The notes under the pieces were generated by a model, which had not been told where the DNA came from, did not search any database, and saw only the letters and a program-made list of their open reading frames with translations. Source: Acidiphilium acidophilum (GTDB lineage Bacteria > Pseudomonadota > Alphaproteobacteria > Acetobacterales > Acetobacteraceae). From it: a DNA stretch of 64,000 bases. The DNA lies in the NCBI RefSeq assembly GCF_033842475.1, contig NZ_JAWXYB010000018.1, positions 2,897,501 through 2,961,500 on the forward strand. Direction: 5' to 3'. A program made the position numbers and the translations under genes. Positions 1 to 64,000 of this stretch are shown piece after piece; position 1 is the stretch's first letter; each line of letters starts with the position of its first letter.

Positions 1-2
1 AC

Positions 3-443
3 ATCCACGTCTTCGCCCGGCCCAATGGCGCCGGGATGCCACCGATCCATCATCTGATCGCCATCGCACTCGACCCCTGCGGCCGCCCGTGCGGGCTGTT
101 CACCACCAACCGCTGGGTCACCGGCGAGGATTTCCTTCCGGCCCCGGCGGCGATTTCTCTCGCCCGACGCCTCCGTCTGCGCGGCACCGCACCAGCCAGC
201 CGGGTGATCGATGCGCTCCTGATCCTGTATGCGACGGAAATAGCCGCCCTCCTCACCGCGCGCGATGCCAGAATCGCCGCTGCCCAGGCCGAACTTGGCC
301 CGCATGTCGAGGCCTTTGAGCACCGCGATCTCGAAATCACCTCATCCCTGCCGATCGACCTGCCCGCTCGCCTCGCCGACCTGCGAAGCCTGATCCCCGA
401 GACCGGCACCGATCCTGCAATGGTCGGAACCCGAACCGTTTGA
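3..443 (+). CDS. Conserved hypothetical protein, 5' end outside the window
   Basis: The reading frame is open from the first bases of the window, so the gene is truncated at its 5' end; an internal ATG lies at 36. The visible 146 residues are soluble, with a conserved-looking block around FTTNRWVTGE followed by an Ala-rich helical region and an acidic C-terminal part. I do not recognise the family with confidence. The stop codon overlaps the TTG start of the next gene (TTGA at 440-443), so the two are translationally coupled and probably in one operon. No function is assigned. Confidence 0.6.
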   Translation: MHVFARPNGAGMPPIHHLIAIALDPCGRPCGLFTTNRWVTGEDFLPAPAAISLARRLRLRGTAPASRVIDALLILYATEIAALLTARDARIAAAQAELGPHVEAFEHRDLEITSSLPIDLPARLADLRSLIPETGTDPAMVGTRTV

Positions 444-1636
444 CCCCATCTTCGCGCACCCTCGTCCTGATCGGCGGTGGCCACAGCCATGTCGAGGTGC
501 TGCGCCGGTTCGCGCGCCGTCCGATGGCGGGCGTGCGGATCGTGCTGATCGGGCGCGACCGCTACACCCCTTATTCCGGCATGCTGCCCGGCCTGGTCGC
601 CGGGCGTTACAGCTTCGATGAAACCCATATTGATCTCGCGCCGCTCTGCCGCGCCGCCCGGGCCGAATTCGTTCAGGACGAAGCGATCGGGCTGGATCCC
701 GCCGCCCGCGCCGTGCTCTGCCGCAGCGGCGCGATGTACCGCTACGATATCGTCTCCCTCAATATCGGGTCGAGCCCCGCCGCCGGCCTCGACGCGCCCA
801 GGGAACCCAACGAAACCGATCGCGCGCGCATCCACGCCCCCATCCACGCCGACATCCACGCCGACATCGCGGTCAAGCCGATCGGGCGTTTTCTCGGCCA
901 ATGGGCCGATCTGTGCGCCCATGCCTGTACCTCGCCCGCGCAACTCCGCATCGCCGTCGTCGGAACCGGGGCCGGGGGGGTCGAAATGGTTCTCGCCATG
1001 CAATACCGCCTCAATGCGCTGCTTGCGACCGCGGCGACCGCCATTCCCCCGCCCGCCTTCACCCTGTTCGGCCGCGCCCCGCACATCCTGCCACAGCACG
1101 CGGCCTCTGCTGGGCACCGCTTCACCACCGTGCTCGCCGCCCGCGGCATCACGGTCATCACCGGCGAGGACGTTACCGGGCTCGGCGATGGCCGCCTCCG
1201 CCGGGCAGACGGCAGCATCGCCGATTTCGATGCCGTGCTCTGGGTCACCAGCGCCAGCGCCGCGCCCTGGCTGCGCCGCACCAGCCTCGCGCTGACACCG
1301 GACGGTTTCATCGCCGTCACGCGCCATCTGCGTTCGATCTCCCACGCCTCGGTCTTCGCCGCAGGGGATATCGCGACGATGAGCGGCGATCAGCGGCCCA
1401 AATCGGGGGTTTACGCCGTGCGCCAGGGCCCACCGCTCGCGGATAATCTGCGCCGCGCCCTTCAGGACCGGCCCCTGCGCCCTTACCGCCCGCAACGAAG
1501 CGCCCTCGCGCTGATCACCACCGGCGAGCGGAACGTGATCGCTACACGGGGCAATTGGAGCTTTCAGGCCCGGCTTCTCTGGCATTGGAAAGACCGGATC
1601 GACCGGCGGTTCATGCGCCGCTACCGGGTCGATTGA
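440..1636 (+). CDS. FAD-dependent pyridine nucleotide-disulfide oxidoreductase, SelD-associated/NDH-2-like type
   Basis: A 398-residue flavoprotein of the two-dinucleotide-binding-domain fold. The N-terminal FAD site is GGGHSH (residues 12-17), which is the form seen in the oxidoreductase domain often fused or linked to selenide water dikinase. The second Rossmann motif is GTGAGG (175-180) and the C-terminal FAD-contact motif is AAGD (307-310). No redox-active CxxxxC pair follows the first glycine motif, so it is more NDH-2-like than a disulfide reductase. The start is TTG overlapping the previous stop; protein alignment begins naturally there. No selD is visible in the window. Electron acceptor and substrate are unknown. 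Confidence 0.8.
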   Translation: MTPSSRTLVLIGGGHSHVEVLRRFARRPMAGVRIVLIGRDRYTPYSGMLPGLVAGRYSFDETHIDLAPLCRAARAEFVQDEAIGLDPAARAVLCRSGAMYRYDIVSLNIGSSPAAGLDAPREPNETDRARIHAPIHADIHADIAVKPIGRFLGQWADLCAHACTSPAQLRIAVVGTGAGGVEMVLAMQYRLNALLATAATAIPPPAFTLFGRAPHILPQHAASAGHRFTTVLAARGITVITGEDVTGLGDGRLRRADGSIADFDAVLWVTSASAAPWLRRTSLALTPDGFIAVTRHLRSISHASVFAAGDIATMSGDQRPKSGVYAVRQGPPLADNLRRALQDRPLRPYRPQRSALALITTGERNVIATRGNWSFQARLLWHWKDRIDRRFMRRYRVD

Positions 1637-1697
1637 CGCGTCGAGCCCGATTGACACGGCAAGACCGGCCTCGCACCCGAGCCCGCGCCATTCGCCC

Positions 1698-2693
1698 TCA
1701 CCCACCGCGCCGCGCGGCCGGATCGATCGCATTGCCGATCTCTGCGGCGATCCGCCCGTTGCGCACCCCGATCCGCGCATTGAACAGATCGACATCGCCA
1801 CAGCGCAGCGCAATCGCCGCCCCCTTCGGCGCATCGAGGGGCATCACATCGCCTTCCTTCAGCGCCATCAGCGCGCTCAGCTTCATGGTCTGCTGATCGA
1901 GCACCGCTTCGAGCTCGATGTCGGTGTGCCAGAGTTCGTCGGCCAGATGCGCCTCCCAGATCGAATCACGCCCGAATTTCTCGCCCATGAACTGCTGCAG
2001 CAGCAATTCGCGCACCGGTTCGATCGTCGCATAGGGCAGGATGATGCCGACCGAACCGTTGCGGTTCGCCGTGGTCAACCCGATCCGTGCGGTCAGCGCC
2101 GCCCCGGCATTCCGCCCCACCGAGGCGAAGCGCGGATCGGTCTCGGTGCGTTCCAACTCGAACGTCACGGCACAGATCGGCGCGAAACTTTCGGTGAGAT
2201 CATGCAGAACCAGACGGATCATCCGCTCGGTCAGATTCCGCTCGATCGAGGTGAGCGGTCGCATGAAACGTGGCCGGTTCGGCACGACACTGCGCCCGCC
2301 CAGGAGGATTTCGGTCAGATTATAGATGGTGTCGTAATCGATCACCATCACACCAAGGTTATCCCACTCGCGCGCCCGGAACACCGCCAGCAGGGAGGCC
2401 GCCCCGATCGCGGGGAAACTGTCGGCGAGGCGCTGCGACGCCAAATCTGCCAGCCGCACCTCGACATTGTCCTGAAACAGGTTGCGCAGGCTCGTCCCCA
2501 GTATCCGCGAGAGGCGTTCGAACACGATCTCGGCCATCGGCAGGCGTTCGTAACGCACCGCCGTGCCATGGATCAGCCGGCTGATCGGCGCCGGTTCATC
2601 CGCCGCGACCTTCCCCGCATCGGTGCCGAAAATCATGTCGATCTCGTCCTGCCCCAGCAGCGACTCCGCCTGTTCCGCTTCGGCATTCGACAT
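1698..2693 (-). CDS. fliM: Flagellar motor switch protein FliM
   Basis: FliM forms part of the C-ring switch with FliG and FliN at the cytoplasmic face of the flagellar motor and binds phospho-CheY. The N-terminus carries the typical LGQDEIDMIFG CheY-binding helix, followed by the CheC-like middle domain (around residues 45-230) and the C-terminal SpoA/FliN-like domain (about 245-320). The ATG at 2693 is chosen because a GGAGG Shine-Dalgarno sits 8 nt upstream; an ORF start 6 codons earlier is less likely. No other flagellar gene is present in the window, so the gene is separated from a flagellar cluster or at its edge. Confidence 0.93.
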   Translation of the reverse strand: MSNAEAEQAESLLGQDEIDMIFGTDAGKVAADEPAPISRLIHGTAVRYERLPMAEIVFERLSRILGTSLRNLFQDNVEVRLADLASQRLADSFPAIGAASLLAVFRAREWDNLGVMVIDYDTIYNLTEILLGGRSVVPNRPRFMRPLTSIERNLTERMIRLVLHDLTESFAPICAVTFELERTETDPRFASVGRNAGAALTARIGLTTANRNGSVGIILPYATIEPVRELLLQQFMGEKFGRDSIWEAHLADELWHTDIELEAVLDQQTMKLSALMALKEGDVMPLDAPKGAAIALRCGDVDLFNARIGVRNGRIAAEIGNAIDPAARRGG

Positions 2694-2817
2694 GCGTACT
2701 CCTCCCGCCACCCGCCGGCCCGAACACCGAACCCGATAACGCGAAGTATCGCCGATAAACCTTAACCGCCGGTTAACCCGCCCGGCCCCAGCCGCCGATT
2801 TTATCCAACCCGCCCGG

Positions 2818-4020
2818 TCAAACGCGTTCGATCATCAACGCGATCCCCTGCCCGACCCCGATGCACATGGCCGCCACCGCGCGCCGTCCCCCGCTCGCCT
2901 CCAGAGCCCGCAACGCGGTGCCCGCCAGCCGCGCCCCCGAGGCGCCGAGCGGATGGCCCAGCGCGATCGCCCCGCCATGCGGATTGATCCGCGCATCGTC
3001 ATCGGCCAGCCCGAGCCGGCGCGTCACCGCGAGGGCCTGAGCGGCAAAGGCCTCGTTGAGTTCGATCACATCGATATCCGCCAGCCCCAACCCGGTCCGC
3101 GCCATCAGTTTCTCGATCGCCGGCGCCGGCCCAATGCCCATGAGGCGCGGTGCTACGCCCGACGTGGTCATCCCCACGATCCGCCCGCGCGGGGTCAACC
3201 CGAACCGTCGCGCCACCGGCTCGCTCGCCACCAGCAGCATCGCCGCCCCGTCATTGATGCCCGAGGCATTGCCCGCGGTCACGCTTCCCCCGTCACGAAA
3301 CGGTGCCTTCAAGGCAGCAAGCCCCGCCAGAGTCGTCTCGGGGCGCGGGTGTTCGTCAGCCGATACCCGGTGCTCCGCCTTCCGCGTCCTGATCGTCACC
3401 GGCTCGATCTCGCCCGCGAAAAATCCTCCCTGCATCGCCGCCGCGCATTTACGCTGGCTCGCCAGCGCGAACCCGTCCTGATCCGCCCGGCTCACCCCGA
3501 ACGATGCCGCCACGTTTTCGGCGGTCTCCGGCATCGAGTCGGTCCCGAACCGCGCCGCGAAGCCAGGATTGACGAAGCGCCAGCCGATCGTGGTGTCGAA
3601 CATCGCGGCATCGCGGCTGAACGCTTCCCCCGCCTTGCCGATCACGAACGGCGCGCGGCTCATGCTCTCGACCCCGCCGGCCACGACCAGTTCGGCCTCC
3701 CCGGCGCGAATCGCCCGTGCCGCCGTGCCGAGCGCATCGAGCCCGGAGCCGCATAACCGGTTGATCGTCACCCCCGGCACCGTCTCCGGCAACCCGGCCA
3801 GCAATCCCGCCATCCGCGCGACGTTGCGATTATCCTCACCCGCCTGATTGGCGCAGCCGAGCACCACCTCATCGATCGCCGCCGGATCGAGCGAAGGACA
3901 CCGCGCCACCAGCGCCGCAATCAGCCCCGCCGCCAGATCATCCGGGCGAACCCCGGACAGCGACCCGCCATAACGCCCGAACGGCGAGCGGCGATACTCA
4001 CAAATGAATGCTTCGGTCAT
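2818..4020 (-). CDS. Acetyl-CoA acyltransferase (thiolase), PcaF-like 3-oxoadipyl-CoA thiolase
   Basis: A full-length 400-residue thiolase II fold enzyme that cleaves a 3-oxoacyl-CoA with CoA to acetyl-CoA and a shortened acyl-CoA. The acylated cysteine is C90 in the NRLCGSG motif, the catalytic His is H356 in GHPLGASG and the second Cys is C386 in CIGVGQG. The N-terminal block (EYRRSPFGRYGG, then VLGCANQAGEDNRNVARM) is the pattern of PcaF/PaaJ thiolases of beta-ketoadipate and phenylacetate degradation. No other aromatic-catabolism gene is beside it, so a general beta-oxidation or acetoacetyl-CoA role cannot be excluded. Confidence 0.85.
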   Translation of the reverse strand: MTEAFICEYRRSPFGRYGGSLSGVRPDDLAAGLIAALVARCPSLDPAAIDEVVLGCANQAGEDNRNVARMAGLLAGLPETVPGVTINRLCGSGLDALGTAARAIRAGEAELVVAGGVESMSRAPFVIGKAGEAFSRDAAMFDTTIGWRFVNPGFAARFGTDSMPETAENVAASFGVSRADQDGFALASQRKCAAAMQGGFFAGEIEPVTIRTRKAEHRVSADEHPRPETTLAGLAALKAPFRDGGSVTAGNASGINDGAAMLLVASEPVARRFGLTPRGRIVGMTTSGVAPRLMGIGPAPAIEKLMARTGLGLADIDVIELNEAFAAQALAVTRRLGLADDDARINPHGGAIALGHPLGASGARLAGTALRALEASGGRRAVAAMCIGVGQGIALMIERV

Positions 4021-4074
4021 CCCGCTGGAATAAACCCACCGGCCACCAGCGCAAGCGTCGGCCTGATCGCGCGC

Positions 4075-4896
4075 TCAGGCGGCCTGTGCCGCCGCTGCGG
4101 CCGAAGTCTCGGCCCGCACCGCGATCGCCGCCTTCGCCTGCAGGAACTGATCCGGCGGCAGATACTGGCCCAGCACCTCGTCCGGCGTGCCATCGGCGCG
4201 CACCTGACCCTGCTCCATCCAGATCACCCGGTTGCACCACTGCATGATGACATCGGCGGAATGGCTCGACAGCACCAGAATCTCGGCCCCGCGCACCATT
4301 GTTTCCAGCCGTTGGCGTGCCCGCCCCATGAAGGCGGCATCGCCGGCGAGAATCCATTCATCCATCAACAAAATCTGGGGCCGGATCGCGGTCGCCAGCG
4401 CAAACCCCAGCCGCACCAGCATGCCCGAGGAATAGATCCGCACCGGCAGATCGATGAAATGCGACAATTCGGCAAAAGCGGCGACATCGTCCTGCAACCG
4501 CGCGATCTCCGGGGCCTTCAACCCGCTGAACAGGCCGCGCAGGCGGATATTCTCGCGCCCGGTTAGATCCGGGTTCATCCCCTGCCCGGCATCGAGCAAA
4601 GCGGACAACGCGCCATCGATCGTGATCCGCCCGCCGCTCGGTTCATAAATCCCGGCCAGGGTCCGCAACAGCGTGGTCTTGCCGGCCCCGTTCGAGCCGA
4701 CCAGCCCGAGCCGATCGCCGGAGTTCAGCTCGAAATCGACGTTCCGCACCGCCTGAACCACGATGCGGTTGCGCGCATCCGCCCCAAGACGACCGCGCCC
4801 GGACGCCGCCGCGAACATGGTCTTCTTGAGGCTGCGACTTTCGCCATGATACAGCGGAAAATCGATCGAGAGCCCGTCGGCACGGATCATGGCCAT
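4075..4896 (-). CDS. ABC transporter ATP-binding protein for polysaccharide export (Wzt-type)
   Basis: Cytoplasmic ATPase of an ABC-2 polysaccharide or teichoic-acid-type exporter. Walker A is GSNGAGKT (68-75), the signature region YSSGM is at 155-159, Walker B ILLMDE at 175-180 and the switch histidine is H212. The long N-terminal segment before Walker A and the YSSGM signature (instead of LSGGQ) are typical for the Wzt/KpsT/RfbB group. It starts 4 nt after the stop of the permease gene, so both subunits are made from one transcript. There is no C-terminal carbohydrate-binding extension (273 aa), so the exporter is of the chain-capping-independent kind. Confidence 0.85.
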   Translation of the reverse strand: MAMIRADGLSIDFPLYHGESRSLKKTMFAAASGRGRLGADARNRIVVQAVRNVDFELNSGDRLGLVGSNGAGKTTLLRTLAGIYEPSGGRITIDGALSALLDAGQGMNPDLTGRENIRLRGLFSGLKAPEIARLQDDVAAFAELSHFIDLPVRIYSSGMLVRLGFALATAIRPQILLMDEWILAGDAAFMGRARQRLETMVRGAEILVLSSHSADVIMQWCNRVIWMEQGQVRADGTPDEVLGQYLPPDQFLQAKAAIAVRAETSAAAAAQAA

Positions 4897-4900
4897 CGGA

Positions 4901-5884
4901 TCAGACCCAGAACGCGATACGGCCGCGCGAGCGGATGAAAAACAACGCCGAAATCGCGATCAGCCCCGCCGAATAGCCCAGGGCCGAATCCCACGTCGCC
5001 ATCGACGGTATTTGATTGAGCAACGGTGCCCGCACGATCTCCAGCAACGAATAGAACGGGTTCCAGTTCAGCAGGATCACCCCGATGCCCCGATCCTTCA
5101 AAATCTGCGGGCTCCAGATGATCGGGCTGACGAAAAACGCGATCTGCATGATGCTCGCCACGATCGGCGGCACATCGCGAAACCGCGCACAGAACCCGCC
5201 GAGCAGCACCGACACCGCCATCCCATCGACCAGCCAGAGCAGGAACGCCGGGATCGACAGCAGCGCGATATGCCCGGGCCAGGTATCCTCCAGCGCGAAC
5301 ACCACCACGATCACGATAATCGAATGCGCCAGCACCATCACATTGCGCACCACGGACCGCGCCGCATGCATCGACAGCGGCATCCGCATCGCGTGGATCG
5401 TGGTGTTGACCGAGGTGTAGGAAACACAGGCGTCGGTCACGGTCGAGGTGATGAAATTGTTCCACAACACCAGCGAGAGCGACAGAAACGGCAGATATGT
5501 GTGCAGATCGGTCTTGAACAGATGCGAATAAACAAAGCCGAGTGCGGCGATCATCACCGCGGTCGACAGCGTGAGCCAGAACGGCCCGAGCAGGGAGCCG
5601 CGATAGCGCAGCTTGATGTCGAGGAAGGCCAGCGTCCAGATCAGCCGGCGCAGGCTCCAGGTCTCGGCGAGATCGCGCCAGGCCTGCACGATCAGTCCGC
5701 CCCAACCGACCCCGGCGGTGATCACCAGATGCGCATCGCGCCGGTTGAGCAGCGTCCCCTCGTCCGACGCCGCCGGTATCGGCAACGGGTCCGGCACGGC
5801 ACCGGCCGCCGATAGCGCGTTCGCTGCAGCCGGATCCGGGGTTATGGTGTCGGGAGTGGGCCGCGTTGCCGTCGTGCTCATCAT
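4901..5884 (-). CDS. ABC-2 type polysaccharide export permease (Wzm-type)
   Basis: Integral membrane partner of the ATPase directly downstream. The first about 60 residues are Pro/Ala-rich and cytoplasmic; six hydrophobic segments follow, beginning near ITAGVGWGGLIVQAW, with the conserved LKLRYRGS-like entry LDIKLRYRGSLLGPFW typical of ABC-2 permeases. The ATG at 5884 (or the adjacent 5881) is preferred over an in-frame TTG at 5920, but neither has a strong Shine-Dalgarno. The exported glycan is unknown; no biosynthesis cluster is adjacent apart from a lone glycosyltransferase 20 kb away. Confidence 0.85.
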   Translation of the reverse strand: MMSTTATRPTPDTITPDPAAANALSAAGAVPDPLPIPAASDEGTLLNRRDAHLVITAGVGWGGLIVQAWRDLAETWSLRRLIWTLAFLDIKLRYRGSLLGPFWLTLSTAVMIAALGFVYSHLFKTDLHTYLPFLSLSLVLWNNFITSTVTDACVSYTSVNTTIHAMRMPLSMHAARSVVRNVMVLAHSIIVIVVVFALEDTWPGHIALLSIPAFLLWLVDGMAVSVLLGGFCARFRDVPPIVASIMQIAFFVSPIIWSPQILKDRGIGVILLNWNPFYSLLEIVRAPLLNQIPSMATWDSALGYSAGLIAISALFFIRSRGRIAFWV

Positions 5885-5964
5885 GCCGCGATACAGGAAC
5901 CGGCGGGGCGCTTCAACCAAAGCATGATCCCGAACGCTAAACTTGCCGCGATTTTAGGTGCCGC

Positions 5965-6360
5965 TCAACCCGACGGCAGCGCCATCAGCCGCGTCGTCAC
6001 ACCGCTGATGATCGCCACGCGCTCACCGGGATGAAGCGAGGTCGGCTGCGGCTGCATCACCGAAATCACCCGCCCGTCGGTCTCGCGCACGATGAATTCG
6101 GTCGCCGGGGCCAAAGTCTCCCCGGCACTCGCCGGTGCCCCGAGCGCCCCGAGCACGCCGCCTTCCGCCCCGCCGATCTGGAGCATGACGGTGCGCGACG
6201 ACACGATTGTCCCGGTCCGGGTCGCAACCGGCGCCACCGCGACCGCTCCCGCGTGTTGCGCGGCACACCCGCCGAGCACCGCAACCGCAACCATCGCGGC
6301 GACCAGCGCGCCGGTCGACGCGCGATGCGGCACATCTTGCAGGCGGAACGGATCGAGCAT
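5965..6360 (-). CDS. Putative outer-membrane lipoprotein, SlyB-like
   Basis: A small protein of about 131 residues with a hydrophobic signal ending in the lipobox VLGGC, so the mature protein should be lipidated. After it come GTIVSSRTV, a glycine-rich stretch (GGAEGGVLGALG) and a C-terminal block ending in DGRVISVMQ and GERVAIISG. That layout is the SlyB/Pcp lipoprotein pattern, but the usual glycine-zipper is short. The ATG at 6360 is preferred to a TTG at 6390. It lies downstream of nothing obviously co-transcribed; the exporter genes follow on the same strand after 80 nt. Confidence 0.65.
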   Translation of the reverse strand: MLDPFRLQDVPHRASTGALVAAMVAVAVLGGCAAQHAGAVAVAPVATRTGTIVSSRTVMLQIGGAEGGVLGALGAPASAGETLAPATEFIVRETDGRVISVMQPQPTSLHPGERVAIISGVTTRLMALPSG

Positions 6361-6665
6361 CGAAACCCCCATCAGGCCCCGGCGGGCCAACAGAACTCCT
6401 CATCCACATAGGCCCGATCGCGCCACCCGCCAATCACATGCGGCGCAATCGCCGTTCCCGCGCCATCAAATTCGTGATCCCGGCACATTCGAGGTTGCCT
6501 TGAAATCACCATTAAGTTAGGGGTTTATGGCCTGACTTTAATTCGCCGTTCGAGGCTTGCGGCGGAACGTGCACGGCCCCCGTCAGCATCGGGCACCGGT
6601 GCACGAAAACGATGCGAAACGACACGGCAGACGGCATCGCATGCCGCCGAACGGGAGACTTCAGA

Positions 6666-8015
6666 GTGACTCAAAGCGCGACACTGGCGATCAGCACTGC
6701 CCCCTCCGCCACGACCCTCTCGCGCACCCGAAACCTTGCCCTGAAATGTGGCGGCGTCGCCGCGCTCGCCCTGCTGTCCGCCTGCGCCTCCCACCAATCC
6801 AGCCTGCCGCCCACCCAGCAGGCCGCGAATTACGCAGCCAAATCCCCCGGCAACTACAACCCGCCCGGCCCGCCGAGCGACCCCTGGGGCCCCTATATCG
6901 AACAGGCCTCGGCCCGGTTCGACGTTCCCACCCGCTGGATCCGCCAGGTCATGCGCGTCGAATCCGGCGGGCACGAATACATGAACGGCCATCTCACGGT
7001 CTCCTATGCCGGCGCCATGGGCCTGATGCAGCTCGAACCGGAAACCTACCGCGAAATGGCCGCCCGCTACGGCCTGGGGTCGGACCCCTACAACCCGTAC
7101 AACAACATCATGGCCGGCACCGCCTACATCCATGAAATGTACCAGATCTACGGCTCGCCCGGCTTCCTCGCCGCCTACAATGCCGGGCCCGGGCGGCTCG
7201 ATTCCTATCTCGACTACAAGGAACCCCTGCCGAACCAGACCCGCCAGTATGTCGCGATGATCGCGCCGAACATCGAAGGCGTCTATCCGGCCAGCCAGCC
7301 CGCCGCCGTCGATCTCGCGATGAACGCCATGCCGGCCCATATCCGCCCGGGTCTGCGCCCCGGCTATCAGGATAGCTCGACCGAATCGCTCAACGCGATC
7401 CAGCTCGCGGCCAATGGCCCGCTCCCCAACCCGGTGATCGGCCGCCCCGCCGCGCCGCGGGTCGAAACCGCCATGATCAGTCCCAAAATGGAAATGGCCG
7501 CCGCACCGGTCGCACCGCGCCCCGCCGCGCCCCCCATGCCCCCACCCGTGCCGCAGCGCGCCCCGGTCCAGATGGCCACGATCTCGCCGCCGCCGGTGGT
7601 CGAACGCGCGCGCTACACCCCGCCCGCCGCCCGCGTCATGCCGCCGGTCCACCACGATACCGGATTCTCCCTGATCCCGACCGCCGAAGCCGCCACCCCC
7701 CCGCCGATCGAGCAGCCCGCCCGCCACGCCGCTCCGGCACCGTCCGGCAATCTCGGCACCGGCACTCGCTGGGGCATCCAGGTCGGCGCGTATGATACGC
7801 CGGCCCATGCCAAGGCCGCTCTCGGCATCGCCGAGCTTTCGGCGGTCTCCTCGCTGATCAAGGGTCAGGCGGTCGTCCAGTCGATCACCACCGCGCACGG
7901 CCTGTTCTACCGCGCCCGCTTCGTCGACCTGCCGCACCAGCAGGCGATCGCCGCCTGCCAGCGCCTCAACCACGGCCCGACCGGCTGCGAAGTGCTCTCT
8001 CCCGCCGCCCAGTGA
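6666..8015 (+). CDS. Lytic murein transglycosylase lipoprotein with C-terminal SPOR domain
   Basis: A 449-residue envelope protein. The signal peptide ends in the lipobox LLSAC (C40 from the GTG start), followed by an SLT (MltC/Slt70-type) domain: catalytic Glu E99 in MRVESGG, then GAMGLMQL, a NIMAGTAYI segment and the AAYNAGPGR motif. A long Pro/Ala-rich linker (about residues 230-360) leads to a SPOR-like module that starts at WGIQVGAY and would bind denuded septal glycan. The enzyme cleaves peptidoglycan to 1,6-anhydro-muropeptides, probably at the division site. The GTG at 6666 is chosen because GGGAG lies 9 nt upstream; an ATG 18 codons earlier gives a less typical signal peptide. Confidence 0.88.
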   Translation: MTQSATLAISTAPSATTLSRTRNLALKCGGVAALALLSACASHQSSLPPTQQAANYAAKSPGNYNPPGPPSDPWGPYIEQASARFDVPTRWIRQVMRVESGGHEYMNGHLTVSYAGAMGLMQLEPETYREMAARYGLGSDPYNPYNNIMAGTAYIHEMYQIYGSPGFLAAYNAGPGRLDSYLDYKEPLPNQTRQYVAMIAPNIEGVYPASQPAAVDLAMNAMPAHIRPGLRPGYQDSSTESLNAIQLAANGPLPNPVIGRPAAPRVETAMISPKMEMAAAPVAPRPAAPPMPPPVPQRAPVQMATISPPPVVERARYTPPAARVMPPVHHDTGFSLIPTAEAATPPPIEQPARHAAPAPSGNLGTGTRWGIQVGAYDTPAHAKAALGIAELSAVSSLIKGQAVVQSITTAHGLFYRARFVDLPHQQAIAACQRLNHGPTGCEVLSPAAQ

Positions 8016-8064
8016 CCGCAGCGGGCAACGCTCGCCGCATTTGACAAAAAACGGGGGAAGCCGC

Positions 8065-8910
8065 TCAGCACGAGCGCCGGGCGATCGCAGCGTCGAGGGT
8101 ATTCTCCAGCAGGCAGGCGATCGTCATCGGCCCGACCCCGCCCGGCACCGGCGTAATCGCCCCGGCCACCTCGCGCGCGGCCTGATAATCCACATCCCCC
8201 ACCAGCGTTCCCGCTTCGGTCCGGTTGATGCCGACATCGATCACCGTCGACCCCGGCCCGATCCACTCCGCCTTGACCATTTCGGCGCGTCCGACCGCCG
8301 CAATCAAAATCTCCGCGCGCCGGCATTCCGCTGCGATATCGCGGGTGCGCGAATGGGCGATCGTCACCGTCGCATCGGCGGAAAGCAGCAGCGCCGCCAT
8401 CGGCCGCCCCACGATGTTCGATCGCCCCAGCACCACCGCCCGCCGCCCGGCGACCGGCGTGCCCGAAACCTCCAGCAGCCGCATCACCCCGCGCGGGGTA
8501 CACGGCACCAGCCGGGGCGCGCCCAGCGCCAGCGCCGCGACATTCTCGGGATGAAACCCGTCGACATCCTTGGCCGGATCGATCGCCCGAATGATCGCCG
8601 CCGTCGCGATATGGCGCGGCAGCGGCAACTGCACCAGAATCCCGTCGGTCTGCGGATCGTCGTTGAGCCCGGCGATCACCGCGAGCAATTCGGCCTCGCT
8701 GGTCGCCGCCGGCAGGCGGATCGTCCGCGACTCGAACCCCGCCCCGTGTGCCGCGCGATCCTTGTTACGGACATAGACCGCACTCGCCGGGTCATCGCCG
8801 ACCAGCACGACCACCAGCCCCGGCCGGTAGCCGAGCGTCGCGACCCGGCCCGCCACGGCCGCGCGCAACTCCGCCGCAACCGCCTTGCCGTCGATGATCC
8901 GCGCGGTCAC
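8065..8910 (-). CDS. folD: Bifunctional methylenetetrahydrofolate dehydrogenase / methenyltetrahydrofolate cyclohydrolase
   Basis: FolD interconverts 5,10-methylene-THF, methenyl-THF and 10-formyl-THF with NADP(H), feeding purine and formyl-Met synthesis. The protein (281 aa) shows the catalytic segment YVRNKDRA with the lysine conserved in Fol[20 protein letters not shown], and the NADP site [14 protein letters not shown], all in the expected order. The start is GTG at 8910, overlapping the stop of the upstream yggT-like gene by GTGA, so translation is coupled. A much longer upstream extension in this frame is only the shadow of the neighbour. Confidence 0.93.
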
Positions 8911-9224
8911 TGGTAGCCCATCACCACGAGATGCCCGTAAAGCCCGGCCAGGAAAATCTGCAACGCGCGCAGCAACAGGAAGGCGATGATGAACGAAATA
9001 TCGATCCCGCCAATCGACGGAATGAACCGCCGGAACGGGGCAAGCACCGGTTCGGTCGCCCGGATCAGGAAATCCTCGATCCGGTAGACGATCCGATTGC
9101 GGGTATCGAGCACGCCGAACGCGAGCAACCAGCTGAAAATCGCCGCGGCGATCATGATATAGATATAGATCTGGATGATCTCGTTGAGAAACCAGAACAC
9201 GGCTGCGAGCATTGATGCCTCCAT
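8907..9224 (-). CDS. YggT family small membrane protein
   Basis: A 105-residue protein with two hydrophobic segments of the YGGT repeat ([23 protein letters not shown] and the C-terminal half after GGIDISF) and the conserved [15 protein letters not shown] motif between them. YggT proteins are inner-membrane proteins of uncertain role, implicated in osmotic tolerance and cell-division-linked complexes in various bacteria. The start may be the ATG at 9224 or the Met four codons later. The gene overlaps folD by 4 bp, so they form an operon. Confidence 0.85.
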
Positions 9225-9416
9225 TGGTCATTGCCGGGTTAGCGAAGCCCGCGCGATCGCGCAATGCGCCCCTCCGACCGCCGCCCACGCGCCATCATGC
9301 AACAGGCTTGCCCTCGCCGGCATATACGCGCTAGCAACGCCAACAACCGGTGTCTCAAGGCCGGATCAGGAAAGCCCGTGCTCGGACTGCTGACATTCCA
9401 ACGGAAAGGTCAAAAG

Positions 9417-10340
9417 TTGAACACGATCGATAATCTGACTTTGGCCCCCCAGGGTCCGGTCCCTCAGCCTCACGCCCTGCATGACGCCGATCCGTTCGAG
9501 CCCCACTCGATCGAAACCACGCTCGACCGGCTGGCGGCCATCGCGGTCCGCAAATGGCTGTTCCCCGCCAGCTACTTCTTCCAGGCGATCGCCGGCGGCG
9601 CCATGGTCGGCTTCGGCGTCGTGCTCGCGATCGCGGTCAGCGCCGGGATCGCGACACCGGGCCTTGCCAATCTGATCAGCGGCCTCGTGTTCGGCTTCTC
9701 GTTTGTCCTGATCATGGTCTCGCAGACCACCCTGATCACGTCGGACATGGCAGCCGGCTTCGTCGCGGTCACCCAGCGTCTGATGTCGCTCCCGAACTAT
9801 CTAGGGTTCATGGCAGTGGGATGGATCGGCAACATCCTCGGTGCCTTCGCCTTCATCGGCGTGATCGCGATCGGTGCCGGTCCCTACGGCACACCCGTAT
9901 TCCTGCTGCGCGCGCACGCGATCGCCATCGCTAAAACCGCGCCGGACGGCATGTCGGTCTTTGCCCTCGGGATCATCTGCACGTGGTTCCTGCAAACCGC
10001 GATGTTCCTTTATTTCAAGGCGCGCACCGATGTCGGGCGCATGATGCTCGCCTATTACGGCCCCTTCGCCTTCGTCGCCGGCATGACCGAGCACTGCATC
10101 GCCAATATCGGTTTCATCGGGTTCCCCCTGCTCATGCAGGGAAAACTCGCCCAGGTGATCGGCCATCCCCTGGCTGCGAATGGCCCCCTCGCCGCGCTGA
10201 CCTGGGGCTTCGGCCGCTACGGGCTGCTCCGCAACGAAATTCTCTCCGGCGCGGGCAATCTGATCGGCGGCACGGTCTGCGTCATCCTGGTGTTCACCGC
10301 CATCGTGAAACTCCGGACCCCGCGCCCGATTTCATCCTGA
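9417..10340 (+). CDS. Formate/nitrite transporter (FocA/NirC) family protein
   Basis: About 307 residues with six to seven hydrophobic segments in the FNT pattern: first helix with AIAGGAMVGFGVVLAI, then GFSFVLIMVSQTTLITSDM, YLGFMAVGWIGNILGA, and the last pair with GNLIGGTVCVILV. FNT proteins are pentameric channels for formate, nitrite or hydrosulfide in the inner membrane. The TTG at 9417 is preferred because AAAGGT precedes it and the protein then begins like homologues; an ATG at 9264 would add 51 residues of low-quality sequence. The substrate cannot be read from the sequence. Confidence 0.82.
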   Translation: MNTIDNLTLAPQGPVPQPHALHDADPFEPHSIETTLDRLAAIAVRKWLFPASYFFQAIAGGAMVGFGVVLAIAVSAGIATPGLANLISGLVFGFSFVLIMVSQTTLITSDMAAGFVAVTQRLMSLPNYLGFMAVGWIGNILGAFAFIGVIAIGAGPYGTPVFLLRAHAIAIAKTAPDGMSVFALGIICTWFLQTAMFLYFKARTDVGRMMLAYYGPFAFVAGMTEHCIANIGFIGFPLLMQGKLAQVIGHPLAANGPLAALTWGFGRYGLLRNEILSGAGNLIGGTVCVILVFTAIVKLRTPRPISS

Positions 10341-10353
10341 GCGCACGACCGGC

Positions 10354-10382
10354 TTGACTTATCGCCCCGGGTGCGCGATGCG
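10354..10382 (+). promoter_or_regulatory. Probable promoter of tRNA-Ala
   Basis: TTGACT at 10354-10359 is followed after 17 nt by GATGCG at 10377-10382, 12 nt before the mature tRNA 5' end. The -35 is good and the -10 weak; assigned by spacing only. Confidence 0.4.
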
Positions 10383-10394
10383 CGGGGCCGGGAT

Positions 10395-10470
10395 GGGGCT
10401 GTAGCTCAGTTGGGAGAGCGCCTCGTTCGCAATGAGGAGGTCAGGGGTTCGATTCCCCTCAGCTCCACCA
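10395..10470 (+). tRNA. tRNA-Ala (anticodon CGC)
   Basis: A 76-nt cloverleaf with the CCA end encoded. The acceptor stem GGGGCTG pairs with CAGCTCC and contains the G3:U70 wobble pair that identifies alanine tRNAs. The D arm is GCTCAGTTGGGAGAGC, the anticodon loop TTCGCAA gives anticodon CGC (reads GCG) and the T arm contains GGTTCGATTCC. It sits 24 nt upstream of rsmB, an rRNA methyltransferase gene, and could be co-transcribed with it. Confidence 0.97.
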
Positions 10471-10494
10471 TCCCGCTCCCGCAAAAGGTTTCCG

Positions 10495-11754
10495 ATGGAC
10501 GAGATTGATCGCGACCCCACCCGCGACGCCGCCTTCGCGCTGCTCAGCGCCGTGCTCGACAAGCACCGCCCGCTCGATCAGGCGATCGACCAACTCGGCA
10601 AACGCGATGTCCCCGCGCGTGACCGCGCCGCCGGCCACCGCATCGCCGCCAGCGTGTTGCGCCATCTCGGCACGCTCGACGCCGCCCTCGAAACCCATCT
10701 GACCAAGGCCCCCCCGGCGAAAATCCGCCATGTCCTGCGAATCGGCGCCGCCCAGGCGCTGTTTCTCGGCGCGCCGCCCCATGCGGCGGTCAGCACCTCG
10801 GTCGCTCTCGCCCACGCGGTCGGCATGGGCAAATTCGCCGGTCTGGTCAACGCGGTACTCCGCCGCGTCACCGCCGCCGGCCCCGCCACGCTCGACGCTT
10901 TCGACCAGCCCCGGCTCGATACCCCGTCCTGGCTCTGGGCCTCCTGGGGCAAGGATGCCCGTGCGATCGCCGTGGCCCATCGCGCCGAAGCTCCGCTCGA
11001 CCTGTCGATCCTGCCGGGCAGCGAGCCTCCCGAAGGCGGCATCATCCTGCCGAACGCCACGATCCGCCTGCCCACCGGCACCGACGTGACGACCCTGCCC
11101 GGCTTCACCGGCGCCACGCTCTGGGTGCAGGACGCCGCCGCCGCAATGCCCGTCCGCCTGTTCGGCGATGTGAAGGGCCGCCGCGTGCTCGACCTCTGCG
11201 CCGCCCCGGGCGGCAAGACCATGCAGCTCGCCGCCGCCGGTGCGCGCGTCACCGCGCTCGACCGCGACGGACGGCGGCTCGACCGGCTGCGCCAGAACTG
11301 CGCGCGGATGGGCATGGATGTCGACGTCGTCACCGCCGATGCCCTCGCCTGGCGTCCCGACCAGCCTTTCGACGCCATCCTGCTCGACGCCCCCTGCTCG
11401 GCCACCGGCACGATCCGCCGCCACCCCGAAATCCCGCATCTCCGCCGCCCCGCCGATATCGACGATTGCGCCGCGATGCAGGACCGCCTGCTCGATGCCG
11501 CCTCCGCCATGCTCGCCCCCGGCGGCACGCTGGTCTACGCGGTCTGCTCGTTGCAGGACGAGGAAGGGCATGGCCGCGTCGCTGCCGCCTGCGCCCGTCT
11601 CGGCCTGATCCGCGCGCCGCTCGCCGCCGAGGACGTTCCCGGCCTCGCCACCGCCATCACCCCGCAGGGCGACCTGCGCACCCATCCCGGCCTCTGGCCC
11701 GAATGGGGCGGCATGGACGGGTTCTACGCCGCCCGCTTGACGCGTCCCGCCTGA
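10495..11754 (+). CDS. rsmB: 16S rRNA (cytosine-C5)-methyltransferase RsmB
   Basis: A 419-residue enzyme that methylates C967 of 16S rRNA (E. coli numbering) using SAM. The N-terminal NusB-like helical domain (residues 1-140) is followed by the Rossmann methyltransferase domain with the SAM site [11 protein letters not shown], the first cysteine C301 in DAPCSATG and the nucleophile C351 in VCSLQDEEG. The ATG at 10495 directly follows the tRNA; an in-frame start inside the tRNA gene is rejected. Alpha-proteobacterial annotations often call it RsmB/NOP family. Confidence 0.92.
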
Positions 11755-11843
11755 GACCTCTCCGCCGGACGCCTCAACATGATGTGAGTGCAACCGGCAC
11801 CCGCCAACGCCATATCCGCTCCTAACCCCCGAGGAGCACGCCG

Positions 11844-13250
11844 ATGGCCCTGTACAGCCGCACCCCGCGCCACGCCCGCCATCATGGCACGCGCCCCTAC
11901 CCCGACGCCCCCGATCTCGGCATCGCGTTGCCCACCACGCATTTCCCCGACCGGATCGCCCCGCCCCGCGCCACCTATCAGGCGATCCGCGACGAATTGA
12001 TGCTCGACGGCAATTCCAAACAGAACCTCGCCACCTTCTGCACCACCTTCACCGAGCCCGAAGTGTCCGCGTTGATGGCCGACTGCATCGACAAGAACAT
12101 GATCGACAAGGACGAATATCCCCAGACCGCCGAAATCGAGGCACGCTGCGTCCGCCTCCTCGCCGATCTCTGGAACGCACCGGACGGGGCCACCGCGATC
12201 GGGTGTTCCACCACCGGCTCGTCGGAAGCCGCGATGCTCGGCGGCCTCGCCCTGAAATGGCGCTGGCGCGCCCGCCGCGCCGCAGCCGGCCAACCCGGCG
12301 ACCGCCCGAACATCGTCACCGGCCCGGTTCAGGTCTGCTGGCACAAATTCGCCCGCTATTTCGATGTCGAGCTGCGCGAGGTGCCGCTCGCTGGCGACCG
12401 CCTGCTCCTCACCCCCGAAACCGCGCTCGCCCGGTGCGACGAAAACACGATCGGCGTGGTCCCCACCCTTGGCGTCACCTTCACCTGCCAGTATGAACCG
12501 GTCGCCGCCATCGCCGCCGCCCTCGACGATCTGCAATCCCGCACCGGCCTCGATATCCCGATCCATGTCGATGCCGCGAGCGGCGGCTTCATCGCCCCCT
12601 TCACGACGCCCGACCTGCACTGGGATTTCCGCCTCGAACGGGTGAAATCGATCAACGCCTCCGGCCACAAGTTCGGCCTGTCCCCGCTCGGCGTCGGCTG
12701 GGCGCTATGGCGCACCCGCGCGGACCTGCCCGACGAGCTCGCCTTCCACGTCAACTACCTCGGCGGCGACATGCCGACCTTCGCGCTCAATTTCTCCCGC
12801 CCCGGCGGCGAGATCATCTGCCAGTATTACAATTTCACCCGTCTGGGGCGCGAGGGGTATCGCGCCATCCTCACCCGGAGCGCCGAGATCACGACCACCA
12901 TCGCCCGCGCGCTCGATGGCATGGGCCTGTTCCGCCTCATCCACGACGGCAGCACCGCCCTGCCCGCGATCTGCTGGACCTTCGCCGATCGGGCCGAACC
13001 CGGATTCACCCTCTACGACCTGGCGGACCGGCTGCGCATGCGGGGCTGGCAGGTGCCCGCCTACGCGATGCCCGCCGACCGCACCGATCTCGTCGTGCAA
13101 CGCATCCTCATCCGCCACGGCTTCACTGAAGATCTCGGGTCCCGATTGATCGCCGACATCGAGGACGCCGTTCATCATTTTCAGACAAATCCCCCTGCCA
13201 CGCAGCAAAATCCGCCCGACCATCAAGGTTTCGATCATTCAGGCAGATAA
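11844..13250 (+). CDS. gadB: Glutamate decarboxylase
   Basis: PLP enzyme that converts glutamate to GABA with uptake of one proton, a classical acid-resistance reaction in the cytoplasm. Its 468 residues match GadB length. The PLP lysine is K276 in [10 protein letters not shown], the same position as in E. coli GadB; the substrate-site motif HVDAASGGF and the N-terminal [13 protein letters not shown] segment are intact. A GAGGAG Shine-Dalgarno lies 8 nt before the ATG. No glutamate/GABA antiporter gene (gadC) is adjacent. The gene is followed after 114 nt by a small XRE regulator, which may or may not control it. Confidence 0.95.
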
Positions 13251-13364
13251 TTGGACGTTCCAGCGCCATGCAGACGTTTCAAAGTTACGATTCAGGACAG
13301 AATACCGCACCTAACACGATAACAAACGCTGGTCATCGACGCATAGAATCGGTATGAACATGTC

Positions 13365-13697
13365 ATGTCAGGAAAGAAACAAGTCACCACGGATTCGGTT
13401 GGTCAGCGGATCAGGGCCTTGCGCCTCGCGAACAACCTGACCCAGGACGAATTCGCCGCGCAACTCGGCGTCTCCCGCTCCGCGATTGCCCAATGGGAGA
13501 CCGACCGCGCCGGGCAAATTCGTGAAAACCTTGAAAGAATCTCAAAAGTTCTCGGAACCTCGCTCGCCTACCTCGTTTCGGGCGAAACCGGGTCGTTGCA
13601 GGGCGACGAGCTGGCGCTGATGCGTCTCTACCGCGCCTGCGCCCCGGAAGACCGCCAGATACTCCTCCGCACCGCCAAACGCCTCGCCCGCAGCTAG
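13365..13697 (+). CDS. XRE family helix-turn-helix transcriptional regulator
   Basis: A 110-residue protein with one Cro/CI-type HTH at residues 12-65 (GQRIRALRLANNLTQDEFAAQLGVS, recognition helix RSAIAQWETDR). The remaining tail is short and helical (about residues 75-110) with no recognisable ligand domain, so it is probably a dimeric repressor of phage or accessory-gene type. Its flanks are AT-richer than the surrounding genome, which suggests acquired DNA. An inverted repeat sits 13 bp downstream of the stop. Target genes are unknown; gadB just upstream is a candidate. Confidence 0.8.
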   Translation: MSGKKQVTTDSVGQRIRALRLANNLTQDEFAAQLGVSRSAIAQWETDRAGQIRENLERISKVLGTSLAYLVSGETGSLQGDELALMRLYRACAPEDRQILLRTAKRLARS

Positions 13698-13710
13698 CGG
13701 ACCGCAAGTA

Positions 13711-13739
13711 TTGTAACAGTCACCATCAGAACGTTACAA
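13711..13739. repeat. Inverted repeat TTGTAAC-N15-GTTACAA
   Basis: Perfect 7-bp arms at 13711-13717 and 13733-13739, just downstream of the XRE gene in an AT-rich 227-bp gap (13698-13924) that otherwise holds no recognisable gene. It could be a regulator-binding site or a weak hairpin; there is no T-run directly after it. Confidence 0.4.
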
Positions 13740-13924
13740 CTTCCGAAAGATTATCGCCAGATGATCGAATGATTTCCAAAAAGTCATGTTCGCACCACGA
13801 GAATTTCATAGGCACACTTAACGCCCGTTAGTTTCGGGCCAAATATATGTTGATTTACAATACATTCCAGATAACAAACACACCGTTAGATTGTGGTCCT
13901 CCATACTTCTGCAATTAGGGGCTG

Positions 13925-15037
<1,113 letters not shown>

Positions 15038-15066
15038 GGCGGTTCCTCGAAGGTAGGAAGCAAGCA

Positions 15067-15088
15067 GTTCTTTCCCGACAGAAAGAAC
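15067..15088. repeat. Short hairpin between leuD and leuB, possible decayed copy of the A/T-tract palindrome family
   Basis: GTTCTTTC at 15067-15074 pairs with GAAAGAAC at 15081-15088 around CCGACA, followed by GGAGAAGTTTTG. The arms and the following segment resemble the first palindrome of the 116-bp elements at 34431 and 54591. The match is partial, so the relation is tentative. Confidence 0.4.
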
Positions 15089-15104
15089 CGGAGAAGTTTT
15101 GAAA

Positions 15105-15725
15105 TCAGACCTGTTCGATCGCGGGCAACCAGGGCTCACCTTCGGTACGCGCCTCGTAGGCGTCGATCGACCCGGCCTTCTCCAGCGTCAGCCCGATATC
15201 GTCCAGCCCTTCGAGCAGACAACGCTTGCGAAACCCGTCAATCTCGAAACCGAACGTCTCCCCATCCGGCCGCGAGACGCTCTGCGCCTCCAGATCGACG
15301 ATGATCCGCGCATTCGCGCCCGCCTCGGCATCCGCCATCAACGCATCGCACGCCGCCTGCGGCAGCACGATCGGCAAAATTCCGTTCTTGAAGCAGTTGT
15401 TGAAAAAAATATCGGCGAAACTCGGCGCGATCACGCATTTGATCCCGAAATCGAGCAACGCCCACGGCGCATGCTCGCGCGACGACCCACAGCCGAAATT
15501 CTCGCCCGCAATCAAAATCCGCGCCTGCCGGTAAGGCTCCCGGTTCAACACGAAATCCGGATTCTCCGAGCCATCCTCCCGATACCGCAACCCGGCAAAC
15601 GCATGAACACCCAACCCACTGCGCTTGATCGTCTTCAAAAACCGCGCCGGAATGATCTTGTCGGTATCGACATTCGCCATCTTCAACGGCGCCGCGATCG
15701 CCTGCAACCGGTCGAATTTCTCCAT
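15105..15725 (-). CDS. leuD: 3-Isopropylmalate dehydratase small subunit
   Basis: The small (swivel-domain) subunit pairs with LeuC to isomerise 2- to 3-isopropylmalate. Typical motifs are [12 protein letters not shown] near the N-terminus, [17 protein letters not shown] (substrate-binding loop) and [16 protein letters not shown]; 206 residues is the usual length. The ATG at 15725 overlaps the leuC stop by one base (TGATG), so synthesis of the two subunits is coupled. Confidence 0.95.
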
Positions 15726-17125
15726 CACGCCATCTCCCGCGCATCGACCAGCGCGCCCGCAACCGCCGCCGCCGCCGCCATCGCAGGCGAGACCAGATGC
15801 GTCCGCCCCCCCGGCCCCTGACGCCCCTCGAAATTGCGGTTGCTGGTGCTCGCACACCGATCGCCCGGCTTCAACTTGTCCGGATTCATACCGAGACACA
15901 TCGAACACCCGGCCTCCCGCCACTCGAACCCGGCGGCGCGGAACACATCCGCCAACCCCTCCATCTCTGCCTGCAACTTCACCAGCCCGGACCCCGGCAC
16001 CACCATCGCCCGGACATGCGCAGCCACCCGCCGACCGCGCACCATATCCGCCGCCGCCCGCAAATCCTCGATCCGCCCATTCGTGCACGACCCGATGAAC
16101 ACGGTGTCGATCCGCGTCCCCGCCAAAGCCTGCCCCGGCCGCAAATCCATATACTCAAGCATCCGCACCAGTTGCGCCCGCCTGCCCTCATCGGCCTCAT
16201 CCGCAGGATCGGGCACATGCCCAGTAATCGGCACCACCGCCTCCGGGCTGGTCCCCCAAGTCACCTGCGGCACCAACGCCGCCGCGTCCAGCACCACCAT
16301 CTTATCGTAATGCGCGCCCTCATCCGATACCAGGCCGCGCCAATGCGCAACCGCCCGCTCGAACGCCTCGCCCTTCGGCGCGAACGGCCGCCCGCGCACA
16401 TACTCGAACGTCACATCATCCGGCGCGATCAACCCGGCCCGCGCCCCGGCCTCGATCGACATGTTGCACACGGTCATCCGCCCCGCCATGTCGAGCGCCC
16501 GGATCGCCTCACCCGCATACTCGATCACATGACCCGTGCCGCCCGCCGTGCCGATCCGCCCGATCACCGCGAGAATGATGTCCTTCGCCGAACACCCAGC
16601 CGGCAAAACCCCATCCACCCGCACCAGCATGTTCTTCGCCGGCTTCTGCAACAAGGTCTGCGTCGCCAGCACATGCTCGACCTCGGATGTCCCGATCCCG
16701 AACGCCAGCGCCCCCATCGCCCCATGCGTCGATGTATGGGAATCCCCGCAAACAATCGTCATCCCCGGCAGCGAAATCCCCTGCTCCGGCCCGATGATAT
16801 GAACAATCCCCTGCCGCGCGTCCGTCACCGGAATATACGGCACCCCGAACTCGACGACATTCCGCTCCAGCGTCGCCACCTGCAACGCCGATTCCGGCTC
16901 ATCGATCCCCGCCGCACGATTCTCGGTCGGCACATTATGATCGGCCACCGCAATCGTCGCATCAACCCGCCGCACCAAACGCCCCGCCAGCCGCAACCCC
17001 TCAAACGCCTGCGGCGACGTCACCTCATGCACAAGATGCCGATCAATATACAAAACCGCAGTCCCATCCGGCATCACATCAACCACATGCGCCTGCCAGA
17101 TCTTGTCAAACAACGTCGAAGCCAT
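15725..17125 (-). CDS. leuC: 3-Isopropylmalate dehydratase large subunit
   Basis: Aconitase-family enzyme with a [4Fe-4S] cluster held by C347 (GSCTNGR), C407 and C410 (CSMCLGMN). The protein is full length (466 aa) and starts [10 protein letters not shown]. It is the first gene of the leuC-leuD-leuB operon; the 231-bp upstream gap is filled with palindromes rather than an evident leader peptide or riboswitch. Confidence 0.96.
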
Positions 17126-17160
17126 GCGAGAGTCCTCCGGTGGTTTGAGGGGAGTAGCAA

Positions 17161-17342
17161 GGCCAGGGGGCTCTGCCCCCTGGCCCCCCGCCAGGAACTC
17201 AGTTCCTGGACCTCATTAGTTTCAGATGAGAGGGGGCTTGCGACGCCCTTTGAAAGGCAACGGAATTGATGCCCCCTCTCATCTGAAACTACCGGGGTCT
17301 GGGGCCTAAGGCCCCAGCGGGGTCAAGGGGCAGCGCCCCTTG
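17161..17342. repeat. Cluster of extragenic palindromes between rplS and leuC
   Basis: Five stem-loops are packed in 182 bp: GGCCAGGGGGC/GCCCCCTGGCC at 17161-17185, CCAGGAACT/AGTTCCTGG at 17191-17209, a 21-bp perfect inverted repeat with arms 17217-17237 and 17271-17291, CTGGGGCC/GGCCCCAG at 17299-17317 and CAAGGGGC/GCCCCTTG at 17324-17342. The gene-free gap 17126-17356 contains little else. The 21-bp pair is framed TAGTTTCAG...CTGAAACTA and looks like the ends of a small (75-bp) non-coding element. Confidence 0.75.
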
Positions 17343-17356
17343 CCTTTCTAGCCGCC

Positions 17357-17731
17357 TCAAGCCGCCGGCGTCTCACGTGCGGCTTCGGCGATGCGTGCCG
17401 ATTTACCGCGGCGGCCGCGGAGGTAATAGAGTTTCGCGCGGCGGACATCGCCCCGGCGGGTCACCGCGATTTCGGTGACGTTGGGCGAGTAGAGCGGGAA
17501 CACGCGTTCGACTCCTTCGCCGTACGAGATTTTCCGCACGGTGAAGTTGGAGTTGATCCCGCGGTTGGACCGCGCGATGCACACGCCCTCGAATGCCTGG
17601 ATACGGGTGCGTTCGCCTTCCTTGACCCGCACGGAGACGCGCAGGTTATCGCCCGGCTGGAAGGTCGGGATAGCTCGGGTTTCGCTCAGTTTGGCGATCT
17701 GTTCGGCGTCGATCGTCTGAATGACGTTCAT
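17357..17731 (-). CDS. rplS: 50S ribosomal protein L19
   Basis: A 124-residue L19 with the conserved [25 protein letters not shown] region, the [21 protein letters not shown] block and [17 protein letters not shown] at the end. It ends the rpsP-rimM-trmD-rplS block, 24 nt after trmD, with AAAGGA upstream of the ATG. L19 sits at the 30S-50S interface. Confidence 0.97.
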
Positions 17732-17755
17732 GGGGTTTGTCCTTTCGAGAGAGCG

Positions 17756-18454
17756 TTATGGCCGAGCCGGCTGGCTGGCAATATGGTGGGCCCACAGATC
17801 GGGTCTGCGGGTTCGTGTAATGGTTTCCGCCTGGCTGCGCCGCCATGCGGTAATGGCCTGATGATGGCCCGAAAGCAGGGTTTCCGGCACCGCGTGCCCG
17901 TTCCAGTCCGCCGGGCGGGTGTAGTGCGGATATTCCAGCAGGGGCGCTGAAAAACTCTCCTCGTCGGCGCTTTCCGCCGCCCCCATCACGCCCGGCAGCA
18001 GGCGGATAGTGGCGTCGAGCAGAGCGAGCGCCGCGATTTCCCCACCCGAGAGCACGTAATCGCCGATGCTGATTTCCTCGGCGTTACGGGCATCGAGCAC
18101 GCGCTGATCGAAGCCTTCGTAGCGCCCGCACAGCAGGATCACGCCGCCTCCGGTGGACAGGGTTTTCACCCGGCTCTGGGTGAGCGGCGTGCCGCGCGGC
18201 GTGAGTGCGATCAGGGGCCGATCATCGGCAACCGACCCGATCGCCGCATCCAGCACATCCGGTCGCATCACCATCCCCGCGCCGCCGCCGAACGGGGTAT
18301 CGTCCACCGCCCGGTGCCGTCCCTGGCCGAAATCGCGGATATTGACGCAATTGAGCGACCAGATCGCCTGTTCCCGCGCCCGTCCCGCCAGCGAACAGCC
18401 GAGCGGCCCGGGAAACATTTCCGGAAACAGCGTGAGGATGGTGGCGCGAAACAT
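17756..18454 (-). CDS. trmD: tRNA (guanine-N1-)-methyltransferase
   Basis: SPOUT-class enzyme that makes m1G37 in tRNAs with G36 and so prevents +1 frameshifting. Trefoil-knot motifs are visible: [13 protein letters not shown] and [14 protein letters not shown], with the [14 protein letters not shown] linker and the C-terminal [10 protein letters not shown] helix. The ATG at 18454 overlaps the rimM stop as TGATG; a GTG one codon earlier is possible. 232 residues is the normal length. Confidence 0.96.
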
Positions 18455-18960
18455 CACCCCCGCACCTCGATCTCGATCGGCGGCACCACGATAGCCCGCT
18501 TCGCCGCCAGATCGATCTCCGGCACCACCGCACGGGTGAACGGCAGGAGCGAGCCGTCATCGAGTTCGATGCTGGCTCCCGCGCCGTAATCGTGCACGGC
18601 GGTGATGGTGCCGTGGCTGGTGCCATCCGCCCCGATCGCGGCGAGCCCGATCAGATCGGCGAGATAGAACTCCTCGTCATCCGCCGGAGGCAACGCCGCG
18701 CGTTCAACAAAGAGTTGAACGTTCACGAGCCGTGCCGCCGCATCCCGATCCGCCACGGTGACTTTACCGCCCGGCTCATGCAGCGTCACCCGCGCGACAC
18801 CCTCGGTCACCCAGGCCAGTTCGATCCGGCGTCCGCGCTGATCGCGGAGCGCAAATGCGGCGAGCGACGCAGGGTTGTCGGTATAGGCGTGCACATGCAC
18901 CGCCCCCCGCACCCCATGCGGCTTGCCGATCACGCCCATCAGGATCAGCGCCTGATCCAT
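18454..18960 (-). CDS. rimM: 16S rRNA processing protein RimM
   Basis: A 168-residue 30S maturation factor. The N-terminal RimM domain begins [23 protein letters not shown] and the C-terminal PRC-barrel begins at [11 protein letters not shown]. It binds S19 during 30S head assembly. It lies 3 nt after rpsP and overlaps trmD, which is the usual operon order. Confidence 0.95.
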
Positions 18961-18963
18961 CGA

Positions 18964-19308
18964 TTACGCCGCGGCAGCCTTGGCGCGCTCGGCGGCCCGC
19001 TCCTGCGCCTTCTTCTTCGGCGCCGCCTGAATCGGCTGCTCGCGATACACCGGCATCGGCGCCAATCCGGCCTTGCCGAGGAATTTCGCCACCCGGTCGG
19101 TCGCCTGCGCGCCTTGGCTCAGCCAATGCGTCACCCGCTCATCGACCAGCCGCACCCGGTCCTCATGCTCTGCCGGCAGCATCGGGTTGTAGCTCCCCAG
19201 CCGCTCGATGAACTTGCCATCCCGCGGGCTGCGCGCATCCGCGACCACGATATGATAGAAAGGCCGCTTTTTCGCACCCGCACGGGCTAGTCTGATCTTC
19301 AACGACAT
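18964..19308 (-). CDS. rpsP: 30S ribosomal protein S16
   Basis: 114 residues with the S16 core ([26 protein letters not shown], then [14 protein letters not shown]) and an Ala/Lys-rich C-terminal extension of about 30 residues that is common in alphaproteobacteria. First gene after ffh in the same direction. Confidence 0.97.
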
Positions 19309-19363
19309 TGTCTATAACTCTCCAAAGTAAACAAAAACTGAATCCCCGAAAAAAGGGCAAACC

Positions 19364-19415
19364 TAAAACGGCCATCTCCCGCCGCCAGCCTTTAAAACGG
19401 CCGTCTCCCGCCGCC
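19364..19415. repeat. Tandem partial duplication of the ffh 3' end
   Basis: A 23-bp segment at 19364-19386 repeats, with one mismatch, the segment 19393-19415 that encodes the last residues and stop of ffh (period 29 bp). The duplicate lies in the ffh-rpsP spacer and carries its own in-frame-like TAG. It is a local slippage duplication. Confidence 0.7.
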
Positions 19416-20765
19416 TTGCGGCATCAACGCCGCCAACCCCCCGCGCGCCAGCCCCTTCTGGCCCAGCTTCGACGCGCGTTTCATCATGTCCTTCATCATA
19501 TCGAACTGCTTGAGCAGCCGATTGACCTCCTGCACCGAAGTACCGGACCCCGCCGCGACCCGCTTCTTCCGGCTTGCCTTCATAATGTCCGGATTGGCCC
19601 GCTCCGCCTTGGTCATCGAGGAAATAATCGCCCCCTGCCGCTTGAGGATCGAGGTATCCAGATCGGCATCGGCCAGTTGCTGCTTGATCTTCCCGACCCC
19701 CGGCAACATCCCCATGATGCCGGAAAGCGAGCCCATCTTGGTGATCTGCTTGAGCTGTTCGCCGTAATCCTCAAGGTCGAACTTGCCCTTCGCCATTTTC
19801 TTGGCGAGTTTCTCGGCATTCGCCTGATCGACGTTTTCCGATGCTTTCTCGACCAGCGACACAATATCGCCCATGCCGAGAATCCGCCCGGCGATTCGCT
19901 CGGGATGAAACGGCTCCAGCGCATCGAGCTTCTCGCCCATGCCCATCAGCTTGATCGGCGCGCCGGTAATCGCCCGCATCGACAGCGCAGCACCGCCGCG
20001 CGCATCGCCATCCAGCCGCGTCATCACGATGCCGGTAATGCTCACCGCCTCGTTGAACGCGGTCGCGGTCACCACCGCATCCTGCCCGGTCATCGCATCG
20101 ACCACCAGCAGCGTCTCGGCCGGATCGGTGGCGGCACGGATCGCCTTGACCTCGTCCATCAACGCCTGATCGATCGAAAGCCGCCCTGCGGTGTCGAGAA
20201 TGACCACGTCGAACACTTCGCGCCGCCCGGTCTCCATCGCCCGCTTCGCGATCTGCACCGGCGTCTCGCCCGGCACGATCGGCAACGACGCCACCCCCGC
20301 CCGCTCGGCCAGCTGCGCCAGCTGCAACTGCGCCGCAGGCCGCTGGGTATCCAAACTCGCCAGCAGCACTTTCCGGCGCTGCCTGTCCTTCAGATAAAGC
20401 GCGATCTTGCCCGACGTCGTGGTTTTGCCCGACCCCTGCAACCCGACCATCAAAAACGGAATCGGCGCCGCCGCATTGAGGTTGAGCGGCACCACGCCCT
20501 CGCCGCCCAGCGCCTCGACCAGCGCGTCGTTGACAATCTTGACCACCTGCTGCCCGGGCGAAACCGCCCGCAACACCTCGGCCCCGACCGCCTGCAACCG
20601 CACCTTGGCGATGAAATCGCGCACCACTGGCAGAGCAACGTCGGCTTCGAGCAGTGCAAGACGAATATCCCGCATCGCCTCGATCACATCGGTCTCGGAC
20701 AAGGCTCCGCGCCGGCGTAACCGGTCGAACACATCGCCAAGTTTGCCCGAAAGGGCGTCGAACAT
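19392..20765 (-). CDS. ffh: Signal recognition particle protein Ffh
   Basis: GTPase that with 4.5S RNA brings nascent membrane proteins to FtsY. N and G domains carry GLQGSGKTTTSGK (P-loop), the IDTAGRLSID motif and TRLDGDARGG; the methionine-rich M domain follows with MGSLSGIMGMLPG and the basic helix KASRKKRVAAGSGTSVQEVNRLLKQF. Full length at 457 residues. First gene of the ffh-rpsP-rimM-trmD-rplS block. Confidence 0.97.
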   Translation of the reverse strand: MFDALSGKLGDVFDRLRRRGALSETDVIEAMRDIRLALLEADVALPVVRDFIAKVRLQAVGAEVLRAVSPGQQVVKIVNDALVEALGGEGVVPLNLNAAAPIPFLMVGLQGSGKTTTSGKIALYLKDRQRRKVLLASLDTQRPAAQLQLAQLAERAGVASLPIVPGETPVQIAKRAMETGRREVFDVVILDTAGRLSIDQALMDEVKAIRAATDPAETLLVVDAMTGQDAVVTATAFNEAVSITGIVMTRLDGDARGGAALSMRAITGAPIKLMGMGEKLDALEPFHPERIAGRILGMGDIVSLVEKASENVDQANAEKLAKKMAKGKFDLEDYGEQLKQITKMGSLSGIMGMLPGVGKIKQQLADADLDTSILKRQGAIISSMTKAERANPDIMKASRKKRVAAGSGTSVQEVNRLLKQFDMMKDMMKRASKLGQKGLARGGLAALMPQGGGRRPF

Positions 20766-20948
20766 CGCTCACTCCTGCCCGTACAAGGCACAACGAAAAA
20801 GACGCCGCGGTGCGAAACTCGCAGCGCGACGGATCAGAGCGGCGAGGTATGCCGTAATCCGTCCCATTCCACAAGAGGCATGATCACGAACATATCACTC
20901 CCGAATCCATTTGGCGTTCGACAAAAAATTTGCAATATATGAGATAGC

Positions 20949-23900
20949 ATGGGTATTTTTGAGCATGGCCTCGATGTGAGCGAAGCGCGGCGCCTACAGG
21001 CGGTGTCCCGGTTCGAAGGCGGCTGCCCCGATGCCGAAGCCACATGCGCGCGCTTCACCCGCCTCGCCGGCACGATGTTCGACGTTCCGATGGCAGTGAT
21101 TTCCCTGGTTGGCGAACAAACCGTCCAATTCCGCTCCCCCTTCGGCTTTCAGCCCCCACCCCTGCCCCGGGGCGGCTATTTCTGCGATGCCGTGATCGAC
21201 AGCGATACGGTTCTGGTCGTCGAGGACGCCGCCTGCGACTGCGGAATGCTCGCCAGCGAACCCGCGGCTCATCTCGGGATCCGCTTCTACGCCGGCGCCC
21301 CCCTGATCGATCCGAACGGGCACCGCCTCGGCGCCTTCGCAATCGCCGATATCAAGGCCCGTCACGATTTCTCCCCGGCGAAACAGGCGATGCTGGCCGA
21401 ACTCGCCCGCGCCGTGGTCGGCGAGATGGAGTTGCTCAGCCGCCTCGCCGAAAAGCGCAGCCTGACGGAACAATTATCATTCCGCCAGCGACTTGCGGAC
21501 ATCGCCGCCGCCGCGCCCAATCTCGGTGCCGCGCTCGACGACATGCTGCGCCATGCCGGCCTGATGCTCGGCCTGACCTATCTGAGCGTCTCGGAAGGCG
21601 ATATCGCCGCCAGTGCGTTCCGCGTCATCGCCAGCTACGCCCGTCACCCCGAGGTGGAAGCCCGCCTGCTCGAGGAACGGCGCTCATCGTGGCGTCCCCT
21701 GTCAGAACTCAGCTGCGCCGAGGTCTTCACCAGCCAGGTCAGCGTCGATTCCGGCCCGGTTTCGCAGGTCGCCCATATCGAGACCTACCCCGGCTTCGCC
21801 CTGGCCGCCGCCTGCGGCACCCGCCGCCAGATATCGGTGCCGATCACCGTCGATGCGCGCCGCTTCGAGCTCTCGGTGGGTTATCCGGATGACGAGATTT
21901 CACCCGATCACGCTGCCCGCCGCACCGACCTCGCCAGCGGCCTGACCACCGTGCTGCGCGGCCGCCTGCGCGAGGAGGCGCTGGCCCGATCCCGCGCCCT
22001 GCTCGAACGCGCCAACCGTGCGCTTCAGACCTTGTTCGCCGCCAACGAGTCGGTCGCGCGTGCCACCGATGAAGTCGCTCTCAGCCACGCAATCTGCCAG
22101 CATGCCGTCGAAATCGGCCGCTATACCGCCGCCTGGGTCGGCTTCGCCGAAGCCGACGACGCCGCAACCCTGCGCCCGGTCGCTTTGGCCGGAACAGGGA
22201 TCAGCCGCATCCGGGAGATCTTCATCTCCTGGGGCGACAATCGGTTCGGTCGCGGCCCCTCCGGCACCGCCGTCCGGGAAAACCGCCCGGTCATCGTCAA
22301 CGACGTGCTGAACGACCGGCGAACCGAACCCTGGAGCCGCCAGACCGAATTCCAGAGCTACACCTCCGCGATCGCCCTGCCCTTGTGCGACGAAACCGGC
22401 CAGACCTTCGGTTGCCTCACCCTCCTCGCCGATGATCGCGCCGATCATGTCGCCACCAGCGATCCGGGGTTCGACACCGAGGAAGTCCGCGTCCTCACCC
22501 AATTGGCCCGCCACCTCGCCCTCGGCATCGGCACCTTGCGCACGCGGATCGCGCGCGATCACGCCGTCGCCGATCAGCGCCGCGCCGAACGCCGGCTCGC
22601 CCGACTGCTCGATGCCAGCCCGACCGTAGTCTACGCCCTCGAACAAAGCGCCGGGGTTCTGGCGCCACACGGCTGGACCATCGTCGAGGTCAGCCCCAAC
22701 ATCCAGCGCCTCTATGGTCACGCGCCGGACGACGTCGTCAAACCCGGCTGGTGGCTGCGGCACGTGCATCCGGACGATTGCGAAACCGTCATCGCCGCCG
22801 AACGCCGCCTGCACGAGACCGGGCGGCTGGTCCAGCACTACCGGTTCGCCAACAGAGACGGCATCTACCGCTGGATGCGTGATGAGCAAATGCTGGTTCG
22901 CGGCGCCCCCGGCGGCATCGACCGCGTGGTCGGCGCCGCCGTCGACGTGACGGACCAGTACGAGGCCAACGAGGAAATCCACCGCCTCGCCTATTTCGAC
23001 CCGCTGACCGGCCTGTCCAACCGCGCCTCGCTGCACCAGAGCCTCAAGGCGGCGCTGGTCCCACTCGCCGAGCCGCCCGCCCGGATCGGCGCGCTGATGT
23101 TCATCGATCTCAAAGGCTTCGAGGCGATCAACGACCGCCACGGCCACGCGATCGGCGATCTGGTGCTCGGCGAGGTCGCAACCCGCCTCGCCATCGGGGT
23201 GCGCCGCAAGGATCTGGTCGCCCGGCTCGGCGGCGATAAATTCGGCATTCTTCTCCCCGGTCTCGCCGAGGAATCGCCCCAGGCCGCCGCCATCGCCCGC
23301 CGGATCGCCGGAGACCTCCTGCGCGCCCTGACCGCGCCGATCCACGTCGCCGCCCATGAATGCCACGTCACGGCGGATGTCGGGATCACCCTCCTCAACC
23401 CCCTCTCATCCACCGTCGAGGGCCTGTTCCACGAGGCCGATATCGCGGTGCATCAGGCCCAGCTCGCCGCGCACACCGCCATCATGTTTTTCGAACCGGC
23501 CATGCAGGACCGGGTCGCCCATCGCCACGCCATCGAGATCGCGCTGCGTCACGCGATCGATCACGACCGCCTGGAACTCTGGCTGCAATCCCAGGTCGAC
23601 CGCGACGGGGCCATCACCGGCGCCGAAGCCCTGATCCGCCTCCGCCAGCCGGACGGCACGATCATGCCGCCCGACGCCTTCATCCCGGTGGCCGAAGCGA
23701 CCGGGATGATCTTCGCGCTCGGCCGCTGGGTCTTCGCCGCCGTCGGTCGCATCCTCGCCGAACAGCGCGCCGCAGGCCATCCGTTGCGGATCGCGGTCAA
23801 TGTCAGCGCCGCCCAGTTCCACGATCCCGCCTTCACCACCGAGCTCGAGGACGCCCTCGCCCGCGAAGGTGCCGATCCGCACGACCTCATCCTGGAAATC

Positions 23901-24311
23901 ACCGAAACCGCGCTGATCGATCGCGGCGAGCCGACCATCGCGAAACTCAACCATCTCGCTGGCCTCGGCATCCGCCTGTCGGTCGATGATTTCGGCATCG
24001 GCTATTCCAGCCTCGGCTACCTTCAGAGCCTGCCCGTCTCCGAACTCAAGATCGACCGCAGCTTCGTCCAGAGCCTGCCGGACAATCCGCGCGACTACGC
24101 ACTCGCGGAGGCGATTCTCGCCATGGCCAACCACCTCGGCCTCGCAGCCGTCGCCGAAGGCGTCGAAACCGAAGCCCAGGCCACTTTCCTGCGCGACCGG
24201 AATTGCCAGACCATGCAAGGCTATCTGTTCGGCCGGCCGGAAGCCGCAGCCTCCTGGCTGAAAACCTCGTGGATTCGGCAAACCCGCCCCGCCACCGCCC
24301 TGGTTCCCTGA
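20949..24311 (+). CDS. GAF-GAF-GAF-PAS-GGDEF-EAL signalling protein with a degenerate GGDEF site
   Basis: A 1120-residue soluble cyclic-di-GMP protein. I read GAF-like modules at about 25-160, 170-335 and 360-525, a PAS_3-type domain at 545-665 (with HPDDCETVI), a GGDEF domain at 675-830 and an EAL domain at 850-1100. The GGDEF motif is GGDKF (761-765), replacing the catalytic Glu with Lys, so cyclase activity is unlikely. The EAL domain keeps E896 (EALIRL), the Asn of VNVSAAQF, the Glu of LEITETAL, DDFGIGYSS, the Lys of ELKIDRSFV and the Glu of AEGVETEA, so phosphodiesterase activity is expected. No transmembrane segments. No clear Shine-Dalgarno precedes the ATG and an AT-rich TATATG lies only 9 nt upstream. 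Confidence 0.9.
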   Translation: MGIFEHGLDVSEARRLQAVSRFEGGCPDAEATCARFTRLAGTMFDVPMAVISLVGEQTVQFRSPFGFQPPPLPRGGYFCDAVIDSDTVLVVEDAACDCGMLASEPAAHLGIRFYAGAPLIDPNGHRLGAFAIADIKARHDFSPAKQAMLAELARAVVGEMELLSRLAEKRSLTEQLSFRQRLADIAAAAPNLGAALDDMLRHAGLMLGLTYLSVSEGDIAASAFRVIASYARHPEVEARLLEERRSSWRPLSELSCAEVFTSQVSVDSGPVSQVAHIETYPGFALAAACGTRRQISVPITVDARRFELSVGYPDDEISPDHAARRTDLASGLTTVLRGRLREEALARSRALLERANRALQTLFAANESVARATDEVALSHAICQHAVEIGRYTAAWVGFAEADDAATLRPVALAGTGISRIREIFISWGDNRFGRGPSGTAVRENRPVIVNDVLNDRRTEPWSRQTEFQSYTSAIALPLCDETGQTFGCLTLLADDRADHVATSDPGFDTEEVRVLTQLARHLALGIGTLRTRIARDHAVADQRRAERRLARLLDASPTVVYALEQSAGVLAPHGWTIVEVSPNIQRLYGHAPDDVVKPGWWLRHVHPDDCETVIAAERRLHETGRLVQHYRFANRDGIYRWMRDEQMLVRGAPGGIDRVVGAAVDVTDQYEANEEIHRLAYFDPLTGLSNRASLHQSLKAALVPLAEPPARIGALMFIDLKGFEAINDRHGHAIGDLVLGEVATRLAIGVRRKDLVARLGGDKFGILLPGLAEESPQAAAIARRIAGDLLRALTAPIHVAAHECHVTADVGITLLNPLSSTVEGLFHEADIAVHQAQLAAHTAIMFFEPAMQDRVAHRHAIEIALRHAIDHDRLELWLQSQVDRDGAITGAEALIRLRQPDGTIMPPDAFIPVAEATGMIFALGRWVFAAVGRILAEQRAAGHPLRIAVNVSAAQFHDPAFTTELEDALAREGADPHDLILEITETALIDRGEPTIAKLNHLAGLGIRLSVDDFGIGYSSLGYLQSLPVSELKIDRSFVQSLPDNPRDYALAEAILAMANHLGLAAVAEGVETEAQATFLRDRNCQTMQGYLFGRPEAAASWLKTSWIRQTRPATALVP

Positions 24312-24431
24312 CCGCCGCGCCGCCGCCCCTCGCAGATTGTTTCATCCTGCAACGCTTGCCAACCACCCTGACCGCCCACATTCTGCTATGATGATCACGA
24401 GCGGATGCCCCCTTCCGAGGAGAGACCGAAA

Positions 24432-25415
24432 GTGAACGAACGCAGACTGGGACCGTCGCTGGTCGTCTCGGCCATCGGCCTCGGCTGCATGGGCATGTCC
24501 GATTTCTATGCCGGGCGCGACGAGGCGGAATCCATCGCCACCATCCGCCACGCGGTCGAACGCGGCGTCACCCTGTTCGACACCGCCGACATCTACGGCA
24601 TGGGCGCCAATGAAACCTTGGTCGGCCGCGCCCTCGCCCCGTTCCGCGATCATGTCGTCATCGCGACCAAATTCGGCAATGTCCGCGACACGGACGGCAG
24701 TTTCCGCGGCGTCTGCGGCCGGCCCGAGTATGTCCGCAAAAGCTGCGAGGCCAGCCTCAAGCGCCTCGGGATCGAAACGATCGATCTCTATTACCAGCAC
24801 CGGGTCGATCCCGCAGTGCCGATCGAAGACACGGTCGGTGCCATGGCCACTTTGGTCGCGGAGGGCAAAATCCGCCATCTCGGCCTCTCCGAAGCCGCGC
24901 CCAACACCATCCGCCGCGCCCACGCCACCCACCGGATTGCCGCCCTGCAAAGCGAATATTCGCTCTGGACCAGAGACATGGAACACGATGTCCTGCCCAC
25001 CTTGCGCGAACTCGGCATCGGCTTCGTGCCGTATTCGCCGCTCGGTCGCGGCTTCCTGACCGGCGCGTTCAAATCCCCCGAGGACATCCCCGAAGGCGAT
25101 TCCCGCCGCGCCCAGCCGCGCTTCACCGGCGAGAATTTCGCGCGCAACCTCACCCTCGTCACCATCCTTGAGGAAATGGCCCAGCGCCTCAAATGCACAA
25201 CCGGCCAGCTCGCCCTCGCCTTCGTCCTCGCCCAGGGCAGCGACGTGGTGCCGATCCCCGGCACCGGCAAACGCCCCCATCTCGATGAAAACCTCGCCGC
25301 GCTCGATGTGCCGCTCTCCGCCGCCGATCTTGCGAAACTCGACCGCGCGATGCCTCCCGGCTCGGCCTCCGGCACCCGCTACGCCGCCGGCCAGATGAGC
25401 GCCCTCAACCGGTAA
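24432..25415 (+). CDS. Aldo/keto reductase
   Basis: NADPH-dependent (beta/alpha)8-barrel oxidoreductase of 327 residues. Catalytic tetrad positions are visible: Asp and Tyr in [12 protein letters not shown], Lys in VIATKFG and His in YYQHRVD; the C-terminal cofactor site is [15 protein letters not shown]. Closest in style to the YajO/AKR13-like general stress aldo/keto reductases. GTG at 24432 is taken as start because GAGGAG lies 9 nt upstream; an ATG nine codons earlier overlaps that site. Substrate unknown. Confidence 0.87.
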
Positions 25416-25444
25416 TCCCCCCGCACAACTCAGCCTGCCACAAC

Positions 25445-26575
25445 TTAGCCCGGGGCATCCTCCAGCAAGGCGGTCAACGGCGCAAAAATCTGTGCCGCGG
25501 CATAATGGCGCGTGACATACCCGAGCGCATCGGCATCCTCGGGCCGCTGCGCCAGCGCCGCCAGCACGGTCGCCCCGAAACTCGACGGGGATTCGGCAAC
25601 GAATACCGGTGCCCGCCGGTCATCCGCCAGGCCGGACCGGGCTTCCCCGGTCGCCACCGTCCACAACCCGTGGCGCGCATAATCGAGCAGCTTGACCTTG
25701 AGCCCCGACCCCGCCCGCAACGGCGCGATGGCCAGCGCCGCCCGATGCAGCGCCGGCGCCAGATCCGCCACCCGTCCCAACCGCCGCACCCCGCTCGGCA
25801 ACCGCCCGATCGCCGCCCCGCAATCCCCGGCCAGATCCAGCCGGATCGACGGACGGCCCGAACGCAACCCCGGCCAGATGGCCTCGAAAAACCAGCGCAA
25901 CCCGTCGAGATTGGGCAGATTGTCACTGCCGACGAACACCAGCCGATCCGGATTGCGCATCACCCCCGCCGGGCGCGGCGCGGGCGCTGCCGGCATCGGC
26001 ACGCTGATCACCTGCACCCCCGGGCACATCTCCCGCAGCAACCCCGCCTCATCCGGCTGGATCGCCACCAGCGCCCCGGCCCGCCCCAGCGCCGCCGCCT
26101 CCTGCGCCCGGCTCAACTCCGCCGGCTCGACCCGATACCCCGCAAGCTTCAGCGCCGCGTGCCGGCGATGAAACACATCATGCGTGATCACCACCGACCG
26201 GGCGCGATCCTCGCCCCCAAGTTCCGGCCGTTCGAGCAAGGCCGCGCGAAACACCGTATCGATCAGGATCGCATCGGGCCGGTCCGCCGCGATCCGCCGC
26301 GCGATCCACCCCGCCTCATCGTTGGTGATATAGCTGCCCAGCACCACATCGTTGTGCCGATGCCGCGCCCCGCGCATCATCCCGCCCGGCAGCACCGCCC
26401 GCGCGATCGATGCCACCGCCGCCCGTGGCTCGGTCGCCGCGACATACCGCCCCGCCCGCACCAATCGCGGCCCGGCCAGACTGGCGAACGGCGCGGCCTG
26501 GTCGATCCGCATCACCGGCCCCGGCAGGCGAGGCCGGGTCAGATACAGATCGACCCGATGCCCGCGCGCGCTCAA
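25445..26575 (-). CDS. Glycosyltransferase, GT4-like; true start upstream and unclear
   Basis: At least 376 residues of a GT-B glycosyltransferase: a variable N-terminal acceptor domain and a C-terminal nucleotide-sugar domain with LVFVGSDNLPNLDGLRWF, the RRLGRVADLAPALHRA segment and APLRAGSGLKVKLLDY, which is the typical GT4 donor motif. The first canonical start in frame is TTG at 26575, but conserved N-terminal sequence (FVTDELPRPGSAGHLAYNH) continues in frame about 28 codons further upstream, up to the grxD stop. No ATG, GTG or TTG exists between the upstream stop (26732-26734) and 26575; a CTG at 26668 is the only near-cognate candidate. Acceptor and sugar are unknown. Confidence 0.75.
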   Translation of the reverse strand: MSARGHRVDLYLTRPRLPGPVMRIDQAAPFASLAGPRLVRAGRYVAATEPRAAVASIARAVLPGGMMRGARHRHNDVVLGSYITNDEAGWIARRIAADRPDAILIDTVFRAALLERPELGGEDRARSVVITHDVFHRRHAALKLAGYRVEPAELSRAQEAAALGRAGALVAIQPDEAGLLREMCPGVQVISVPMPAAPAPRPAGVMRNPDRLVFVGSDNLPNLDGLRWFFEAIWPGLRSGRPSIRLDLAGDCGAAIGRLPSGVRRLGRVADLAPALHRAALAIAPLRAGSGLKVKLLDYARHGLWTVATGEARSGLADDRRAPVFVAESPSSFGATVLAALAQRPEDADALGYVTRHYAAAQIFAPLTALLEDAPG

Positions 26576-26657
26576 ATGGCTGATCAGCGCATGATTATAG
26601 GCCAGATGCCCGGCAGAACCGGGCCGTGGCAGTTCGTCGGTGACGAAGCTGAAGCGT

Positions 26658-27005
<348 letters not shown>

Positions 27006-27031
27006 GAAACTCTCCTAAACGAAAGGGCAGC

Positions 27032-27265
27032 TTAGTCGGGTGCCGAAGTCTGGAGCGCGAGCGCATGCAGCGCGCCCCCCATCCTGCCCTGCAATGCGGC
27101 ATACACCATCTGATGCTGGCGCACCCGCGAAATCCCGCGAAATTGTTCGCTGGTCACCGTCGCGGCATAATGGTCGCCATCCCCCGCCAGATCCTCCACC
27201 GTGATCTGCGCATCCGGCAGGGCGGATTTGATCAGAAGTTCAATCTCGGCGACCGACATGGCCAT
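27032..27265 (-). CDS. BolA family protein
   Basis: 77 residues with the BolA/IbaG fold: an N-terminal helix (VAEIELLIKSALP), the strand DAQITVEDLAGDGDHYAATVTS and the helix-turn RVRQHQMVYAALQGRM with its conserved His. It partners monothiol glutaredoxin in Fe-S and iron regulation; grxD is next in the operon. The ATG at 27265 has GAGGAT upstream; longer in-frame starts are rejected. Confidence 0.92.
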   Translation of the reverse strand: MAMSVAEIELLIKSALPDAQITVEDLAGDGDHYAATVTSEQFRGISRVRQHQMVYAALQGRMGGALHALALQTSAPD

Positions 27266-27284
27266 GGGGCAATCCTCGGAACGA

Positions 27285-29462
27285 TCAGGCGAACCAGCGC
27301 GCGAAGAAATGTTCATGCGCCGTTCGCATTTCTGCGACAGATATGGCGTTGCCATCCGGCAGTGTCAATCGATCCCCGCCGCTGGTCCCGAGCGCCGCCG
27401 CCACCACACTGACCTCCCGCGCCGCCGCGATCACCGCGGCCCCATCCGCCACCGCCAGCACATACCGCGCCTGATCCTCGCCGAACCAGAACCCATGCGC
27501 CGCCCCCTCCGGCATCAGCGTCACCGCCGCGCCGACATCGCCCGCCAGCGCCATCTCCGCCACCGCCACCAGCAACCCGCCATCCGAAACGTCATGGCAC
27601 GCGGCCACAAGCCCGGCCCCGATCAAGCCCCGCACGAACTCGCCATTCCGCCGCTCCACCGCGAAATCGATCGTCGGCGGCGCGCCATCCTCCCGCCCCA
27701 GCACCTCGCGCAACCAGAGCGACTGCCCCAATTCCCCGCGCGTCGTACCCACCACGACCAGATCCAGCCCCGGCCTCAGCGCAATCCCCACCGCCGTCGC
27801 CGCATCCTCGATCACCCCCAACCCGCCGATCGCCGGCGTCGGCAATATCCCCGACCCCTCGGTTTCATTGTAAAGCGACACATTCCCCGAAACCACGGGG
27901 AAATCGAGCGCGGCACACGCCGCCCCCATCCCCCGGATCGCCGCGACGATCTGCCCCATGATCACGGGCTTCTCCGGATTGCCGAAATTCAGATTATCCG
28001 TCACCGCCAGCGGCAAGCCGCCCGTCGCGGTGATATTCCGCCACGCCTCCACCACCGCCTGCGCGCCCCCCGCCTCGGGGTCCGCCGCACAATAACGCGG
28101 CGTGCAATCGGTCGTCAGCGCCAGCGCTCGCCGGCTCCCCGGGATCTTCACCACCGCCGCATCCGCCTGCCCGGGCCGCTTCACCGTCTGCCCGCCAACC
28201 GTCCCGTCATACTGATCCCAAATCCACTTGCGCGACGCGACATCCGCGCACCCGATCAACCGCATCAGCCCCGCCGCAATCCCGACCGGATCATCCACAT
28301 CCCCCAGCGCCCCGGGCTTCGCCGCCTCGACATAAGGCCGCTCATAGAGCGGCGCCTGCTCCGCCAGCGGATCGAGCGCGATATCCGCCTCCACCACACC
28401 CTTATGCGTCACCACGATCCGCCCGGTATCGGTAATCCGCCCGATCACCGCGAAATCCAGCTCCCACTTCTCGAAAATCGCCCGCGCCATCTCCTCCCGC
28501 GCCGGATCGATCACGATCAGCATCCGCTCTTGGCTCTCCGACAGCATCATCTCATACGCCGTCATCCCCGCCTCGCGCTGCGGCACCGCATCGAGATCAA
28601 GCTCGATCCCCACCCCGCCCTTGCCCGCCATCTCCACCGAGGACGAGGTCAGCCCCGCCGCCCCCATATCCTGAATCGCAACGATCGCATCCGTCGCCAT
28701 CAACTCCAGACACGCCTCGATCAGCAACTTTTCAATGAACGGATCGCCCACCTGCACGGTCGGCCGCTTCTCCTCGGAATCCGCGGCAAACTCGGTCGAA
28801 GCCATGGTCGCGCCATGAATCCCGTCCCGCCCGGTCTTCGACCCCACATACACCACCGGATTGCCAATCCCCGCCGCCGCCGAGAGAAAAATCCGGTCCT
28901 GTGCCGCAATCCCCACCGTCATCGCATTGACCAGCGGATTGCCATTGTACGAGCGATGAAAATTGGTCTCACCACCCACGGTCGGCACGCCCACGCAATT
29001 GCCATACCCGCCAATCCCGCGCACCACGCCATCAACCACCCGCTTGGTCACCGCGAGCGACGGATCACCAAACCGCAACGCGTTCAAATTCGCGATCGGC
29101 CGCGCCCCCATGGTGAACACATCGCGCAAAATCCCGCCCACCCCGGTCGCAGCACCCTGAAACGGCTCAATGAAACTCGGATGGTTATGGCTCTCCATCT
29201 TGAAAATCGCCGCCAACCCCTCGCCGATATCCACCACACCGGCATTCTCGCCCGGCCCGTGGATCACCCAGGGCGCGCTCGTCGGCAGCGTCTTCAGCCA
29301 CACCCGCGATGATTTATACGAGCAATGCTCGGACCACATCACCGAAAATATCCCCAGCTCCGTCAGGTTCGGCGTGCGCCCCATAATGGCCAGCACCCGC
29401 TCATACTCCTCACCGGACAGCCCGAAACTCCGCGCCAGCGCCGCATCGATCACCTGATCCAT
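27285..29462 (-). CDS. purL: Phosphoribosylformylglycinamidine synthase subunit PurL
   Basis: Small-type PurL (725 aa) that converts FGAR to FGAM using ammonia from PurQ. Motifs: the catalytic-His region [10 protein letters not shown], the ATP segment with [16 protein letters not shown] and the second half with [11 protein letters not shown] and [13 protein letters not shown]. The ATG at 29462 overlaps the purQ stop (TGATG). Small PurL requires PurQ and also PurS; purS is not adjacent here. Confidence 0.96.
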
Positions 29463-30154
29463 CACGCCACTCCAATCGCCGTCAGACTGTCGAACAATGG
29501 CTTGCCATCCACCCCACCCATCAACGGATCGACCAGATTTTCCGGATGCGGCATCAACCCCAGCACCCGCAAATTCGGCGACAACACCCCGGCAATATTG
29601 CGCGCCGACCCGTTCAAATTCGCCGCCGCCGTCACCGCACCCCGCTCATCGACATACCGGAACGCCACCAACCCCTCGCCCTCCAGCCGATCCAGCGTCG
29701 CCTGATCCGCGAAATAATTGCCATCGCCATGCGCCATCGGCGCCCGAAACACCTGCCCGCGCGCATACGCCCCGGAAAACACCGTATCCGCCCGCTCCAC
29801 CCGCAACCGGCACTCCATCGATAAAAACCGCAGCCCCGCATTGCGCAGCAACGCCCCCGGCAACATCCCCGCCTCGGTCAAAATCTGAAACCCGTTGCAA
29901 ACCCCCAGCACATACCCGCCCCGCGCCGCATGATCCGCCACCGCCCGCATCACCGGCGACTGCGCCGCCATCGCCCCGCACCGCAGATAATCCCCATAGG
30001 AAAACCCGCCCGGGATCACCACCAGATCAACCCCGGCCAAATCCGTCTCCCGATGCCAGATCATCCGGGGCCGCCGCCCCAAACTCCCCTCCAGCGCAAT
30101 CGCAATATCGCGCTCACGATTGATCCCGGGAAAAACAACAACGCCTGCATGCAT
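29462..30154 (-). CDS. purQ: Phosphoribosylformylglycinamidine synthase subunit PurQ (glutaminase)
   Basis: Class I glutamine amidotransferase of 230 residues that feeds ammonia to PurL. The nucleophile is C86 in GVCNGFQIL, the oxyanion region is [12 protein letters not shown] and the His/Glu pair is in GLMPHPEN. The ATG at 30154 ([10 protein letters not shown]) is chosen because it matches the family N-terminus; GGAG lies 11 nt upstream. The usual upstream partner purS is absent and a repeat element plus hicA occupy that place. Confidence 0.95.
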
Positions 30155-30223
30155 GGGTTCACATCTCCGTCCCGCGCGTCTTGCCCTGCCCGTGCGCGTT
30201 GGGCAAGCGAAGGGAAGCAAGGC

Positions 30224-30262
30224 GTTCTTTTTTGCAAAAAAGAACCAAAAAACTCTTTTGAA
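30224..30262. repeat. Truncated copy of the 116-bp bipalindromic element
   Basis: A perfect 22-bp palindrome at 30224-30245 (GTTC, T-tract, GC, A-tract, GAAC) followed by CAAAAAACTC. The first about 38 bp are nearly identical to the start of the element at 34431, but the second palindrome is missing. It separates purQ from the divergent hicA. Confidence 0.75.
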
Positions 30263-30323
30263 TCCGGGGTGGTGCCGTGGAGCCGTCTTGGACCAGCATG
30301 AAAAAATGTGTATGATGCGCATC

Positions 30324-30503
30324 ATGAAGAGCGCCGACCTCGTCCGCGAATTGAAAAGCGCCGGCTGGGAACTCGATCGCGTTCGCGGCTCCCACCATGT
30401 GTTCAAGCACCCGACGCGTCCCGGTCACGTCGTGGTGCCACACCCGAAAAAAGACCTCGGCACCGGCCTCGTTGCCGCCATCCGCAAACAGGCGGGCCTA
30501 TAG
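30324..30503 (+). CDS. hicA: HicA-type mRNA interferase toxin
   Basis: A 59-residue double-stranded-RNA-binding-fold toxin. The catalytic His is in [12 protein letters not shown] (H24/H25) and the end [22 protein letters not shown]-like pattern is typical of HicA; it cleaves translated mRNA until bound by HicB. Start taken at ATG 30324; ATGs at 30312 and 30315 are possible. The antitoxin gene follows after 9 nt. Confidence 0.9.
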
Positions 30504-30512
30504 GAGATCATC

Positions 30513-30929
30513 ATGCGCTACCCCATCGCCATCGAACCCGGCACCGATCAAACCGCCTTCGGCATTGTCGTCCCCGATCTCCCCGGTTGCTTCTCCGCCG
30601 GCGACACGCTCGACGATGCCCTGTCCGCCGCCGAACAAGCCGCCGCCGCCTGGATCGACGCCACGCTCGATCAGGGTAAACCCATTCCGAAACCCACCAG
30701 CCTCGATGCCCTCAGCAGCAACCCCGCCTACGCAGGCTGGAGCTTCGGCGTCATCACAGTCGACCCCGCCCTGCTCGATGATACGACCACCCGCGTCAAC
30801 ATCACCCTCCCCCGGCGCATCCTGAAACGCCTCGACGCCCTGGCCGCAGCAACCGGCGAAACCCGGTCCGGCTTCATCGCTCACATGACCCTGGAAGATC
30901 ACACGCAGACATTTTACGATCCGCAATGA
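30513..30929 (+). CDS. hicB: HicB-type antitoxin
   Basis: 138 residues: an N-terminal HicB domain (YPIAIEPGTD, FGIVVPDLPGCFSAGDTLDDAL) that masks the toxin and a C-terminal ribbon-helix-helix-like DNA-binding part (TRVNITLPRRILKRLDALAAATGETRSGFI). The GAGGAGATC-like region before ATG 30513 gives a good ribosome site. The pair probably represses its own promoter in the purQ-hicA gap. Confidence 0.9.
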   Translation: MRYPIAIEPGTDQTAFGIVVPDLPGCFSAGDTLDDALSAAEQAAAAWIDATLDQGKPIPKPTSLDALSSNPAYAGWSFGVITVDPALLDDTTTRVNITLPRRILKRLDALAAATGETRSGFIAHMTLEDHTQTFYDPQ

Positions 30930-31035
30930 TCATTATCGGATGATGAGGCGGGAGCGCTGACGATGCCTCCGTTCGGCCCGTGCTACCCTGCACTCAATTT
31001 CAGGCAATGAGGGCAAACAAGCGACACGCCGCCCG

Positions 31036-31557
31036 TCAACAGACGCACTGCAGAGCCCGGCGCGCATTGCCGTACAGTCCCCACACCATCAGTGCGATGG
31101 CAACACCGTAGAGCAGCGCCTCATGGGTAGCCACAAACCCCTGAACCGGCAGGCCCAGCGCCCCCGCCGCCGGCAGCACCGAAGCGATGGCCGCGACCGC
31201 CAGGGGCAGCACCGGGGAACAGCACAGCAGCGTCGGCAGCACCGCAACGATCGCGCCGAGCACCGATCCGCCCGAAGCCGCGCTTCCCCCCTGCCGCAGC
31301 CCGTAAATCCCCAGCGCCATGGTCAGCCCCAGCAGCACCGCCATCACCACCGCCAGCACCGCCTCCCCGAACGTCAGGAATTGCAGGGAAACCAGCCCGA
31401 TCGCACCGCCGGTATCCGTCGCGGGCAGGATCAGCAGATAGAAAACCAACCCGATCAGCACCGTTCCCACCCCCCAGAGCCGCGCCCGCCGGTCAGCGAA
31501 CGCCATCCGGATCGCAACCGGCATCCTGACGATATTGCTCATCGTCGCCGTCATCAT
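31036..31557 (-). CDS. Small membrane protein of the mercury locus, Cys-pair candidate Hg(II) transporter
   Basis: 173 residues with four predicted membrane spans (about 28-46, 62-86, 97-130, 143-162). A vicinal Cys pair C112-C113 lies in the third span (TLLCCSPVLP) and the protein ends with a CxC (C171, C173). MerT carries a similar Cys pair in a membrane helix and a second pair on the cytoplasmic side, so the layout fits a mercuric-ion importer, although overall I do not recognise MerT, MerC, MerE or MerF. The start overlaps the stop of the thioredoxin-like gene (ATGA), and merA is two genes upstream, so it belongs to the mer operon. Function is inference. Confidence 0.7.
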   Translation of the reverse strand: MMTATMSNIVRMPVAIRMAFADRRARLWGVGTVLIGLVFYLLILPATDTGGAIGLVSLQFLTFGEAVLAVVMAVLLGLTMALGIYGLRQGGSAASGGSVLGAIVAVLPTLLCCSPVLPLAVAAIASVLPAAGALGLPVQGFVATHEALLYGVAIALMVWGLYGNARRALQCVC

Positions 31558-32129
31558 GAGCGTTCAGCCGCGATGAACGCCTCGATCCTGCCGAAAGTCG
31601 CCGAAGGGGTCGAGGACACCACCTTGATCTTCCGATCCTTGCCGATCAGGTCATAGACATCGACATAATGATGCGGGTTGTAGAGCGTGTACAACGCCCG
31701 GGTGTCGTCACCGAAGATGAAATGCGGATCGTGCATCAGCCCCGGCGCCGCCCGCTCCGCGAATTTGGTAATGCCGATCCCCGGATAGCCGCCATTCCGG
31801 TAATCGCGCAGAACGATCACCCTGATGCCGGTCTTGTCGATCATCGCCTGATTCCGCGCCAACACCCGCAGCCCGGCCCGGCAACTGCCGCACCACGTGG
31901 CGACCTGCCAAAGCATGATCGGATGCCCCGCATACGAACGCAGCGAAACCGCCCTGCCCCCGCTGATGAACGAGGCAACGGGTGCCGGCTGATTGCCCGG
32001 ATCAGGCGCATCCTTCGGCCCCATCACGCCCGAGGGCGAAGCCACCGCAAGCCCGGGCAGCGCCATCACACCGGCAAGCAGCGCAAGACGGCGCACATTG
32101 TTCAGGGTCGGCATCAGGGACGCGATCAT
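31554..32129 (-). CDS. Periplasmic thioredoxin-like (TlpA-type) protein of the mercury locus
   Basis: 191 residues: signal peptide (about 1-30, ending LAVA), then a thioredoxin-like fold with active site CGSC (C80, C83) in LWQVATWCGSC, a long insert with a YNPHHYVDVYDLIGKD region, and no second domain. ATG 32129 is preferred because GGAG lies 8 nt upstream and gives a clean signal peptide. It sits between merA (29-nt gap) and the small membrane protein (4-nt overlap). In this position it could replace periplasmic MerP, holding Hg(II) on its cysteine pair, or keep thiols reduced. This role is inferred. Confidence 0.78.
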   Translation of the reverse strand: MIASLMPTLNNVRRLALLAGVMALPGLAVASPSGVMGPKDAPDPGNQPAPVASFISGGRAVSLRSYAGHPIMLWQVATWCGSCRAGLRVLARNQAMIDKTGIRVIVLRDYRNGGYPGIGITKFAERAAPGLMHDPHFIFGDDTRALYTLYNPHHYVDVYDLIGKDRKIKVVSSTPSATFGRIEAFIAAERS

Positions 32130-32158
32130 GGCAAAAACTCCTTCGATGAATACACTGA

Positions 32159-34385
<2,227 letters not shown>

Positions 34386-34430
34386 ATGCAATGGTTGGAA
34401 GGAGGGCGCGGTAGGAAAGGGAAGGAAGTT

Positions 34431-34546
34431 GTTCTTTTTTGCAAAAAAGAACCAAAAAACTCTCTGGAATCTGGGCCCGTGCCCGTGAAAAGGCCCGTGC
34501 CCCCGAGGAGCGAAAGTTTTTTGCTACTTTTTTTCAAAAAAGTAGC
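34431..34546. repeat. 116-bp bipalindromic MITE-like element, copy B
   Basis: Two A/T-tract palindromes (34431-34452 and 34523-34546) are separated by about 70 bp of GC-rich sequence. The two ends together form an inverted repeat of about 31 bp: CAAAAAACT after the first palindrome is complementary to AGTTTTTTG before the second. The copy at 54591-54706 has exactly the same length. It lies 3' of merR, 17 bp before the insertion sequence. Confidence 0.8.
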
Positions 34547-34563
34547 CTTCTTCCCTTCACTAA

Positions 34564-36679
34564 CCCATATTTAGCAGTGCCTCGAATAAACCGCATAATA
34601 TCAGCATCTTACACTCTTAAAAAAATCCGAGTGGCACTACAAACATATCCAAAGGGGATCAGACGGTGAGTTTCTGGATCCCTCCTGGCGAGGCATTGAG
34701 TGCCAACGCATCATAAATCCGGCGCAAGGCTGGTTCGGCGACTGTGGCCTTGCGGACATGCAGGGTGCGACCGTCGCGCTGCTGGAAGGTTGCGGTGATC
34801 CGTTGCTGCACCGAGATGATTTCGCGCAATCGGGTCCATGACAGGGGCTCCCCTGCCGCTTTCAGTTTATGCCGGATTGCCTGGACCAGTTGATAGGCCA
34901 GCACGGTGATGAACAGATGCCCTTCGGTGCGGTCCGCTTTGTGATGGAACACCGGTCGGAGGCCGAGTTCCGATTTGAGACCGCGGAACACCGCCTCCAG
35001 ATCGGTCAACATGGTGTAGGTGTGCCACAAGGTGGCGGCGTCCCAGGTGGTTTCATTGCTGCGCAGACAATAGACCCCGGGATGTGTCAGCATTGAACCC
35101 TCGAGTGGAACCTTGACCCAGGTGATCGACGCGGCCTTGGTTCCGGTCTCATCGGGAGTCACGATGATCTCGTAGTGTTGCCCGATGCCGCTGCTCTTCT
35201 CTATCAATCGGCCGATGCGTCGCTGGATATCAGCCAGGTTTTTCTGTCCGTGGGGTTTTGCCAGTCCGTCGACGAGCGTGGTGAGACCGGCCTCGAACCG
35301 GGTGATGAACCGATCAGTGATTGCGGTCTCCTTGGTCTTGCGCCCCTCGGAATGGCAATAGAGCCGAACCTCCGTGCCATCCTCGCTCAGCACACGTTGC
35401 AATTGGACCGTCTCGTTCGACGCGGTCAGCGTGCTGATCGCCTGATCCGGATCGAACTGGCGGGTGCGTTCGCGGCTGACCACCAGGTAACGGTATCCGT
35501 GTTTTATGAGCCAAGCGACGTTGGCTGCGGTCGCGATGCCGGCATCCATGATGACCAGCGCCCCCTTGGGAGCGGTGAGGCCGTCGAGCATCTCCTCAAG
35601 GGTCGTGGCTTCACCGACATTGCCGGCGAACATCTTTGAGCGGCGCACGAAGCCGCTGCCATCGAGGACCAGGCCGAGGGTAACCAGAGGGCAGTCGGTT
35701 CGCTTCTCCTTTGATCGACCGCGAGCAGCCTTGGCGTTACCGCTGGCGGTACCTTCGAAATACGTGTTGGTCAGATCGTAGAGGGTGACGGTAACCGGCA
35801 GTCCAAACAAATCCTGGATCCGGCTGAACAGTGCGGTCTCGATCTTGTCACGGTGTCGCACAAGAAGGTCGGAGGTCCGATACAGACGGATCAACGGCAT
35901 GGCTTCGAAGTCCACGTCCAGCAGTTCGCCGAGGGCACTGCGCTCGCGCAGCCAGCGCCAGGTTGCGAGTTCGCTGCCCGGCGCTGCCATGCGACCTATG
36001 AGGCTGCCGACCACCGCGGCTCGCTGGACACCATTGAAATCGAGATCGCGGAGAATCTGATCGATTCCCAACCAGTTCATCGCTGCAAGGCCGACCGCTT
36101 CGACCCCGACCGACCGGGGCCGGATGAGTTGCAGCGAGGCGATGTCGACCTCGGCGTAAACTGCAGATGGCGCGGCAGGTGATGGGAATAAGGATGCCTG
36201 AACGGCGGTCGACGGGGTCGGTGGAGCTTGGTGTCCAGCATCCGATCGGGCTGCCCCTGGCTGGGCCGCAATAAGACGGGCGGCATATCGTTGAGCCAAG
36301 GTCTCGATGATCTCGGGTTCTGCGAGCATACCGACCTGTCCGGCAAGCAAGGCGTCTATCCTGGCGCACAGGGCCTGCCAGTCGCTCTGTGGCAGGTCGA
36401 ACTGGCGGCCAAGGTTGAGCAGGGTGATCTGGCGGACCTGCTTACCGATGCGCTCGGAGGCGACGAGGCGATAGGTGAAGTATGTTTCGTTATCGGACTT
36501 ATTCCGGGTTTTTGTTTTGCGGATAAACATTGCCGAGACATGAGGCTGGTGCCGTGGGGGGTCAAGGGATCATCAATAATATTATGGCACTACAAATAAA
36601 AGCAAAACATAAAGTATACAATATCAATATGTTATGCGCTTTGGTTGCAAATTATGATCGTTTTAGTGCTAAAGATGGG
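34564..36679 (-). mobile_element. IS1634-like insertion sequence, copy 1 (2116 bp)
   Basis: Ends are CCCATATTTAGCAGTG (left) and the complement of CCCATCTTTAGCACTA (right), imperfect terminal inverted repeats. The element is flanked by a direct 4-bp duplication CTAA (34560-34563 and 36680-36683). It carries a single transposase gene. A second copy in opposite orientation at 44225-46340 has the same length; I see two base differences (34593 and 34685 against their mirror positions), so spread is very recent. Confidence 0.93.
34659..36530 (-). CDS. IS1634/IS4-superfamily DDE transposase (copy 1)
   Basis: A 623-residue cut-and-paste type transposase. DDE residues are likely the Asp of LYDLTNTYFEG, the Asp of LVIMDAGIATAANV and the Glu in TDLEAVFRGLKSELGLRPVFH, followed by a C-terminal helical region with QAIRHKLKAAG. 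The N-terminal half contains FTYRLVASERIGKQVRQITLLNLG, typical of long IS1634-family transposases. It differs from copy 2 only at one residue near the C-terminus (Gly here, Arg there). Both genes read outward from the segment they enclose. Confidence 0.93.
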   Translation of the reverse strand: MFIRKTKTRNKSDNETYFTYRLVASERIGKQVRQITLLNLGRQFDLPQSDWQALCARIDALLAGQVGMLAEPEIIETLAQRYAARLIAAQPGAARSDAGHQAPPTPSTAVQASLFPSPAAPSAVYAEVDIASLQLIRPRSVGVEAVGLAAMNWLGIDQILRDLDFNGVQRAAVVGSLIGRMAAPGSELATWRWLRERSALGELLDVDFEAMPLIRLYRTSDLLVRHRDKIETALFSRIQDLFGLPVTVTLYDLTNTYFEGTASGNAKAARGRSKEKRTDCPLVTLGLVLDGSGFVRRSKMFAGNVGEATTLEEMLDGLTAPKGALVIMDAGIATAANVAWLIKHGYRYLVVSRERTRQFDPDQAISTLTASNETVQLQRVLSEDGTEVRLYCHSEGRKTKETAITDRFITRFEAGLTTLVDGLAKPHGQKNLADIQRRIGRLIEKSSGIGQHYEIIVTPDETGTKAASITWVKVPLEGSMLTHPGVYCLRSNETTWDAATLWHTYTMLTDLEAVFRGLKSELGLRPVFHHKADRTEGHLFITVLAYQLVQAIRHKLKAAGEPLSWTRLREIISVQQRITATFQQRDGRTLHVRKATVAEPALRRIYDALALNASPGGIQKLTV

Positions 36680-36712
36680 CTAAGCTTTCTCACCCCCCAC
36701 CCCATGTGATGA

Positions 36713-37354
36713 ATGGCATGCGTGTCCAGCATCACGCCCCCTCACCCTCACGCCGCCGCCGATCCGATCGGCCAGTTCATCCAGATCCTGCGGGATCTTC
36801 TGACCGTCATCGCGCGCAAGCGTCCCAGCCCCTTTCTCGCGGTCAGCGTCCTCGACAGTCTCTGCCGGCACCTCGAATATTTCCTCCACCGCCTCACCCG
36901 CGCCGCGATCACGCTGGCCAAACCCACGGTCTTCGGCCCGCCCGCACCCCGCACCCGCCCCGCATCGACCAAGCCGCACAAACCCCGCGAGATCATGCAC
37001 ATCCTCGGCTGGATACCCGCCCTCGCCGCCTACTGGCTGTCGGACATCGCCGAAGACATCGGCATCACCAGCACCGAACTCACCACCCTGCTGGCCGGCC
37101 AACCTTTCCAATCCCTCGTCGCGCGCCACCCCAAACTCGGCCGCACCATCCGCCCGATCTGCCGCGCCTTCGGCATCAAGCCCCCCGGACTCCTCCGCCT
37201 GCCGCAGCGCCCGCGCCCCAAACCCGCGCCCTGGCCGATCCCCCTCGACCCCGCCGACATCCGCATCCCCGACAAACACTACCACGGCGTCCATTTCGGC
37301 CCCGGCAACCGCTTCTGGCCACCCCAACGCAAAGCCCCGCGAAAACGACCCTGA
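36713..37354 (+). CDS. Conserved hypothetical protein of acetobacterial type
   Basis: 213 residues, Pro/Arg/Ala-rich and without signal peptide. A helical first part (DPIGQFIQILRDLLTVIARKR, LDSLCRHLEYFLHRL) is followed by a Pro-rich linker, a second helical part (ILGWIPALAAYWLSDIAEDI, TSTELTTLLAGQP) and a basic tail with HYHGVHFGPGN. I recall similar unnamed proteins in Acetobacteraceae but no function. IS copy 1 ends only 33 bp upstream of the start, so its native promoter has been displaced. An alternative start is GTG 36722. Confidence 0.6.
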   Translation: MACVSSITPPHPHAAADPIGQFIQILRDLLTVIARKRPSPFLAVSVLDSLCRHLEYFLHRLTRAAITLAKPTVFGPPAPRTRPASTKPHKPREIMHILGWIPALAAYWLSDIAEDIGITSTELTTLLAGQPFQSLVARHPKLGRTIRPICRAFGIKPPGLLRLPQRPRPKPAPWPIPLDPADIRIPDKHYHGVHFGPGNRFWPPQRKAPRKRP

Positions 37355-37528
37355 ACACCAACGCCCCAACACGTCCTTTTTGTTACGATATAATAATAAA
37401 ATTACAGAATTTTCCGTCGCTCCCCCCCGGTCTGGCAACGATTGCATTTCGTTACCCCTGTGCCCAATCCCCGCCATGATCGAACGGCAGTAAACCCTCC
37501 GTGACTTCAGCATAAATGGAGACTCGCC

Positions 37529-37771
37529 ATGACCTTCACCAAATCCCGCCTCGCCGCCATGTTCGGCGCGACCCTGCTGGCCGGAGCCGCGATGGGCGGC
37601 GTCGCCATGGCCTATCAGGGCCACATGTTCGCGGCACGCAACGCCCTCTACGCGGCGCGGACCCAGCTTATCGCCTCCGCTCACAACAAGGGCGGCCACC
37701 GGGTCGCGGCACTCCGGGCCGTCGATGCCGCCATTCGTCAGGTGAATATCGGCATCCGCGTCGGAAGATAA
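37529..37771 (+). CDS. Small secreted protein of unknown function
   Basis: 80 residues with a signal peptide (first about 28 residues, ending AMA) and a short mature part of one or two amphipathic helices (ARNALYAARTQLIASA, RVAALRAVDAAIRQV). GGAGA lies 7 nt before the ATG. Such short Ala-rich periplasmic proteins are common in this family of bacteria; I do not recognise a function. Confidence 0.7.
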   Translation: MTFTKSRLAAMFGATLLAGAAMGGVAMAYQGHMFAARNALYAARTQLIASAHNKGGHRVAALRAVDAAIRQVNIGIRVGR

Positions 37772-37808
37772 CTTGTCGGCGCAGCGTGGGGCGCGTATTT
37801 CAGCCACC

Positions 37809-38333
37809 ATGAAACACGCACCCCTCCTGCTCCTGCTCGCCGTGGCGGCCCCTGGCCTCGGTTTCGCAGCCACCACCCCCGCCGCCGATGCGCCGAAACC
37901 CCTCGGCGTCTTCAAATCATGGACCGCCGCAACCTACGGCACCGGAGCCGACAAGGCGTGCTACGCCTTCGCCCTGAGCACCCTGCCCAAAGGCAGCAAA
38001 GCCACCCCCGCAATGCTCACCGTCACCGAACGCGCCGCGTTCCGCGATGAAATCTCCCTGAGCCAGGGCATCACCTACACCAAGGACGCCAAGGTCGACC
38101 TCGCCGTCGGCGGCACCAAGCTGAAATTCTTCACCAAGGACAACATGGCCTACGCGATGAAAGGGGCCGAAACCACCAAAGCCTTTCTCGGCGGCTCCTC
38201 CGTCACCGCCACTGCCAGCGCCCCGAATGCCAAGCCGGTGAGCGACAAATTCGGGCTCGATGGCTTCTCGGATGCCTACAAGGCAATCCAGAAAGCCTGC
38301 CCGGCCAGCGCTCCCACCCCGAAAAAGAGCTAG
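37809..38333 (+). CDS. Invasion-associated locus B (IalB) family protein
   Basis: 174 residues with a signal peptide (ending GFAA) and an IalB-like mature domain: a first Cys in DKACYAFALSTLP, a beta-rich middle (MLTVTERAAFRDEISL, VDLAVGGTKLKFFTKDNMAY) and the typical end FGLDGFSDAYKAIQKACP with a second Cys that could form a disulfide. In alphaproteobacteria IalB-like proteins are periplasmic and mostly uncharacterised. Start at ATG 37809; an in-frame ATG at 37773 would bury the signal peptide. Three nucleotides separate it from rlmN. Confidence 0.8.
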   Translation: MKHAPLLLLLAVAAPGLGFAATTPAADAPKPLGVFKSWTAATYGTGADKACYAFALSTLPKGSKATPAMLTVTERAAFRDEISLSQGITYTKDAKVDLAVGGTKLKFFTKDNMAYAMKGAETTKAFLGGSSVTATASAPNAKPVSDKFGLDGFSDAYKAIQKACPASAPTPKKS

Positions 38334-38336
38334 ATC

Positions 38337-39494
38337 ATGTCCGCCACGCTCGATCTCGACGAGGCCGAGCGCACCCGCATCCTGGCCAAAGCCGCGATCT
38401 TCGCGCCCCCGCCCGCGCTGCTGGATGACGGGCGCCGCGACCTGGTCGGAATGTCCCGCGCCGAACTCGCCGAAGCTGTGGCCTCGATCGGCGAAGCCCC
38501 GTTCCGCGCCAAGCAGATCTGGCACTGGATCTATCATCAGGGCGTCACCGATTTCGCCGCCATGGCGAATATCGCGAAACCGATGCGCGAAAAACTCGCC
38601 GCACATTTCGTGATCGGCCGCCCCGGCATCGCCGCCGATCAGCTCAGCGCCGACCAGACCCGGAAAATGCTGTTCCGGTTTCGCGACAACGAAGCGGTCG
38701 AAACCGTCTATATCCCCGATGTCACCGAAGATCGCGGAGCAGTCTGCATCTCCTCGCAGGTCGGCTGCACCCTCTCCTGCCGCTTCTGTCACACCGGCAC
38801 CCAGCGCCTCACCCGCAATCTGTCCGCCGCCGAAATCGTCGGCCAGTTCATGGCGATGCGCGATGCCTACGGCGAATGGCCGAGCCCGAAAGGCGACACC
38901 CCGCGCCTCCTTTCGACCATCGTGCTGATGGGCATGGGCGAGCCGCTCTACAATTATGAAAACGTCGCCGCCGCGATGAAGATCATCATGGATGGGGAAG
39001 GCATCGGCCTCTCGCGCCGCCGCATCACCCTCTCGACCTCCGGCGTCGTCCCGATGATGGACCGCTGCGGCGCCGAACTCGGCGTCAACCTCGCAGTCTC
39101 GCTCCACGCCGTCCGCGACCAGGTCAGGGACGTCATCGTCCCGCTCAACCGCAAATACAATATCGCGGAACTGATCGCCGCCTGCCGCCGTTATCCCGCC
39201 GCCTCCAACGCAAGGCGGATCACCTTCGAATACGTCATGCTCAAAGGCATCAACGATTCCGAAGCCGATGCCCATGAGCTGGTGCGGCTGATCGAAGGCA
39301 TCCCGGCCAAGGTCAACCTGATCCCCTTCAACCCCTGGCCCGGCTCGACCTATGAAACATCGAGCGGCAACGCCATCCACCGGTTCGCCGCCATCGTGAT
39401 GAATGCGGGCTACGCGGCCCCGGTGCGCACCCCGCGCGGGCGGGACATCCTGGCCGCCTGCGGTCAGCTGAAATCCACCCTCGCGCCGAGCTGA
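38337..39494 (+). CDS. rlmN: Dual-specificity RNA methyltransferase RlmN
   Basis: Radical-SAM enzyme that makes m2A2503 in 23S rRNA and m2A37 in tRNAs. The [4Fe-4S] cysteines are C144, C148 and C151 (CTLSCRFC), preceded by CISSQVG; the methyl-carrying Cys is near C375 (ILAACGQL). [14 protein letters not shown] and the C-terminal [10 protein letters not shown] motif are intact. 385 residues is normal. Directly follows the IalB-like gene, so probably co-transcribed. Confidence 0.95.
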
Positions 39495-39514
39495 CACCAG
39501 TCCGACCCCGCTCA

Positions 39515-40264
39515 TCAACCGGTCCCGTTTTTCGCGTTGCTCACGAGGCAGCAGGTAAAATCGACCGGTCCGGCCAGATCCTCCCCCAGCGGAAAAAATC
39601 GGTGCGGCGAGAAATGCTTGGCCTCGAACAGGGACAGAATCGCAAGGTAATGCGGCATCCCGTCCGATTTCAGGGTGGTGCCCAACCGGGTCTGAACCGC
39701 GCCGATCCACCCGAGCGATTGCTCCGCCCCGGCGAGAATCTCCCGTTCGCGCAGCGGCGCATCGATGTTGAGAAAAACCCGCCGCGCATCATGCCGGGCG
39801 AGCAGCGGCGGCAGCACCTGATCGAGGCTGCGCATCGCCACATCCCGGCGGGTGATGGTCGCCCGCCGCGCCGCAGCCGCGCCCAGATCCATGATGTTGA
39901 GAGGCAGCGTCCCGGCCCCGGCACCGATCGCGACCGGGCTCACCTCCCAGCGTCGATCAGCCGCAGCCAAAGCCTCGACGCCGGCGAACAGGCTTGGAAC
40001 CGGCTCGAACGAGGCGATGTGACCGCCATACCCGCCTGCCCGCGCCATGGTGCCGAACGCGCCAGACCCCGCCCCGATATCGATCACGAGATCGATCGCC
40101 AACACCTTGAAAACCGCCGCAAGCGCCCTCGTCATATCGGAACGGTCGGGCAGGACCGGCGGGACGGAGGCCACCCCCAACCCCCCGGCAATCGCCCCGA
40201 ACGTGGATCGGAGCCGCCGAAGGCGTGGTGCTGCAGGGGGTGACTGGGCTTCGACCTCGATCAT
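39515..40264 (-). CDS. FkbM family methyltransferase
   Basis: 249 residues with a class I SAM-binding fold: VIDIGAGSGAFGTMA (motif I), ASFEPVPSLF (motif II) and the FkbM C-terminal signature MRSLDQVLPPL followed by VFLNIDAPLREREILAGAE. FkbM-type enzymes O-methylate sugars and polyketides. It converges with rlmN (20 bp between stops) and diverges from the PRC-barrel gene. Substrate unknown. Confidence 0.82.
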   Translation of the reverse strand: MIEVEAQSPPAAPRLRRLRSTFGAIAGGLGVASVPPVLPDRSDMTRALAAVFKVLAIDLVIDIGAGSGAFGTMARAGGYGGHIASFEPVPSLFAGVEALAAADRRWEVSPVAIGAGAGTLPLNIMDLGAAAARRATITRRDVAMRSLDQVLPPLLARHDARRVFLNIDAPLREREILAGAEQSLGWIGAVQTRLGTTLKSDGMPHYLAILSLFEAKHFSPHRFFPLGEDLAGPVDFTCCLVSNAKNGTG

Positions 40265-40371
40265 CCCGTCAGCATGACCGAAATTGCTTAACGCCCGATC
40301 AACAACACACTGCCGGGTTGGAAACCAGGGGTGGCCAAGCCATGTCGAACGGATGATCGACGAAGCCCGCC

Positions 40372-40866
40372 ATGAATAACAAAGTGCGCACCGGCGTGGC
40401 GCTCGCATGTCTCATCGCCATGCCCGCCGCCCGCGCGCAATCGGTGCCCTACGATGCCAGCCCCTCGGCCCTGTTGCCGCCTCCACCACCCGTGGTGCGG
40501 CCCCCGAAGCCGGTGCCGCCCAAGCTCGAACACATCGAGAAAGTCCACGCCGAAGGCCTGCTCGGCCAGCCGGTCACCAACGCAGGCGGAAAAATCATCG
40601 GCCATGTCGTCGATGTGCTGATCGACCAGACCGGCATGCCCAAGGCCGCCGTGGTCGAATTCGCCGGCTTCCTCGGCCTCGGCGACCGGAAAATCGCGAT
40701 CGCGTGGGACGCCCTGCATTTCGCGGTGGCCAAGGGCCAGATCGTCATCACCGTCACGCTGGATGCCGACAAGCTCAAAGCCCTGCCTGAATACAAACCC
40801 GACGACAAATCCGTCCCCGTCGCGGTCGCAAAACCGGCCAAACCCGATACCAAAGCCGCGCCTTGA
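40372..40866 (+). CDS. Periplasmic PRC-barrel domain protein
   Basis: 164 residues: a signal peptide (ending ARAQ), a Pro-rich linker, then a PRC-barrel (about 60-135) with LLGQPVTNAGGKIIGHVVDVLID and a Lys/Pro/Ala-rich tail. The arrangement resembles secreted PRC-barrel proteins seen in alphaproteobacteria with no known role. The stop overlaps the TTG start of the MFS gene (TTGA). Confidence 0.8.
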   Translation: MNNKVRTGVALACLIAMPAARAQSVPYDASPSALLPPPPPVVRPPKPVPPKLEHIEKVHAEGLLGQPVTNAGGKIIGHVVDVLIDQTGMPKAAVVEFAGFLGLGDRKIAIAWDALHFAVAKGQIVITVTLDADKLKALPEYKPDDKSVPVAVAKPAKPDTKAAP

Positions 40867-42092
40867 GGTCGTCCCCCGGCTCGAAGCGCAGCCTGCAGGG
40901 GCTGGACTGGCTGAATTTCTGCGTCGCCGACGTCCAGACCGGGTTCGGCCCGTTCATCGCGATCTACCTGACCACCCAGCGCTGGACCGACATCGCGATC
41001 GGCAGTGTCCTCTCGCTCGGCACCCTGGTCGCCATGGCCAGCCAGCTCCCCGCCGGTGCCCTGGTCGACTGGATGCCGAGCAAGCGCCTCGCCGCCGCCC
41101 TCGCCATCGCCGCCATCACCGCCAGCGCCCTGCTCTTCGTCCTGATGCCGACCCATTTCGGCATCGGCCTTGCCGAGGTGATGCACGGATTCGCAAGCTG
41201 CATGCTCAATCCCGCCATCGCCGCCATCACCATCAGCCTGGTCGGCAGCGCGGCTCTGGGCGAACGACTGGGCCGCAACGCCCGCTACAGCTCGCTCGGC
41301 AACGGCGTCGCCGCGGCGGTGATGGGCGGGTTCGGCTATTATTTCGCCCCGGGCTCGGTGTTCTGGCTCACCGCCCTGCTCGGCGTCCCCTCGCTGTTCG
41401 CCCTCTCGCGGATCGAATCCCGCCGCGTGGTCCGCGCCCAAGCCGATGCCGCGCGGCCCCATCGCAGCACTGCGGCGGAACTGCGCGCCTTGTTCCTCGA
41501 CCGCCGGCTCCTCGCCTTCATGGCCTGCATCGTGATGTTCCAGATGGCCGACGCCGCGATGCTGCCCTTCGTCGGCAGCGAACTCGCGGCCAAAGCGGGC
41601 GGTATCGCCAACCTCGTCATCGCCGCCTGCATCGTGGCGCCCCAGGCGGTGGTCGCGCTGATGTCGCCCTGGGTCGGCCGCGCCGCCCAGCGCTATGGCC
41701 GCCGCGCCGTGCTCCTGCTCGGCTTCGGTGCCGAACCGGTGCGCGGGCTGCTGTTCGGCCTGATCTCGGCGCCGATCCCGGTGGTGCTGATCCAGTCGAT
41801 CAACGGGATCAGCGCCGCGGTCATCGGTGTGCTGCTGCCGCTGATCGCCGCCGACATCGCGCGCGAGCGGGGGCATTTCAACCTGATCATGGGCGCCATC
41901 GGCCTCGCCGTCGGCCTCGGCGCGACGGTGAGCACCGCCGCCGCCGGCGCGATCTCAACCCGGATCGGCGACCACGCCGCGTTTTTCGCCCTCGCCGGCG
42001 CCGGGTTGATCGGCACCATCCTGGTCTGGTTCCTGATGCCGGAAACCGCGCGCGATCAGGTCACCGTCACCGTCCCCTCCGACCCGCGCTGA
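40863..42092 (+). CDS. Major facilitator superfamily transporter
   Basis: 409 residues with about 12 hydrophobic spans in two halves. It begins with SLQGLDWLNFCVADVQTGFGPFIAIYLT, a pattern of MFS drug/sugar permeases, and has a central loop around residues 185-205 (SRIESRRVVRAQ) before the second half. Start TTG at 40863 overlaps the PRC-barrel stop. Its 3' end overlaps the convergent debranching-enzyme gene by 37 bp. Substrate unknown. Confidence 0.83.
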   Translation: MRSSPGSKRSLQGLDWLNFCVADVQTGFGPFIAIYLTTQRWTDIAIGSVLSLGTLVAMASQLPAGALVDWMPSKRLAAALAIAAITASALLFVLMPTHFGIGLAEVMHGFASCMLNPAIAAITISLVGSAALGERLGRNARYSSLGNGVAAAVMGGFGYYFAPGSVFWLTALLGVPSLFALSRIESRRVVRAQADAARPHRSTAAELRALFLDRRLLAFMACIVMFQMADAAMLPFVGSELAAKAGGIANLVIAACIVAPQAVVALMSPWVGRAAQRYGRRAVLLLGFGAEPVRGLLFGLISAPIPVVLIQSINGISAAVIGVLLPLIAADIARERGHFNLIMGAIGLAVGLGATVSTAAAGAISTRIGDHAAFFALAGAGLIGTILVWFLMPETARDQVTVTVPSDPR

Positions 42093-44185
42093 AACGAAAC
42101 CGCGAGCCGCTGGCCCCCGACCGCAAGCCGATCGACCCTCAGCCGCCCCATCGTCGCGGGCAGGCACGGCGCGCCGGAAACCGCCGTGGCGCAAGCCGGG
42201 TCGAGCCTCAGGTCGAGGCAGGCATCGAGCAAAGCCGGCAGGGTCGCCGCCGCCCAGGCCTGCGGCGCGCACGCGACCGGATAGGCGGTGGGCGAAACCC
42301 CGCGCTGCCGGGGAAAGCCACAGAACAGCTCCGGCAGCCGGTAGCGATCCGCCCACGCCGCGGTCGCCAGCATCGCGTCGAATAATCGCGCAGCCTCGGC
42401 GTGCCGCCCGTACCGCGCGAGGCCGAGGCCGATCAGCGCATTGTCGTGCGGCCAGACCGAGCCGTTATGATAGGACATCGGGTTGAACCGGGGCTGCCCC
42501 CGCGCGAGGGTGCGAACGCCCCAGCCGGAAAAGAAATCCTCACCCATCAGCCGCGCCGCAACCCGCCCCGCCCGCTCCGGCAGCGCGATCCCGCTGAACA
42601 AAGCATGCCCGGCATTGGAGGCCAGAACCCGGCAGGGCCGCTTCGCCCCGTCGAGCGCCAGAACATAGAACCCCAGTTCCTCGTCCCAGAACCGTTGGTC
42701 GAACCGCTCGCGCAGCCCGGCCGCATCGCCCGCGAGCCGCGCGGCCTGATCCGGCGCGCCCAGAGCCCGGGCGAGCGCGGCGCCAGCACTTTTCGCGGCA
42801 TAGACATAGCCCTGCACCTCGCACAGCGCGATCGGCCCCGTCGCCAGCGCGCCGTCGGCGTGGAAAATCGAATCCCGGCTGTCCTTCCAGCCCTGATTGG
42901 CGAGGCCGTGGCCGGTCTTGCGGCCATATTCGACGAACCCGTCGCCATCCTCATCCCCCGGCCCGTCGATCCAGCCGAGCGCCGCCTCGATATTGGGCCA
43001 GATCTCGCGGATGAACGCAGTGTCATGGGTGCGGGCATGATAGGCCCCGGCCAGCATCACGAAGAGCGGCGTCGCATCGACCGAGCCGTAATACCGGCGG
43101 AACGGCACCTCGCCGAGCCGCGCCATTTCGCCATCGCGCGCTTCATGCAGGATCTTGCCGGGCTCGGCATCCGCCGCCGGGTCGAACCCCTGCGCCTGAT
43201 TGGCCGCGAGATAGGCCAGCACCCCGCGCGCCAGAGCGGGTGCCAGCCACAGCGTCTGCATCGCGGTGATGATCGCATCGCGGCCGAACGCGGTCGAAAA
43301 CCACGGCACCCCGGCATAGGGGTAGGGCCCGTGCGGGGTCTGCGTGGTCAGCATGATCAGATCGTCCCGCGCGCGCAGCAGCGCCGCGTTCGCAACCGCA
43401 TTATCCGAAACAATCCGCGCCGATTGCCGCCGCAGGTCGCGCCGCGCCCGCCGCGCGGCCTCGCGGGCGGTGCCGAACCGGGTGATCGCGGGCCGGTCGT
43501 CCTCGGCCCCGGATTGCACCGCGATCGCGATGCGGATCGTCTCGCCCGGTTCCAGACGACGGCGATAATGCGCCGCTCCCGGCTCGATCCGGTCGGGTTT
43601 CGGCTCGAAATCGAGCCGGGTCCAGCGCCGCACCCCATCGAGGCCGGTGCAGGCCAGGGTGGCTCCGTGCGGCGCGACCCCCGCGGCTTCCATCGTGCCA
43701 TGACGCTGGCGCGGCGTGCCGCGAATCTCGAACAGATCGGCAAAATCGGCGGCGAAAGCGATATCGAGCGTGATGGTCTGCGTGGTGCGCGCCCAGTTGC
43801 CGATGGTCAACAGGTCGTGGCGGGTGTCGCGCCACAGAAAAATTTCCCGCCGGAGCGAGATTTCATTGCCCTCGTCGCCCATGTCGGTGCGTCCTTCGGG
43901 GGCAGGGCCGGCCAGATCGCACACCAGCGTCGCATTATCGGTGCTGATCGCGCCGGTCAGCAGCCGTGGCCGCGCACCATCGAGCATCACCGTCATCCGC
44001 GACAGATGCCTTGTGTCGTGGTAAAAGACCCCCTCGCTCCTGCCGCTCATGTCGCCGTTGACCGCGAAGATCGCAAAGCAATCGTCCGACTTCAGGGTAT
44101 GGGGCCGGTCCTCCGCGTTGCTCGCACCGGCGGCCACGGGGAAAGTCTTGTCGTCCATCAGGTCCGGCAGCGAACGATCGTGCAT
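42056..44185 (-). CDS. Amylo-alpha-1,6-glucosidase / glycogen-debranching-type protein
   Basis: 709 residues. The N-terminal beta domain (GDE_N_bis type) begins at DDCFAIFAVNGDMSGRSEGVFYHDTRHL, and the C-terminal (alpha/alpha)6 GH63/GDE-like barrel follows from about residue 270 with YPYAGVPWFSTAFGRDAIITAMQTL, FVEYGRKTGHGLANQGWKDS and NPMSYHNGSVWPHDNALI. Acidic residues of the barrel (AFGRD, GWKDS) are the probable catalytic site. It may release branch glucose from glycogen-like glucans or trehalose-type oligomers. The start at 44185 has AGGAG 7 nt upstream. IS copy 2 lies 39 bp upstream of the start and displaces its promoter. Confidence 0.87.
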   Translation of the reverse strand: MHDRSLPDLMDDKTFPVAAGASNAEDRPHTLKSDDCFAIFAVNGDMSGRSEGVFYHDTRHLSRMTVMLDGARPRLLTGAISTDNATLVCDLAGPAPEGRTDMGDEGNEISLRREIFLWRDTRHDLLTIGNWARTTQTITLDIAFAADFADLFEIRGTPRQRHGTMEAAGVAPHGATLACTGLDGVRRWTRLDFEPKPDRIEPGAAHYRRRLEPGETIRIAIAVQSGAEDDRPAITRFGTAREAARRARRDLRRQSARIVSDNAVANAALLRARDDLIMLTTQTPHGPYPYAGVPWFSTAFGRDAIITAMQTLWLAPALARGVLAYLAANQAQGFDPAADAEPGKILHEARDGEMARLGEVPFRRYYGSVDATPLFVMLAGAYHARTHDTAFIREIWPNIEAALGWIDGPGDEDGDGFVEYGRKTGHGLANQGWKDSRDSIFHADGALATGPIALCEVQGYVYAAKSAGAALARALGAPDQAARLAGDAAGLRERFDQRFWDEELGFYVLALDGAKRPCRVLASNAGHALFSGIALPERAGRVAARLMGEDFFSGWGVRTLARGQPRFNPMSYHNGSVWPHDNALIGLGLARYGRHAEAARLFDAMLATAAWADRYRLPELFCGFPRQRGVSPTAYPVACAPQAWAAATLPALLDACLDLRLDPACATAVSGAPCLPATMGRLRVDRLAVGGQRLAVSFQRGSEGTVTVT

Positions 44186-44224
44186 GGCAAACTCCTGTGG
44201 CTGTGAGGGACCGGCGCAGCCTAG

Positions 44225-46340
44225 CCCATCTTTAGCACTAAAACGATCATAATTTGCAACCAAAGCGCATAACATATTGATATTGTATACTTTATGTTTT
44301 GCTTTTATTTGTAGTGCCATAATATTATTGATGATCCCTTGACCCCCCACGGCACCAGCCTCATGTCTCGGCAATGTTTATCCGCAAAACAAAAACCCGG
44401 AATAAGTCCGATAACGAAACATACTTCACCTATCGCCTCGTCGCCTCCGAGCGCATCGGTAAGCAGGTCCGCCAGATCACCCTGCTCAACCTTGGCCGCC
44501 AGTTCGACCTGCCACAGAGCGACTGGCAGGCCCTGTGCGCCAGGATAGACGCCTTGCTTGCCGGACAGGTCGGTATGCTCGCAGAACCCGAGATCATCGA
44601 GACCTTGGCTCAACGATATGCCGCCCGTCTTATTGCGGCCCAGCCAGGGGCAGCCCGATCGGATGCTGGACACCAAGCTCCACCGACCCCGTCGACCGCC
44701 GTTCAGGCATCCTTATTCCCATCACCTGCCGCGCCATCTGCAGTTTACGCCGAGGTCGACATCGCCTCGCTGCAACTCATCCGGCCCCGGTCGGTCGGGG
44801 TCGAAGCGGTCGGCCTTGCAGCGATGAACTGGTTGGGAATCGATCAGATTCTCCGCGATCTCGATTTCAATGGTGTCCAGCGAGCCGCGGTGGTCGGCAG
44901 CCTCATAGGTCGCATGGCAGCGCCGGGCAGCGAACTCGCAACCTGGCGCTGGCTGCGCGAGCGCAGTGCCCTCGGCGAACTGCTGGACGTGGACTTCGAA
45001 GCCATGCCGTTGATCCGTCTGTATCGGACCTCCGACCTTCTTGTGCGACACCGTGACAAGATCGAGACCGCACTGTTCAGCCGGATCCAGGATTTGTTTG
45101 GACTGCCGGTTACCGTCACCCTCTACGATCTGACCAACACGTATTTCGAAGGTACCGCCAGCGGTAACGCCAAGGCTGCTCGCGGTCGATCAAAGGAGAA
45201 GCGAACCGACTGCCCTCTGGTTACCCTCGGCCTGGTCCTCGATGGCAGCGGCTTCGTGCGCCGCTCAAAGATGTTCGCCGGCAATGTCGGTGAAGCCACG
45301 ACCCTTGAGGAGATGCTCGACGGCCTCACCGCTCCCAAGGGGGCGCTGGTCATCATGGATGCCGGCATCGCGACCGCAGCCAACGTCGCTTGGCTCATAA
45401 AACACGGATACCGTTACCTGGTGGTCAGCCGCGAACGCACCCGCCAGTTCGATCCGGATCAGGCGATCAGCACGCTGACCGCGTCGAACGAGACGGTCCA
45501 ATTGCAACGTGTGCTGAGCGAGGATGGCACGGAGGTTCGGCTCTATTGCCATTCCGAGGGGCGCAAGACCAAGGAGACCGCAATCACTGATCGGTTCATC
45601 ACCCGGTTCGAGGCCGGTCTCACCACGCTCGTCGACGGACTGGCAAAACCCCACGGACAGAAAAACCTGGCTGATATCCAGCGACGCATCGGCCGATTGA
45701 TAGAGAAGAGCAGCGGCATCGGGCAACACTACGAGATCATCGTGACTCCCGATGAGACCGGAACCAAGGCCGCGTCGATCACCTGGGTCAAGGTTCCACT
45801 CGAGGGTTCAATGCTGACACATCCCGGGGTCTATTGTCTGCGCAGCAATGAAACCACCTGGGACGCCGCCACCTTGTGGCACACCTACACCATGTTGACC
45901 GATCTGGAGGCGGTGTTCCGCGGTCTCAAATCGGAACTCGGCCTCCGACCGGTGTTCCATCACAAAGCGGACCGCACCGAAGGGCATCTGTTCATCACCG
46001 TGCTGGCCTATCAACTGGTCCAGGCAATCCGGCATAAACTGAAAGCGGCAGGGGAGCCCCTGTCATGGACCCGATTGCGCGAAATCATCTCGGTGCAGCA
46101 ACGGATCACCGCAACCTTCCAGCAGCGCGACGGTCGCACCCTGCATGTCCGCAAGGCCACAGTCGCCGAACCAGCCTTGCGCCGGATTTATGATGCGTTG
46201 GCACTCAATGCCTCGCCAAGAGGGATCCAGAAACTCACCGTCTGATCCCCTTTGGATATGTTTGTAGTGCCACTCGGATTTTTTTAAGAGTGTAAGATGC
46301 TGATATTATGTGGTTTATTCGAGGCACTGCTAAATATGGG
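44225..46340 (+). mobile_element. IS1634-like insertion sequence, copy 2 (2116 bp)
   Basis: Same element as copy 1 but in inverted orientation, flanked by its own 4-bp duplication CTAG (44221-44224 and 46341-46344). It inserted between the debranching-enzyme gene and rpmB. Because the duplications at the two copies are different and both intact, each copy came in separately and the 7.5-kb segment between them has not been inverted by recombination since. Confidence 0.93.
44374..46245 (+). CDS. IS1634/IS4-superfamily DDE transposase (copy 2)
   Basis: A 623-residue protein identical to copy 1 except Arg for Gly eight residues before the end. All catalytic regions are intact (DLTNTYFEG, IMDAGIATAAN, LEAVFRGLKSE), so both copies look active. 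It transcribes toward rpmB. Confidence 0.93.
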   Translation: MFIRKTKTRNKSDNETYFTYRLVASERIGKQVRQITLLNLGRQFDLPQSDWQALCARIDALLAGQVGMLAEPEIIETLAQRYAARLIAAQPGAARSDAGHQAPPTPSTAVQASLFPSPAAPSAVYAEVDIASLQLIRPRSVGVEAVGLAAMNWLGIDQILRDLDFNGVQRAAVVGSLIGRMAAPGSELATWRWLRERSALGELLDVDFEAMPLIRLYRTSDLLVRHRDKIETALFSRIQDLFGLPVTVTLYDLTNTYFEGTASGNAKAARGRSKEKRTDCPLVTLGLVLDGSGFVRRSKMFAGNVGEATTLEEMLDGLTAPKGALVIMDAGIATAANVAWLIKHGYRYLVVSRERTRQFDPDQAISTLTASNETVQLQRVLSEDGTEVRLYCHSEGRKTKETAITDRFITRFEAGLTTLVDGLAKPHGQKNLADIQRRIGRLIEKSSGIGQHYEIIVTPDETGTKAASITWVKVPLEGSMLTHPGVYCLRSNETTWDAATLWHTYTMLTDLEAVFRGLKSELGLRPVFHHKADRTEGHLFITVLAYQLVQAIRHKLKAAGEPLSWTRLREIISVQQRITATFQQRDGRTLHVRKATVAEPALRRIYDALALNASPRGIQKLTV

Positions 46341-46531
46341 CTAGCACGGCGCATCCCCGGGTTCGACCACCCGCGCCCCGATCCCGCTTTCCGAACGCAG
46401 AGCTTGACCGCGCGAGCGGTTTTGGCGATATACCCCCCAGAGCCGCTCCACGGCGATCGTGGCGCGGTTGCATTTTTGTTATCTGTCATCAACCTGGCGT
46501 GAGCCGGGCTCTCTGGATCGAGGCTTTCGTC

Positions 46532-46834
46532 ATGACCCGTCGCTGCGAAATCACTGGCAAATCCGTGCTCACCGGCAATAACGTCAGCCACGCGAACAAC
46601 AAGTCGCGCCGCCGTTTCCTGCCCAACCTGCAGGACAGTTCGGTTCAGTCCGAAGCGCTCGGCCACTCGGTCAAGCTGCGGGTCACCCCGCGCGGTCTTT
46701 CGACCATCGAACACAAAGGCGGGCTCGATGCCTTCCTGCTCACCACCCCGAACCGCAAACTGACCGTGGAAGCGCTCACGCTCAAGCGCCGGGTGATCAA
46801 GGCCGCCGCGAAGCGCGAGGCCAAATCGGCCTGA
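46532..46834 (+). CDS. rpmB: 50S ribosomal protein L28
   Basis: 100 residues with the L28 core: [20 protein letters not shown], then RRFLPNLQ and a C-terminal part with the [21 protein letters not shown] segment typical of the longer alphaproteobacterial L28. ATG 46532 has GAGG 9 nt upstream. The IS ends 188 bp before the start, so the promoter region may be partly new. Confidence 0.97.
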
Positions 46835-46868
46835 TCCCGCCTCCGCGCCGCCGTTCCGGCCGAAACGA

Positions 46869-46898
46869 CCCGCCCCATGTGGCGGGTTTGTCGTTTTG
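46869..46898 (+). terminator. Rho-independent terminator of rpmB
   Basis: CCCGCC (46869-46874), loop CCATGT, GGCGGG (46881-46886), followed by TTTGTCGTTTT. Located 35 bp after the rpmB stop. Confidence 0.75.
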
Positions 46899-47015
46899 TA
46901 ACGCTCCACTGACATCATGTGATTGCGGTGCGGTGCAAAACTCCGGTAGACTCCGATTCGGCGCCGGCGATCCCGCCGTCTGCTCGGCTTATGCATTCAG
47001 GAGGAGACCCCGATC

Positions 47016-47519
47016 ATGACCTCCCTGGCCACCCAGACCGCCGATCCGGTCGGCAACCCCCTCGATATCGTCGAACAGGTCATCGCCGCCAACGACTGGG
47101 CGTTCGACCGCCGGAGCGACAGTGAAATCGCCGCCGAGGCCCCTGGCCGCTGGTGCGATTACGGGCTCTATTTCTCCTGGTCGCATGAAATCTCGGTCAT
47201 GCATTTCTCCTGCGCCTTCGACCTCAAAGCCCCGGAACGCCGCCGCAAGGCGCTTTACGAGTTGCTGGCCCGCGCCAACGAGAAGCTCTGGATCGGCCAT
47301 TTCGGCATGGATCAGGATGACGGCATGCCGGTGTTCCGCCATTCGGTCCTGCTGCGCGGAGCCACCGCCGCCTCCGCCGAAAGCGTCGAGGACATGGTCG
47401 ATATCGCGGTGACCGAGTGCGAACGCTTTTTCCCGGCCTTCCAGTTCGTCCTCTGGGGCGGCAAATCGCCGGACGAAGCCCTCGCCGCCGCCATGCTGGA
47501 GTGCGTGGGCGAGGCATGA
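47016..47519 (+). CDS. YbjN domain-containing protein
   Basis: 167 residues of the YbjN family (a small alpha/beta fold related to type III secretion chaperones), with the central GLYFSWSHEISVMHFSCAFDL strand pair and NEKLWIGHFGMDQDDGMPVFRHSVLL. The family is linked to motility and stress in Gammaproteobacteria, but its biochemical role is open. Its stop overlaps the proC start (ATGA). Confidence 0.85.
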   Translation: MTSLATQTADPVGNPLDIVEQVIAANDWAFDRRSDSEIAAEAPGRWCDYGLYFSWSHEISVMHFSCAFDLKAPERRRKALYELLARANEKLWIGHFGMDQDDGMPVFRHSVLLRGATAASAESVEDMVDIAVTECERFFPAFQFVLWGGKSPDEALAAAMLECVGEA

Positions 47520-48331
47520 CCGCGACGCTGCCGCCGCTGCTGCTGATCGGCGGCGGCAAAATGGGGGCGGCGATGCTCGCGGGCTGGCGCGAACGCGGCA
47601 TCTCGCAGGTCGTCGTGATCGACCCCGGGCCGGATGCCGCTGCGCTTGCGGCCGATAACATCACCGTCATCCCCTCGATCGCCGCGCTCGACCCCGGCTT
47701 TGCGCCCCGCGCCGTCATCCTCGCGGTCAAGCCCCAGGTTGCGCCGGATGTCATCCCTGGCCTCGCGCGCTTCGCCGGGACCGCCCTGTTCGTCTCGATC
47801 ATGGCCGGAAAGACCATCGCGTTTCTCGCGGGGCATCTCGGTCCCGCCGCCGCGATCGTGCGCGCCATGCCCAACACCCCCGCCGCGATCCGTCAGGGCA
47901 TCACCGTCGCCTGCGCCGCCAGAACGGTCACGCCCGACCAGCACGCGCTCGCACAAACCCTGCTCGGCGCGGTCGGTGCGGTCGAATTCGTCACCGCGGA
48001 ATCCCTGCTCGATGCCGTCACCGCGGTCTCCGGCGGCGGTCCCGCCTATGTGTTCCTGCTGACCGAACTGCTCGAAACCGCCGCGATCGAACAGGGCATC
48101 CCGCCCGATCTCGCCCGCCGCCTCGCGCGCCAGACCGTGATCGGCTCGGCCTCCCTGCTCGCAGCGGGCGACGATCCTCCGGCCACATTGCGCCGCGCGG
48201 TCACCAGCCCCAAGGGCACCACCGAGCGCGCCCTCGCCGTTCTGATGGACCATGACGCCTGGCCCGCCGCGATGTCCCGCGCGATCGAAGCCGCCACCGC
48301 CCGGTCCCGCGAACTGGGCGAGACCGGCTGA
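47516..48331 (+). CDS. proC: Pyrroline-5-carboxylate reductase
   Basis: Last step of proline biosynthesis, using NAD(P)H. 271 residues with the Rossmann start LLLIGGGKMGAAML, the VKPQVAPDV segment, RAMPNTPAAIRQG and the C-terminal dimerisation domain with AVSGGGPAYVFLLTE and TSPKGTTERAL. ATG at 47516 overlaps the ybjN-like stop. Confidence 0.94.
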   Translation: MTATLPPLLLIGGGKMGAAMLAGWRERGISQVVVIDPGPDAAALAADNITVIPSIAALDPGFAPRAVILAVKPQVAPDVIPGLARFAGTALFVSIMAGKTIAFLAGHLGPAAAIVRAMPNTPAAIRQGITVACAARTVTPDQHALAQTLLGAVGAVEFVTAESLLDAVTAVSGGGPAYVFLLTELLETAAIEQGIPPDLARRLARQTVIGSASLLAAGDDPPATLRRAVTSPKGTTERALAVLMDHDAWPAAMSRAIEAATARSRELGETG

Positions 48332-48338
48332 TCCCCGC

Positions 48339-49145
48339 TCAGGTCACCTCATCGGTGATCACGGTGAACCCGGTCAGGATGCAGGTGCCGAAGGTCGTGG
48401 TGATCGCGACATCCGTGGCATCCCGGCCCCTTGCCATCAGGATACGCCCGATGCGCGGCTGGTTGTGCCGCGCATCGCAGGTGTACCACCGCCCGCCGAG
48501 AAACACATCGAACCAGCCGCTGAAATCCATCGGGTCGGGCGAGACCGGCACGCCGATATCGCCGAGATAGCCGGTGCAATAGCGCGCCGGGATGTTCATG
48601 CACCGGCAGAAAGTGATCGCGAGATGGGCGAAATCGCGGCACACGCCGCGCTGCTCCATATAGGCGTCCCACGCCGTCTTGGTCGGCCGGGCGCTCTGGT
48701 AATCGAAGGTGATCCGGTTATTGACATAGGCACAGATCGCCGCGACCCGCGCCCAGCCCGGCTCGATATGGCCGAACAGCGAAATCGCGGTATCCGAAAG
48801 CCGGTCGGTCTCGCAATACCGGCTGCCGAGCAGGAACACCAGAATATCCGAGGGCAGGTTCTCGATCGCCACCTGCGGCGCGCCATGCGGGACCGGGTCG
48901 GGATCGCCATAATCGCGTACCAGAAACTCCGCCCGCATCGACTGCCGGCCCGGCTGCGCGACGATCCGGGTGCAGCGATTGCCGAACCCGTCATTGTAAT
49001 CGGTCGCCGGCACCGGCGGGTCGAACACGATCTTATGCTCGGTCAGCAGGTCCGGCTCCCGCGAGGGATGGATGTTGAGCATCAGCAGCATCGGGATCGG
49101 GGTGGGGCAATCGAACGAGATATCGAAGCCGGTGCGGATTTTCAT
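48339..49145 (-). CDS. Transglutaminase-fold protein with Ser in place of the catalytic His
   Basis: 268 residues, no signal peptide. An N-terminal beta region (about 1-120) is followed by a transglutaminase-like core. The nucleophile position is C169 in QRGVCRDFAH, and the Asp position is about D224 in YTCDARHN. Where active family members have His-Ala-Trp, this protein has DFSGWFDVFL, so the His is Ser209. I recall a Ser in this position in other members of this subfamily, so it may be a subfamily trait rather than a defect; H227 could substitute. It lies 14 nt after the next transglutaminase gene and forms an operon with it. Confidence 0.8.
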   Translation of the reverse strand: MKIRTGFDISFDCPTPIPMLLMLNIHPSREPDLLTEHKIVFDPPVPATDYNDGFGNRCTRIVAQPGRQSMRAEFLVRDYGDPDPVPHGAPQVAIENLPSDILVFLLGSRYCETDRLSDTAISLFGHIEPGWARVAAICAYVNNRITFDYQSARPTKTAWDAYMEQRGVCRDFAHLAITFCRCMNIPARYCTGYLGDIGVPVSPDPMDFSGWFDVFLGGRWYTCDARHNQPRIGRILMARGRDATDVAITTTFGTCILTGFTVITDEVT

Positions 49146-49159
49146 CGGGCGGGATTCCA

Positions 49160-50065
49160 TTACGAGGTGAAAGCGGGTTGATCGGCGGCGGTGACCGAGA
49201 CGGTCACGTTCATCGACAAATGATCCGAGGGCGCACCGGTCCATGTACCGGAAAGCGGGATCGCCTGAGCCGGCGCCCGGACCACGGCGACGCGGATGAG
49301 ATCGTGATTGCCGACGATGCCGTTGGTCGGATCGAACTCGACCCATCCGGCACCGGGCAGATAGACCTGCAACCACGCATGGGTCGAACCGCCGCCGGCA
49401 TAGCGCCCCCCGCGCGGCGGGACGTGCAGGTAACCCGAGACGAAGCGGGCGGCGAGGCCGAGGGCGCGCACCGCATCCATCATCAGCACCGCGAAATCGC
49501 GGCAGCTCCCGCTGCCCAGCCGCAGCGTGGTGGTCGGCGATTGCAGCCCCTTTTCCTCGCGAGCGACATAGGTGAACCCCTGCCAGATCGCCTGATTGAT
49601 CGCGATCAACAGCGATCGTGTTCCGGTCGCCCCGCTCGACGACAGAAACCGCCGCACCCAGTGATCGACCTCGTGATGCGGGTCGGGGTCCTGCCGCTCG
49701 ATCAGCCGCATCAGGTCCGGCATCTCGTCGCCGCCATAGGTGAACGGATAGGTGGCGGCGTAATCCTCGATCGCGAGATCGGGGAGCGGCCCGTCATAGA
49801 CATGGCTCGGGCTGTGCTGGACCCGGACCAGACTGTCGAAGGTCAATTCCCCGGCGCGCGCCCCGAAACTCGCGTAGGCGACATGATTGCCGAACACATC
49901 GAGCATCCAGCGCTGGCGCGCCGGTTCGGGCGTGATCACCACATTGGCGGCCAGCACCCGCTGGTCGTGTCCCTCGCGCGGGCGGAACATCATCCGATGC
50001 TCGCCGAGCGCCACCGGACGGCGGTAACGATAGGTCGTGATATGGCGAACCTCGAGCACCGTCAT
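49160..50065 (-). CDS. Transglutaminase-like cysteine peptidase-fold protein
   Basis: 301 residues: bacterial transglutaminase N-terminal beta domain (about 1-90, VRHITTYRYRRPVALGEHRM) and a Transglut_core. The complete triad is C188 (GSGSCRDF), H229 (STHAWLQVYLPGAG) and D245 (VEFDPTNG). No signal peptide, so it should be cytoplasmic. Divergent from the next two genes and first of the two-gene operon 50065-48339. Activity may be hydrolytic (isopeptidase) rather than cross-linking. Confidence 0.85.
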   Translation of the reverse strand: MTVLEVRHITTYRYRRPVALGEHRMMFRPREGHDQRVLAANVVITPEPARQRWMLDVFGNHVAYASFGARAGELTFDSLVRVQHSPSHVYDGPLPDLAIEDYAATYPFTYGGDEMPDLMRLIERQDPDPHHEVDHWVRRFLSSSGATGTRSLLIAINQAIWQGFTYVAREEKGLQSPTTTLRLGSGSCRDFAVLMMDAVRALGLAARFVSGYLHVPPRGGRYAGGGSTHAWLQVYLPGAGWVEFDPTNGIVGNHDLIRVAVVRAPAQAIPLSGTWTGAPSDHLSMNVTVSVTAADQPAFTS

Positions 50066-50357
50066 GGGTCAGCGCCACCGGACGGGTCGAGGCATCGCAG
50101 GCGCCGGCGGGTTCATTGCTGTCCTGTACGAAACGATCAACCCGAATATGTGATGATCAACCGCCGAGTTCCATGTGAATTGTCGAGTCTGCCGAAACGT
50201 AATCGTTCGGTGAGGCAGGGCTGCGCATCGTGCGGGCAGATTATGCCCATATTTGCACCAGACCGGGCCGCGCAGCGTCTTTTGACCCGACGACACGGCT
50301 ATCGGCGCGCCCGGAGCGGTGATATCGAAACAGTCGAACCGCGTGGATGCCGAGCCG
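50066..50357. promoter_or_regulatory. Divergent intergenic region of the transglutaminase cluster
   Basis: 292 bp between two divergently transcribed transglutaminase genes. It must contain both promoters, but I found no convincing -35/-10 pair, operator dyad, small ORF or terminator in it. Confidence 0.35.
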
Positions 50358-51245
50358 ATGCGATACCGCCTGACCCACAGCACACTCTATACCTACCAGA
50401 CCAAAGCGATCCGGGCGCGGCATTTCCTGCATCTGCTGCCCCGCGCCCGCCCCGGCCAGATCCTCGACGTCGCCACCCTCGCGATCGAACCCGCCCCGTC
50501 GGACCGGTATGACGAGTTCGACTATTTCGGCAACCGCATCACCTCGGTCGATATCGACGCGCCGCACGACATGTTTCACGCCACCGTCCGCGCCGACATC
50601 CTGCTCGACCCGCGCCCGCCGCTGGAGCATGCCGGACTCGCCTGGGAGTCGATTGCAAACGACACGGCCCTGCCCCCGGACATTGCCGAGTTCGCGGTGC
50701 CCACACGGCTGACCGGCGCGGATGACGGGGTGCTGGCCCTCGCGCGCCGGCATTTCACCCCGCAGGCGGACATGATGGCCGCGACCGCCGGGCTCAGCCA
50801 TCATCTCTACGAGATCTTCCGCTACCGCTCCGGCGTCACCTCGGTCACCACGACCGGCCCGGCGGCGCTCGCGAAGCGCGAAGGGGTCTGTCAGGATTAC
50901 GCCCAGGCGATGCTGGCCTGCCTGCGCGCGATCGGCCTGCCAGCGCGCTACGTCTCGGGCTATCTGCGCAGCCAGACCGTGAGTCCCGACTCCGGCAATC
51001 CTGACTCCGGCTATTCCGGTGCGGAGCAGACCCATGCCTGGGTCTCGGTCTGGTTCGGCCCGCAGCACGGCTGGGTCGATTTCGACCCGACCAACGATCT
51101 CATCGTCGCGGGGGAGCACGTCACCCTCGCCTGGGGGCGCGACTTCACCGATGTCAGCCCGACCTGCGGCATCATTCTCGGTGGCCGGCGTCATACCCTG
51201 AAAGTCAGCGTCGTGCTCGCCCCGGTGGCGGACCACCCGGCGTGA
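50358..51245 (+). CDS. Transglutaminase-like cysteine peptidase-fold protein
   Basis: 295 residues with the same two-domain plan as the protein at 49160: an N-terminal beta domain (YRLTHSTLYTYQT) and a core with C178 (REGVCQDYAQ), H226 (QTHAWVSVWFG) and D243 (VDFDPTND). A short insert with DSGNPDSGYSG lies between the core strands. ATG 50358 is preferred over 50319. Followed after 45 nt by the amidoligase fusion. Confidence 0.85.
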   Translation: MRYRLTHSTLYTYQTKAIRARHFLHLLPRARPGQILDVATLAIEPAPSDRYDEFDYFGNRITSVDIDAPHDMFHATVRADILLDPRPPLEHAGLAWESIANDTALPPDIAEFAVPTRLTGADDGVLALARRHFTPQADMMAATAGLSHHLYEIFRYRSGVTSVTTTGPAALAKREGVCQDYAQAMLACLRAIGLPARYVSGYLRSQTVSPDSGNPDSGYSGAEQTHAWVSVWFGPQHGWVDFDPTNDLIVAGEHVTLAWGRDFTDVSPTCGIILGGRRHTLKVSVVLAPVADHPA

Positions 51246-51290
51246 ACCACCCAAAATGACCCGCTCCACCCCCCGTCACAAAGGCAATGC

Positions 51291-54200
51291 ATGTCGATCC
51301 AAGTCGCCCTGACGCATCGCACCAGCTACAAATACGACCGTCCGGTGCGGCTGGGACCGCAGACCATCCGCCTCCGCCCGGCGCCCTACGCCCGCACGCC
51401 CATCCTCGCCTACACGCTGGCAGTCGCGCCGAAACCCCATTTCCTCAACTGGCTGCAGGACCCGCAGGGCAATTTCCTCGCCCGGGTGGTGTTCCCCGAA
51501 GCGGTCACCGAATTCAGCGTCACGGTCGACCTGATCGCCGATATGGCAACGATCAACCCGTTCGATTTCTTTCTCGAACCCGAAGCCGAGACCTGGCCCT
51601 TCGCCTACGACCCGGTGCTGGAACAGGAACTCGCCCCGTTCCGCCGCACCGAAACCCCCGGCCCCCTGCTCGCCGCCCTGATCGAACAGGGCGCCGCGAT
51701 CGAGGCGAGCACGGTGAACAAGCTGGTCGCGCTCAACGCGCTGGTGCAATCCCGCGTCGCCTATGTGGTGCGGATGGAACCCGGCGTCTGGTCGCCCGAG
51801 CACACCCTCGCCGAAGCGCGCGGGTCCTGCCGCGATTCCGCCTGGCTGCTGGTGCACCTGCTGCGCCATCTCGGCTTCGCCGCCCGCTTCTGCTCGGGCT
51901 ACCTGATCCAGCTGGTCGCCGATGTGAAACCGGTCGAGGGCCCCGCCGGCCCGACCGAGGATTTCACCGATCTTCACGCCTGGGCCGAGGTCTATCTCCC
52001 CGGCGCGGGCTGGATCGGGCTCGATGCCACGTCCGGATTGCTGACCGGCGAGGGCCATATCCCGCTGGCCGCCAGCCCGGACCCGATCTCCGCCGCGCCG
52101 ATCTCGGGCGGGGTCGAACCCGCCGGCGTCGAATTCGATTTCGCCATGACGATCCGCCGGATCGAACAGACCCCGCGCGTCACCCGCCCCTATGACGAGG
52201 CCGATTGGCAGGCGATCCTCGCGATGGGCCAGCGGGTCGATGCCGCCCTTGCGGTGAACGATGTCCGCCTCACCATGGGCGGCGAACCCACCTTCGTCTC
52301 CGCCACCGATATCGACGCCCCGGAATGGAACATCGATGCGCTCGGCCCGACCAAGCGCACCATGGCCGGGCGCCTGCTCCGCCGGATCGCCCCGGTCTGG
52401 GCGCAAGGTGCCGTGCTGCAATACGCGCAGGGCAAGCTCTACCCGGGCGAGCCGCTGCCGCGCTGGGCGCTCCACGCCTTCTGGCGCGAGGATGGCGAAC
52501 CGGTCTGGCAGAACCCGGCCCTGCTCGCGAGCGACGACGATATCGCGGATCACCCCGGCGACGCCACCGCCGCAACCGCAACCGCCTTCGCCACCGCCCT
52601 TGCCGAAGCGCTGGGGATCGACCCCGCCTTCGTGATGCAAGCCTACGAGGACGTGCATTACTACCTCTGGCGCGAGTCGAAACTCCCCGCCAATGTCCGC
52701 GCCGAAGCGAGCCGGATCGCCGACCCGATTGAGCGCGCCCGCCTCGCCCGCCTGTTCACCGGCGACCTCACCGCCCCGAGCGGTGCCGTCCTGCCGCTGC
52801 GGCGGGTCGCCGATGGTGCCGCCCGGCTCTGGCAATCCGCCCGGTGGACCCTGCGCGGCGGCGACCTCGTGCTGATCCCCGGCGATTCCCCGATCGGCCT
52901 GCGCCTCCCGCTCGACCAATTGCCCTGGGAAGACCCCGCCGAGACCGAAACCGACATCCCCGACGATCCTTTCGCCCCGCACCCCCGGCTGCCCTCGGCG
53001 GCGGCGCTCCACGCCGGTCTCCCCACCGCGCCGGTCGCCGCCCTGCCGCAGAAGCTGCGCGGCGAAGCCCCCGGCATCGTCCGCACCGCCCTCGCGGTCG
53101 AGGCACGCGGCGGGTACCTGCACGTGTTTCTGCCCCCGCTTGCCGCCGTCGAGGATTTTCTGGTCCTGATTGCCGCGATCGAGAAAACCGCCGCCGCCTC
53201 CGGCCGCCGGATTTTCCTCGAAGGCTACCAGCCGCCGGACGATCCCCGCCTGCTCAGCTTTTCGGTCACCCCCGACCCCGGCGTGATCGAAGTCAACCTG
53301 CCCCCCGCCGCGACCTGGCCCACTCTGGTCCACCGCACCCTCGAACTCTATGAATTCGCCCGCGAAACCGGCCTCGCCGCCGAGAAATTCATGCTCGATG
53401 GCCGCCATGTCGGCACCGGCGGCGGCAACCACGTGGTCATGGGGGCCGCCGAGGCCGCCGACAGCCCGTTTCTCCGCCGGCCGGACCTGCTGAAATCCCT
53501 GCTCGGCTTCTGGCATAACCACCCCAGCCTGTCCTATCTGTTTTCCGGCCTGTTCATCGGCCCCTCCAGCCAGCACCCGCGGATCGACGAAGCGCGTGAC
53601 GACACCGTGCTGGAACTCGAAACCGCGTTCCGCCAGATCAAACCGGGCGAGGAAACCGCGCCCTGGGTGATCGACCGGCTGCTGCGCAACATTCTGTGCG
53701 ACATGACCGGCAATCTGCACCGCACCGAATTCTGCATCGACAAGCTCTACGCCCCCGGTGCCGCCTCGGGTCGGCGCGGCCTCGTCGAATTCCGCGCCTT
53801 CGAAATGCCGCCCGATGCGCGGATGTCGGTCGCCCAGGCCCTGCTGATGCGCGCCTGCGTCGCCGCATTCTGGCAGACCCCGTACGAGCGCCGGCTGATC
53901 CGCTGGGGCACCCGGCTCAACGACCGCTTCATGCTGCCGCACTACGTCGCCGCCGATCTGCGCGACGCGCTGGAGGAACTGGCGATGCGCGGCTTCGCGC
54001 TCGACCCCGCCTGGTTCGCGCCACATCAGGAATTCCGGTTCCCGAAACTCGGCGCGGTCACCATCGCCGGCATCGGGCTCGAACTGCGCCACGCGCTGGA
54101 ACCCTGGCACGTCCTCGGCGAGGAACAGAGCGGCTCCGGCACCGCCCGCTATGTCGACAGCGCGGTGGAGCGGGTGCAGGTCAAACTCACCGACTGGAAC

Positions 54201-54581
54201 GACGAGCGCTTCACCCTCGCCTGCAACGGCATCGCCGTTCCCCTCACCGAAACCGGCATCGCGGGCGAGCGCGTCGCCGGCATCCGCTTCAAGGCATGGT
54301 CGCCGCCCTCATCGCTCCACCCGATGATCAAGCCGCAAACCCCTCTGATCTTCGATGTGATCGACCAATGGACCGGTCGCGCCCTCGGCGGCATGACCCA
54401 TCACACCGTCCATCCCGGCGGACGCGGCTACGAGAAATTCCCGGTCAACGCCAACGAGGCCGAAGCCCGCCGCCGCTCCCGCTTCCTTGCCTTCGGCCAC
54501 ACGCCGGGCGAGATCGAACCGGTCACCGGCGCGGTCTCGGCGGAACACCCGATCACCCTCGATCTCCGCCGCTTCGCTTAG
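51291..54581 (+). CDS. Transglutaminase core fused to DUF2126 putative amidoligase
   Basis: 1096 residues, cytoplasmic. Residues about 1-290 are a transglutaminase N-domain plus core with the triad C180 (RGSCRDSAW), H229 (DLHAWAEVYLPGAGW) and D245 (GLDATSG). From about 315 the DUF2126 part begins (VRLTMGGEPTFVSATD), with conserved DGRHVGTGGGNHVVMG, HPSLSYLFSGLFIGPSSQHPR and VEFRAFEMPPDARM. Pfam describes DUF2126 as a putative amidoligase, and comparative work placed it with glutamine-synthetase-like COOH-NH2 ligases. The fusion of a peptide-bond-cleaving or transferring domain with a ligase suggests a peptide tag or small-peptide modification cycle. The usual partners, an alpha-E (DUF403) protein and a circularly permuted ATP-grasp, are not in the window. 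Confidence 0.85.
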   Translation: MSIQVALTHRTSYKYDRPVRLGPQTIRLRPAPYARTPILAYTLAVAPKPHFLNWLQDPQGNFLARVVFPEAVTEFSVTVDLIADMATINPFDFFLEPEAETWPFAYDPVLEQELAPFRRTETPGPLLAALIEQGAAIEASTVNKLVALNALVQSRVAYVVRMEPGVWSPEHTLAEARGSCRDSAWLLVHLLRHLGFAARFCSGYLIQLVADVKPVEGPAGPTEDFTDLHAWAEVYLPGAGWIGLDATSGLLTGEGHIPLAASPDPISAAPISGGVEPAGVEFDFAMTIRRIEQTPRVTRPYDEADWQAILAMGQRVDAALAVNDVRLTMGGEPTFVSATDIDAPEWNIDALGPTKRTMAGRLLRRIAPVWAQGAVLQYAQGKLYPGEPLPRWALHAFWREDGEPVWQNPALLASDDDIADHPGDATAATATAFATALAEALGIDPAFVMQAYEDVHYYLWRESKLPANVRAEASRIADPIERARLARLFTGDLTAPSGAVLPLRRVADGAARLWQSARWTLRGGDLVLIPGDSPIGLRLPLDQLPWEDPAETETDIPDDPFAPHPRLPSAAALHAGLPTAPVAALPQKLRGEAPGIVRTALAVEARGGYLHVFLPPLAAVEDFLVLIAAIEKTAAASGRRIFLEGYQPPDDPRLLSFSVTPDPGVIEVNLPPAATWPTLVHRTLELYEFARETGLAAEKFMLDGRHVGTGGGNHVVMGAAEAADSPFLRRPDLLKSLLGFWHNHPSLSYLFSGLFIGPSSQHPRIDEARDDTVLELETAFRQIKPGEETAPWVIDRLLRNILCDMTGNLHRTEFCIDKLYAPGAASGRRGLVEFRAFEMPPDARMSVAQALLMRACVAAFWQTPYERRLIRWGTRLNDRFMLPHYVAADLRDALEELAMRGFALDPAWFAPHQEFRFPKLGAVTIAGIGLELRHALEPWHVLGEEQSGSGTARYVDSAVERVQVKLTDWNDERFTLACNGIAVPLTETGIAGERVAGIRFKAWSPPSSLHPMIKPQTPLIFDVIDQWTGRALGGMTHHTVHPGGRGYEKFPVNANEAEARRRSRFLAFGHTPGEIEPVTGAVSAEHPITLDLRRFA

Positions 54582-54590
54582 GAAAGAAGA

Positions 54591-54706
54591 CTTCTTTTTT
54601 GTAAAAAAGAAGCAAAAAACTTCCATGAGTCAGGGCAAGGGCGGCTTCACCGGCACGGGCCCAGAGGAACAAAGTTTTTTTGCTTCTTTTTTTTCAAAAA
54701 AAGAAG
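54591..54706. repeat. 116-bp bipalindromic MITE-like element, copy C
   Basis: First palindrome 54591-54612 (CTTC, T-tract, A-tract, GAAG), second 54683-54706, with a GC-rich middle. Same 116-bp length as copy B. The palindrome arms differ from copy B at paired positions (C-G for G-C), so base pairing is preserved. It fills the gap between two convergent genes and may act there as a bidirectional terminator. Confidence 0.8.
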
Positions 54707-54715
54707 TCTGCTACC

Positions 54716-55675
54716 CTAATCCCGTTCAACCGCCGCAAACAGCATCGACTTGAACCCCCCGATATCGATCCGGCGGATCACATCGATGCCGGGCCCAGCA
54801 TGCCGCCATGCCGGATCGGAATTATCCCCGCCCGCGACGCCGAGCAGATCAACGAGGGTAGCACCCCGCGCATATCCTTCGGTCGGCACCGCGACGCGCG
54901 CATCGACCCGATCGGTGACGATCCGGTCATCGAGCGCCACCGCCATCGCCACCGGATCGGGCAGCGGCAATCCCGGCTCCGCCTGGGTTCCGGTCGCGGC
55001 GCGCAGCGCGGTTTCCGAACATGCCATCGCGAACCGGGCGGCTTCATGGGACGAGCCGCGCAACCGCGCCATGTCGGCCTGATCGAGGCAGGCGGCATCG
55101 CGCGACAGATCCCACCCCACCAGCGTGATCGCCATACCGGACTCCAGCACGATCGCCGCCGCCTCGGGATCGCACCAGATATTATATTCCGCCGCCGGGG
55201 TGACATTGCCGATACCGCCGGGATTGCCGCCCATTATCGTGCAATGGCGCACCCATTGCGCGAGGCGCGGCTCCAGCCGCAATGCCAGCGCCACATTGGT
55301 CAGCGGCCCGAGGGTGACGAGGTCGATCGCCCCCGGCGCCTCGCCGAACCGGCGCACCAGTTCCACCGCGCCATGCCCCGGCGTGACACCGTGGACCGGG
55401 GCGGGGAATCCCGCATCGCCCAGCCCGTCGATCCCGTGGAAATAGCTCGCATCCGCCCGCGGCTTGACCAAAGGCCGGTCCGCCCCCTCGAAAACCGGAA
55501 TCGCCGCGCCGCACAGATCGAGCACGATCCGCGCATTGACCGACCCCTGCGCCACCGCGACATTGCCGCTGACGATGGTGATGGCATCGACGATCACCCC
55601 CGGCGCGCGGAGCGCCATGATCAGGGCGATCGCATCGTCCGAGGCGGTATCGGTATCGATGATGATATGGCGCAT
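54716..55675 (-). CDS. Nucleoside hydrolase
   Basis: 319 residues of the IU-nucleoside hydrolase fold that cleaves the N-glycosidic bond of ribonucleosides. The Ca-binding DTDTASDD motif is at residues 7-14, followed by VTLGPLTNVALAL, HCTIMGGNPGG and EYNIWCDPEAA; these match the family. The ATG overlaps the stop of the AMP nucleosidase gene (TGATG), so the two act in one purine-salvage or catabolic unit. Base specificity is not evident. Confidence 0.9.
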   Translation of the reverse strand: MRHIIIDTDTASDDAIALIMALRAPGVIVDAITIVSGNVAVAQGSVNARIVLDLCGAAIPVFEGADRPLVKPRADASYFHGIDGLGDAGFPAPVHGVTPGHGAVELVRRFGEAPGAIDLVTLGPLTNVALALRLEPRLAQWVRHCTIMGGNPGGIGNVTPAAEYNIWCDPEAAAIVLESGMAITLVGWDLSRDAACLDQADMARLRGSSHEAARFAMACSETALRAATGTQAEPGLPLPDPVAMAVALDDRIVTDRVDARVAVPTEGYARGATLVDLLGVAGGDNSDPAWRHAGPGIDVIRRIDIGGFKSMLFAAVERD

Positions 55676-57186
55676 CACCGGAACCCGGGTTCCACGAACC
55701 CGCGCAGCTTGCGCGAATGGAGCCGCTCGACCCCCTGCCGGCGCAGAATGTTCATCGCCTCGATCCCGATCATGATGTGCTGGTCGATACTGGTCCGGTA
55801 GAACTCATTGGCCATGCCGCGCAGCTTGAGCTGCCCGTGAACCGGCCGGTCGGACACGCAGAGCAGGGTGCCGTAGGGCACCCGGAAACGAAACCCGTTC
55901 GCCGCCACGGTCGCCGATTCCATGTCCACCGCGATCGCCCGGCTGCGGTTGAACGCGGCGAAATAGGTACCGAGCTGGATTTCCCAGTTCCGGTTGTCGG
56001 TGGTCGCGACCGTGCCGGTCCGCAGCCGGGTTTTCAGCTCATGGTCGCGCAGCCCTGTGACCAGCGAGGTCGCTTCGGCGAGTGCGACCTGAACCTCCGC
56101 AATCGCGGGCACCGGCACCCAGAGCGGCAGATCGTCGTCGAGCACATGATCGGCGCGCACATAGCCGTGCGCCAGCACATAATCGCCGAGCACCTGCCCC
56201 CGGCGCAGCCCGGCGCAATGCCCGACCATCAGCCAGCAATGCGGGCGCAGCACCGCGATATGATCGGTGATGGTCTTCGCATTGCTCGGCCCGACCCCGA
56301 TATTGACCAGCGTGATCCCATCCCCGCCCGCCCGCTTCAAATGGTACGCCGGCATCTGCGGCAGATCGCGGCTGAACGCATCGGCGTCGATCGTCTCGCC
56401 CGGTGCCGTCACCCGGTCGCCGGGACCGACGAACCCGGTCACCTCGCCGGAGGCGAGCATCGACCGGGCATAGTCGATGAAGGCGTCGGCATAGCGCTGG
56501 TAATTGGTGAACAGCACGAAGGACTGAAAATGCCCCGGCGCGGTGCCGGTGTAATGGTGCAGCCGGGCGATCGAATAATCGACCCGCTCGGCGGTGAACA
56601 GCGAGAGCGGATTGGGCGCATCGGGGAGCGGGCGCGTCGCGCTGTTGGCGATGGAATCATTGATCGCCCACAAATCCGGCCGGGTCGCCCGGTCGAGCAG
56701 CGTATCGTAATCGAAGCCCGAAGCCGCGCCCGAAACATCCGGTGCCGCGAAAGCGATCGGGATCGGCGTGTCGCTCGGGCCGACATGAACCGCACAGCCG
56801 TGGTGATGCATCAGGTGGCCGATCTGCTCGGTATAGTAATCGGCGAAAATATCCGGGCGGGTCAGGGTGCTGCCATAAATGCCGGGTTCGAGAAACACCC
56901 CGTGCGAGAGCCGCGCATCGACATTCAGTTGCGCGGGCGTGACCCGGAAGGCGACATACGGGTAGGGCGCGGCAACCGGTGCGGTGCCCGCCGGATCGGC
57001 CATGGCGGCGGCGAAGCCCTGCCGGATCAGCGCGACGCTGCGATCATAGATCCGGCGGATCGCCGCGACCGCCGCCTCCGCGTCATCATAAGCGGTGAGG
57101 CGCTCGAACGCCGGCTCGGCACCACCCGGCATCATGAACCCCACCCGGCCCGGTTGCAGCCGGCGTGTCGTTCGATCGTCAGGCAC
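55675..57186 (-). CDS. amn: AMP nucleosidase
   Basis: 503 residues; hydrolyses AMP to adenine and ribose-5-phosphate. Its N-terminal Amn domain (PYVAFRVTPAQLNVDARLSHG region) and C-terminal PNP/UDP-type phosphorylase fold (TLVNIGVGPSNAKTITDHIAVLRPHCWLMVGHCAGLR, later DMESATVAANGFRF) are both present. The GTG start at 57186 gives the full length; ATG 57135 is possible. Coupled to the nucleoside hydrolase downstream. Confidence 0.92.
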   Translation of the reverse strand: MPDDRTTRRLQPGRVGFMMPGGAEPAFERLTAYDDAEAAVAAIRRIYDRSVALIRQGFAAAMADPAGTAPVAAPYPYVAFRVTPAQLNVDARLSHGVFLEPGIYGSTLTRPDIFADYYTEQIGHLMHHHGCAVHVGPSDTPIPIAFAAPDVSGAASGFDYDTLLDRATRPDLWAINDSIANSATRPLPDAPNPLSLFTAERVDYSIARLHHYTGTAPGHFQSFVLFTNYQRYADAFIDYARSMLASGEVTGFVGPGDRVTAPGETIDADAFSRDLPQMPAYHLKRAGGDGITLVNIGVGPSNAKTITDHIAVLRPHCWLMVGHCAGLRRGQVLGDYVLAHGYVRADHVLDDDLPLWVPVPAIAEVQVALAEATSLVTGLRDHELKTRLRTGTVATTDNRNWEIQLGTYFAAFNRSRAIAVDMESATVAANGFRFRVPYGTLLCVSDRPVHGQLKLRGMANEFYRTSIDQHIMIGIEAMNILRRQGVERLHSRKLRGFVEPGFR

Positions 57187-57293
57187 CGTCGCGTCGCGAT
57201 GTTCATGGCCAACCTATAAGCGATCCCGCCCGGAATGTTGAGCACACCCCTCGCGTCCGGCACCCGCTTGCGAGGGCGGGCGGATTACGCCAA

Positions 57294-57308
57294 TGTGATC
57301 GTGTCACA
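57294..57308. promoter_or_regulatory. Possible regulator site upstream of the amidase gene
   Basis: TGTGA-TCGTG-TCACA is a perfect dyad with 5-bp arms, 98 bp before amiE and 108 bp before amn. It resembles a CRP/FNR-type half-site pair, but the spacer is 5 instead of 6 bp. Confidence 0.3.
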
Positions 57309-57405
57309 CGGATCATCACAATAACCGGAATCGAAGGGCAGAGCGCCGCAGCGCGCGCGACCCCTCGACATTTTTTCATCATTCCCCGATCCGGAGACGA
57401 TACCG

Positions 57406-58449
57406 ATGATTCATGGCGATATTTCCAGCAGCAACGACACGGTCGGCGTGGCCGTCGTCAACTATAAAATGCCGCGTCTGCATACCCGCGCCGAAGTGCT
57501 GGCCAATGCACAGAAGATCGCGGACATGGTGGTCGGCATGAAGACCGGCCTGCCCGGCATGGACCTCGTGGTGTTTCCCGAATACTCGACCCACGGCATC
57601 ATGTACGACAGCGCCGAGATGTACGAAACCGCCTCGTCCTGCCCCGGCGAGGAAACCGAGATCTTCGCCGCCGCCTGCCGCAAAGCCCGGGTCTGGGGCG
57701 TATTTTCGCTGACCGGCGAACGCCATGAGGATCACCCGAACAAAGCGCCTTACAACACCCTCATCCTGATGAACGATGCCGGCGAGATCGTGCAGAAATA
57801 CCGCAAGATCATGCCCTGGGTTCCGATCGAAGGCTGGTATCCCGGCGACTGCACCTATATGAGCCCCGGGCCGAAAGGCCTGAAAATCAGCCTGATCATC
57901 TGCGATGACGGCAACTACCCCGAAATCTGGCGCGACTGCGCCATGAAGGGCGCCGAACTCATCGTGCGCTGCCAGGGCTACATGTACCCCGCCAAGGACC
58001 AGCAGATCATTATGGCCAAAGCGATGGCCTGGGCCAACAACACCTATGTCGCGGTCGCCAACGCCACCGGGTTCGACGGCGTCTATTCCTATTTCGGCCA
58101 TTCCGCGATCATCGGGTTCGATGGCCGCACCCTCGGCGAATGCGGCACCGAGGAATACGGCATCAATTACGCCCAGCTTTCGGTCTCCCTGATCCGCGAT
58201 GCCCGCCGCACCATGCAGAGCGAAAACCACATCTTCAAGCTGCTGCACCGGGGCTACACCGGCAAGATCAATTCCGGCGAAGGCGTTACCGGTGTTGCGG
58301 AATGTCCCTACGATTTCTACCGGAAATGGATCAGCGACCCCGAAGGCACCCGCGACATGGTGGAGGCCATGACCCGCCCCACCGTCGGCGTCGAGGAATG
58401 CCCGATCGAGGGCCTGCCCAACCAGAGCAACCGCGCGGCCCCCGGCTGA
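57406..58449 (+). CDS. amiE: Aliphatic amidase
   Basis: Nitrilase-superfamily enzyme that hydrolyses short aliphatic amides to acid and ammonia. The catalytic triad is E59 (FPEYSTHG), K134 (YRKIMPW) and C166 ([21 protein letters not shown]), identical in position to Pseudomonas AmiE; 347 residues is the family length. GGAGA precedes the ATG. No amide-ABC transporter or AmiC/AmiR regulator is adjacent. Confidence 0.94.
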
Positions 58450-58480
58450 AGCCGCGCGTCCCGAAGCGAAGGGTGCCGGG

Positions 58481-59113
58481 CTACAGCACCGGCACCGTCG
58501 TGCTGAACGCCTCCCGCTGCATCAGCCGCTCATAGAGCGCCGCCAGTTTGGGATATTTGTCCTGCCAGCGAAAATCGTCGCTGAACCGCAGCCCGACATA
58601 ACCGAGCGCGCTCGCCACCCCGATCTCGGCGACGCCGAGCCGGTCGCCATGATAGAAGTCCCGCGCGCCCAGTTCGTCGTTCAAAGCCTGCAAGGCGCGA
58701 TGGATCTTGCCGAACTGCCGCTCCGACCACGCCGGATACTGCAATTCCTCGGGCCGCTTGCGCCGCTCGGAAAAAATCGCGAGGCTCGCATCCATCACCC
58801 CATCCGCCATCGCCTCCCAGCGCCGCACGATGATCCGCTCCTTGATCGCGCGCGGCAGCAACGGGTTTTCCTCGCTCCGGCTGTCGACATACTCGACGAT
58901 CACCCGCGAATCGAACAGCGCCGTCCCATCCGCCATCACCCAGACCGGAACCTTGCCGAGCGGATTGAGCGCGATGGTCCTGGTATCCTCGTTCCACGGC
59001 ACATCGAGCACCGCCTCGAACGGCACGCCCTTCTCCGCCGCGGCGATCCGCACCTTCCGGGCATAGGGGCTGGTGGTCGAGAAATAGAGTTTTTCGGCTG
59101 GCATCTGGTTCAT
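58481..59113 (-). CDS. Glutathione S-transferase family protein
   Basis: 210 residues: thioredoxin-like N-domain with LYFSTTSPYARKVRIAAAEKGV and the cis-Pro region NPLGKVPVWVM, then a helical C-domain (about 90-205). The catalytic Ser/Tyr-type position is in the STTSPYARK loop. Converges with amiE. Substrate unknown. Confidence 0.86.
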   Translation of the reverse strand: MNQMPAEKLYFSTTSPYARKVRIAAAEKGVPFEAVLDVPWNEDTRTIALNPLGKVPVWVMADGTALFDSRVIVEYVDSRSEENPLLPRAIKERIIVRRWEAMADGVMDASLAIFSERRKRPEELQYPAWSERQFGKIHRALQALNDELGARDFYHGDRLGVAEIGVASALGYVGLRFSDDFRWQDKYPKLAALYERLMQREAFSTTVPVL

Positions 59114-59184
59114 CGGGATTCCTGAAAGATATATTCCGGACCCTGAATGCCAGCCTTCGTCTCATCGTGGCAAGGCCACCCGCG

Positions 59185-59808
59185 TCACCCCCGCCGGGAC
59201 TCTGCCCGCACGACCATCCCGACCGCCTGCCCCAGCACAGCCGCGAGCGCCGCCCGCTGCGCCGCCACGAGATCAGGCGCGGTCGGTCCCGCCAGAGGCG
59301 CGGTCGCGGTCAGCCGCCGCTGCGCCAGCGGGCGCTCGCTGATCCCGACCGGCTTTGCCACCACCAGCGTCAGCGCCGCCCGCGCGACGTGGGTGGTCGG
59401 GTCGGCCAGCAGCGTATCGAGCGTTCCCTCGACGATGACATCAGGCGTCAGCGCGCTGCCGTCGCCCACCACCGCCGCGAACCGGCCCGAAGCCTGCAAC
59501 CACGCGATCAGCGCCGCCGTGGTCGCCTGCGCCGGCGAGGTCGCCCACCGATTGTAATACCCGACATGCACGCTGCCATCGGCCAGTTGCGTGATCAGCC
59601 CCCGCTCGCTCAGCGTCGGCCCCGCGCTGATCCCGCGCACCAGCACCACGCCGCGCCCGCCCGCAACACCGCCCGAACCCGGCGGCGGCGGCGCCAGGGG
59701 CCAGTCGGACCGCGCGACATAGGGTTGCTTGGCCAGAATCCCGCCGCACCCGGCCAGGGCCAGCGGGGTTGCGAGCAGAACGTGGCGGCGCTTGAGGGTC
59801 ATGGGCAT
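59185..59808 (-). CDS. ABC-type transport auxiliary lipoprotein (PqiC/MlaD-associated)
   Basis: 207 residues with a signal peptide and lipobox LALAGC, then a mature domain typical of the auxiliary lipoprotein linked to MCE/MlaD transporters: VLVRGISAGPTLSERGLITQL, HVGYYNRWATSPAQAT, and RAALTLVV. It lies one base after the mlaD-like gene. It probably sits at the outer membrane and receives or guides lipid from the MCE protein. Confidence 0.82.
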   Translation of the reverse strand: MPMTLKRRHVLLATPLALAGCGGILAKQPYVARSDWPLAPPPPGSGGVAGGRGVVLVRGISAGPTLSERGLITQLADGSVHVGYYNRWATSPAQATTAALIAWLQASGRFAAVVGDGSALTPDVIVEGTLDTLLADPTTHVARAALTLVVAKPVGISERPLAQRRLTATAPLAGPTAPDLVAAQRAALAAVLGQAVGMVVRAESRRG

Positions 59809-59809
59809 G

Positions 59810-60802
59810 TCACCGTGGGGTCTGGGGCGGTGGCGGCCCGCCGCGCAGGACCACCGCCGGGTTGTTCTTCAGCGTTTCCGACAATTCATTGAGATTCGAC
59901 GATGCCTGATCGAGATTCCGTAAAATCGGGATCATCTGGCGATTCAGGTTGGCGGTGGTCTGGTTGGCATCGGCGATGGTCGCCTGCGTCTGCGCCAGAA
60001 GTTTCGGCATCGCCGCCGTTGCCTGCGCCAATGCCGCACTGGTCTGGTCGAGCTTGGTCAGGATGTCGCGCGTCTGCGCCCCGTCCGCGAGGTTGCGGAT
60101 CGAGGCGGTCGTCGCCGGAAGATCGGCCTTGCCCACCTGCGTCTTCAACTCGCCGAGCAGCGCATTGGCGTTGGCGATCGCCTGATGGGCATCCCCGGTC
60201 GTGATTTCCTCGTTCAGCGTGTTGATCATCGAGGTGAGCAGCTTCACCGTGCTGTCGAATTTCACCCCGCTCATATTGGTCAGAAACGTCTGCACCGCAT
60301 CCTGCACCTGGGTCAGCGTGCTCGGGATCGAAGGGATCACCAGCGTGCGGGGATGCCACGGCACCGCCTGCACCGGATGGGTTTTGGGATTGACGAAGCT
60401 GAGTTCCAGATACGCAAGCCCGGTAATCCCCTGCGGGGCCACCTGCACCCGCAGCCCATGCGCGATCGCCCCGGCGAAATTGGAATCCGGCCCCAGCTTG
60501 CGCGGATCGACCCGGAACCGCACCACGACCTGATGATAGATCGGCTGAACCAGATCCTTCGGGTTCGCCGGCGGATATTCCGCCGAAACCAGCCCGATAT
60601 CCGTGACTTTCCCGATCGTGACACCCCGGAACTTCACGGTCGAGCCGATATCCAGCCCCTGCACCGATTCCGAAAAATACGATTCATATTCCACGCCCGA
60701 GCGGAACGCATTGCCCGAAAGCACGAAAATCATCGCGATCAGCACGACGATTCCGGCCAGCACGAACAGCCCGGTGCGCAGCGCCGCGCCCTTGCCTTCC
60801 AT
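59810..60802 (-). CDS. MlaD family (MCE domain) protein
   Basis: 330 residues: one N-terminal transmembrane helix (about 9-29, LFVLAGIVVLIAMIFVL), an MCE domain (about 37-135, GLDIGSTVKFRGVTIGKVTDI, then VQVAPQGITGLAYLEL) and a long helical C-terminal part (about 165-310) with many Gln/Leu/Asn repeats. It would form a hexameric periplasmic channel for phospholipids. The ATG at 60802 overlaps the ATPase stop (TGATG). C-terminal region is longer than E. coli MlaD, more like PqiB-type or alphaproteobacterial MCE proteins. Confidence 0.9.
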   Translation of the reverse strand: MEGKGAALRTGLFVLAGIVVLIAMIFVLSGNAFRSGVEYESYFSESVQGLDIGSTVKFRGVTIGKVTDIGLVSAEYPPANPKDLVQPIYHQVVVRFRVDPRKLGPDSNFAGAIAHGLRVQVAPQGITGLAYLELSFVNPKTHPVQAVPWHPRTLVIPSIPSTLTQVQDAVQTFLTNMSGVKFDSTVKLLTSMINTLNEEITTGDAHQAIANANALLGELKTQVGKADLPATTASIRNLADGAQTRDILTKLDQTSAALAQATAAMPKLLAQTQATIADANQTTANLNRQMIPILRNLDQASSNLNELSETLKNNPAVVLRGGPPPPQTPR

Positions 60803-61584
60803 CAGCGAAGTTCCTTCTGAACGTCCATGCTCTCCGCATCCCGGTTGAAAAACGCGCGCACCGTGGGGTGATCGCTCGATTGCTGCAAGTCGCGCGGCGT
60901 CCCCAGCGCGATCATGCCCCGCGCCGTGCGGTCGAGCATGACACACCGGTCCGCGATCGCGAAAATCGACATCAGCTCATGGGTCACCACCACGAAGGTG
61001 CAGCCCAGCGCCGCCCGCAAGTCCAGGATCAGCCGATCCAGCCCCGCGCCGGTGATCGGGTCGAGCCCCGCCGAGGGTTCATCGAGAATCAGGATCGGCG
61101 GGTCGAGCGCCAGCGCCCGCGCAATCGCCGCCCGCTTCGCCATCCCGCCCGAAATCTCGGACGGCAGCAGATTGACCGCCTCGCCGAGCCCGACCAGCGC
61201 CAGCTTGATCCGCGCGATCTCGGCCCGCGCCCGCGCCGGCAGGTCGGTGAACATTCTCAAGGGCAGCATCACGTTCTCCAGCAGCGTCATCGAGCCGAAC
61301 AGCGCGCCGGATTGAAACATCACCCCGATCTCGCGGCGGACCGCGCGCACCTCGCTCACCACGTCATGCCCGCCCACCGAAATCCGCCCGCTGGTCGGCG
61401 TCAGCAGCCCGATCATCTGTTTGAGCAGCGTCGATTTGCCGCAGCCCGACCCGCCGAGCACCACGAACACCTCGCCTTCCGCCACGCTGAACGTCACGTC
61501 CTGGAAAATCACCCGCCCGCCGAAACTCTGCCCGGCATGATCGACCTCGATCGCGTTGATGCGTCCGCCCGCGTCCGCGCTCAC
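60802..61584 (-). CDS. ABC transporter ATP-binding protein, MlaF type
   Basis: 260 residues. Walker A GGSGCGKS is at 44-51, signature SEISGGMAKRAAIARAL, Walker B LILDEPSAGLDP, and VVVTHEL for the switch histidine. The SGGM signature is that of MlaF. The GTG start at 61584 overlaps the permease stop as GTGA. Drives the lipid transporter with the permease and MlaD-like protein. Confidence 0.92.
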   Translation of the reverse strand: MSADAGGRINAIEVDHAGQSFGGRVIFQDVTFSVAEGEVFVVLGGSGCGKSTLLKQMIGLLTPTSGRISVGGHDVVSEVRAVRREIGVMFQSGALFGSMTLLENVMLPLRMFTDLPARARAEIARIKLALVGLGEAVNLLPSEISGGMAKRAAIARALALDPPILILDEPSAGLDPITGAGLDRLILDLRAALGCTFVVVTHELMSIFAIADRCVMLDRTARGMIALGTPRDLQQSSDHPTVRAFFNRDAESMDVQKELR

Positions 61585-62669
61585 AGGCCCAGCCGATAGA
61601 AAATCACCGCGAACAGCCCATCGAGCAAAATCGTCACCACGATCCCGCCCACCACCGCCGAGGTTGCCGCCTCGCCCACCGCGCGCGGCCCGCCGCCCGC
61701 CGTCAACCCCGCCCGGCACCCGATCAGCCCGATCGCCGCACCGAACACCACCGCCTTGAACAGCCCGAGCAACAAATCCTCCGGCCCGGTCGCGAGCTGG
61801 ATCTGATGCAGGATCGCGGCGGGCGGAAACCCGAGGATCATCATCACGAACCCCATCCCGATCACGCCGGAAATATCGATCCCGATCGCCAGCGCCGGCA
61901 TCACGACCATCGCCGCCGCCATGCGGGGGATCACCAGCATGGTCTCGGCATCGATCCCCATGGTGGTCAGCGCCGCGACCTCCTCATTGACCACCATGGT
62001 CCCGAGTTCCGCCGCGAAGGCCGAGCCAGTGCGACCCGCCAGGATCACCGCCGCCAGCAACGGCCCCAACTCGCGGAACAGCGAGAGCGAAACCAGCGCC
62101 GCGACATAGATATCCGCGCCGAACTGGCGCATCGGAATCGCGGACTGGAACGCGAGGATCATCCCGATCAGGAACCCCATCATCCCCACCAGCGGCATGG
62201 CCTGAATGCCCGCCCGCTCGGTCAGCCGGAAAAAATCGCCGCCGCGCAGAAACCGCACTTTCCCCGGCAATCCGAGCGTCGCCAGAATCGTCTCGCCGAA
62301 AAACGTCACGCGAACGATGAAGGTCCGCCAGAGGCTGCCGCGCACAACCGTCCGCGCCGGCACCTTCACGGTCGCCCCATCCGGCACTGCCTCGCGCAGC
62401 CGCGTCATCAAAGCCTCGGGCCGTTCGGCCAATCCGCGCCACTCGGTGGTACCCTGATGATCCCGCTCCAGCTTGAGCAGCAGCGCCGCGCCGGACGTAT
62501 CGACCAGATCCGCCCCGCCGAGATCGATCGCGAGCCCTCCATCCGCCCGCCGTGCCGCATCCACCGCCCGGGTCCACACCGGCGCCAGCGAGGTCGCGGT
62601 GAGCGGACCGCCGAGCGTGATCACGGTCCCCGCCCCGTCACGCGCAACATCCAGCCTCGCCGCTACCAT
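61581..62669 (-). CDS. MlaE-type permease with N-terminal STAS-like region
   Basis: 362 residues. The first about 100 residues are a STAS-like domain (VITLGGPLTATSLAP, LAIDLGGADLVDTSGAALLLKL), after which the MlaE permease begins (FFGETILATLGLP) with five membrane spans, including GFLIGMILAFQSAIPMRQFGADIYVAALV and the conserved RTGSAFAAELGTM. The STAS part could take the role of MlaB, which is a separate protein in E. coli. The ATG at 62669 overlaps the terC stop by 7 bp. Confidence 0.9.
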   Translation of the reverse strand: MVAARLDVARDGAGTVITLGGPLTATSLAPVWTRAVDAARRADGGLAIDLGGADLVDTSGAALLLKLERDHQGTTEWRGLAERPEALMTRLREAVPDGATVKVPARTVVRGSLWRTFIVRVTFFGETILATLGLPGKVRFLRGGDFFRLTERAGIQAMPLVGMMGFLIGMILAFQSAIPMRQFGADIYVAALVSLSLFRELGPLLAAVILAGRTGSAFAAELGTMVVNEEVAALTTMGIDAETMLVIPRMAAAMVVMPALAIGIDISGVIGMGFVMMILGFPPAAILHQIQLATGPEDLLLGLFKAVVFGAAIGLIGCRAGLTAGGGPRAVGEAATSAVVGGIVVTILLDGLFAVIFYRLGL

Positions 62670-63280
62670 TTCAGCCACCCCGGCACGTGATAGCCAAAAT
62701 GCGTCGCAACCTGCAGGCCTCCGGCATGGATCATCGTCAGCGCCACATATAGGACGATCGCCAGCCCGATCCAGACGAGCCACCGATGCCGCGTCAGCAG
62801 CTTCGCCACGAGATTGGCGGCCAGCCCCATCAGCGCCACCGAAAACACCAGCCCCGCCGCGAGCAACGCCGGATGATCCCGTGCCGCCCCCGCCACCGCC
62901 AGCACATTGTCCAGACTCATCGACAGATCGGCGGCAATGATCCGGATCGCGGCATCCCGCAATTTGCCCGCCGCCGGTACCGCACCCTCGGCCAGCGGCG
63001 CGCGGCGGAACTCCCGCCACGATTTCCACACCACGTAGAGCAGCAATATCCCGCCCGCGAGGGTCAGCCCGATCACCGCCATCAGCCGCAGCGCGACCAG
63101 CGCGAGCCCGATCCGAAGGACCGTCGCCGCCCCGACCCCGATCAGGATCGCCTGCTTCTGCTGCGCCTTCGGCAGCCGCGCGACCGCGAGCCCGATCACG
63201 ATCGCATTGTCCCCGGCCAGCACGAGGTCGATCATCAGCACCTGCGCCAGCACGATGAAATCAGCAACGGCCATGTTCAT
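62663..63280 (-). CDS. TerC family membrane protein (YjbE type)
   Basis: 205 residues and about seven hydrophobic segments. Typical acidic motifs are LMIDLVLAGDNAIVIGLA near the start and ADLSMSLDNVLAVAGA in the second half, where paired Asp residues lie in the membrane. TerC proteins are associated with metal, especially manganese, efflux and tellurite resistance. First gene of the cluster that continues into the Mla-type operon, although a functional link is not evident. Confidence 0.88.
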   Translation of the reverse strand: MNMAVADFIVLAQVLMIDLVLAGDNAIVIGLAVARLPKAQQKQAILIGVGAATVLRIGLALVALRLMAVIGLTLAGGILLLYVVWKSWREFRRAPLAEGAVPAAGKLRDAAIRIIAADLSMSLDNVLAVAGAARDHPALLAAGLVFSVALMGLAANLVAKLLTRHRWLVWIGLAIVLYVALTMIHAGGLQVATHFGYHVPGWLKW

Positions 63281-63368
63281 CGCGCGTCGTTCGGGGTTGC
63301 ACCGGATATTGTCAATCGCGCCGCTGTGATCCCTCGCGCGGCCGTGTCAGGCCAGACCCCGCCTTCGT

Positions 63369-64000
63369 TCAAAACAGAACCGCCTGACGATCCCTCATCC
63401 CGGCGATTTCCGCCTCGTCATACCCCAGTTCCACCAGCACATCGCGCGTATCCGCCCCCGGCTGCGGCACATCCCGCCGCGCGCCGGGCCGCTCGCCATC
63501 CATGCTGATCGGCAAGCCCGGCAGGCCGATCTTCCGGCCATCCGGCAGGCTGACTTCAACGAGCCCGCCCGATTGCCGCAGATGCGGGTCCTCGAACAGA
63601 TCCGCCGGCCGGGCAATCGGCGCGAAAGGCAGGCCGAGCCGCTCGCAGCGCGCCGCGAGATCCGCCGTGCCGAACCGCCCGAACGCCTCGGCGATCACTT
63701 TCAGCGTGCGGGGCCGCGCCGCGCGCCGTTCCGCCTGGGTCCGCAGCGTCGGGTCGGAGGCAAGTTCCACCAGCCCGAATTCCGCGCACAGCACCTGCCA
63801 CTGGGTATCGGTCACCACGCCGATGAAAATCTGCCCGCCATCGGCGGTCGCGAAAATATCATAGACCGGCCACGCCACGTCCCGCGCGCTCATCGGCGGC
63901 GGCGCGGTGCCGGTTATCGCGGCCTGCGCCATGTGCTGGGCCATCAGCATCGCCACGCTCTCGAACAGGCCGGACTGCACGAGCTGCCCGCGCCCGGTGC
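63369..64000 (-). CDS. CoA transferase, CaiB/BaiF family (family III), truncated by window end
   Basis: At least 210 residues of the C-terminal half, open at the right end of the window. Typical features are QSGLFESVAMLM, VYDIFATADGGQIFIGV and GLPFAPIARPADLFEDPHLR with the end DTRDVLVELGYDEAEIAGM. The catalytic Asp is expected in the missing part. It transfers CoA between carboxylic acids; the substrates cannot be judged. Confidence 0.87.
   Translation of the reverse strand, partial: TGRGQLVQSGLFESVAMLMAQHMAQAAITGTAPPPMSARDVAWPVYDIFATADGGQIFIGVVTDTQWQVLCAEFGLVELASDPTLRTQAERRAARPRTLKVIAEAFGRFGTADLAARCERLGLPFAPIARPADLFEDPHLRQSGGLVEVSLPDGRKIGLPGLPISMDGERPGARRDVPQPGADTRDVLVELGYDEAEIAGMRDRQAVLF

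Follow-up and report, generated by a model that had tools for sequence, protein, structure and literature searches.

A divergent transglutaminase–DUF2126 gene cluster of Acidiphilium acidophilum, probably one half of a predicted amidoligase system split between two loci

Introduction

A predicted amidoligase system of transglutaminase (TG), alpha-E, circularly permuted (CP) ATP-grasp and DUF2126 proteins was reportedly set out by Iyer and colleagues in a 2009 paper. Rv2566 of Mycobacterium is, we presume, a DUF2126 protein. In a 2008 paper of the same authors, Rv2566 is the example given of a TG fused to a carboxylate–amine ligase domain (PMC2588565). The sister Anbu operon is composed of ATP-grasp, alpha-E, transglutaminase and Anbu genes (PMC5666114, PMC6376114). 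Its ATP-grasp protein frees phosphate from ATP, and specific interaction between the operon's proteins was not seen in published tests (PMC6376114). Among the papers listed for DUF2126 and its COG and Pfam names in an open-licence library, none is a study of this family.

Here we describe four TG-fold genes in a 64,000-nucleotide stretch of the A. acidophilum genome (hereafter the window), which probably constitute the TG/DUF2126 half of the TG/alpha-E/CP-ATP-grasp/DUF2126 system, split into two loci. As in that system, there is a fusion of TG with a putative glutamine synthetase (GS)-like ligase, the TG families are represented, and ATP-grasp and alpha-E are encoded in the genome. Unlike in that system, the genes are split, TGc lies upstream of TG-DUF2126, the TGb/TGa pair stands head-to-head with the TGc–TG-DUF2126 pair, and the ATP-grasp/alpha-E fusion lacks several ATP-grasp residues. 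By the published description, TG-DUF2126 has the domain order of Rv2566 (PMC2588565). With the Anbu operon the genome shares an intact CP_ATPgrasp_2–alpha-E pair, which lies at the second locus.

Results

Organization of the locus

The four genes occupy positions 48339–54581 of the window as two divergent pairs separated by 292 bp, TGb followed by TGa leftward and TGc followed by TG-DUF2126 rightward (Table 1). All four ORFs match Transglut_core in a Pfam profile search (62–71 bits, cut-off 23), on the strands originally predicted. The predicted fusion of a TG core to DUF2126 is likewise borne out, with PF01841 and PF09899 (1211 bits, residues 277–1093) in a single ORF. The starts of TGa (about 49145, inside the listed ORF) and TGc (about 50358) were placed by comparison with genus mates. 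The genes are 14 bp apart in the TGb–TGa pair and 45 bp apart in the TGc–TG-DUF2126 pair, and the region between the pairs shows little conservation among genus mates other than close to the start of TGc. The proteins had been predicted to lack signal peptides, and by hydropathy none has a strongly hydrophobic N-terminus (best 19-residue Kyte-Doolittle mean, 1.05).

Table 1. Features of the divergent cluster (window positions)
Feature	Position	Strand	Description
TGa	48339..49145	-	Transglut_core (PF01841), 64 bits; 268 aa from likely start
TGb	49160..50065	-	Bact_transglu_N (PF08379) and Transglut_core (PF01841); 301 aa
Divergent intergenic region	50066..50357		292 bp separating the gene pairs
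TGc	50358..51245	+	Bact_transglu_N (PF08379) and Transglut_core (PF01841); 295 aa from likely start
TG-DUF2126	51291..54581	+	N-terminal transglutaminase and GS-like putative amide ligase (DUF2126)

None of the four proteins matches a PADLOC anti-phage family or a PHROG phage family, which rules out a listed defence system or phage family. A plasmid search with the IS transposase gave no match.

Transglutaminase proteins

The Cys-His-Asp triad is complete in three of the four proteins, as predicted. In TGb (C188/H229/D245) it is shared by all 22 TGb-labelled proteins, and it is complete in all 38 members of the TGc-labelled set, among them a few TG proteins from the ATP-grasp/alpha-E operon. 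The third complete triad (C180/H229/D245) belongs to the TG domain of TG-DUF2126, approximately residues 1–265. TGa retains the Cys and Asp and has Ser in place of the catalytic His, which is missing in 25 of 27 TGa-type proteins, this one included. Despite this loss, TGa is under strong purifying selection; dN/dS within the genus is 0.04–0.29 for the genes of the window and of the second locus.

In a tree of 116 TG proteins, made by a quick method and with long branches that meet flagged, TGa and TGb are each set off from all other proteins by a single branch (SH-aLRT 100 and 84, respectively). The labels TGc and TG-DUF2126 require three and two changes, since these labels are also carried by TG proteins from the ATP-grasp/alpha-E operon. 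TGc is placed as orthologous to the TG usually encoded after the ATP-grasp/alpha-E fusion. By this phylogeny, the four transglutaminases are members of separate, old orthologue groups, one each, and recent TG paralogy is ruled out.

DUF2126 domain

Structure models of TG-DUF2126 had pLDDT values of 81 and 82; this structural part drew on 49 of the 80 listed DUF2126 loci. The 50 PDB matches listed, out of 752, for a model of DUF2126 by itself in Foldseek were all GS-fold ligases (probability up to 0.99), headed by gamma-glutamylmethylamide synthetase and glutamine synthetases. These matches are weak, with a best E-value of 3.5e-3 (none at 0.001), target TM-scores of 0.22–0.34, and rmsd of about 8–13. 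Comparison of DUF2126 with a GCS2 profile by hhalign gave no match, both profiles being of low diversity; 22 of 30 loci had an ORF for the GCS2 profile, 18 were taken, and removal of three wrong-frame rows left 15.

E332, D662, E667, N713-H714, and E833-x-R835 are invariant in DUF2126 alignments of 26 and 50 sequences, and their order agrees with that of the GS motifs in 12 glutamine synthetases from relatives, as matched by reading rather than superposition. The 12 were picked from 30 loci by an ORF with one of those motifs. The aligned DUF2126 proteins are 54–69% identical to the window protein, which leaves a great many columns without variation, so invariance by itself is weak evidence. 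As far as active-site residues can be assigned, the candidates are retained, and their loss, named beforehand as a ground for refutation, is not seen. The DUF2126 half models, with weak E-values, as a GS-like fold and is a putative amide ligase.

Second locus

Alpha-E and ATP-grasp had been described as absent and replaced by extra TG paralogues. They are missing from the window neighbourhood and present in the genome, at a second locus about 914 kb away, so the replacement reading is wrong; the TG proteins, moreover, represent old orthologue groups. This locus (C18, 2.027–2.032 Mb) encodes alpha-E (270 bits), CP_ATPgrasp_2 (534 bits), and a divergent ATP-grasp/alpha-E fusion, the intact CP_ATPgrasp_2 gene (2.028 Mb) being followed by alpha-E. 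The ATP-grasp protein matches 3n6x (E-value 4.4e-160), itself named only as a putative glutathionylspermidine synthase.

In the detached fusion, five conserved ATP-grasp residues are gone and others are kept, as in all eight proteins of its kind. These eight, six of them from this genus, were set apart by genome through low ATP-grasp scores, with their residues unseen. The 27 other fusion rows yielded 21 typical fusions once six were left out: five that we take for antisense ORFs lying over stand-alone ATP-grasp genes, the reference having begun too early and spanned such a stretch, and one of 826 aa that we take for a stand-alone ATP-grasp in a long frame. The conserved-column counts for the fusions still contain these six rows.

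No Anbu peptidase was found in the genome, which has a single proteasome-fold match (89 bits). We read this match as HslV from its score, since it resembles the main match of most relatives and not the weak 21–37-bit matches that lie beside alpha-E in some relatives.

Co-occurrence and gene order

Alpha-E and CP_ATPgrasp occur in an identical 47 of 80 genomes (this one and 79 relatives). DUF2126 is present in 33 of the 80, all within those 47, leaving 14 with alpha-E and ATP-grasp and without DUF2126. The TG core is found in every one of the 47 alpha-E/ATP-grasp genomes and in 4 of the other 33. Within the genus, four genomes have DUF2126, alpha-E, and ATP-grasp, two lack DUF2126 only, and six, some of them incomplete, have none of the three. 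Across genomes, the system tends to have a zinc metallopeptidase, Peptidase_Mx, as a companion; this was present in just three of 80 DUF2126 loci (the best 80 of 592). DUF2126 is widespread, with at least 592 confirmed matches in a genome collection. The original prediction had linked these genes to a system of amide ligase and thiol hydrolase, and the weakly matched GS-like fold, the invariant candidate residues, and the presence of alpha-E and ATP-grasp in all 33 DUF2126 genomes support that link.

The two conserved modules are TG-DUF2126, ATP-grasp/alpha-E fusion, and TGc, in that order, and the TGb–TGa pair. Going downstream from TG-DUF2126, the first matched gene is this fusion in 67 of 80 loci (the best 80 of 592) and in 15 of the 29 genomes whose DUF2126 neighbourhood was fetched, two sets that overlap. 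Conservation of the four genes together, a check set beforehand, did not extend outside the genus: the layout occurs in none of the best 80 of 592 loci, some of which end at contig ends, and in three of the 29 genomes, namely this one and two genus mates. Outside the modules, no neighbour family is common to more than five of 43 loci, which rules out a wider conserved operon. In this genus the system is split between two distant loci. Judged by gene content and order, the window layout is a genus-level reshuffle of the known predicted amidoligase system, for which a single neighbourhood is a usual and not an essential feature.

The TGb/TGa pair might instead have a separate activity and merely adjoin TGc–TG-DUF2126 in this genus. 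TGa and TGb are in tandem in 15 of 20 genomes whose fetched loci hold both, and 11 of these 15 tandems have no DUF2126 gene nearby. G006 has a TGc–TG-DUF2126 pair with neither TGb nor TGa next to it; its TGa is on a different contig, with no TGb within that 10-kb stretch. Against this, the DUF2126 gene of G021 adjoins CP_ATPgrasp, alpha-E, TGb, and TGa in that order, and G033 has TGb, TGa, CP_ATPgrasp, and alpha-E all in one direction. These gene orders tie the pair to the ATP-grasp/alpha-E/DUF2126 system, as does the scarcity of the TG core in genomes without ATP-grasp/alpha-E, and we regard a separate activity as rather unlikely.

Discussion

If the four genes are indeed half of the split amidoligase system, the intact ATP-grasp and the GS-like DUF2126 would each use ATP to turn a carboxylate into an activated acyl phosphate, which would then be joined to an amine to give an amide or peptide conjugate. 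That amide could in turn be hydrolysed or transferred by the Cys-dependent TG domains of TGb, TGc, and TG-DUF2126, so that the modification would be reversible. TGa, lacking the His, is probably a non-catalytic partner of TGb, and the altered ATP-grasp fusion probably a non-catalytic partner of the intact ATP-grasp/alpha-E pair. We infer these steps from domains, conserved residues, the weakly matched fold, co-occurrence, and purifying selection.

A version without a protein or peptide tag would have the ligases make gamma-glutamyl-type amides of amines or amino acids, which the TG proteins hydrolyse, with a role in nitrogen storage or detoxification. The identity of the top PDB matches of the DUF2126 model fits this version. 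So do the reported rise of Anbu, the sister-operon peptidase, under nitrogen limitation (PMC6376114, PMC5666114) and the association of urea metabolism with alpha-E, ATP-grasp, and Bact_transglu_N domains in marine metagenomes (PMC3597751). However, a fold match does not give the substrate, the DUF2126 domain (about 820 residues) is far larger than the matched GS chains, and in our judgement TG-fold, Anbu, and zinc-peptidase partners better suit peptide-like substrates. We consider a small-molecule substrate unlikely. It is highly improbable that the TG proteins are true cross-linkers of proteins and the ligase domain unrelated: the fold and the triads of TGb, TGc, and TG-DUF2126 would allow this, but the best PDB relative, 3isr, bears the name of a putative cysteine protease, the N-termini are not strongly hydrophobic, and the tight link with ATP-dependent ligases suggests, in our view, hydrolysis or transfer instead.

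A bolder elaboration of the split amidoligase system, which we hold to be doubtful, is that the genus has rebuilt it around pseudo-enzymes. The dead-ATP-grasp fusion would be a structural partner of the intact ATP-grasp/alpha-E pair, the His-less TGa would regulate TGb, DUF2126 alone would still carry out the second ligation, and Peptidase_Mx, a previously unlisted member, would hydrolyse the product in Anbu's stead.

The predicted amidoligase system is known; the split layout, the loss of His in TGa, the altered fusion, and the tendency of Peptidase_Mx to accompany the system are new. Testable hints as to which subunits carry the chemistry come from the altered fusion and from TGa with its missing His. 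With its full, DUF2126-less, and empty genomes, the genus provides a ready comparison for tracing the product. That the genes lie at distant loci and yet continue to co-occur suggests that they act as a set without adjacency. By its sequence relationships, the gene set belongs to a widespread bacterial system that probably makes and breaks amide bonds.

Transglutaminase cluster

The original prediction of four transglutaminase (TG) core genes in a divergent cluster was borne out by open reading frames (ORFs) and profile matches, and its core family assignment, to the TG/DUF2126 system, was upheld. DUF2126, a predicted amidoligase, spans residues 277–1093 of the longest ORF, TG-DUF2126 (1211 bits, profile match). 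Comparison with genus mates places the starts of TGa and TGc at ~49145 and ~50358, and given these inferred starts the divergent region is 292 bp. As the spacing is short in both pairs (14 bp for TGb-TGa, 45 bp for TGc-TG-DUF2126), each pair probably forms one transcript. The Cys-His-Asp triad occurs in 22 of 22 TGb rows, 38 of 38 TGc rows, and 28 of 29 TG-DUF2126 rows (the remaining row is a gap), in sets assigned by best match, of which the latter two contain a few TG proteins from the ATP-grasp/alpha-E operon.

Features of the cluster, its surroundings, and related loci (C18, contig NZ_JAWXYB010000018.1; G000, own genome)
Feature	Coordinates	Orientation	Remark
Four-ORF cluster	window 48339-54581	two ORFs per strand	TG core in every ORF
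Glycogen-debranching-type ORF	window 42056-44374	-	
IS1634-family transposase ORF	window 44374-46245		275 bits; abuts glycogen-debranching-type ORF
Alpha-E	C18:2026908-2027837	same strand as CP_ATPgrasp_2	whole-genome search
CP_ATPgrasp_2	C18:2027939-2029066	same strand as Alpha-E	whole-genome search
Divergent ATP-grasp/alpha-E fusion	L004:11449-13644 = G000:C18 ~2029448-2031643	head to head with Alpha-E/CP_ATPgrasp_2	
Own Peptidase_Mx (L280)	G000:C18:1794628-1795371		far from both loci
TG-DUF2126 surroundings in G007	L052:1666-8058		homologues of window 25460-30902
Stand-alone TG in G041	L118:4068-5147		adjoins Peptidase_Mx and ATP-grasp/alpha-E
Peptidase_Mx loci	L034, L036, L038, L039, L040, L043, L057, L079, L118, L143 (L043's contig), L146, L196		

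Nothing in the plasmid collection closely matched the transposase ORF near the cluster. In the genus mate G007, the ORFs adjoining TG-DUF2126 match a stretch of the window some 20 kb away, and the surroundings of the cluster are thus rearranged within the genus.

Second locus and co-occurrence

Alpha-E and the circularly permuted (CP) ATP-grasp had been held to be absent and replaced by extra TG paralogues. This did not hold, as both are present in the same genome along with an ATP-grasp/alpha-E fusion, at a second locus that shares the window cluster's contig and lies ~914 kb away. Among 80 genomes (own and 79 relatives, some incomplete, with kinship inflating the counts), Alpha-E and CP_ATPgrasp are present in exactly the same 47, DUF2126 is present in 33, every one within these 47, and the TG core is found in 47 of the 47 as compared to only 4 of the 33 others.

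Gene order among relatives

Gene order across 107 loci resolved into three recurring modules. Module I consists of TG-DUF2126, the ATP-grasp/alpha-E fusion, and TGc, in that order; module II of CP_ATPgrasp_2 and alpha-E, behind which a further TG and a weak proteasome-fold match, taken to be Anbu, sometimes lie; and module III of TGb followed by TGa. The fusion lies directly downstream of the DUF2126 gene in 15 of the 29 genomes whose neighborhoods were examined (of 33 with the domain, own included; some neighborhoods end early at contig ends). Among named loci, the best 80 of 592 matches in a genome collection (many from Pseudomonas, with other titles naming Verrucomicrobia, Singulisphaera, and other proteobacteria), the first matched gene downstream is likewise the fusion in 67 of 80. 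In the window, module III adjoins two members of module I, TGc and TG-DUF2126, and G003 and G007 have the same layout. Neither this four-gene layout nor TGc directly upstream of TG-DUF2126 was found in these best 80 of 592 matches (0/80).

Other relatives have further arrangements: G006 has TGc followed by TG-DUF2126 without the TGb/TGa pair; G001 and G010 lack DUF2126, with TGc still behind the fusion; and in G034, which belongs to a different genus, fusion-TGc and module II are head to head, with DUF2126 at a separate place. In a quick tree of 116 TG proteins the types separate, and TGc of the genus groups with TGc of G001, G010, and G034. From layout and tree, we infer that module I was broken up and that TGc then moved. 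Arenibaculum (L172) resembles the window layout in part, a TGb-type gene there being divergent to module I. In G041, a genome without a DUF2126 match, the stand-alone TG clusters with the TG portion of TG-DUF2126; the TG half can exist on its own, apart from the ligase half.

Putative DUF2126 ligase half

By sequence, no solved structure matched the DUF2126 part, the matches being to the TG domain only. An AlphaFold2 model of whole TG-DUF2126 (pLDDT 81, pTM 0.81) had the TG-fold 3isr as its best PDB match (E 2.6e-13). A model of residues 294–1096 alone (pLDDT 82, pTM 0.85) had 752 PDB matches with E of at most 10, and the 50 listed all belong to the glutamine synthetase (GS)-fold ligase group, including glutamine synthetases, gamma-glutamylmethylamide synthetases, and 1tt4 ('predicted glutathione synthase'), which we take to be GCS2-type. 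As none of the 50 listed of 752 reached E 0.001 and TM-scores were low, these matches lend the predicted GS fold consistent support rather than proof. DUF2126 and GCS2 gave no match in hhalign. Two alignments, of 26 and 50 sequences, show no variation at E332, D662, E667, N713-H714, and E833-x-R835, nor at very many other columns. These residues run in the order of the E-x-E, E...E, G-S-G-x-H, and E-x-R motifs of 12 glutamine synthetases of relatives; a one-to-one pairing of them with the motifs is our reading. Rv2566-type proteins presumably constitute the DUF2126 family. A 2008 paper describes a protein family that joins a TG-like domain to a carboxylate-amine ligase domain, and names Rv2566 (PMC2588565).

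Probable pseudo-enzymes

All 27 TGa-type proteins have the Cys and the Asp, but just 2 of the 27 have the His. Although the TGa of the window has lost its His, it shows the lowest dN/dS among the four window genes (0.04 for G003 vs G007, about 0.10 vs G000). Of the 20 genomes with both TGa and TGb among the loci examined, 15 have the two genes in tandem. TGa is a probable pseudo-enzyme.

Typical fusions (n=21) mostly keep five ATP-grasp positions, numbered by the intact ATP-grasp of the own genome: E184 (20), N185 (21), R191 (19), E243 (21), and H244 (18). Divergent fusions (n=8; six from the genus, G034, and G020) keep none of the five (0 of 8 at each), E243 always being Asp, and in seven of the eight only 7–33 residues align in region 340–430 vs 74–90 in typical ones. 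Segment and residue losses are combined in the own fusion, five genus mates, and G034, and G020 shares the residue losses. Conservation suggests that the lost residues are catalytic. Divergent fusions still retain 11–13 of 18 scored positions, which counts against full decay. As dN/dS of the fusion in the genus (0.10–0.22) indicates constraint, it is probably a non-catalytic or altered partner of the adjoining intact ATP-grasp/alpha-E.

Peptidase_Mx

Peptidase_Mx, a zinc metallopeptidase that carries a zinc ribbon (HExxH is HESGH in L196), occurs within ~3 kb of system parts in 9 of 107 relatives' loci and in 3 of the named loci (best 80 of 592), one of these sharing its contig with one of the nine. 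Matches occur in 28 of the 80 genomes, 27 of them with alpha-E, two being weak or partial (G032, without alpha-E, and G033). Within the genus, all 6 genomes with alpha-E have it and none of the 6 lacking alpha-E does, a count that is only suggestive since the split may track two subclades. The lack of a match in 20 of 47 alpha-E genomes counts against a general rule. The neighbors of the own Peptidase_Mx are common to genus mates. Titles and abstract openings retrieved by its family names had no link to this system. Peptidase_Mx is a possible further partner.

Proposed function

The most likely reading is a set that forms and breaks amides: ATP-grasp and DUF2126 would each form an amide via an acyl phosphate, which the TG thiol domains would hydrolyze or transfer. 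Published work backs only pieces of this reading. For a related Anbu operon, one paper reports phosphate release from ATP by the ATP-grasp, no peptidase activity of Anbu, and no specific interactions detected among the operon proteins, and its authors state that published hypotheses are, to their knowledge, without experimental confirmation (PMC6376114). According to a 2024 paper, Rv2569c is a serine protease, although the domain analysis in that paper pointed to a cysteine enzyme (PMC11081392). The window cluster truly belongs to a known, uncharacterized system (of which Rv2569c presumably is a TG), in an unusual arrangement that was encountered in its genus alone.
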